Of a DNA stretch of 28,520 bases, positions 1-28,520 are shown one piece after another. How positions within the stretch are numbered: position 1 is the stretch's first letter; every line of letters begins with the position of its first letter. The notes below the pieces were generated by a model that saw nothing but the letters and a program-made list of their open reading frames with translations, had not been told where the DNA came from and ran no database searches. The position numbers and the translations under genes were made by a program. The stretch comes from Gemmatimonadota bacterium (lineage in GTDB: Bacteria; 4572-55; J002), in contig RFFQ01000064.1 of the NCBI GenBank assembly GCA_003697105.1, positions 1-28,520 of the forward strand. Reading direction: 5' to 3'.

Positions 1-10
1 AAGTCAATCA

Positions 11-19
11 TGCTATAAT
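11..19 (+). promoter_or_regulatory. Candidate extended -10 promoter for the permease pair
   Basis: The sequence TGCTATAAT is a perfect TATAAT hexamer preceded by a TGn extension. A -35 box would fall outside the window. Transcription would begin near base 26, leaving a leader of about 120 bases that contains the heptad repeats. Seen by eye only; AT-rich intergenic DNA gives chance matches. Confidence 0.35.
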
Positions 20-83
20 GTAAAGAGAATATCAGGTCACCTCAAATTTTGGCGAAGGTATTGATAACTAGTTGTAAATAAAA

Positions 84-146
84 TTCTTAACTTTGAACTC
101 CAAACTTCGAACTCTCAACTTTGAACTCCAAACTTTGAACTCCAAT
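84..146 (+). repeat. Degenerate 7-bp tandem repeat running into a start codon
   Basis: From base 91 the sequence reads as eight consecutive heptads: CTTTGAA, CTCCAAA, CTTCGAA, CTCTCAA, CTTTGAA, CTCCAAA, CTTTGAA, CTCCAAT. A ninth, weaker unit is TTCTTAA at 84-90. The consensus is about CTYYRAA. The ATG of the downstream permease starts at base 145, inside the last unit, so the array replaces any recognisable Shine-Dalgarno site. Such heptameric short tandem repeats are known from cyanobacteria and other genomes; their role here is unknown. Confidence 0.85.
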
Positions 147-1251
147 GAGACTTTTAGCAATTATCAAAAAGGAATTTCGGCAAATTTGGCGGGATAAGCG
201 ATCTTTAGCGGTGCTGCTAGTGATCCCCTCTGTTCTGCTTATGCTTTTTGGCTATGCTCTGAATTTTGACGTGAAGCATCTGAAATTAGCGGTATATGAT
301 GCCGATAAGAGCGCCGAAAGCCGTAAACTGATCCAGACGTTCATAAATTCCGAATATTTTGATCTGGTATATAACTTGGAGAATCCCAACGAGATAGACC
401 ATCTCATGGGGCAAGAACGTATTCAATTAGCGCTCGTCATTCCGGCGGATTTTTCCGGGCGCATCTTGCGCGGGGAGGTGGCTAGGGTCCAGACGATCAT
501 AGATGGGGCAAATTCCAATACGGCAACCACGGCGGCGGGTTATGTGGATGCCGCCATCCAATTTTATGGAGAACGGATTCAACTGAAAATGCTCCGGCAA
601 GCCGACCCACTGCTCCACTTTCAACCGCGCATTTGGTTCAATCCAGAATTAAAAAGTGTTAAATTTTTAGTACCCGGCTTAATCGCCCTTATTTTGATGA
701 TCACCACCGTTATTTCTACGGCGCTGTCGATTGTTCGGGAGAAGGAGCGCAACACCATGGAACAGATCGTTGTTTCCCCGCTGAAACCGGTTGAGCTAAT
801 TTTGGGTAAAACGATCCCGTATGTTCTCATTTCGTTCCTTGCCGCGATGATTATCTTAGGAGTGGGCTATGTTCTGTTTGATGTGACCGTCCAGGGAAGC
901 TATGTGTTGTTATTTGTTGCTACATTGATCTTTATTTTTGCGGGACTGGGCTGGGGGTTGTTTATTTCCACTATTGCGGATTCCCAACAAGTGGCGTTCA
1001 TGATTGCCACCATTACGACGCTCCTGCCGACATTTGTGCTTTCGGGATTTGTCTTCCCGATCCGTAACATGCCTGCCATCGTCCAAGCGGTGACTTACGT
1101 TGTACCGGCGCGTTATTATCTGGTTGCCTTGCGTGATATTATGCTCAAAGGGGTCGGATTAGCCAGCTTTGGGGAGCAACTGGTGTTTTTAGCTCTTTTT
1201 GCGGGAATCACCCTTGCCATTAGCTCTAAAAAACTCAGTTCCACGTTTTGA
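145..1251 (+). CDS. ABC-2 type transporter permease (YbhS/YbhR/YhhJ-like), first of a tandem pair
   Basis: Inner-membrane permease half of an ABC exporter, 368 residues, the usual length for the family. It starts with the typical amphipathic segment LAIIKKEFRQIWRDKRS, then a membrane helix (about residues 21-43), a large periplasmic loop (about 45-175), and five or so C-terminal helices from about residue 178. The signature SGFVFPIRNMP and the following VVPARYYLVALRD match ABC2_membrane proteins. The next gene is a paralogue, the arrangement seen for YbhS-YbhR, where the ATPase (YbhF) and a membrane-fusion protein (YbhG) are encoded alongside. Neither is in the window; they would be expected upstream of base 1. 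Substrate cannot be told from sequence; drugs or lipophilic compounds are usual for relatives. No Shine-Dalgarno is visible; the start lies inside a heptad repeat. Confidence 0.9.
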   Translation: MRLLAIIKKEFRQIWRDKRSLAVLLVIPSVLLMLFGYALNFDVKHLKLAVYDADKSAESRKLIQTFINSEYFDLVYNLENPNEIDHLMGQERIQLALVIPADFSGRILRGEVARVQTIIDGANSNTATTAAGYVDAAIQFYGERIQLKMLRQADPLLHFQPRIWFNPELKSVKFLVPGLIALILMITTVISTALSIVREKERNTMEQIVVSPLKPVELILGKTIPYVLISFLAAMIILGVGYVLFDVTVQGSYVLLFVATLIFIFAGLGWGLFISTIADSQQVAFMIATITTLLPTFVLSGFVFPIRNMPAIVQAVTYVVPARYYLVALRDIMLKGVGLASFGEQLVFLALFAGITLAISSKKLSSTF

Positions 1252-1270
1252 ACAAAACGAATTCCGAAGA

Positions 1271-1298
1271 CCCTAATCCCTAACCCCTGATCCCTAAA
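1271..1298 (+). repeat. Second, unrelated 7-bp tandem repeat before a start codon
   Basis: Four consecutive heptads read CCCTAAT, CCCTAAC, CCCTGAT, CCCTAAA, then five bases and the ATG of the second permease at 1304. The unit differs from the one before the first permease, but size, position and absence of a Shine-Dalgarno are the same. The array fills most of the 52-base gap between the two permease genes. Confidence 0.85.
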
Positions 1299-1303
1299 AA
1301 ACC

Positions 1304-2437
1304 ATGAAACTCTTAGCGATCATCATCAAGGAATTTCACCAGCTCAAACGAGACCACAAAATGAAGCCGGTGCTGTTTGTTGCACCGATTTTTCAGTTGA
1401 TTTTGCTCGGTTATGCGGCAAATTTAGATGTCCATCATCTGCCGTTGCTGGTCTGTGACCGGGATCATTCTACGGAAAGCCGTGCCTTGATTCGTGACTT
1501 TATTGCGACGGATTATTTCCGGTTGGTGGCGTATGTGGACGAGGTGCAAGCGATACACGAACCGCTTGACCGGGGGGAAGCGGCGCTGGCGCTGGTTATT
1601 CCCCGTGGATTTGGAAATGACCTGCTGGCAGGACGCCCCGCCCCGTTGCAGATCATCGCCGATGGTGCAGATGCCAACTCCGCCGGTATTGGGCTGAGCT
1701 ATGCCTCGCAAATTGTAGGGCGGTTCTCACAACAAATCGCCCTAGAACGCCGGCAACCGGTGCGCGATGGGACGGGTGAAATCCGCTTGGCGCCCGTGCA
1801 GGCGGAAACCCGCATCTGGTACAACCCGGAACTGAAAAGCCGAAAGTTTATGGTGCCCGGTGTGCTGGCACTGCTGCTGATGGTCATCACCACAATTTTG
1901 ACCTCCCTCGCTATTGTGAAGGAGAAAGAAACCGGGACGATGGAGCAACTGATTGTTACCCCAATCCGAGCGTACCAGTTGTTACTGGGTAAATTGATCC
2001 CCTTCACCCTGATCGGCTTTATCGATGTAGTGCTGGTCCTGCTGGTAACGACCTTCTGGTTTGGGGTGCCGGTCAAAGGTAGTGTACCTTTACTGTTTGG
2101 CTTAACCGGTGTTTTCCTGCTGACCACCCTGGGCTTGGGACTGTTTGTCTCCACCATCTCTCGCTCCCAACAGCAGGCGATGATGACCGCCTTCTTTTTT
2201 GTTATGCTCCCGATGGTCTTCCTCTCCGGCTTTGTCTTCCCTATCGAAAATATGCCGCCCCTCATCCAGCACCTGACATATCTCATCCCTTTACGCTACT
2301 TTTTTGTCATTATTCGCGGCTTGTTCCTTAAAGGGGTGGGTATGGCGGAGTTGTGGGATGAAACCCTCGCTCTTTTCATTTTGGGGATTGTGATCTTAGG
2401 CTTAAGTGCCTTACGCTTCCAAAAACGGCTCGGGTAA
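1304..2437 (+). CDS. ABC-2 type transporter permease, second of a tandem pair
   Basis: 377-residue paralogue of the preceding gene, with the same layout. It has an N-terminal LAIIIKEFHQLKRDHK segment, a first helix (about residues 20-40), a periplasmic domain (to about residue 180) containing the shared motif RIWYNPELKSRKFMVPG, and a C-terminal helix bundle with SGFVFPIENMPPLIQHLTY. The two permeases probably form a heterodimer served by one ATPase encoded outside the window. The last 27 bases overlap the 3' end of the convergent MOSC gene. There is no terminator between them that I can see. Confidence 0.9.
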   Translation: MKLLAIIIKEFHQLKRDHKMKPVLFVAPIFQLILLGYAANLDVHHLPLLVCDRDHSTESRALIRDFIATDYFRLVAYVDEVQAIHEPLDRGEAALALVIPRGFGNDLLAGRPAPLQIIADGADANSAGIGLSYASQIVGRFSQQIALERRQPVRDGTGEIRLAPVQAETRIWYNPELKSRKFMVPGVLALLLMVITTILTSLAIVKEKETGTMEQLIVTPIRAYQLLLGKLIPFTLIGFIDVVLVLLVTTFWFGVPVKGSVPLLFGLTGVFLLTTLGLGLFVSTISRSQQQAMMTAFFFVMLPMVFLSGFVFPIENMPPLIQHLTYLIPLRYFFVIIRGLFLKGVGMAELWDETLALFILGIVILGLSALRFQKRLG

Positions 2438-3226
2438 CATTTCTACGGCATCTCCCACGCTGATGTATCCTTCGCCTTCGTGGATCAGGTTCATCCCAAA
2501 GTATATTTTTCCGTTCCGGCGGCGGTACGTTGCCAATGTTTTCAGGGGTTCTTTGCCGTGTGTGCCGGTTTGGGGGTTCACGGTAGTGATGCGGCAACGG
2601 GCGCAGGGTTTGACTGCCTGAAACGGGATGCCGTTGATGTGAAGCCGGCGCCACTGGTCTTCGGCAAAGGGTTCGCTACCGCTCACTACCAGATTGGGGC
2701 GAAAGCGGCTCATCGGTACGGGTGTGGTAAGGCGCGCGTTCAGGTCTGCCAAAGAGGCGCTGGAAATCAGCAAAAAGGGGTAGCCGTCGGCAAAACTAAC
2801 GATGTTTTGCGGGTTTAGGGCATATTCCGGATCGACCCTCCGGCGGGTTTCATCCGGCATATACACCAAGCGGCATTCGGTGCGCAGGAAGGCACTCAAC
2901 CAGCGGTCTGCCTCTGGAGAGACAGGTACTGCTTGGCAGGTGCTCTCCCAAATGCGGACAGTTTCGGTGGCAGGGGCACTCTGGCGTAAGGGCAGATGTA
3001 ATGGGGATTGGTGGGGAGCGGTCAAAATCAATTCGGTGGCGGTGATCTCCGGTTGAATCTGTGCCAAGCGAGGTGATTTTTCCTGTGTGAGGAACATACC
3101 GCTGGGGTCGATCAGCATCCAGCGGCGGTCATACTGCAAACCGCGATCCGTGACGACTGCCCGGTTGGGGCGAATAGCCCCCATGGATTTGACGGGATAA
3201 ATGTAGATTTCTGAGAGAAACATCAT
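2411..3226 (-). CDS. MOSC-domain protein (mARC/YcbX-like, no ferredoxin domain)
   Basis: Predicted molybdenum-cofactor sulfurase C-terminal (MOSC) family oxidoreductase, 271 residues, cytoplasmic. The N-terminal beta-barrel domain shows IYIYPVKSMG and DRRWMLID (about residues 7-40). The MOSC core shows the metal-cofactor region PCARCRITTVNPQTG with Cys208 and Cys211, then EPLKTLATYR and FGMNL. In mARC proteins the second Cys of the CxRC motif holds molybdenum. E. coli YcbX carries an extra C-terminal 2Fe-2S domain, which is missing here, so a separate electron donor would be needed. I chose the ATG at 3226 because a GGAGG lies 7 bases upstream and the codon overlaps the sensor-kinase stop as ATGA; an upstream in-frame start at 3250 lies inside the kinase gene. 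Likely role: reduction of N-hydroxylated or sulfoxide compounds, inferred from family only. Confidence 0.85.
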   Translation of the reverse strand: MMFLSEIYIYPVKSMGAIRPNRAVVTDRGLQYDRRWMLIDPSGMFLTQEKSPRLAQIQPEITATELILTAPHQSPLHLPLRQSAPATETVRIWESTCQAVPVSPEADRWLSAFLRTECRLVYMPDETRRRVDPEYALNPQNIVSFADGYPFLLISSASLADLNARLTTPVPMSRFRPNLVVSGSEPFAEDQWRRLHINGIPFQAVKPCARCRITTVNPQTGTHGKEPLKTLATYRRRNGKIYFGMNLIHEGEGYISVGDAVEMLPEPFLEA

Positions 3227-5373
3227 GAATAGACCTCCGAAAGGTGGCAAAGTGTTGCTGGTACGGTTAATTTAACTGCGGTGAATTGTTCCGGTTGGCT
3301 TTCGACGAACAACGCGCCGCCGATAACCGCCATCATCGTGCTGTGCAGTGCCAAGCCTTGACCGGTGTGGGGCGTGGTGTGCTCATTTAAGACCCCGACA
3401 CCGGTATCCTGAATCTCGATTTCCAGTTGGTCGGTGAGTTGCGCCCGGATGCGCAAGGACAACGGGCGGGCGGGTTGGTCTCCCCGCCCATGATGGGCGG
3501 CATTACGGATAGCTTCGCGGGCGGCGTAAAACACCACTTCGGCAATGAGCGGGGGTAAAGTGGATAGGGTTTTTTCCAACTGGGGGTCGATCTCCCATTT
3601 GACGGTATCAAACGCCTGAGGCACCTCTGTGCTTACCATCCGCCGTAAGGCTGGAATCAAGCCGATTTTTTGCAACTGGGAGGGTTTCGATGCCGGCATT
3701 TTTCGGAGTAAATTGGCGATCTGGCGATGTGCTCCGGTCAGCAGTTCCATGAGCTCTGGCTGAGCATGTTCGCTATACTGCAATATGGCGGTGTGGAGTA
3801 TGGGGAGTATTTCATCATGGAGGACGCGCTGTGCCTGCTGGTCAAGCACCTGACTTTCCACTAGGCGTTGGCGTTGTAACTCCATCAGTCGCCGGGCGAG
3901 TTCTGCACTGGCACGCGTGTCGATCAGCCGTTCGCCACTGGCGCGGGCAATTTCGATCTCTTCTTGAGTGTACAGGCTTTCGCTTTTTTTCTCGCCGAGG
4001 AGCAACACGCCGATCAAGCCGCGTTCACTCCAGAGGGGGACTGCCCACACCGCCCCGTTATGGTGTGCTGGGTTGACCGGCAGGCAGATGGTCTGGGAGG
4101 ACTGAAATTGAGTCACAATTTCATGAGAGACCACCGGAGCGCGGGCTTGATTCGCCGGATACACCAACGGCGCACCGACCAAGGGCGCCAACGAGCCTAA
4201 CGGGACTAAAAATGCCAGACGGGTGCCCAGCACCTCTTCGCAAAGGGCATAAAACGGGGTGATGATGTCCACCTCCGGGGGGGAGGCCGGCGGGCTTATC
4301 AGGAGCTGATCATACACCTTTTGGCTACTAACAAACGGGCGCAACTGCTCCATGAAGGCTTCCCGGTCGGTGTAGGAACGCCAACTGACCAAGGCGTAGA
4401 AGATCGTCATCAAAATGGTGGTGAGCAACACGCTGTAAATTGCGCGGAGGTCACTCGCGAGTGCCCAACCGATCAGCACCCCGTAACCTGCCGCCAGTAA
4501 AATTGCGTTGCGCCAATGCCGGAAAAAGCCGTGCCGCGGCAAAATCTTGCCCGTAAACACTTCGTACGAGATAATGGCTTTGCCCAAAAAGATAATCGCC
4601 ACTGCCACCAACGACGAAATCACCAAATCAAACAGATTTAGCCCCAGTACCAGTTGCAGGTTATCCGGTGGGGTTACCTTGGGGTTCAATGTGCGGGTGA
4701 GCCAGAGGATTGCCCATGAGACCAACACGCTGATCAACAATAAGATCAATGAAGCGGCAACCAACCACGGGCGCGTCCGTTGCCGGGCGAGATCACCCAT
4801 CATTTGGCGTGGCGCACCGGGCTTGCGCAGTACATCCAAGGAGAGGCTGGTACACAACACAATGTAAATCAAGTACGCTAAAAATCGCAGTGGCAGACCG
4901 TACACCGCCGATTTGATGAGTTGTTGGAATTTCAGGAAGGGGGAACCCTGCGCCAGCGGATTGATCAACATGGCAAAGGCAATAAACCCCATCACCAGCA
5001 TGACCGATGTCACGAGAACTCCCAAGCGGTGTCGCTGTTGGAGCTGGGTGTTGCCTTTTTCCCAAAAACCGGCATACCACAGGATCACCAAATACCAAGC
5101 GAACGGCAGGATAATCGCCGGAATCAGCCCGATGCGCCACCAAAAGTATAAGCCGCGTGTCAGTTGGGTAGGGTCGAGTCCGATAACGGCGGAATGGCTC
5201 ACAAAAAAAAATGCACCGATCAGCAAACCGCCCCCCGAGAGCCAAACCCCCCAAGTGCGCCGGTGCGCATTAAGGAGTACCGTCAATCCCAGCCAGAGAT
5301 GTAAAATTGTATTAAACAGCGAGAGCGACAAAATCGCCCATTGCAAGTAAAAGTGTATTGGATTCATAATCAA
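3223..5373 (-). CDS. Membrane sensor histidine kinase with GAF domain (NarL-partner type)
   Basis: 716 residues. The N-terminal half (about 1-330) holds eight or nine hydrophobic helices. A GAF-like domain follows (about 345-495) with LWSERGLIGVLLLGEK. Then come a short coiled coil, a HisKA_3-type dimerisation helix with VLHDEILP (His519 is the likely phosphorylated residue), and an ATPase domain ending with DTGVGV and GQGLALHS (about 600-705). HisKA_3 kinases normally act on NarL/FixJ-type response regulators; none is in the window, so it is an orphan here. The start is TTG at 5373, with a GAGG 7 bases upstream; the ATG at 5367 is 13 bases from that site and less well placed. The stop overlaps the MOSC start (ATGA), so the two are translationally coupled. 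The signal sensed is unknown. Confidence 0.88.
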   Translation of the reverse strand: MIMNPIHFYLQWAILSLSLFNTILHLWLGLTVLLNAHRRTWGVWLSGGGLLIGAFFFVSHSAVIGLDPTQLTRGLYFWWRIGLIPAIILPFAWYLVILWYAGFWEKGNTQLQQRHRLGVLVTSVMLVMGFIAFAMLINPLAQGSPFLKFQQLIKSAVYGLPLRFLAYLIYIVLCTSLSLDVLRKPGAPRQMMGDLARQRTRPWLVAASLILLLISVLVSWAILWLTRTLNPKVTPPDNLQLVLGLNLFDLVISSLVAVAIIFLGKAIISYEVFTGKILPRHGFFRHWRNAILLAAGYGVLIGWALASDLRAIYSVLLTTILMTIFYALVSWRSYTDREAFMEQLRPFVSSQKVYDQLLISPPASPPEVDIITPFYALCEEVLGTRLAFLVPLGSLAPLVGAPLVYPANQARAPVVSHEIVTQFQSSQTICLPVNPAHHNGAVWAVPLWSERGLIGVLLLGEKKSESLYTQEEIEIARASGERLIDTRASAELARRLMELQRQRLVESQVLDQQAQRVLHDEILPILHTAILQYSEHAQPELMELLTGAHRQIANLLRKMPASKPSQLQKIGLIPALRRMVSTEVPQAFDTVKWEIDPQLEKTLSTLPPLIAEVVFYAAREAIRNAAHHGRGDQPARPLSLRIRAQLTDQLEIEIQDTGVGVLNEHTTPHTGQGLALHSTMMAVIGGALFVESQPEQFTAVKLTVPATLCHLSEVYS

Positions 5374-5436
5374 AGAATGACCTCATATAATTAGCTCATC
5401 TCTGCCCGGTGGGATACATCCAAGGAGAGGACGTTT

Positions 5437-5465
5437 AATTTATGCCTTGCTATTGCTTTCGTCAA
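5437..5465 (-). promoter_or_regulatory. Candidate sigma-70-type promoter for the kinase-MOSC operon
   Basis: On the minus strand a TTGACG box (5465-5460) and a TAAATT box (5442-5437) are separated by 17 bases. Transcription would begin near 5430, about 57 bases before the kinase start. Matches are 5/6 and 4/6 to the E. coli consensus. Whether this lineage uses that consensus is assumed. Confidence 0.38.
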
Positions 5466-5480
5466 TGTAGGATTTTCCGC

Positions 5481-5509
5481 TTGACTTTCGCGGAGCGTCT
5501 CTGTAACCT
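5481..5509 (+). promoter_or_regulatory. Candidate promoter for guaA
   Basis: TTGACT (5481-5486) and TAACCT (5504-5509) are separated by 17 bases, about 50 bases before the guaA start. The -10 box is weak, keeping only the first two and last bases of the consensus. It would be divergent from the kinase promoter on the other strand. Confidence 0.3.
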
Positions 5510-5558
5510 TGCGGGCAAAATTCTTCTGTTTAGCTTTGTTTTTTAGGAGATTGGGCGA

Positions 5559-7103
5559 ATGTCACGCTTACACGAAACGATTTTAATTATTGATTTTGGC
5601 TCGCAGTACACCCAACTTATCGCGCGCCGGGTCCGCGAACTGGGTGTGTATTCTGAAATTCAGCCGTTTCATCACTTCGATCCGGCAAAACGGGATCGGG
5701 TTAAGGGGATCATCCTTTCCGGGGGTCCCAATTCGGTCTATGCGGCGGATGCACCCCGCTTAGATGCCCGTCTTTTGAAATTGGGTCTGCCCATTTTAGG
5801 GATTTGCTACGGTTTGCAATTGTTGGTTGACCTCAGTGGGGGCAAGGTGGAAGCCGCACCGGCACGAGAATACGGCAAGGCGGAACTGCGCCATATTGAG
5901 AATTCGATCTTATTCGATGATGTTCCGCAGGATTCTGTCGTCTGGATGAGCCACGGGGATAAGGTGACCGAATTACCACCCCATTTTGAAGTCATCGGTG
6001 AGACCGAAAATGCCGCTTATGCCGCTATCCACCATACGGAACTACCCTTTTATGGCATCCAATTTCACCCGGAAGTTACGCACACCCAGCATGGAAAATC
6101 TATTTTACATAATTTTTGTTTTAAGGTCTGCGGTTGTCAGGGGGATTGGGCGCCCTCGGCGTTCATTACGGAGACGATTCAAGCCATCCGGCAGCAGGTA
6201 GGTGACCGGCGCGTGCTATGCGGATTAAGTGGCGGGGTGGATTCTACCGTCACCGCGATTTTGCTCCACCGCGCGATTGGAGACCAGTTGCAATGTATCT
6301 TTGTGGATACCGGTTTGATGCGCCTCAACGAAGCGGCGGAGGTTGAAACCATGTTCCGCGACCATTTTCAGGTGAATTTGGATTGCGTTCATGCCGGTGA
6401 TCGCTTCTTCCGGGAATTAGCCGGCATCCATGACCCCGAACAAAAACGTAAAATTATTGGGCGATTGTTTATCGAGGTCTTTGAGGCGGAGGCGAAAAAA
6501 TTCGGTAATTTTGAATATCTGGCACAAGGAACCCTTTACCCAGATGTGATCGAAAGTGTTTCACCCAAAGGCGGTCCTTCTGCAACGATCAAATCCCACC
6601 ATAATGTGGGAGGATTGCCGGAAAAGCTTAATTTTAAGCTGATCGAACCCTTGCGGGAACTGTTCAAGGATGAAGTCCGGGCGGTGGGGCGCGAGTTGGG
6701 TATTCCGGCGCAGGTGCTGGGGCGGCATCCCTTTCCGGGTCCGGGCTTGGCGGTGCGCATTCTCGGCGAGATTACCCCAGAGCGGGTGCATATTTTACAG
6801 CAGGCGGATGCGATCTACATCGAGGAACTTCATAAAAATGATATTTATGATGAAATTTGGCAGGCGTTTGCGGTGTTACTGCCGGTCAAAACGGTCGGTG
6901 TGATGGGGGATGAGCGTACCTATGATAATGCTCTTGTTCTCCGGGCGGTTACCAGCTTGGATGGCATGACGGCAAATTGGTATCCCATGCCGTATGACGT
7001 ACTGGGACGGATTTCCAACCGCATTATTAATGAGGTCAAAGGGATTAACCGCGTGGCGTATGATGTTAGTTCCAAACCCCCGGCAACCATTGAATGGGAA
7101 TAA
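5559..7103 (+). CDS. guaA: GMP synthase (glutamine-hydrolysing)
   Basis: Makes GMP from XMP, ATP and glutamine, the last step of guanine nucleotide synthesis, in the cytoplasm. It is full length at 514 residues. The N-terminal class I glutamine amidotransferase domain (about 1-190) has its triad: Cys83 in GICYGLQ, His170 and Glu172 in FHPEV. The ATP-pyrophosphatase domain follows, with the P-loop SGGVDS at residues 224-229. The C-terminal dimerisation domain contains [15 protein letters not shown] and ends [11 protein letters not shown], the standard GuaA terminus. An AGGAG site lies about 10 bases before the ATG. There is no guaB next to it and no xanthine- or guanine-type riboswitch that I can recognise in the 185-base upstream gap. 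Confidence 0.98.
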
Positions 7104-7164
7104 TCGAATTTACATAATTTCCCCCATTGCGCACATCATGTGCCCGTGACGGCTAAAACTGACA

Positions 7165-7194
7165 TTGATTCTTTGATTTTAAGGTCAATATCAT
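7165..7194 (+). promoter_or_regulatory. Candidate promoter in the guaA-trmH gap
   Basis: TTGATT (7165-7170) and TATCAT (7189-7194) are 18 bases apart. The start would be near 7201, leaving a leader of about 147 bases before trmH. The remainder of the 244-base gap (7104-7347) shows only a small palindrome, GCACA-TCA-TGTGC at 7131-7143, with no T-run, so no convincing guaA terminator is seen. Confidence 0.3.
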
Positions 7195-7347
7195 TCATAA
7201 CTAGCTGATAAATAGTCACTTAATTTTTTATCGGCTCTCTGTGGGTTGTATGATTCTTGCCCGTACAAATACCAACCGGGATGCTAAAAAGAGTGCCCCA
7301 ACTTCTTAAAAAACCAAAACATTGGGTAGAGAGAGTGCCAACGTCCT

Positions 7348-8052
7348 ATGGATCCACAAACCCAACAGGATTTAATCGAGTTCCTGACCCAACACATCAC
7401 CCCGGAGCGCCGGGCGCGGATTGACGAGGTGCTCACCTACCGCACACGGTACATTACGTTGGTGCTGGAGGATGTTTACCAGCCGCACAATGCCAGTGCG
7501 GTGCTTCGCTCCTGCGATTGTTTCGGTATTCAGGATGTGCATATCATTGAGAAACGGAACGCTTATAAGGTCAATACCGATGTGGCACTGGGAGCTTCCC
7601 AGTGGTTGACCCTTCATCGCTTCCGGCAAGAAGACCCCGCCGGAGGGGTTGATGCGACACAGCGATGCTTCAATCACTTGCGGGAAAAAGGCTATTATTT
7701 GATTGCCACGACCCCGCACACGGATCGCACTTTGGAGGAGGTGCCGCTTGACCAACCCCTAGCCTTGGTGCTCGGTACGGAATTGCTCGGACTTTCCAGC
7801 GTGGCGCTGGAACTGGCAGATGAGCGGGTCAAAATTCCGATGTACGGCTTTACGGAGAGTTTTAACATCTCGGTTAGTGCCGCGGTCATGCTGTACCATC
7901 TCATCCGGGAGTTGCACCACTCTGGGCGGGATTGGCACCTTTCTGAAGATGAGATGCAAGCCCTCCGGCTAGCATGGATCCGGAAATCCTTAAAGCGCAA
8001 AACGGAACCGTTGGAACGCCGCTTTTTTGAGACGTATGCCACCGGTAAATAA
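7348..8052 (+). CDS. trmH: tRNA (guanosine(18)-2'-O)-methyltransferase, SPOUT family
   Basis: 234 residues. Methylates the 2'-OH of G18 in the tRNA D-loop using S-adenosylmethionine. The three SpoU/TrmH motifs are present. Motif 1 is EDVYQPHNASAVLRSCDCFG (about residues 47-66) with the catalytic Arg. Motif 2 is LALVLGTELLGLS (about 137-149). Motif 3 is IPMYGFTESFNISVSAAVML (about 162-181), which forms the knotted cofactor site. The short N-terminal helical region and the basic C-terminal tail (WIRKSLKRK) fit TrmH proper better than RlmB, which has a separate N-terminal RNA-binding domain. The Shine-Dalgarno site is weak (GAGAG about 13 bases upstream). It converges on the macroglobulin gene with a 20-base gap and no evident terminator. 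Confidence 0.88.
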   Translation: MDPQTQQDLIEFLTQHITPERRARIDEVLTYRTRYITLVLEDVYQPHNASAVLRSCDCFGIQDVHIIEKRNAYKVNTDVALGASQWLTLHRFRQEDPAGGVDATQRCFNHLREKGYYLIATTPHTDRTLEEVPLDQPLALVLGTELLGLSSVALELADERVKIPMYGFTESFNISVSAAVMLYHLIRELHHSGRDWHLSEDEMQALRLAWIRKSLKRKTEPLERRFFETYATGK

Positions 8053-8072
8053 GGCATCACCGGTATCAAAAT

Positions 8073-11000
8073 TCAAAATCGGCGGATGGTGATCTGCCCG
8101 CTACTGGCTACAGAGCGTGTCGCCGGATTATACATCGCTTCTGCCGTAATGGGGGGGAGGGTAAACGTGCCGGGGTTGATCCCGCGCAACCCGTAATAAA
8201 ACGTTTTGGGCTGGCGGCGGATTAAATTTCCGAAAATAATCATCCGGTCATCACGGATATCCAGATGAGCCGTTTCAAACTGAGTTTTGGAATCGATCCA
8301 AGGGATATTTTGCCGGGATTGTAAGCGCGGGTTCTCGATCTGAAAACCAGCAGGCAACAGATCGACCACCGCTACATTATCCAGATTTTCGGCGAGGGCT
8401 TCCAGCGTAATCTTGCAGATAATCAAATCTCCAGATTGAAACTGCTGGTAATCCGCCCGGCTGCCGGCAGGGGTTAGATATTCCCGGCGCACCCGCAAAC
8501 CCGCATCTACTTCCGCTATGCCTGCATCCAGCGGCACTCCAAAGGCTTGCCAGTAAAAATAGCATGTGCCGGGTCCCTCATTTTGAATGGTGACCGTCTT
8601 CTGTGCCCAGTCCTGACCGGCTAAAAAGGTATCTTTTCCGCCAAAGGTTTGGTAAAGGGTGTCACCGACCCGCACCGACCCCCGGTAGTCGGTGGACGGT
8701 TGTTTGTGGAAAACCTTCCCCAGTGCCAGATAGCTGTAAGCGGCATCCTGAGTGGTGTAATCCCAACCGTGTTGCTGGCGGAGTGTTTGCGATAACTCTT
8801 CTACCAAGCGGGGCACGCTGGCGTGATCGGGTTGGGAATCTGCCAAAACCGCCAACATGATGGCTTTTGCCCGCATTGGGGAGTAAAAGTTTTCTCCGGT
8901 TTGCCGCTGGTTGAGTTCCGGTGGGCGGACGGTTTTCGGTAGTAGTTCCAGTGCCGAGGTTTGATCCCCTGCCACGGCGAATGCCCCTGCCAACAGATAT
9001 TGCCCTTCATCACCCATTTGATCCAGCCGGTTGTTTTTCAGATAGTACATCACACTTTTTTCTGGCTGTCCCGCTTTTGCCAGTACATAGCAAGCGTAGG
9101 CGGTTTGGTTGATCGCCCAGCGGGTATCTCCGGTGTTCAGGGTTATATCACGCAACCCGCGCAACATCTGCCGGTACACTCGCTCATTTACATGATAGCC
9201 GTTTAAACGGGCTTCTACCAAAAAATGAGCGGCGTAGATACTGCTCCACGTATGGCTTTCCGAGCCACCGGGCCAATACATGAACTGCCCGGAAGGTAGG
9301 AGCATACTTTCCAGCTTTTTAATGCCCTCGTTCAGGTAATAATCCGCACTGTTTTTTTGGAAGAGGTCTGGATCGACCACCCGCGCAACCGCATCAAAAT
9401 AGAGGAGGGGAAACACTTGGGAAGTCGTCTGTTCCAAACAACCGTGCGGGTAGTGGAGCAAGTAGCTCAAGCCGGGACCCAACTCCAGCGCCGGCAGTGG
9501 GGAGATTGTTAATTTGTACTCGGCGGTGCCGGGCATGAAATTTACCGTTTGTGGAAAATCAAATGTTTGAGTTTTTCCCCCGGTGACCGCACCACTACCG
9601 GTGATCGTAATGGGCGGGTTGCTGGGGCGGAGGGGTACGTCTTCCATTACGCGCGTCTGGTTGCCATTGCCGGATGCCGTCAGGGTGACGGTGACGGTGC
9701 CGATCTGATTTCCAGCGGTGACCGGAAAGCGCACCACCCCTTCGGCTTGGTCCTCCAAAGTGATCTGCTGCGTGGCTTGCGAAATGTCCACCGCACCGGT
9801 GGCGGTCAATTGAACTGTAAATCGACCCGTTTTGCCGGTACCATTAAACAAGCTGACCGGAATTTCAAATTGATCTCCACTGGCGATAAAGAGGGGAATT
9901 GTCGGTGTCAACACAATCGGGTCCCGCACGATCACTTGCTTTTCCGCCGACCCAAATTTTTGATCGACTGCTGCCACCGCCATCAGGCGCAACCTGCCGT
10001 TGAACTGGGGTACGGCAAGCTTAATTTTGCCGTTGCCGGCGCCATCCGTTAGCACCATACCCGACCAAAGCGCCACGGGGCGGATGCGTTGGACGGAGAC
10101 CGGATTCAACCGCTTTTTCCGGTAAGCGGCATCTCCAGAAGGGGATAGGAGTACCTCCGCTCCTTCCACTTCGGGCAAAATTAACCCATACAGATCGTAG
10201 GTCTGGACTTCCAGCCGTTTTTTACCGTAAAAATGTCCAAATGGGTCGGGGGTACGGAATCCCGTCAGTTGGCAAATGCCTTCATCCACGGCGGCTAACG
10301 TCATCTGTACCGGTTTGCCGGCGTTGCCATGCACGCTCACATCAATTGAAAGGGTTTGGTGCGGTTTGATGACCTCCGGCGTGTTCAGGTCGATATCCAG
10401 TTGGTGTTCCCGAGAATCGACTTGCAACGGGACGACGCCAAATGCCCGGACAGGGGCGTATTTTTCCAGATTACCGGTAGAGCGAATCAGCGTTGCCGAT
10501 ACATATACATTGGGTTGGAAGGATGCTTCCACCGGAATTGATAGGGTTGCCGTATTTTCCGGCATGTCCAGTACTTGGCTGGAAAGAATGCGATCCCGTT
10601 CGACTGTGATTAGCAATTTCCCCTGCTGAAACGGTGCTTTTACTTGAATGGTTGCCGTTTCTCCGACCCGATAGTGCTCCTTTTCCACATCCAGCTCGAG
10701 CCGGTCGGGATGCTCCATTGACCACGGTGACCAACCCCAACCGGCGGCGTAGAACGCAATTGCGGCACGGTGCCCGGAAGCCGGATCGGTCACTTCAACC
10801 CGGTACTGCCCGTATTCGTGGGGTGTAAAACGGATGTGCTGAATATCGCCGGAAGAGGTTATCTGGTCCTGTTTGACCACATGTTCTTGCTTCTCCGAAA
10901 CATACCGTGTGCGTCCGTTGGATTGTTGGCGCAACACACTCTGCCAGTAGATGCGCGAAATGGAAATCGATACGGTGTGCCCTGCCACCGGTTGCCCTTG

Positions 11001-13487
11001 TTGGTCGAGTACAATCAGATCGATGGTGGTCTCTTTGTCGAGTTCGGCGTAACCTTCCGGACGGCGTAGCCCCACGTATGCGCTGTACGGGTGGACATCA
11101 AATTGGGTGACGTTTGTCACACCCCGCCCGCCAACTTCCAGCACCGTTGCGGAGACCGTGCCTTGGAGCATCCCCGCCGGCTTCAGATTGGGGGGGATGT
11201 CTAGCGTGGTGCGCAGTTGCCCTTCCGCATTTAGCTTATCTTCCACTAAAGTCTCGCTGATGGACGAAAAGGAGTGATCCGGGTTGTCATAGGTAAAAGA
11301 ACGATATTGAACTGGCGGTTCGTATGGTTTTGCCGTCAGGCGGTACTCTATTTTAACGCGGTTGCCTGCCGCCGGCGGTCCAAAAAGATTCATTCCGGTA
11401 ACCTGAATTTGCACTGCATCACCAATCATATAGACTTCCCGATCCGTGTTCACCGTCACGTTGATACGATCCGGCACGAATTCTTCCACGTTAAAGGTGG
11501 CACGCCCGATCTCTTGGGTATCACCGATCATCATTTTAGCGGTGTACTGTCCGGTGCGGGCAAAATTGGCAAGGGGTACATCGAACGAAATCATGCCTGT
11601 GGTACCGGTTTGTTGCCGTTGTTCGTTTACAATGCGGGAATCGGGAGCGACCACCTCCAACCGTACCGGGAAGGAGGGCGGCACCGCCGTATTCACCCCG
11701 CGCACAATGGTGGTCAAATGCGCGGTCTCGCCGGGGCGATATATATCCCGATCCGGATAGACAAAGGCACTATACCCATTGAGGAGTACCGGATCGCCGC
11801 TGGCGTCGAAGTCAGTCAAGTCGATCTCGCGCTTAAATTCCACAAAGGAGACATCCTCATCTTTTTCGGCGATAATCAGATAAGGTTCAAACTCCGCAAA
11901 CGCGGCGCGGACGTTTTGGAACTGGATAAATCCCTCCGCATTGGTTCGACCGCTCAACAGCAACTGGTTGTTGCGGCTTAACACGGAAATTGTCACTTGC
12001 GGGACTGGATCAAGGGTTTCGAGAGAATTGACCCAGACGATCAGATCATCACTGGCGCGTTTGGCCAGAATGCCGAGATCGGTGATCATCACCCATTTAT
12101 CTTTATAACGCCAGTAATATTTCGGGTCTTGTACCCGCAACCGGAAAATACCGGTACGCTCTTCTTGCAGGTACTGTCGCAGGTTGACCGGTGTAATGAC
12201 CTCCTCATTTTGTACCATTGCCACCGGAATTTCGCCGGAAAAAAGCGATTTTCCCATCCGGTTGATGGAAATCCAACTATAATCACTGGTTAAATTCACA
12301 TCCGTGGTCAGATAAACCAGATTGTTGGTATAAACCTTTTCAATGGTGAGTTTGACCGCGTTGATATTGACCGTGGACAGCCCCACATTAAGATTACCCG
12401 ACCGCGCCAAATAAATGCCATCACCTTCAAACCCCACCGAGGGTTCGAGCTGGCGCAACGTGACCGTCTGTTGAAAGGGTGATTGGAGTTTTGCCCCATC
12501 TCGCGCAATGAGTCCCGAACGGATAGTGACGGTGTAGGGTGTCCCGACTTCAAATTGCCCGCTGAGCTTCAGGGCGGTATGACGCTCCTCGATCTGAAAA
12601 TCAACCGCCGGACGAATGGCAATATACGGGCGCGCCACAGCCGAGCGTACCGGTGTATTAAAATTGATGCTAATGGTGCCATACTTACCGGAGGGGTTCA
12701 CGTTTACCTGTTCCACGATCAGGGATTCCGTGCGGTTCAGGGTACGGGTGAGTTCATACGGTTGCGCCAAACCCAAATTGCCACCCACACACCGGATGGC
12801 AGGGTCGATGACGGTCGTGATCTGGCTCACTTGATCCGGATCAATCGTGGTGGTTACCAATTGGATGTAACGCGAGGCTTCTTCTGTGAGAAGGGTGTAT
12901 GCCAATTTGCGGTGGCGATGATCATACAAGGTCAAATGTTGATCGACTTCCGCCGGTTCCACCGGATAATTGAACTCCAAACTGACTAAAATAAAGATGT
13001 GTTCCGGTTCAGCAGGGTCTTGATCCAGTGTGGTGACCAGTTCTTTCACGGCGAGGCGGGGGGTATGGAACCGAAATAGGGTCTCTCCGGTGATTGTTTT
13101 ACCGGGGATAAAATCCCGGTTTACTTCGGCGGTGTATTCGGTGGAGGGTGCCAACTGGACTTCCGGGAATAACCGGAGTTTATCGGGGGCAATCCACTGG
13201 GCTTTAACGGGTAGTTTCGGGGAGAAGGTGACGGGAGGACGACTGAATTCCTGTTCTAAGAGGGAGTCTGTACGGACAGGTTGGGAAAACGTCACCGTTA
13301 TATTGGTGAGGGGGGTTGTTTCGCCCGTCGGGGAAAAATGGGCAATGGTGAGGGTGTTGGTTTCGTGCTCAGATGTGGATTTGATTACCATTAACGCGCC
13401 AGCAATCACCAGCAATGTCGCTAAAATAATCAATCCTCCGGTGAATGATGCCGGCACCTTGCGGGTAGGTGTTGTGGGGTTTGTCAT
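8073..13487 (-). CDS. Bacterial alpha-2-macroglobulin family protein with intact thioester motif
   Basis: 1804 residues. Bacterial macroglobulins are periplasmic protease traps: cleavage exposes a Cys-Gln thioester that covalently captures the protease. Here the thioester motif is CLEQ (Cys1350-Gln1353) in HYPHGCLEQTTSQ, so the trap should be active. Upstream lie repeated macroglobulin beta-domains, including DRDIYRPGETAHL (near residue 580), the bacterial MG2 hallmark. Downstream is an alpha-helical thioester domain (about 1330-1620), then a C-terminal beta domain ending at TIRRF. The N terminus has one hydrophobic helix (about residues 16-36) with no lipobox, so it is probably anchored in the inner membrane by that helix, unlike the E. 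coli lipoprotein YfhM. GGAG lies 7 bases before the ATG. The usual partner pbpC (penicillin-binding protein 1C) is not adjacent. Confidence 0.93.
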   Translation of the reverse strand: MTNPTTPTRKVPASFTGGLIILATLLVIAGALMVIKSTSEHETNTLTIAHFSPTGETTPLTNITVTFSQPVRTDSLLEQEFSRPPVTFSPKLPVKAQWIAPDKLRLFPEVQLAPSTEYTAEVNRDFIPGKTITGETLFRFHTPRLAVKELVTTLDQDPAEPEHIFILVSLEFNYPVEPAEVDQHLTLYDHRHRKLAYTLLTEEASRYIQLVTTTIDPDQVSQITTVIDPAIRCVGGNLGLAQPYELTRTLNRTESLIVEQVNVNPSGKYGTISINFNTPVRSAVARPYIAIRPAVDFQIEERHTALKLSGQFEVGTPYTVTIRSGLIARDGAKLQSPFQQTVTLRQLEPSVGFEGDGIYLARSGNLNVGLSTVNINAVKLTIEKVYTNNLVYLTTDVNLTSDYSWISINRMGKSLFSGEIPVAMVQNEEVITPVNLRQYLQEERTGIFRLRVQDPKYYWRYKDKWVMITDLGILAKRASDDLIVWVNSLETLDPVPQVTISVLSRNNQLLLSGRTNAEGFIQFQNVRAAFAEFEPYLIIAEKDEDVSFVEFKREIDLTDFDASGDPVLLNGYSAFVYPDRDIYRPGETAHLTTIVRGVNTAVPPSFPVRLEVVAPDSRIVNEQRQQTGTTGMISFDVPLANFARTGQYTAKMMIGDTQEIGRATFNVEEFVPDRINVTVNTDREVYMIGDAVQIQVTGMNLFGPPAAGNRVKIEYRLTAKPYEPPVQYRSFTYDNPDHSFSSISETLVEDKLNAEGQLRTTLDIPPNLKPAGMLQGTVSATVLEVGGRGVTNVTQFDVHPYSAYVGLRRPEGYAELDKETTIDLIVLDQQGQPVAGHTVSISISRIYWQSVLRQQSNGRTRYVSEKQEHVVKQDQITSSGDIQHIRFTPHEYGQYRVEVTDPASGHRAAIAFYAAGWGWSPWSMEHPDRLELDVEKEHYRVGETATIQVKAPFQQGKLLITVERDRILSSQVLDMPENTATLSIPVEASFQPNVYVSATLIRSTGNLEKYAPVRAFGVVPLQVDSREHQLDIDLNTPEVIKPHQTLSIDVSVHGNAGKPVQMTLAAVDEGICQLTGFRTPDPFGHFYGKKRLEVQTYDLYGLILPEVEGAEVLLSPSGDAAYRKKRLNPVSVQRIRPVALWSGMVLTDGAGNGKIKLAVPQFNGRLRLMAVAAVDQKFGSAEKQVIVRDPIVLTPTIPLFIASGDQFEIPVSLFNGTGKTGRFTVQLTATGAVDISQATQQITLEDQAEGVVRFPVTAGNQIGTVTVTLTASGNGNQTRVMEDVPLRPSNPPITITGSGAVTGGKTQTFDFPQTVNFMPGTAEYKLTISPLPALELGPGLSYLLHYPHGCLEQTTSQVFPLLYFDAVARVVDPDLFQKNSADYYLNEGIKKLESMLLPSGQFMYWPGGSESHTWSSIYAAHFLVEARLNGYHVNERVYRQMLRGLRDITLNTGDTRWAINQTAYACYVLAKAGQPEKSVMYYLKNNRLDQMGDEGQYLLAGAFAVAGDQTSALELLPKTVRPPELNQRQTGENFYSPMRAKAIMLAVLADSQPDHASVPRLVEELSQTLRQQHGWDYTTQDAAYSYLALGKVFHKQPSTDYRGSVRVGDTLYQTFGGKDTFLAGQDWAQKTVTIQNEGPGTCYFYWQAFGVPLDAGIAEVDAGLRVRREYLTPAGSRADYQQFQSGDLIICKITLEALAENLDNVAVVDLLPAGFQIENPRLQSRQNIPWIDSKTQFETAHLDIRDDRMIIFGNLIRRQPKTFYYGLRGINPGTFTLPPITAEAMYNPATRSVASSGQITIRRF

Positions 13488-13563
13488 GGTTTGTCTCCCA
13501 ATTGGGGTGATTCATAAAAGACCTGAGCTACCGTATGCGGGGTAGAACAATGGGGCGGTATTG

Positions 13564-13592
13564 ATTTAACCCGATTTTCTCCTGAAAGTCAA
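13564..13592 (-). promoter_or_regulatory. Candidate promoter for the macroglobulin gene
   Basis: On the minus strand TTGACT (13592-13587) and TTAAAT (13569-13564) are separated by 17 bases, giving a start near 13557 and a leader of about 70 bases. It is back-to-back with a plus-strand candidate, so the 191-base divergent region may be controlled by one shared factor. Confidence 0.42.
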
Positions 13593-13602
13593 TTTCTTTT
13601 TC

Positions 13603-13631
13603 TTGAAAATGTAACCGGATTGTGGTACGTT
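13603..13631 (+). promoter_or_regulatory. Candidate promoter for the DinB-like operon
   Basis: TTGAAA (13603-13608) and TACGTT (13626-13631) are 17 bases apart, about 48 bases before the ATG at 13679. The -10 box is weak. Its -35 box lies 10 bases from that of the divergent macroglobulin promoter. Confidence 0.33.
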
Positions 13632-13678
13632 ACCCATCCATTTGTTTTATGTTCCACACACCGGAATGGGGTTTTTAC

Positions 13679-14158
13679 ATGAAGACACACGAATCGACGG
13701 CGGTATTACTCCTTATTTTAGAGCGTACCGCCGAAAAATGGCATTTGTTGGCAACCTTGGTGACGGACTCTCAGGCAAAACAGGCGGCAGAGGGGGAATG
13801 GTCGCTTGCCGAAGTGTTAGCCCATCTTCGTGCCTGTGCGGAGGTGTGGTCCCACTCCATTGTGATGATGGTGGCACAATCTCAGCCGGAATTGGCATAT
13901 ATTCATCCGAATACGTGGATGAAAACCTGCCGTTATGCCGAATTGCCTTTTGCCGGGGCGGTACAAGCCTTTGTCATCCGGCGGCAGGAATTGTTGTACT
14001 TCCTGCGCGGTTTAGATGAGCATCAATGGGAGCGCACCGGTCGAATCAAAGGGCGGGAGCATTCGGTCTATTCGCAAGTGCGTCGCATGGCATTGCATGA
14101 AGAAAAACATATCATCCAAATTGAACGGCTTGTCACCCGGATAAGGGAGGTGAACTGA
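13679..14158 (+). CDS. DinB/YfiT-like putative metal-binding protein
   Basis: 159-residue four-helix-bundle protein of the DinB superfamily. Three histidines in the positions typical of the family's metal site are His49 (in VLAHLRA) and His140 and His144 (in LHEEKHIIQI). Members include thiol-dependent transferases and many proteins of unknown activity; DinB itself is DNA-damage induced in Bacillus. I chose the ATG at 13679, giving MKTHEST, because GGGG lies about 7 bases upstream; an in-frame GTG at 13622 would add a stretch lacking domain similarity. Its stop overlaps the next start as TGATG, so the two genes are translationally coupled. Specific function unknown. Confidence 0.8.
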   Translation: MKTHESTAVLLLILERTAEKWHLLATLVTDSQAKQAAEGEWSLAEVLAHLRACAEVWSHSIVMMVAQSQPELAYIHPNTWMKTCRYAELPFAGAVQAFVIRRQELLYFLRGLDEHQWERTGRIKGREHSVYSQVRRMALHEEKHIIQIERLVTRIREVN

Positions 14159-14652
14159 TGGAAGATATTTCTGCAAAAACGCTCAAAAACCGTAACCGGG
14201 GGATCGTATTGGCGGTGCTGATCGGTGGGTTTTTTATTTTACGGGATTTTTACCTACATGCGGTGCGCTTCTTACCGGAGTTAGGCGTGGCTGGGTATTT
14301 GATGCATCCTATTTTTTGCCATAAAATTTCGGAACTGATTATTGCCGGCTCCTGGCTGTTTGTGGCGTTTATGGCGAACCACGAACGCGCCCGGCGGTAT
14401 CCTTCTTGGATGCCCCCAGACCGCTACCAGACCGTGCTAAAATTCACCGGAATTGCCAATCTGGTGGCGGTTATTTTGGCAACCTATGCGTGGACGGTTG
14501 TCAATTTGGGGACGAGTCCGTCCACTACAAATTTTACACCGCTGGTTTTTCGGGAAAATGGTTGGGTCTGGCGATATTACTTAGCACTTTTGATTATCGC
14601 CGCCGCCCTTCATGTGATCTTTGTGGGGCATAAATCTGCCCGCACGGGTTAA
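14158..14652 (+). CDS. Four-helix membrane protein of unknown function
   Basis: 164 residues; I do not recognise the family. Four hydrophobic helices are visible at about residues 16-34, 57-73, 95-114 and 138-157, with a charged N terminus and a short C-terminal tail. A conserved-looking segment HPIFCHKISELI lies between helices 1 and 2 and contains two His and one Cys. The start shares one base with the stop of the DinB-like gene (TGATG), so the pair is coexpressed. A membrane partner for the DinB-like protein is possible but unproved. The convergent carboxypeptidase gene ends five bases beyond its stop, with no terminator visible. Confidence 0.7.
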   Translation: MEDISAKTLKNRNRGIVLAVLIGGFFILRDFYLHAVRFLPELGVAGYLMHPIFCHKISELIIAGSWLFVAFMANHERARRYPSWMPPDRYQTVLKFTGIANLVAVILATYAWTVVNLGTSPSTTNFTPLVFRENGWVWRYYLALLIIAAALHVIFVGHKSARTG

Positions 14653-14657
14653 AATGA

Positions 14658-17072
14658 TTACCGCAATAGCACCATGGATTGGGTTACTTGCCCGGATGGG
14701 GTTTCCAAGCGATAAAAATAGATACCGCTTCGCACAGCTTGCCCGTGTGCATCTGTACCATGCCACTGCACCCGATGTTGCCCCGCATTTCGTTCTTCAT
14801 CCATTAGGGTTTGGACCAATTTTCCACTGGCGTCATAGATGCGTAAAAGTGCATGAGTTCGCCACGGCAGATCAAACCGGATTGTTGTCAGTGGATTAAA
14901 TGGATTGGGGTAGTTGGGGTACAAGGTGAGGTGTTGCGGGCTGGCAAGGGTGGTGGTATGTTCTACGCCCACATAAATTTCTTGCCCGTAAACGGCAACA
15001 TCATCGATAAACCAGCCCCGGTCGCGAGAGTCAGCGCTACTAAACCGGAAGCGAAACTGGACGGTCTCAAACAGATAATCGGTCAGATCAAATTGCACAT
15101 GATGCCACACGGACTGGTAGCCGCTGAAGCCCGGTTCATTGTCCAGCACGGTGATGCGGCTACGGGGATAGCCGCCTTCCGGCTCGATCACCGTCCATGT
15201 TTCGCCGCCATCGGTGGTAATTTGCACGTTGCCGCCATCCGTGCTACGGATACGGTACCAATGGTAAAAGGCAAGTGCCACCTGCCCGGTGGCATCCGGC
15301 ACGAGCGTATAAGTGGGGCTGTACAAATAAAAGCTGGAGAGGGGGCGGTACAACTCGTCTAATTCCGTTCCCCACACGGTACTGTCGGAATGCGCACTGG
15401 CGGGACCGCCACTACTGGCGGGAACACCCCATTGCCAGCCACTGCTATCGGAAGACCAAAAGCCCCCCGGTGTGCCCTCAAAATCGATCACTGGAATCAG
15501 GGTGAAATCGATGTCCAGCACTGTGCTATCTTCAATGGTGATGGGGCGTTCCTGAATGTCATACCCCGCTTTTTGGATGGATAATTGGTAATGATTACCG
15601 GTCTCGATCTCTTCAAACCGGTAGAATCCAGAGGAATCGGTGATGATGTGTTGGCTTCCCACGTACGGATCGCGGAACGTCACGGTGGCGCCGGCAAGTG
15701 GTTGGGCGATCGACGCGCCATCAAACACCATCCCTTGAAGTGTACCGTAGCCCGGTTCCTCAAGTTCGATTTCCAAATCGATCACAGGGTTTGCTGGGGT
15801 GAGCATCAGGTTGGGGATGATCCGGGTGCCATAAGCGGGGTGCGTAATGCGCAAGGTATATGAGGTTGTGTTGGAAAAGCGCATCAGCCGCCGGAATCGT
15901 CCAAATGAATCGGTGGTGCGGGGGGGGAGGCGCTCACTATCGATTTCAACCACTTGCACCTGTGCGCCGGAAATTACGGAATCGGTGATCGCATCACGCA
16001 CAATTCCGGTCAACACGCCCCCGGATACCCCGTGTACGCGCCGGAACAGTTCATATATACCGTTCAGATTTCGTTGGCACACATCATCAATCAGTGCCGC
16101 TTCACGGGGTTGAATGCGTTCGCAGGCGCCCACTTCCACCGTCAAGGCAAAACTACCGAGTTCCGCATAAAGCCAATTATTGGCAAAGCCTCTATTTTCC
16201 GATGTGCGGAGAGTGCCGTACACCCCATCCAAACTATCCGTGGGGATAAGCCCCGCCATCGTGCGGGCAAGGTCGGAAATGTGGACATAATCCGGGGAAA
16301 GCCCGTAACGTCCCGTCCACGGGAAAATCACTTTTTCACTGTAATTTCCAGAACGGGAACTGTGATATATCACGCTGATACTGGGACGGATGTCACTGGC
16401 AAGGTTGGCGAGGGCGAGGGCTTCCGGTTCGGAAAAGGGAGCTTCGCCGCCGTAATATTCGCTACACGGTTCGTCGTTGTCGGGGTTGCCTTCCCATCCC
16501 CAACTGAAATTCCGGTTCAGGTCCACTCCGTCGCAATCGGAACGGTCAATCAAGGTACAAACTCCGTTGCCGAGGCAAGGGGCAACGTTATAATCGAAGA
16601 CGCCATTAAGGTTATTATCATGCTTGGTTTTGCGATAACAGATGTCGGTACCCTCCATGACGACCTGATGCCCATCTGGGTTGCCGATGGGTACAATCCA
16701 GATTTCGGTGTGGCTGACCCAATAGGTCAGGGAGTCACTTTCCCCATATTGGGTGAGCAAATTCTCAATGAGCATCATACTAATTTCGACCCCTAAAATC
16801 TCTTCCGCGTGAATGTGCCCATCAATTAGGATCGTGGGTTCATCTTCATCGATTTGCGGATGATCCGATATTTTGATTGCCCAAATATCACGTCCTTCTA
16901 AACTTTGACCGATGCTTTGTATCCGGCAGATATTCGGATAGCTTTCCGCGTATTGCTGTAGCTCATCAGTGACCTCGTCATAGGTGTGAAAGCGTTCAAT
17001 GGGGGGATCGAAATCTTGTGCAAAACTGAAGGCTGGCAGGGTGATTATCAACAAAAATAGTAGTTTTTTCAT
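14658..17072 (-). CDS. Secreted M14 zinc carboxypeptidase with FlgD-like sorting tail
   Basis: 804 residues. A Sec signal peptide occupies 1-18 (MKKLLFLLIITLPAFSFA|Q). The M14 metallopeptidase domain (about 25-345) has the zinc ligands His88 and Glu91 (GHIHAEE) and His237 (VIYHSSRS), substrate-binding Arg187 (DLNRNFSW) and catalytic Glu313 (LTVEVGA), so it should be active. Two carboxypeptidase-regulatory-like beta domains follow (about 353-440 and 442-530). Next is a jelly-roll/MAM-like domain (about 531-700) with GGETWTVI and RGWFIDDVAVYG. A C-terminal FlgD-like tail (about 714-804) has YPNYPNPFNPLTTIRFDLP and SGIYFYRLE...MVLLR. The tail suggests export across the outer membrane by a type IX-like route. 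GGAGG lies 5 bases before the ATG, preceded by three GATAAC-type heptads. Confidence 0.93.
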   Translation of the reverse strand: MKKLLFLLIITLPAFSFAQDFDPPIERFHTYDEVTDELQQYAESYPNICRIQSIGQSLEGRDIWAIKISDHPQIDEDEPTILIDGHIHAEEILGVEISMMLIENLLTQYGESDSLTYWVSHTEIWIVPIGNPDGHQVVMEGTDICYRKTKHDNNLNGVFDYNVAPCLGNGVCTLIDRSDCDGVDLNRNFSWGWEGNPDNDEPCSEYYGGEAPFSEPEALALANLASDIRPSISVIYHSSRSGNYSEKVIFPWTGRYGLSPDYVHISDLARTMAGLIPTDSLDGVYGTLRTSENRGFANNWLYAELGSFALTVEVGACERIQPREAALIDDVCQRNLNGIYELFRRVHGVSGGVLTGIVRDAITDSVISGAQVQVVEIDSERLPPRTTDSFGRFRRLMRFSNTTSYTLRITHPAYGTRIIPNLMLTPANPVIDLEIELEEPGYGTLQGMVFDGASIAQPLAGATVTFRDPYVGSQHIITDSSGFYRFEEIETGNHYQLSIQKAGYDIQERPITIEDSTVLDIDFTLIPVIDFEGTPGGFWSSDSSGWQWGVPASSGGPASAHSDSTVWGTELDELYRPLSSFYLYSPTYTLVPDATGQVALAFYHWYRIRSTDGGNVQITTDGGETWTVIEPEGGYPRSRITVLDNEPGFSGYQSVWHHVQFDLTDYLFETVQFRFRFSSADSRDRGWFIDDVAVYGQEIYVGVEHTTTLASPQHLTLYPNYPNPFNPLTTIRFDLPWRTHALLRIYDASGKLVQTLMDEERNAGQHRVQWHGTDAHGQAVRSGIYFYRLETPSGQVTQSMVLLR

Positions 17073-17089
17073 GAATTCCTCCGGGGGCG

Positions 17090-17110
17090 GTTATCCGTTA
17101 TCTGTTATCA
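17090..17110 (-). repeat. Third 7-bp tandem repeat, upstream of the carboxypeptidase start
   Basis: On the plus strand the three units are GTTATCC, GTTATCT and GTTATCA. On the coding (minus) strand this reads as repeats of (T/A/G)GATAAC ending 17 bases before the ATG. The unit is unrelated to the two arrays before the permeases, but the repeat length and the position just 5' of a start codon are the same. Here a good GGAGG lies between array and ATG. Confidence 0.75.
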
Positions 17111-17128
17111 ATAGTGAGCAATTTGGAG

Positions 17129-17157
17129 TACTCTCGGATGTTTCTTCCGAGAGTTCT
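17129..17157. repeat. Hairpin repeat, copy 1
   Basis: Arms ACTCTCGGA (17130-17138) and TCCGAGAGT (17146-17154) pair perfectly over 9 bp around a 7-base loop TGTTTCT. The 29-base segment recurs at 17451-17479 in the same orientation with one mismatch, so it is a dispersed repeat and not only a local hairpin. Confidence 0.8.
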
Positions 17158-17274
17158 TCGCACAGAAGAGCCGGCTAGCCTTCCCCCCGATGTCAGGGGG
17201 ATTAAGGGGGGGTCAAACATCCTCCCCTCTTGCGGTACCAACGCGCCTTCGCGCAGGAGAGCCAACACGGTCAT

Positions 17275-17305
17275 GGTAGAGACGTTGCACTGCAACGTCT
17301 CTACC
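17275..17305. repeat. Perfect 31-bp palindrome (REP/MITE-like)
   Basis: Arms GGTAGAGACGTTGCA (17275-17289) and its exact reverse complement (17291-17305) flank one central C. From memory, palindromes beginning GTAGAGACG are frequent intergenic repeats in cyanobacteria and some other bacteria; I could not check that here. There is no adjacent T-run, so it is not a typical terminator. Confidence 0.85.
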
Positions 17306-17351
17306 AGTTCCACACCGTCGAGCGGGTGAATGCCCTCAACGATCACTATCA

Positions 17352-17384
17352 GGTCGAACGCTTCTGCTTCGACCCTCATTTTTT
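17352..17384 (+). terminator. Hairpin followed by a T-run, possible terminator or repeat
   Basis: Arms GGTCGAA (17352-17358) and TTCGACC (17368-17374) with a 9-base loop are followed after four bases by six Ts (17379-17384). The shape fits a weak intrinsic terminator on the plus strand, but no plus-strand gene ends here, so it may be another palindromic repeat. Confidence 0.35.
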
Positions 17385-17450
17385 AAAACCGACTCGGTCG
17401 AAGACGGATTGTCGCTGTCGAAGAAACAGAATGAAGCGCTACTCTGGCAA

Positions 17451-17479
17451 TACTCTCAGATGTTTCTTCCGAGAGTTCT
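17451..17479. repeat. Hairpin repeat, copy 2
   Basis: Same 29-base unit as at 17129-17157. The left arm is ACTCTCAGA, so one of the nine stem pairs is a mismatch (G to A), while loop and right arm are identical. The two copies are direct repeats 322 bases apart and bracket the C/G-run pair, the 31-bp palindrome and the T-run hairpin. Confidence 0.8.
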
Positions 17480-17608
17480 CAATTTGCAGTAAACTGGTAG
17501 CAGGTGATCGATGGATGATAATTGCTCTTTGCTAACCAATTCCGGCTTATTGGTAATTGCTAACGGATTCGCAGTTGGCTGTCAACGATTTTCCCCAAGA
17601 AAAAAGTA

Positions 17609-17637
17609 TGTACAGCAACGCTCTTTTCGATTATATC
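17609..17637 (+). promoter_or_regulatory. Candidate promoter for the hybrid sensor operon
   Basis: TGTACA (17609-17614) and TATATC (17632-17637) are 17 bases apart, about 39 bases before the ATG at 17676. Each matches four of six consensus positions. The evidence is weak and the choice rests mainly on spacing and position. Confidence 0.27.
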
Positions 17638-17675
17638 TTTAATGGACTTCCACTTTTTGCGAGGACTTCCCCCGA

Positions 17676-20600
17676 ATGAAACATTGGTTTGGTTTACTGT
17701 TTATAGGGCTGAGTGTTGTCACCTGCCTTCATGCCGTACCCCTCAAATTTGAGCGGTTGACCCGGGATAATGGGTTATCCCACCAGACCGTCTTTTCTGT
17801 AACGCAGGATTCGACGGGGTTTATGTGGTTTGGTACGCTGGAAGGGGTCAACCGGTATGATGGTTACGAATTTAAGGTGTACCGGAACAACCCGCAGGAC
17901 TCGCACTCGCTTTCTGAGGATAACGCCGGCAATATTTATCTGGGTCGCGGTGATGTGATATGGATCGGGACATGGGGCGGCGGTTTGAATCGATTAAATT
18001 TGCGGGATGAAACCGTCACGCATTATACCCACGATCCGGCAGATTCTACTTCCATCAGTGATAATCGGGTGCAATGTATTGTGGAAGATTCGCAGGGTTA
18101 CGTGTGGGTTGGTACGCGCGACGGCGGGTTAAATCAATTTGACCCTCGCACAGGGATGGCGATCCACCAGTACCGGCATGACCCCACCGATTCAACCTCA
18201 CTTAGTCACAACCGGATTTGGGCATTGCAAACCGATGCGGCGGGCTATATCTGGGCGGGTACCAGTGATGGCTTAAACCGGATTGACCCCCGCACGCATA
18301 CCGTGACACGCTATCTGCAAGACCCTTCCACGGCATTGGGACGCAGCCGCAATTTAATCCGTACGATCTACCGGGCATCCGATGGCTTGATTTGGGTGGG
18401 TACGCGCGAAGGGATCAGCATCTTTGACCCGTCACAGGAGCAGTTTATCCGCCATTACCGGCATGACCCCCACAACAAAAACAGCCTTAGCGGGAATGTG
18501 ATCAACTGTATTTACGAGTATGACGGCATCTTTTGGATTGGTACATACGGTTTTGGTCTTAACCGCTTTGACCCCCGCACTGAAACCTTCCTCCACTACC
18601 GCTACAATTCATATGATCTCACGTCATTAAGTGATGATGATATTCGTGATATTTATGTGGATCACGCTCAAAATTTGTGGTTGGCAACGCGCGGCGGGGG
18701 CATTAATAAAGCCGATTTGAAACCCCCTAAATTTTACCACGTTCGAGGCATTCCCGAGACGGAAAATACCTTGAGTGACAACAGCGTCTGGGCGATCTGG
18801 CAAGACCGTACCGGACGGCTATGGGTCGGTACGAAACGTGGCGGATTGAATCTTATCACCGAAGCAAACGGGCATGTGAACTATCGGGTCTTCCAAAATG
18901 ATCCAAATGATCCGTACAGTATTAGTCAAAACAGCATTTGGGCGGTGGTAGAAGATGCACAAGGTACGATGTGGTTTGGTACCGGTACTGGCGTGGATAA
19001 ATTGGTGTGGGAGGGTGACCAACCCCGCTTTATTCATTATGACCATCATTCCAAAGAGCAATCCAGCATTGAGGAACTGTACCAAGACCGGGCGGGGCGG
19101 TTTTGGGTTGGTACTAATGGGGCGGGCTTGGCATTATTTGACCCCGTCATGGGTACGTTTGACTATTTTGAGCGGGTTAAAGGCGATTCCCTAAGCCTGA
19201 GTGATAATGTAATATGGTCACTCCTCGAAGATTCAGCAGGAAATTTTTGGGTCGGTACGGGCAATGGGCTGAATCGGATGGATCGGGAACGGGGGGAATT
19301 CCGGCGCTATTTCCATGAACGGGACAACCCGAACAGCCTCATCCATAACCGGATTTGGTCGATGTATGAAGACCGGCAGGGTATCCTCTGGTTCGGTACC
19401 GGGGGCGGTTTGAGTCGATTTGACCCGCGTTCGGAACGTTTTACCGCCTACACGGAGCAGGACGGGTTGGCGAATAACGCAATCTATGGCATCGCGGAAG
19501 ATGCGCAGGGGAATCTCTGGTTGAGTACCAACAAAGGGGTTTCCAAATTTAACCCCTACAGCCGCACCTTTCGTAATTATGATGCAACCGACGGCTTGCA
19601 GAGCAACGAATTTCATCCGGGGGCATCTTTTCAAAGTGCCGATGGCGAAATCTTCTTTGGGGGGGTCAATGGATTTAACCGATTTTATCCGGAGCAGGTC
19701 AAAGACAATCCCCACGTGCCGCCATTGGTATTGACCCATTTTACCTTATTTGGCAAACGTGTGACCTTCGACCAGAACATCACCTACCTCGATGAAATTC
19801 GTCTTTCCTATACCGATGATTTTTTTGCGTTTGAATTTGCCGCTTTGGATTACACCAATCCGGCAAAAAATCGGTATGCCTACAAATTAGACGGTTTCGA
19901 CCGCGATTGGAACATCGTGAAAAACCGGCGATATGCCAGCTACACCAATTTGGACGGGGGGCACTATATCTTCCGGGTCAAGGGATCGAATAATGACGGG
20001 GTATGGAACGAACAGGGCATCTCTATCCCCATCTATATCACGCCGCCACCGTGGAAAACGTGGTGGGCATACGGGTTTTATGTGATGGGCATTGTGGCGT
20101 TGGTGGGGGTATATGTGCGGGTGAAAACCCGTGCCCACGAAAAAGAGTTAGCCCAACAGCGGGAAATTACCGGACGTTTGCAAAAGCTCGATAAAATGAA
20201 AGATGAGTTTTTGGCGAATACCTCCCATGAGTTGCGAACCCCACTAAACGGGATCATCGGTATAGCAGAATCGTTGTTGGACGGCGCCACCGGTGCGCTA
20301 CCCCCGGAAACCCGTTATAATCTCTCTATTATTCTCTCTAGTGCAACCCGATTGGCAAAACAGGTGGATGATATTCTGGATTTTTCCCGGCTCAAAAATC
20401 GAGACCTGAAACTCAAGCGCAAACCGGTCGATATGTACCAATTGACCCAAGTTGTAGTGGCGTTGATCGAACCATTAGTCGGTAAAAAGGATGTGGTTTT
20501 GCAAAACCACATCCCCCCAGACCTACCGTTTGTGGAAGGGGATGAAGACCGCCTGCAACAAGTGATGTATAATCTGATCGGTAATGCGATCAAATTCACG

Positions 20601-22805
20601 GATATCGGGGAGATTACCATCCGAGGGCGTGAAGTGGATGATATGGTTGAGATTTCCGTGACGGATACCGGGGTGGGTATCCCTGAAGATAAATTTGAAG
20701 TGATTTTTGAATCGTTTGAGCAGGTGGATCGTTCCGATGCACGGGAATTTTCCGGCACGGGGTTGGGGTTAACCATCACCAAAAAATTGGTGGAGCTCCA
20801 TGGCGGTGAAATCACAGTCCGTTCTGAGGTCGGCAAAGGGTCAACTTTTTCCTTCACCCTACCGGTCAGCAGTAAACCGCCGGAATATCGCGTGTATGAT
20901 GCGCTTCGTTTGGCTACGGGACATCTGGTTGGTACGCCGGAAGAGACGGAGATCGAACCGGAGGTTCTCCAACCCGTTGCTCCTACCGGCGAACCGGCAG
21001 ATGAACACCGGTTTAAGATTATGATCGTTGATGATGAACCGGTGAATTTGCAGGTACTAACAAATCATCTCTCGCTCCAAAATTATGCGATTACGCAAGC
21101 CCTGAATGGAATGGAAGCGTTGCACACAATTGAGGTGTACGGGAAGCCGGATTTAATCCTGTTGGATGTGATGATGCCCCGCATGTCGGGGATCGATGTC
21201 TGCCAGCGTATCCGTCAAAAGTACTCTGCCCATGAACTGCCGATCATTCTGCTGACGGCTAAAACCCAAGCCTCTGACCTCGTACAAGGATTTGCCGCCG
21301 GTGCGAATGATTATGTCACCAAGCCGTTTTCTAAAAATGCACTGTTGGCACGGATTCGCACCCATATCCAACTTTCGGAATACAGTATTGCATTGACACG
21401 TGCCAAGGATCGATTGGAAATTTTGCTGGAGGGGACAAAAGAGATGGCAGCGGCGCCCGAACGATTTTCCGCGATGGTACGGGCAACCAGTGCAATCTTG
21501 CAAGAAATTCCGGTTTCAACCCCGCCCCGGGTGGAGATTTATCTAACCTGTAATGAGACAGATCACTACGGTAAATTTTATTATTTTCAGGTGGAAACAG
21601 AACAAGTAGAGCATACCATCCAGTTGACGGTTACCGACCCCGATCAGGTAATGCCAGAGATTTTGGAGCGGCTGCCCGAGCCGTTGGATACTCTGCGCAC
21701 AACCCAACTTCAGGAGGATATGCTGATTCTACCGGTGGTACAACAGGACGTTTTGCTGGGAGTACTGCGGCTTCGCGGTATTGACCCCCTCTTGGTACGG
21801 GATGACGATTATGACTTTTTGGAAACCCTCGTCCAGTCGCTGGCGATTTCGCTGGAAAACATCAATTTCCGGCAGGAACTGGAAGATTTGGTTGCCCGCC
21901 GGACGATTCAGTTGCGCGAGGCACAAGCTCGGTTGGTCAAATTGGAGAAAGAAGCGACCGAAAAGCAGATGGCGGGCGGTTTTGCCCACGAAATGCGAAA
22001 TGCACTCACCAGCGCTCAAACCTTTGTAGAAAAAGCATTGACGGAAGATGAACATGGGGAAGAGATCAGTTTAAGCGTGGTCAATAGCCGCCACATGAAA
22101 GAACTCTATTTGATGCTGAAAAACCACATCCCGCACGAGTATCTAAGGCCTGCCGCCGCCGCCATGAAGCAACTGAACGCAAACGAAAAGACCCTAGATG
22201 AAGTGATCCGCATGGTGCGCCAGTCCATTGGGCGGGCGCTTCACATCACCACCCAAATTATGGATTATGCCCGTATTGGGCAGTATAAGCCGGGTACAGA
22301 ACCGGTCCCCTTGAAACCGTTAATCCAAGAGATTCTCCGCGAATCTCGTGATGCGTTTCGTGAGGCGCATATTGAGGTGAGCCTTGACGTTCCAGATGGC
22401 GTGACCTTGATCGGAGATAAAGCCCATTTCTATTCGATCTTCAAAAATTTGATTTTAAATGCCAAAGATGCGCTTTGTGAAGTGCCCCCCCAACAGCCCC
22501 GCCAACTCGCCATCCGCCACCGGCAAAGCAATCACACCGATCAGATTGAGGTGAGTGACACCGGCATTGGTATCGCTGAAACGGATCAGGCAAAAATTTT
22601 TGAACCGTTCTTTTCCTCTAAGCCGACAACCGGCACCGGATTAGGATTAGGAATGGTACAGAAATTGGTCTTTTTATATCAGGGTGAGATTACCATCCAC
22701 AGCCAACTTCATCAGGGAACAACTTTTATCATAAAATTTCCCCAACCTTCAGAAAGACAATTGCCAAATGGCGAAAATCGTGTTAAGATAGGGGAAAATT
22801 CGTGA
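17676..22805 (+). CDS. HTCS-like hybrid sensor with two kinase modules, a receiver and no DNA-binding domain
   Basis: 1709 residues. A signal peptide (1-20) is followed by 14 Reg_prop blades (about 21-690, each with a WxGT...GLNRFDP-type motif), which should fold as two seven-blade propellers. A Y_Y_Y domain (about 695-789) and one membrane helix (about 797-815) come next. Kinase module 1 has His851 (TSHELRTPL), Asn970 in the N-box and DTGVGIP. The receiver (about 1113-1240) has Asp1164 (LLDVMMPR). A GAF-like domain (about 1245-1395) leads through a coiled coil to kinase module 2, with His1438 ([10 protein letters not shown]), Asn1595 and DTGIGIA. In Bacteroidota HTCS the receiver is followed by an AraC-type DNA-binding domain; here that is replaced by GAF plus a second kinase. 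A periplasmic ligand, often a glycan in relatives, is likely but unidentified. GAGGA lies 10 bases before the ATG. Confidence 0.92.
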
Positions 22806-22834
22806 TGTTAATTCCCCCAAAAGGAAATCCCATA

Positions 22835-24109
22835 ATGTCATTTGATGAATTTGATGAACTTCTCGATCAGGACGCGCGGTTCGGCCTACCGGGTGAGGAT
22901 GATGCCGAAAAACCGTTGGTGATTGTTATTGACGATGATGAATCCGTCCGTGAAGCCCTGCGCTTTGCCTTACGGGATTATTACCGCGTCCAATCGTACA
23001 AAAATGGTACGGAAGGCATCCACCATATTGATGCCTCGGCGCATGCCTTGATTTTGGATATTAAAATGAAGGGCAAAGATGGCTTTGAAACGTTTCAGGA
23101 TATTCGGAAAAAGCTCCCTTACCTGCCCATCATTTTTTACTCCGCTTATCAAGATATTAAAGACCCCTATCAGGTGATGAATGAATACCGTCCCTTTGGT
23201 TACATCACCAAAGGGGAACCGGTACGCAAGTTACTGGATTTGGTGAAACTGGCGTTACGGTATTATAAACAAATTCTACGCATCCAGCAGGAATTGATCG
23301 AAAAACACGCCCGACTGGCAGAAAGTGAGCGCCGGAGCGCCTTGGAAGAACTAGCCGGGATGGTGGCGAGCGAACTCAGCAATAGTTTGACCAGTATCAG
23401 TGTACCTGCCGCTCGTATTCATGATTTACCCCCGTTGGATGTCAATAAAATTTGGGAATGTTGGGAATCCGATGAAGAAGGTGTGATCCTGCAACAGTAC
23501 CTGAATGAATGGCAACGAAACTGGGATATTGTTCAGGATGGGGTGGAGTTGATCCAAGTCTCGGAAGAGCGTGCCCGCCAATTTTTGAACGACTTACAAG
23601 GGTTTATCGGTAGCCGTAGCCACCAGTGGGGGCTGGTTGATATTTGCAATGTGCTGGAAGAAGTGTTGCGCCTACAAAAACAACGGTTAAAATCCGTGCG
23701 GGTGATTACCGAATGCGATGGGGATGAAATCGAAATTATTTCCTCCCGCGGGCAACTGGGGCAGATATTTACCAACTTGATTAGCAATGCGTGTGATGCG
23801 ATGAGTGGGCAAGAATATCCGCAACTTCACATCACAATAGTTCGTAAAAACGAGGGTGTTGAGGTTGCCGTGAAAGATAATGGGATCGGGATTGCACCGG
23901 ATCAATTGCCCCATATTTTCAAGCCGTTTTACTCCACAAAAGGGGTGCGAGCGACCGGGTTGGGGCTTTCCATTGTAGAACGAATTATCAAAGCACACAA
24001 AGGCACCATTGCGGTAGAATCCCAGTTGGGTAAAGGTACTACAATCACCTTCTGGCTGCCGCGAGAAATCCCGATGGAAAACGTGCAGATTATCTCTGCG
24101 GTTGAATAG
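22835..24109 (+). CDS. Receiver-ATPase fusion; kinase module lacks the phospho-accepting His
   Basis: 424 residues, cytoplasmic, no membrane helix. The N-terminal receiver (about 27-150) has VIVIDDDES, the phosphorylatable Asp75 (LILDIKMKG) and Lys126 (YITKG). A coiled coil (about 150-170) leads to a HisKA-like helix reading ELAGMVASELSNSLTSI, where Ser179 stands in place of the His of the usual VAHE(I/L). The ATPase domain (about 300-415) keeps N-box Asn318 (NLISNACDAM), DNGIGIA and TGLGLSIVE, so ATP binding is likely kept. The helical hairpin between Ser179 and Asn318 is longer than usual. I chose the ATG at 22835 because AAGGAA lies 8 bases upstream; an earlier ATG at 22805 overlaps the hybrid-sensor stop as TGATG. 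It probably receives phosphate from the preceding sensor and may act as an allosteric or phosphatase partner. Confidence 0.87.
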   Translation: MSFDEFDELLDQDARFGLPGEDDAEKPLVIVIDDDESVREALRFALRDYYRVQSYKNGTEGIHHIDASAHALILDIKMKGKDGFETFQDIRKKLPYLPIIFYSAYQDIKDPYQVMNEYRPFGYITKGEPVRKLLDLVKLALRYYKQILRIQQELIEKHARLAESERRSALEELAGMVASELSNSLTSISVPAARIHDLPPLDVNKIWECWESDEEGVILQQYLNEWQRNWDIVQDGVELIQVSEERARQFLNDLQGFIGSRSHQWGLVDICNVLEEVLRLQKQRLKSVRVITECDGDEIEIISSRGQLGQIFTNLISNACDAMSGQEYPQLHITIVRKNEGVEVAVKDNGIGIAPDQLPHIFKPFYSTKGVRATGLGLSIVERIIKAHKGTIAVESQLGKGTTITFWLPREIPMENVQIISAVE

Positions 24110-24136
24110 CCACTTGACATCAGACAAAATAAGATT

Positions 24137-24172
24137 GCCCGTGAGGGGGAAATACCCCTCACGGGCTTTTTT
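24137..24172 (+). terminator. Strong intrinsic terminator ending the sensor operon
   Basis: A perfect 12-bp stem GCCCGTGAGGGG (24137-24148) / CCCCTCACGGGC (24155-24166), loop GAAATA, is followed by six Ts (24167-24172). It lies 28 bases after the receiver-ATPase stop. The opposite strand has only an AATCTTATTTT tract, so it may also stop the convergent apbE transcript but less well. The apbE stop codon sits within the right arm. Confidence 0.93.
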
Positions 24173-25205
24173 GGGTTTGGTAGGTCTGTTGTGTCGGGAA
24201 AAACTCCAAGTGGTAATCGTGTACTAAGGTGGAATCCAGATGCACGTTGCCGGATTCATCGATTCGTAAATAGGGATATTCCGGTTTCGGGTGGATGCTG
24301 AGGAGCGAATCCCCGACGACAAAGAAAAAGGTCGCCATTACATCTGCCGTTTCGGCAGTGGGAGCCAGAACCGTAACACTTTGGCACTGCCGGGCAGGAT
24401 AACCGGTGCGAGGGTCTAAAATGTGATGATAGCGAATGTCATCAATGATGGTGTAGCGCTCGTAATCTCCACTGGTCGCGATTGCAGAATTGGTGATTTC
24501 CAGTTTTGCCAACAGCGCTTCTGGCTGGCGCGGATGTTTAATGCCGATCACCCATCGTTGGTCTTCAAACTTAAAACCGGAGGCGTAAATATCGCCTCCG
24601 GCGTTGATCAGAAAGTCTGTAATTCCTTGCTCCCTCAAGGTTGCTGCAGCGCGGTCAATGGCATAACCTTTGGCAATCCCTCCCAAGTCGATCTGCATAC
24701 CCGGTATGGCAAACGCAACGGTTGTGTCTGCCGCATTGAGATCTAACTGGTGATAATCGACTTTTGCCCGCAATGGTTCGATTTCCTCTGGATACGGCAG
24801 GGTAATTTCGTCCTCACCACTGAATCCCCAACGTTTGCTCAGTACCCCAATGGTCACATCAAATAGACCGTTTGTCTGCTCGGCGTAGTGAATTGCCCGT
24901 TCTAAAATAGCGAACGTTTCCGCACTGACCTTGACCGGGTATTCACTGGCATGGGCGTTGATTCGGGCGATTTCACTCTCCGGTAGGTGGGAACTCAGCA
25001 GATGTTCCACCCGCTCCATCTCGTGGAAAGCGTGATAAAATGAGGTCCGGCACGCTTCCACATTCGGGTGCATGGCTTTTATTTCCACCAGCGTACCCAT
25101 CAAATATTTGGTGGCGCTGACTTCAAACTGCATCTCTTCTGCCGGTGTCGTTCCAGCGATCATCAGTGTCACGTAGAACAAAACTCGGACATTAACCCGC
25201 CACAC
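24159..25205 (-). CDS. apbE: FAD:protein FMN transferase (flavin transferase), exported
   Basis: 348 residues from the chosen start. ApbE cleaves FAD and attaches FMN through a phosphoester to Thr/Ser of extracytoplasmic proteins, using Mg2+. Family motifs are MGTLVEI, GLFDVTIG, DLGGIAKGYAIDRAA, INAGGDIYASG, ATSGDYERY and HILDPRTGYPA, then ETADVMATFFFVVG. I chose GTG at 25205 because GGAG lies 6 bases upstream and it gives a good signal peptide (MWRVNVRVLFYVTLMIAG); the in-frame ATG at 25232 has no ribosome site and lies further inside the upstream gene. It overlaps the NusG_II gene by 14 bases. The last codons and TGA are built from the terminator stem. No neighbour shows a canonical (S/T)GAT acceptor, so its substrate is uncertain. 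Confidence 0.93.
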   Translation of the reverse strand: MWRVNVRVLFYVTLMIAGTTPAEEMQFEVSATKYLMGTLVEIKAMHPNVEACRTSFYHAFHEMERVEHLLSSHLPESEIARINAHASEYPVKVSAETFAILERAIHYAEQTNGLFDVTIGVLSKRWGFSGEDEITLPYPEEIEPLRAKVDYHQLDLNAADTTVAFAIPGMQIDLGGIAKGYAIDRAAATLREQGITDFLINAGGDIYASGFKFEDQRWVIGIKHPRQPEALLAKLEITNSAIATSGDYERYTIIDDIRYHHILDPRTGYPARQCQSVTVLAPTAETADVMATFFFVVGDSLLSIHPKPEYPYLRIDESGNVHLDSTLVHDYHLEFFPTQQTYQTQKSP

Positions 25206-25857
25206 TGTCCACTCCGTACGGTGAAATTCCATCTAGTGAAACTTGAATTTGGTTTGGAATGCAAACCAGATGTTGTCCGGCTTGATGAATTGCACCCATT
25301 TTTTGGCAGGTTTGATGCCGGCATTCCGCCGCCACAATCCGCACCTTGCCATTTTGGATGTGAACAACAACGTTGCCTTTCAGACCCTCCAGTTCCATTT
25401 CGGTATCCTGATGTAAGGGGTGCCGGACGAGTTGTTCATTACCACGATAAATATACACGTGTTGCGGTGTTGTGGTGAATGCCCCGGATACCAACCGGAT
25501 TAATATTGGGTTTTCTATTACTTGATCCCGGGCGAATTCACGGTAAATTTCTGCTAACCGGCACGATAGGTCATCGGTTTGCTGTTTGAAATTGATGAGG
25601 CGTTGATTCCGAATCAGTACCAAATCAGCGAGATGGTAGCCACTGAGAGGCACCTCCGAATAGCTGATTGTGCCACTTGCAAGTGCCGATCCCCGTAGAG
25701 CGGATTGAATGCGGTTCACGGCAATATCCGGTTGGGGTACGATCAAGGTTAAGGAAAAATCGGTAGTACGTGCCTGAGCAGAAACCGGTATAAACGGACT
25801 GAGTATCAGCCCGGAAGCAAACAGGGTACTCTGCTTGATAAAATCTCGACGATTCAT
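25192..25857 (-). CDS. Tat-exported protein with NusG domain II-like C-terminal domain
   Basis: 221 residues. The start MNRRDFIKQS carries a twin-arginine motif, followed by a hydrophobic stretch and a cleavage site near VSAQA (about residue 29). The central region (about 30-150) is not recognised. The C-terminal domain (about 155-212) matches NusG_II proteins: GNVVVHIQNGKVRIVAAECR with Cys179, TCQKMG with Cys184, and QHLVCIPNQ with Cys199. Such proteins often sit beside ApbE and Rnf-type or FMN-linked genes. The three Cys could form a disulfide or bind a metal. ATG at 25857 was chosen; AAAGGA lies about 10 bases upstream, and the longer reading frame from 25917 would put sequence before the Tat signal. 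Use of Tat export hints at folding or cofactor loading before export. Confidence 0.8.
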   Translation of the reverse strand: MNRRDFIKQSTLFASGLILSPFIPVSAQARTTDFSLTLIVPQPDIAVNRIQSALRGSALASGTISYSEVPLSGYHLADLVLIRNQRLINFKQQTDDLSCRLAEIYREFARDQVIENPILIRLVSGAFTTTPQHVYIYRGNEQLVRHPLHQDTEMELEGLKGNVVVHIQNGKVRIVAAECRHQTCQKMGAIHQAGQHLVCIPNQIQVSLDGISPYGVDSVAG

Positions 25858-25891
25858 TTGTGATAATCCTTTTGATAGATAAGAAACGGGT

Positions 25892-27064
25892 TCAAATTTC
25901 AAACCGTATCCCCACATTGATAATCAGTGCATACATATTGAGCATGCGGCTGTGCCAATCTGGGGTGGCGGTGTGCCGGTGGTAAACATTCAGCTTAAAA
26001 TGGAATGACTGGTGCTCGGTTGCCAGTGGAATATTCAGGAGCGGCAAGCGAAAACCGTCGGTAAATGTTGCGTTGAACTGGTATTCATTGGAAAACTGCT
26101 CATTGAGTTTGCTATCCACCGTCATGTAGCGTTCCGGCTCGGTGTAATGCTCCCTGAAAAACGATGCCTGCGACTGAAAATAACTGCGGATGCCCCAGCG
26201 CAGTCGTACCTGCCGGTTGTGGAAGTACCGGTTGTATGCCAGCGAGATGGTGTGCGAGTTGACATCCCAATCGTCCCAATAGTAACGATAACCGGCTTCC
26301 AACGCGGAAATATCACTGAGCAGGTAGTTGGTGCGGGTGCCAATCGCTTGCCGCCTCCGAGAATCCGGTACAACGGATTCATACGTACGAACAACCGGGT
26401 TTCCTCGATTATCCGTAGCCAGTATTTGCACCACCTGATAGGGATCGGAGAGAAACCCATTGTACTGAATGTAGGAAAAATTCAGTTGTGAAATCAAGCG
26501 GGGGCTCAAAATCTGCGAGATGCTGGAACTCAGATGCAAGACATCTTTGTTTTTTTGCCATGTGCGGATTTGCGGGGAAACCGTGTCCCAACTACGTACC
26601 ACGCCCGCTTGTAGGGTTGTGTTTTTCTTTGCCAGCGGGTAGGAGATATGGCCCGCTACTGTTGAGGATGTGTAGTCGTGTTCCGTGCTGTAAATGCCAT
26701 TTAGGGAGAGGGTAGCATCTCCAAGAATCTGGGTTATGCCGGCGTTGAGTTCGTGGCGAAGTTCGTCTGGGGTATTGTCCCCGCCACCGCTGGTTTTGTT
26801 TGTGGCAGAGGTCACCCCATCTACTTTGAACGTGCTCCGCATGGAGGCGGCAGAAATTACATCGACCAAATAACGACCCGTGACACTGGTGGACTCCGTG
26901 ACTTTTTTGGTGACCGTAACCGAGGGATAACCGATTTGCACGTTAAATGTATCAAAATAACCGCTCAGATTCACTTGAATTTCATCCGGAGGCAATTCCT
27001 GAGCAAATACCGGCAGTGAGACCCACAGCATCATCACCGCAATTCTTATCCCGAATTTATCCAC
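25892..27064 (-). CDS. DUF3570 outer-membrane beta-barrel protein
   Basis: About 390 residues from a GTG start. The signal peptide is VDKFGIRIAVMMLWVSLPVFAQ. The mature part alternates polar and aromatic residues in strand-length stretches and ends with an aromatic-rich strand terminating in Phe-Glu-Ile (ALIINVGIRFEI), as outer-membrane barrels do. DUF3570 landmarks are GRYLVDVISAAS, SPRLISQLNFSYIQYNGFLSDPY, and YRYYWDDWDVNSHTISLAY. The GTG at 27064 overlaps the DUF4266 stop by 8 bases and has GGGGA about 7 bases upstream; a longer frame to 27163 would lie wholly inside DUF4266. DUF3570 genes are commonly found with DUF4266, TlpA-like and ApbE genes, as here. Function is not established to my knowledge. 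Confidence 0.85.
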   Translation of the reverse strand: MDKFGIRIAVMMLWVSLPVFAQELPPDEIQVNLSGYFDTFNVQIGYPSVTVTKKVTESTSVTGRYLVDVISAASMRSTFKVDGVTSATNKTSGGGDNTPDELRHELNAGITQILGDATLSLNGIYSTEHDYTSSTVAGHISYPLAKKNTTLQAGVVRSWDTVSPQIRTWQKNKDVLHLSSSISQILSPRLISQLNFSYIQYNGFLSDPYQVVQILATDNRGNPVVRTYESVVPDSRRRQAIGTRTNYLLSDISALEAGYRYYWDDWDVNSHTISLAYNRYFHNRQVRLRWGIRSYFQSQASFFREHYTEPERYMTVDSKLNEQFSNEYQFNATFTDGFRLPLLNIPLATEHQSFHFKLNVYHRHTATPDWHSRMLNMYALIINVGIRFEI

Positions 27065-27284
27065 AGCCGCATCCCCCACTTTGTGCTCCCGTGCCCCCTG
27101 CCGAACCCTCACGATAATCCAAATGATGCTCTTCAATACCCTTTTCAATGGGATTGGCATCAAAAATCATGATCGGATCGGCAAGGGATTCACGCTCCCA
27201 TGGTTGAACACGGGTACAGCCGCTAAACAGCGCTGGTGCTCCAATCAGCAATAGCAATACGATACTCCGGTACACTGTTTTCAT
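27057..27284 (-). CDS. DUF4266 small lipoprotein with Gly-rich CGCG tail
   Basis: 75 residues. The lipoprotein signal MKTVYRSIVLLLLIGAPALFSGC puts the lipidated Cys at 23. The short mature peptide begins VQPWERESLADP, the hallmark of DUF4266, and ends REGSAGGTGAQSGGCGCG, with Cys72 and Cys74. The tail could be a metal, heme or thiol-redox site, or a modification target; none is established. ATG overlaps the TlpA stop as ATGA, with AAAGGA about 9 bases upstream. The next gene, DUF3570, starts inside its last codons, so the lipoprotein and barrel are translationally coupled and probably work together at the outer membrane. Confidence 0.85.
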   Translation of the reverse strand: MKTVYRSIVLLLLIGAPALFSGCTRVQPWERESLADPIMIFDANPIEKGIEEHHLDYREGSAGGTGAQSGGCGCG

Positions 27285-27784
27285 TGGTTATCGTCCTTTA
27301 GCAACCGTTGTAATGTGGATTCATATTCCGCTTTTTCCGACGGATTGAAACCGGTGTGAATCGATTGTACAATCCCTTTTTTATCAATAAAATAAGTGGT
27401 TGGCATTGCGGCTAACTCGTAACGAGGCGGTAAGGTTGCCTGTTGATCCCAAAGGATGGGAAAGGTGGGGGCAGGCTCTAAGGAGTCTAAGAACGTTTTC
27501 ATGTTTTTTTCTTTTTTATCAATATTGATCGAGAGCAAGACAAAGTCATCGGACTGGTGCCGGTTGTAAAATTCTACAAAAAAGGGCATTGCCTGTTTGC
27601 AAGGGGTGCACCAGCTTGCCCAGAAGTCGATCAGTACCACTTTTCCCTGAAGATGTGATAGCTGCAGGGTATCTCCTTCCAAGGTGACGCCGTTAATGTC
27701 TGGGGCGGGTTGTCCCACCTCCACCGCATAAAGCGGCAGCGCCAAAAGCAGGATGATCCATCCGGCGGTGATGTTGGTTTTCAT
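27281..27784 (-). CDS. TlpA/ResA-like periplasmic thioredoxin
   Basis: 167 residues. Signal peptide 1-20 (MKTNITAGWIILLLALPLYA). The thioredoxin fold has active-site Cys59 and Cys62 in FWASWCTPCKQAMPF and the cis-Pro loop AAMPTTYFID. The N-terminal VGQPAPDINGVTLEGDT segment is typical of the AhpC/TSA-Redoxin-TlpA group. Relatives reduce the CxxCH cysteines of apocytochromes c or other exported thiols. Directly upstream is a diheme cytochrome and directly downstream a Cys-tailed lipoprotein, both reasonable clients. ATG at 27784 has AGAGGAG about 7 bases upstream; a longer frame to 27835 overlaps the cytochrome gene and spoils the signal peptide. Confidence 0.92.
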   Translation of the reverse strand: MKTNITAGWIILLLALPLYAVEVGQPAPDINGVTLEGDTLQLSHLQGKVVLIDFWASWCTPCKQAMPFFVEFYNRHQSDDFVLLSINIDKKEKNMKTFLDSLEPAPTFPILWDQQATLPPRYELAAMPTTYFIDKKGIVQSIHTGFNPSEKAEYESTLQRLLKDDNQ

Positions 27785-27798
27785 AATTTGCTCCTCTG

Positions 27799-28095
27799 CT
27801 AATCGTCCCATTTTTGACCATGACATTGATAGCACGATGGCGCGATAGACTCAAAGATGCCATCTTCATCCACGTCGGCAGGGCCCCCTCGTAAGTCAGA
27901 ATGGTGGCAATTGGTGGCACTGCAGCCGCTCTCTTGCCGGTATGGATTCTCCAAGCCGGGCTTGTGGAGCGCCGTCCCTTGCCGGATAGTGTGATCCGAC
28001 GGTACACCCGGCTTATCACAACTGCTAATACCCACCGTTAAACCACTCAACGTGATGAAAATCCACCCAATCTTGATTACGTTTTGGTTCTTCAT
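27799..28095 (-). CDS. Small diheme c-type cytochrome lipoprotein
   Basis: 98 residues. A lipoprotein signal ends ISSC (Cys26). Two heme-binding motifs are seen: an expanded C-x4-C-H, CSATNCHH (Cys58, Cys63, His64), and a standard CYQCH (Cys88, Cys91, His92). His35, His44 and His65 are possible distal ligands. Between the hemes is DVDEDGIFE (74-82), which resembles a DxDxDG calcium-binding loop. It is probably a membrane-tethered electron carrier. AAGG lies 8 bases before the ATG. The gene lies 10 bases after a secreted-protein gene and 14 bases before tlpA, so it is in the operon. CX4CH is not a rule-breaking heme site, since some multiheme cytochromes use it, but it could instead be a non-heme site. 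Confidence 0.82.
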   Translation of the reverse strand: MKNQNVIKIGWIFITLSGLTVGISSCDKPGVPSDHTIRQGTALHKPGLENPYRQESGCSATNCHHSDLRGGPADVDEDGIFESIAPSCYQCHGQKWDD

Positions 28096-28105
28096 GTTCT
28101 AAGCC

Positions 28106-28520
28106 TTACTGCAACAAAACCATCGTTTTTTGCTGAGTAAACATCGCGCCTTCCAATTGATAGAAGTATATCCCGGAGGAGACCACATTGCCGTTGGTAT
28201 CGGTACCATCCCATTCCACCGCATAATGATCCGCCACTTGGGGTTGATCGACTAATACCTTAATCAGTTGCCCTCGGAGATTGTAAATGGTGAGCTTGGC
28301 ATGGGTTTCTTCCGGTAGCGAATAACGAATGGTCGTGCTAGGGTTGAAGGGATTAGGGTAATTTTGTCCTAATTCATATCGTCGTGGGGTGTTCAGAGAA
28401 GACCAGCTCTCGATGTTCGTCCCGATGCCTTCGCCGTGCAGGGAGACGTCTGTTTCTGGAGAGCTGGCGTCATTGCTGAAAATGGTACAAGTACCTGTCT
28501 CTTGACCGGTTGTCTGGGGT
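28106..28520 (-). CDS. C-terminal part of a secreted protein with choice-of-anchor-D-like and FlgD-like tail domains (partial)
   Basis: The gene runs off the right edge; 137 residues are visible. The first part (GTCTIFSNDASSPETDVSLHGEG) matches the end of an ASH/choice-of-anchor-D beta domain. After a linker, the tail has YELGQNYPNPFNPSTTIRYSLP, AKLTIYNLRGQLIKVLV and SGIYFYQLE...MVLLQ, the same sorting-type domain as on the M14 carboxypeptidase. It is the most upstream visible gene of the redox operon and is exported, probably to the cell surface. Its catalytic or binding part, which could be a multiheme or other redox domain, is not in the window. I found this frame by translating the minus strand back from the stop at 28108-28106. 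Confidence 0.85.
   Translation of the reverse strand, partial: PQTTGQETGTCTIFSNDASSPETDVSLHGEGIGTNIESWSSLNTPRRYELGQNYPNPFNPSTTIRYSLPEETHAKLTIYNLRGQLIKVLVDQPQVADHYAVEWDGTDTNGNVVSSGIYFYQLEGAMFTQQKTMVLLQ

Follow-up and report, generated by a model that had tools for sequence, protein, structure and literature searches.

The operon described here probably loads flavin cofactors onto an outer-membrane barrel and wires that barrel to thiol and heme electron carriers. With some reserve, we favor reading six of its genes as an electron-transfer module of the cell envelope that belongs with the DUF3570/ApbE flavinylation systems, one in which DsbD/thioredoxin and heme electrons would reach FMN at the outer membrane. 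The window (28,520 nt, the whole stretch of DNA analyzed) is one entire contig out of the 199 that make up a fragmented 4.18-Mb draft genome, and domains were called with Pfam and NCBIfam profiles. Seven ORFs, all on the minus strand, span positions 28519 to 24159 and follow one another at distances of +10, +14, −4, −8, +34, and −41 nt in the direction of transcription. These coordinates bear out the gene order, the gaps of no more than 34 nt, and the three overlaps reported in the initial annotation, and the spacing makes cotranscription likely. A strong bidirectional intrinsic terminator with a 12-bp stem lies at the ApbE stop codon (24137..24166) and closes the unit downstream, while its upstream end lies beyond the contig border at 28520. 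Convergent with the operon across this common terminator are a gene for a very large hybrid two-component sensor and, following it, a receiver-kinase gene (17676-24109). The window also encodes a bacterial alpha-2-macroglobulin homologue of 1804 aa (8073-13487) and an M14 zinc carboxypeptidase that also has carboxypeptidase-regulatory domains and an FlgD_ig-like sorting-tail domain (14658-17072).

The core of this unit (thioredoxin, DUF4266, DUF3570, and ApbE) has been known since 2021, when clusters combining ApbE and DUF3570 with thioredoxin-like and DUF4266 proteins were described by Meheust et al. in eLife (PMC8238504). The DUF4266-DUF3570-ApbE-TlpA association that the initial annotation noted from other genomes is this published cluster, and the label “uncharacterized” given there to the route does not hold, since the core has been published and flavinylation of a DUF3570 protein from Chlorobium (C. 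luteolum) at two [ST]GA[ST] sites has been shown experimentally by co-expression with ApbE (PMC8238504). The window cluster resembles the published ones in its four core families, in a DUF3570 protein with two sites, and in a DUF4266 protein with a C-terminal CXC. It differs from them by an additional diheme lipoprotein and Tat NusG_II protein, by the lack of a clustered DsbD, by flavin motifs reading SAAS and TSAT instead of [ST]GA[ST], and by a thioredoxin of the AhpC-TSA/Redoxin type instead of the Thioredoxin_7 named in that study, whose model scores below cut-off on the window protein. “DsbD system” there denotes clusters with DsbD inside, and 316 similar clusters without DsbD were also reported (PMC8238504); the window cluster has none and is accordingly left outside the strict DsbD class. 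For the DsbD-type system, the main text of that study mentions neither a diheme lipoprotein nor a Tat NusG_II protein. The version carrying both is a recurring variant, of which we found no description in the main text of open-access papers.

The DUF3570 protein (25892..27064, minus strand, with a GTG start or a later one; PF12094, 5e-42) is the predicted ApbE substrate. Two predicted flavinylation sites, both on the minus strand, are present: DVISAAS (26843..26863), conserved as D..[ST]AAS in all seven members of the clade of window-type barrels defined below, and DGVTSAT (26801..26821), conserved as DG[VI]TSA[TS] in the same seven. Across a broader set, a D..[ST][GSAT]A[ST] site occurs one or more times in each of the 23 DUF3570 proteins examined, and among non-overlapping window ORFs of 90 aa or more only DUF3570 has an ApbE-type motif. 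By analogy with the Chlorobium protein, the barrel itself is the predicted flavin acceptor, a point missed in the initial annotation; its “cofactor insertion” stands in the sense of ApbE loading FMN onto DUF3570 and in no other, and its exported redox unit with flavin attachment and an outer-membrane barrel is supported. At both window sites, which lie where such sites are expected, the Gly of the [ST]GA[ST] consensus is replaced, by Ala or Ser, a point against the reading favored here; a Gly to Ala change in another ApbE substrate roughly halved flavinylation (PMC12052999).

Structure models were built on shallow alignments. The AF2 model of DUF3570 has 16 strands (pLDDT 70), and its closest structural matches are the 16-stranded export barrels PelB, PgaA, and BcsC (Z 20-22). 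The window protein has the barrel fold in common with these, whereas sequence identity is 8-10%, the TPR domain is missing, and flavinylation motifs are present; the common fold is no proof of common function. In the model, site 1 falls where strand 3 ends and loop 2 starts, and site 2 within loop 2. Connections after even strands are mostly 2 to 5 residues long, with one of 16, and those after odd strands are often long (2 to 31). If both ends of the barrel are taken as periplasmic, strand 3 would lead into an extracellular loop, the one that bears both flavin sites; by strand parity the two sites may thus face outward, and a route to the cell surface is plausible on this model. The loop itself (28 residues) is modeled at a pLDDT of about 30 and may instead fold into the barrel lumen. 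The C-terminal residue of the barrel, which is aromatic in a beta-signal, is Phe or Tyr in five of the seven clade members, and Ile in the window protein and L112.

Thiol chemistry in the unit is represented by a TlpA/ResA-type periplasmic thioredoxin (27281..27784, minus strand) with a WCTPC active site (AhpC-TSA, 4e-24; ResA subfamily, 7e-30) and by the DUF4266 lipoprotein (27057..27284, minus strand; PF14086, 2e-20), which ends in GGCGCG, a CXC terminus retained in 7/7 clade members. No DsbD gene occurs in the window cluster, and the contig ends just upstream; the genome encodes DsbD on other contigs (C22 and C34), and DsbD is present in all seven clade genomes and in G197. Such a complement could also serve thiol-redox maturation, with the thioredoxin, DUF4266, and NusG_II proteins handling disulfides of exported proteins and the flavin barrel acting as an oxidant sink with no outside acceptor. 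The occurrence of a TlpA/ResA-type thioredoxin together with CXC and CxHxTC thiols in the unit speaks for this, as does the presence of DsbD in every clade genome. We nevertheless regard maturation as unlikely: disulfide exchange would need neither a diheme carrier nor a barrel bearing two covalent flavins on a loop that apparently faces outward, and the operon contains no conserved dedicated client protein.

The electron-transfer reading gains from the recurrence of the two added genes. Our sample comprised a few hundred genomes, with one pattern scan of a species genome collection in addition to single-genome searches. The DUF3570-alignment scan of species genomes returned three, two from KSB1 and one from Eisenbacteria, and the single-genome searches yielded more; of the two genomes searched from the window's phylum, the other had no DUF3570 match, and a scan of viral contigs with DUF3570 returned nothing. 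The exact order CytC-TlpA-DUF4266-DUF3570-NusG_II-ApbE was also found in one KSB1 genome (L036) and in L112, outside the window's phylum. Four more genomes have shorter versions: the second KSB1 locus (L037) lacks only the adjacent ApbE, its closest copy being on another contig; L027 lacks NusG_II; L052 has the first four genes (CytC-TlpA-DUF4266-DUF3570) and no adjacent ApbE; and L028/L038 runs from DUF4266 through DUF3570 to NusG_II, where the contig ends. The seven window-type barrels form one clade (support 100/99), within which the five NusG_II-bearing barrels form a subgroup (95/91). Two f101-family genomes are separated from each other in the tree, and this discordance between grouping and relatedness makes transfer or old duplication likely.

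One alternative would place the cytochrome and NusG_II genes beside a standard DUF3570 cluster by chance; in its favor, NusG_II is absent beside the barrel in 2/7 clade members (TlpA and the cytochrome are both absent in one of seven, on a short contig). This explanation is extremely improbable and already contradicted, as position and order are kept in other genomes at about 50-54% DUF3570 identity, which is more than chance would leave. The cytochrome occurs in 6/7 and NusG_II in 5/7 clade members, as against 0/16 of the other loci in the tree (by Fisher's test, with relatedness ignored, p is 7e-5 for the cytochrome and 6e-4 for NusG_II), and neither was found at the few weaker DUF3570 loci outside the tree that we examined. 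The linkage of both genes to the barrel, which the initial annotation had exposed to refutation by a neighborhood search, thus proved recurrent, and judged by gene neighborhood both products, the diheme lipoprotein as well as the Tat-exported NusG_II protein, genuinely and repeatedly belong to the system.

The first of these members is a small c-type cytochrome lipoprotein of 98 aa (27799..28095, minus strand; lipobox ISSC, followed by D). It carries a CX4CH heme motif, CSATNCH (27904..27924, minus strand), whose Cys, Cys, and His are invariant, and a CXXCH motif, CYQCH (27820..27834, minus strand), invariant across homologues. Both motifs and two further His are invariant in five homologues, with the same residues in a sixth, and this conserved His pattern fits two bis-His hemes. 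As a correction to the initial annotation, one of the two heme motifs is a canonical CXXCH and the other a CX4CH. The closest described domain is that of the TIGR01904 cytochromes, in which a CX4CH motif is likewise followed by a CXXCH motif; the window protein, however, is a stand-alone lipoprotein that scores below the family cut-off (20.5 vs 27 bits), and we regard it as similar and not as a filed member. Asp or Glu directly follows the lipobox Cys (position +2) in 4/6 homologues. By the E. coli rule, an acidic residue at this position is an inner-membrane retention signal, which hints that the cytochrome may be retained there, if the rule holds in these bacteria.

The second member (25192..25857, minus strand) has a Tat-type start with the RR motif MNRRDF and consists of two domains, of which the C-terminal one is NusG domain II (PF07009, 1e-17). 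Its CxHxTC...CIP motif (25255..25323, minus strand) is invariant in four of four aligned homologues. The best Foldseek match of the model (pLDDT 64) is Aquifex NusG, a weak match (E 5e-3), with the stand-alone Lin0431 also matched weakly, and a profile search matched solved stand-alone NusG_II proteins whose names carry no function. A Rieske-like reading of CxHxTC...CIP was considered from the residue pattern and is not claimed here: NusG proteins rank first in the fold search, albeit with a weak model, and no Rieske protein is among the matches listed.

The downstream ApbE FAD:protein FMN transferase (24159..25232, minus strand; PF02424, 2e-84) has an N-terminal signal-like segment, read by eye. 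ApbE lies within 1.5 kb of NusG_II in 14 of the best 30 loci, the window included. The pair occurs at L113 with an FMN_bind substrate and at L114 and L115 with no substrate seen nearby. By these neighborhoods, NusG_II is tied to ApbE more than to the DUF3570 barrel; it appears to accompany flavinylation in general, so its job is likely at ApbE. The L113 row (L113:6594-10403) is a different flavinylation cluster, comprising a barrel-like porin, an FMN_bind protein (DGISGAT), a small membrane protein, Tat NusG_II, and ApbE. The cluster ApbE is the only ApbE in genomes G067 and G298, and the window genome has a second one (L128, contig C24) in an apparent Rnf-type cluster with an FMN_bind-like subunit (DTITGAT). 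Contigs C38 and C29 of G238, compared for a join that would place NusG_II next to ApbE, have no exact end overlap.

Other, small NusG_II genes adjoin genes of the EetB type (PF07456), and EetA is presumably itself a NusG_II protein. PF07456 is the EetB family of FAD exporters (PMC9973259). Gram-positive bacteria use EetA and EetB in flavin-based extracellular electron transfer (PMC9973259, PMC9888254), and on the above presumption their genes would resemble the window in having a NusG_II-domain protein beside ApbE. The window protein differs in its Tat export, its additional N-terminal domain, and its CxHxTC motif, and the substrate here is an outer-membrane barrel. PF07456 had no match in six of the seven clade genomes, including that of the window (G000), and without a linked EetB the window protein is not filed as EetA. 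In one clade genome, NusG_II adjoins PF07456 (G067:C2:123908-124722), and the DUF3570 operon of the same genome has ApbE and no NusG_II.

The seventh ORF (28106..28519, minus strand) encodes a protein with a type IX C-terminal sorting domain over cut-off (Por_Secre_tail, 1e-9; TIGR04183, 38 vs a cut-off of 23 bits); most of this protein is missing, as the 5′ end of its gene lies off the contig. As an extracellular partner it would be part of the system, and a 10-nt gap on the same strand, as well as a different sorting-tail protein of ~545 aa located 3′ of DUF3570 in several other clusters, speak for this. Such membership is highly unlikely, though, because the window copy is cut off at the contig end and no counterpart was found 5′ of the cytochrome in L036, L037, L112, L052, or L027. 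On this evidence from gene order the sorting-tail gene is not counted in the system, and of the three additions credited to this locus by the initial annotation, the cytochrome and NusG_II stand through their recurrent linkage and the sorting-tail gene falls away. Upstream of the cytochrome, L112 has an apparent sensor kinase, and both KSB1 genomes have, just 5′ of it (L036:4990-6603, L037:5613-6476), a divergent DUF2271-domain protein that likewise bears an ApbE-type motif (DAITSAT, DATTSAT), possibly a second flavinylated, perhaps secreted, partner. DUF2271 was rejected as a member of the window cluster, the genome having only a sub-threshold match located elsewhere. In another DUF3570 clade (L031, L053-L058), the sorting-tailed protein, mostly about 545 aa, lies directly 3′ of DUF3570 in the place of ApbE; the L053 copy, the one scanned, contains NHL repeats.

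The proposed mechanism would begin with exported ApbE moving FMN from FAD to the Ser/Thr ending DVISAAS and DGVTSAT, as expected from the family and shown elsewhere for a DUF3570 protein. The 16-stranded barrel, according to the model, would sit in the outer membrane with both FMN sites outward in the loop following strand 3. Electrons would pass from DsbD, encoded elsewhere, to TlpA, on to the DUF4266 CXC thiols, and from there to the barrel flavins, and the bis-His diheme lipoprotein would form a heme branch connecting the quinone/cytochrome pool with the thiol/flavin chain. As its pairing with ApbE persists where the substrate differs, the Tat NusG_II protein would be an aid to that enzyme, supplying flavin, activating it, or performing a redox check. 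Electrons would most likely end on an acceptor on the outside, ferric iron for example; against this module, the operon contains neither a terminal reductase nor a metal transporter.

Reduction might instead serve metal (iron) assimilation, the unit reducing metal on or close to the outer membrane before it is taken up. VIT1 ferrous transporters occur in 25 DUF3570 clusters (PMC8238504), and the L027 cluster is convergent with adjoining genes for an apparent metal-type ABC binding protein and permease, judged by eye. No metal transporter was noticed, however, in the window cluster or in the flanks read for L036, L037, L052, and L112, and we hold assimilation to be quite unlikely.

More specifically for electron transfer to an outside acceptor, we put forward as a tentative and rather doubtful possibility that the DUF3570 protein of this clade is a heme-free conduit across the outer membrane, with two covalent FMNs outside, DUF4266 thiols and the diheme lipoprotein feeding it inside, and NusG_II as a general ApbE accessory. 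The loop position of both flavin sites offers a direct test of electron transfer by DUF3570 across the outer membrane. The heme carrier may link the thiol/flavin chain to respiration, and the tracking of ApbE by NusG_II across substrates may account for a widespread but functionally unassigned domain.
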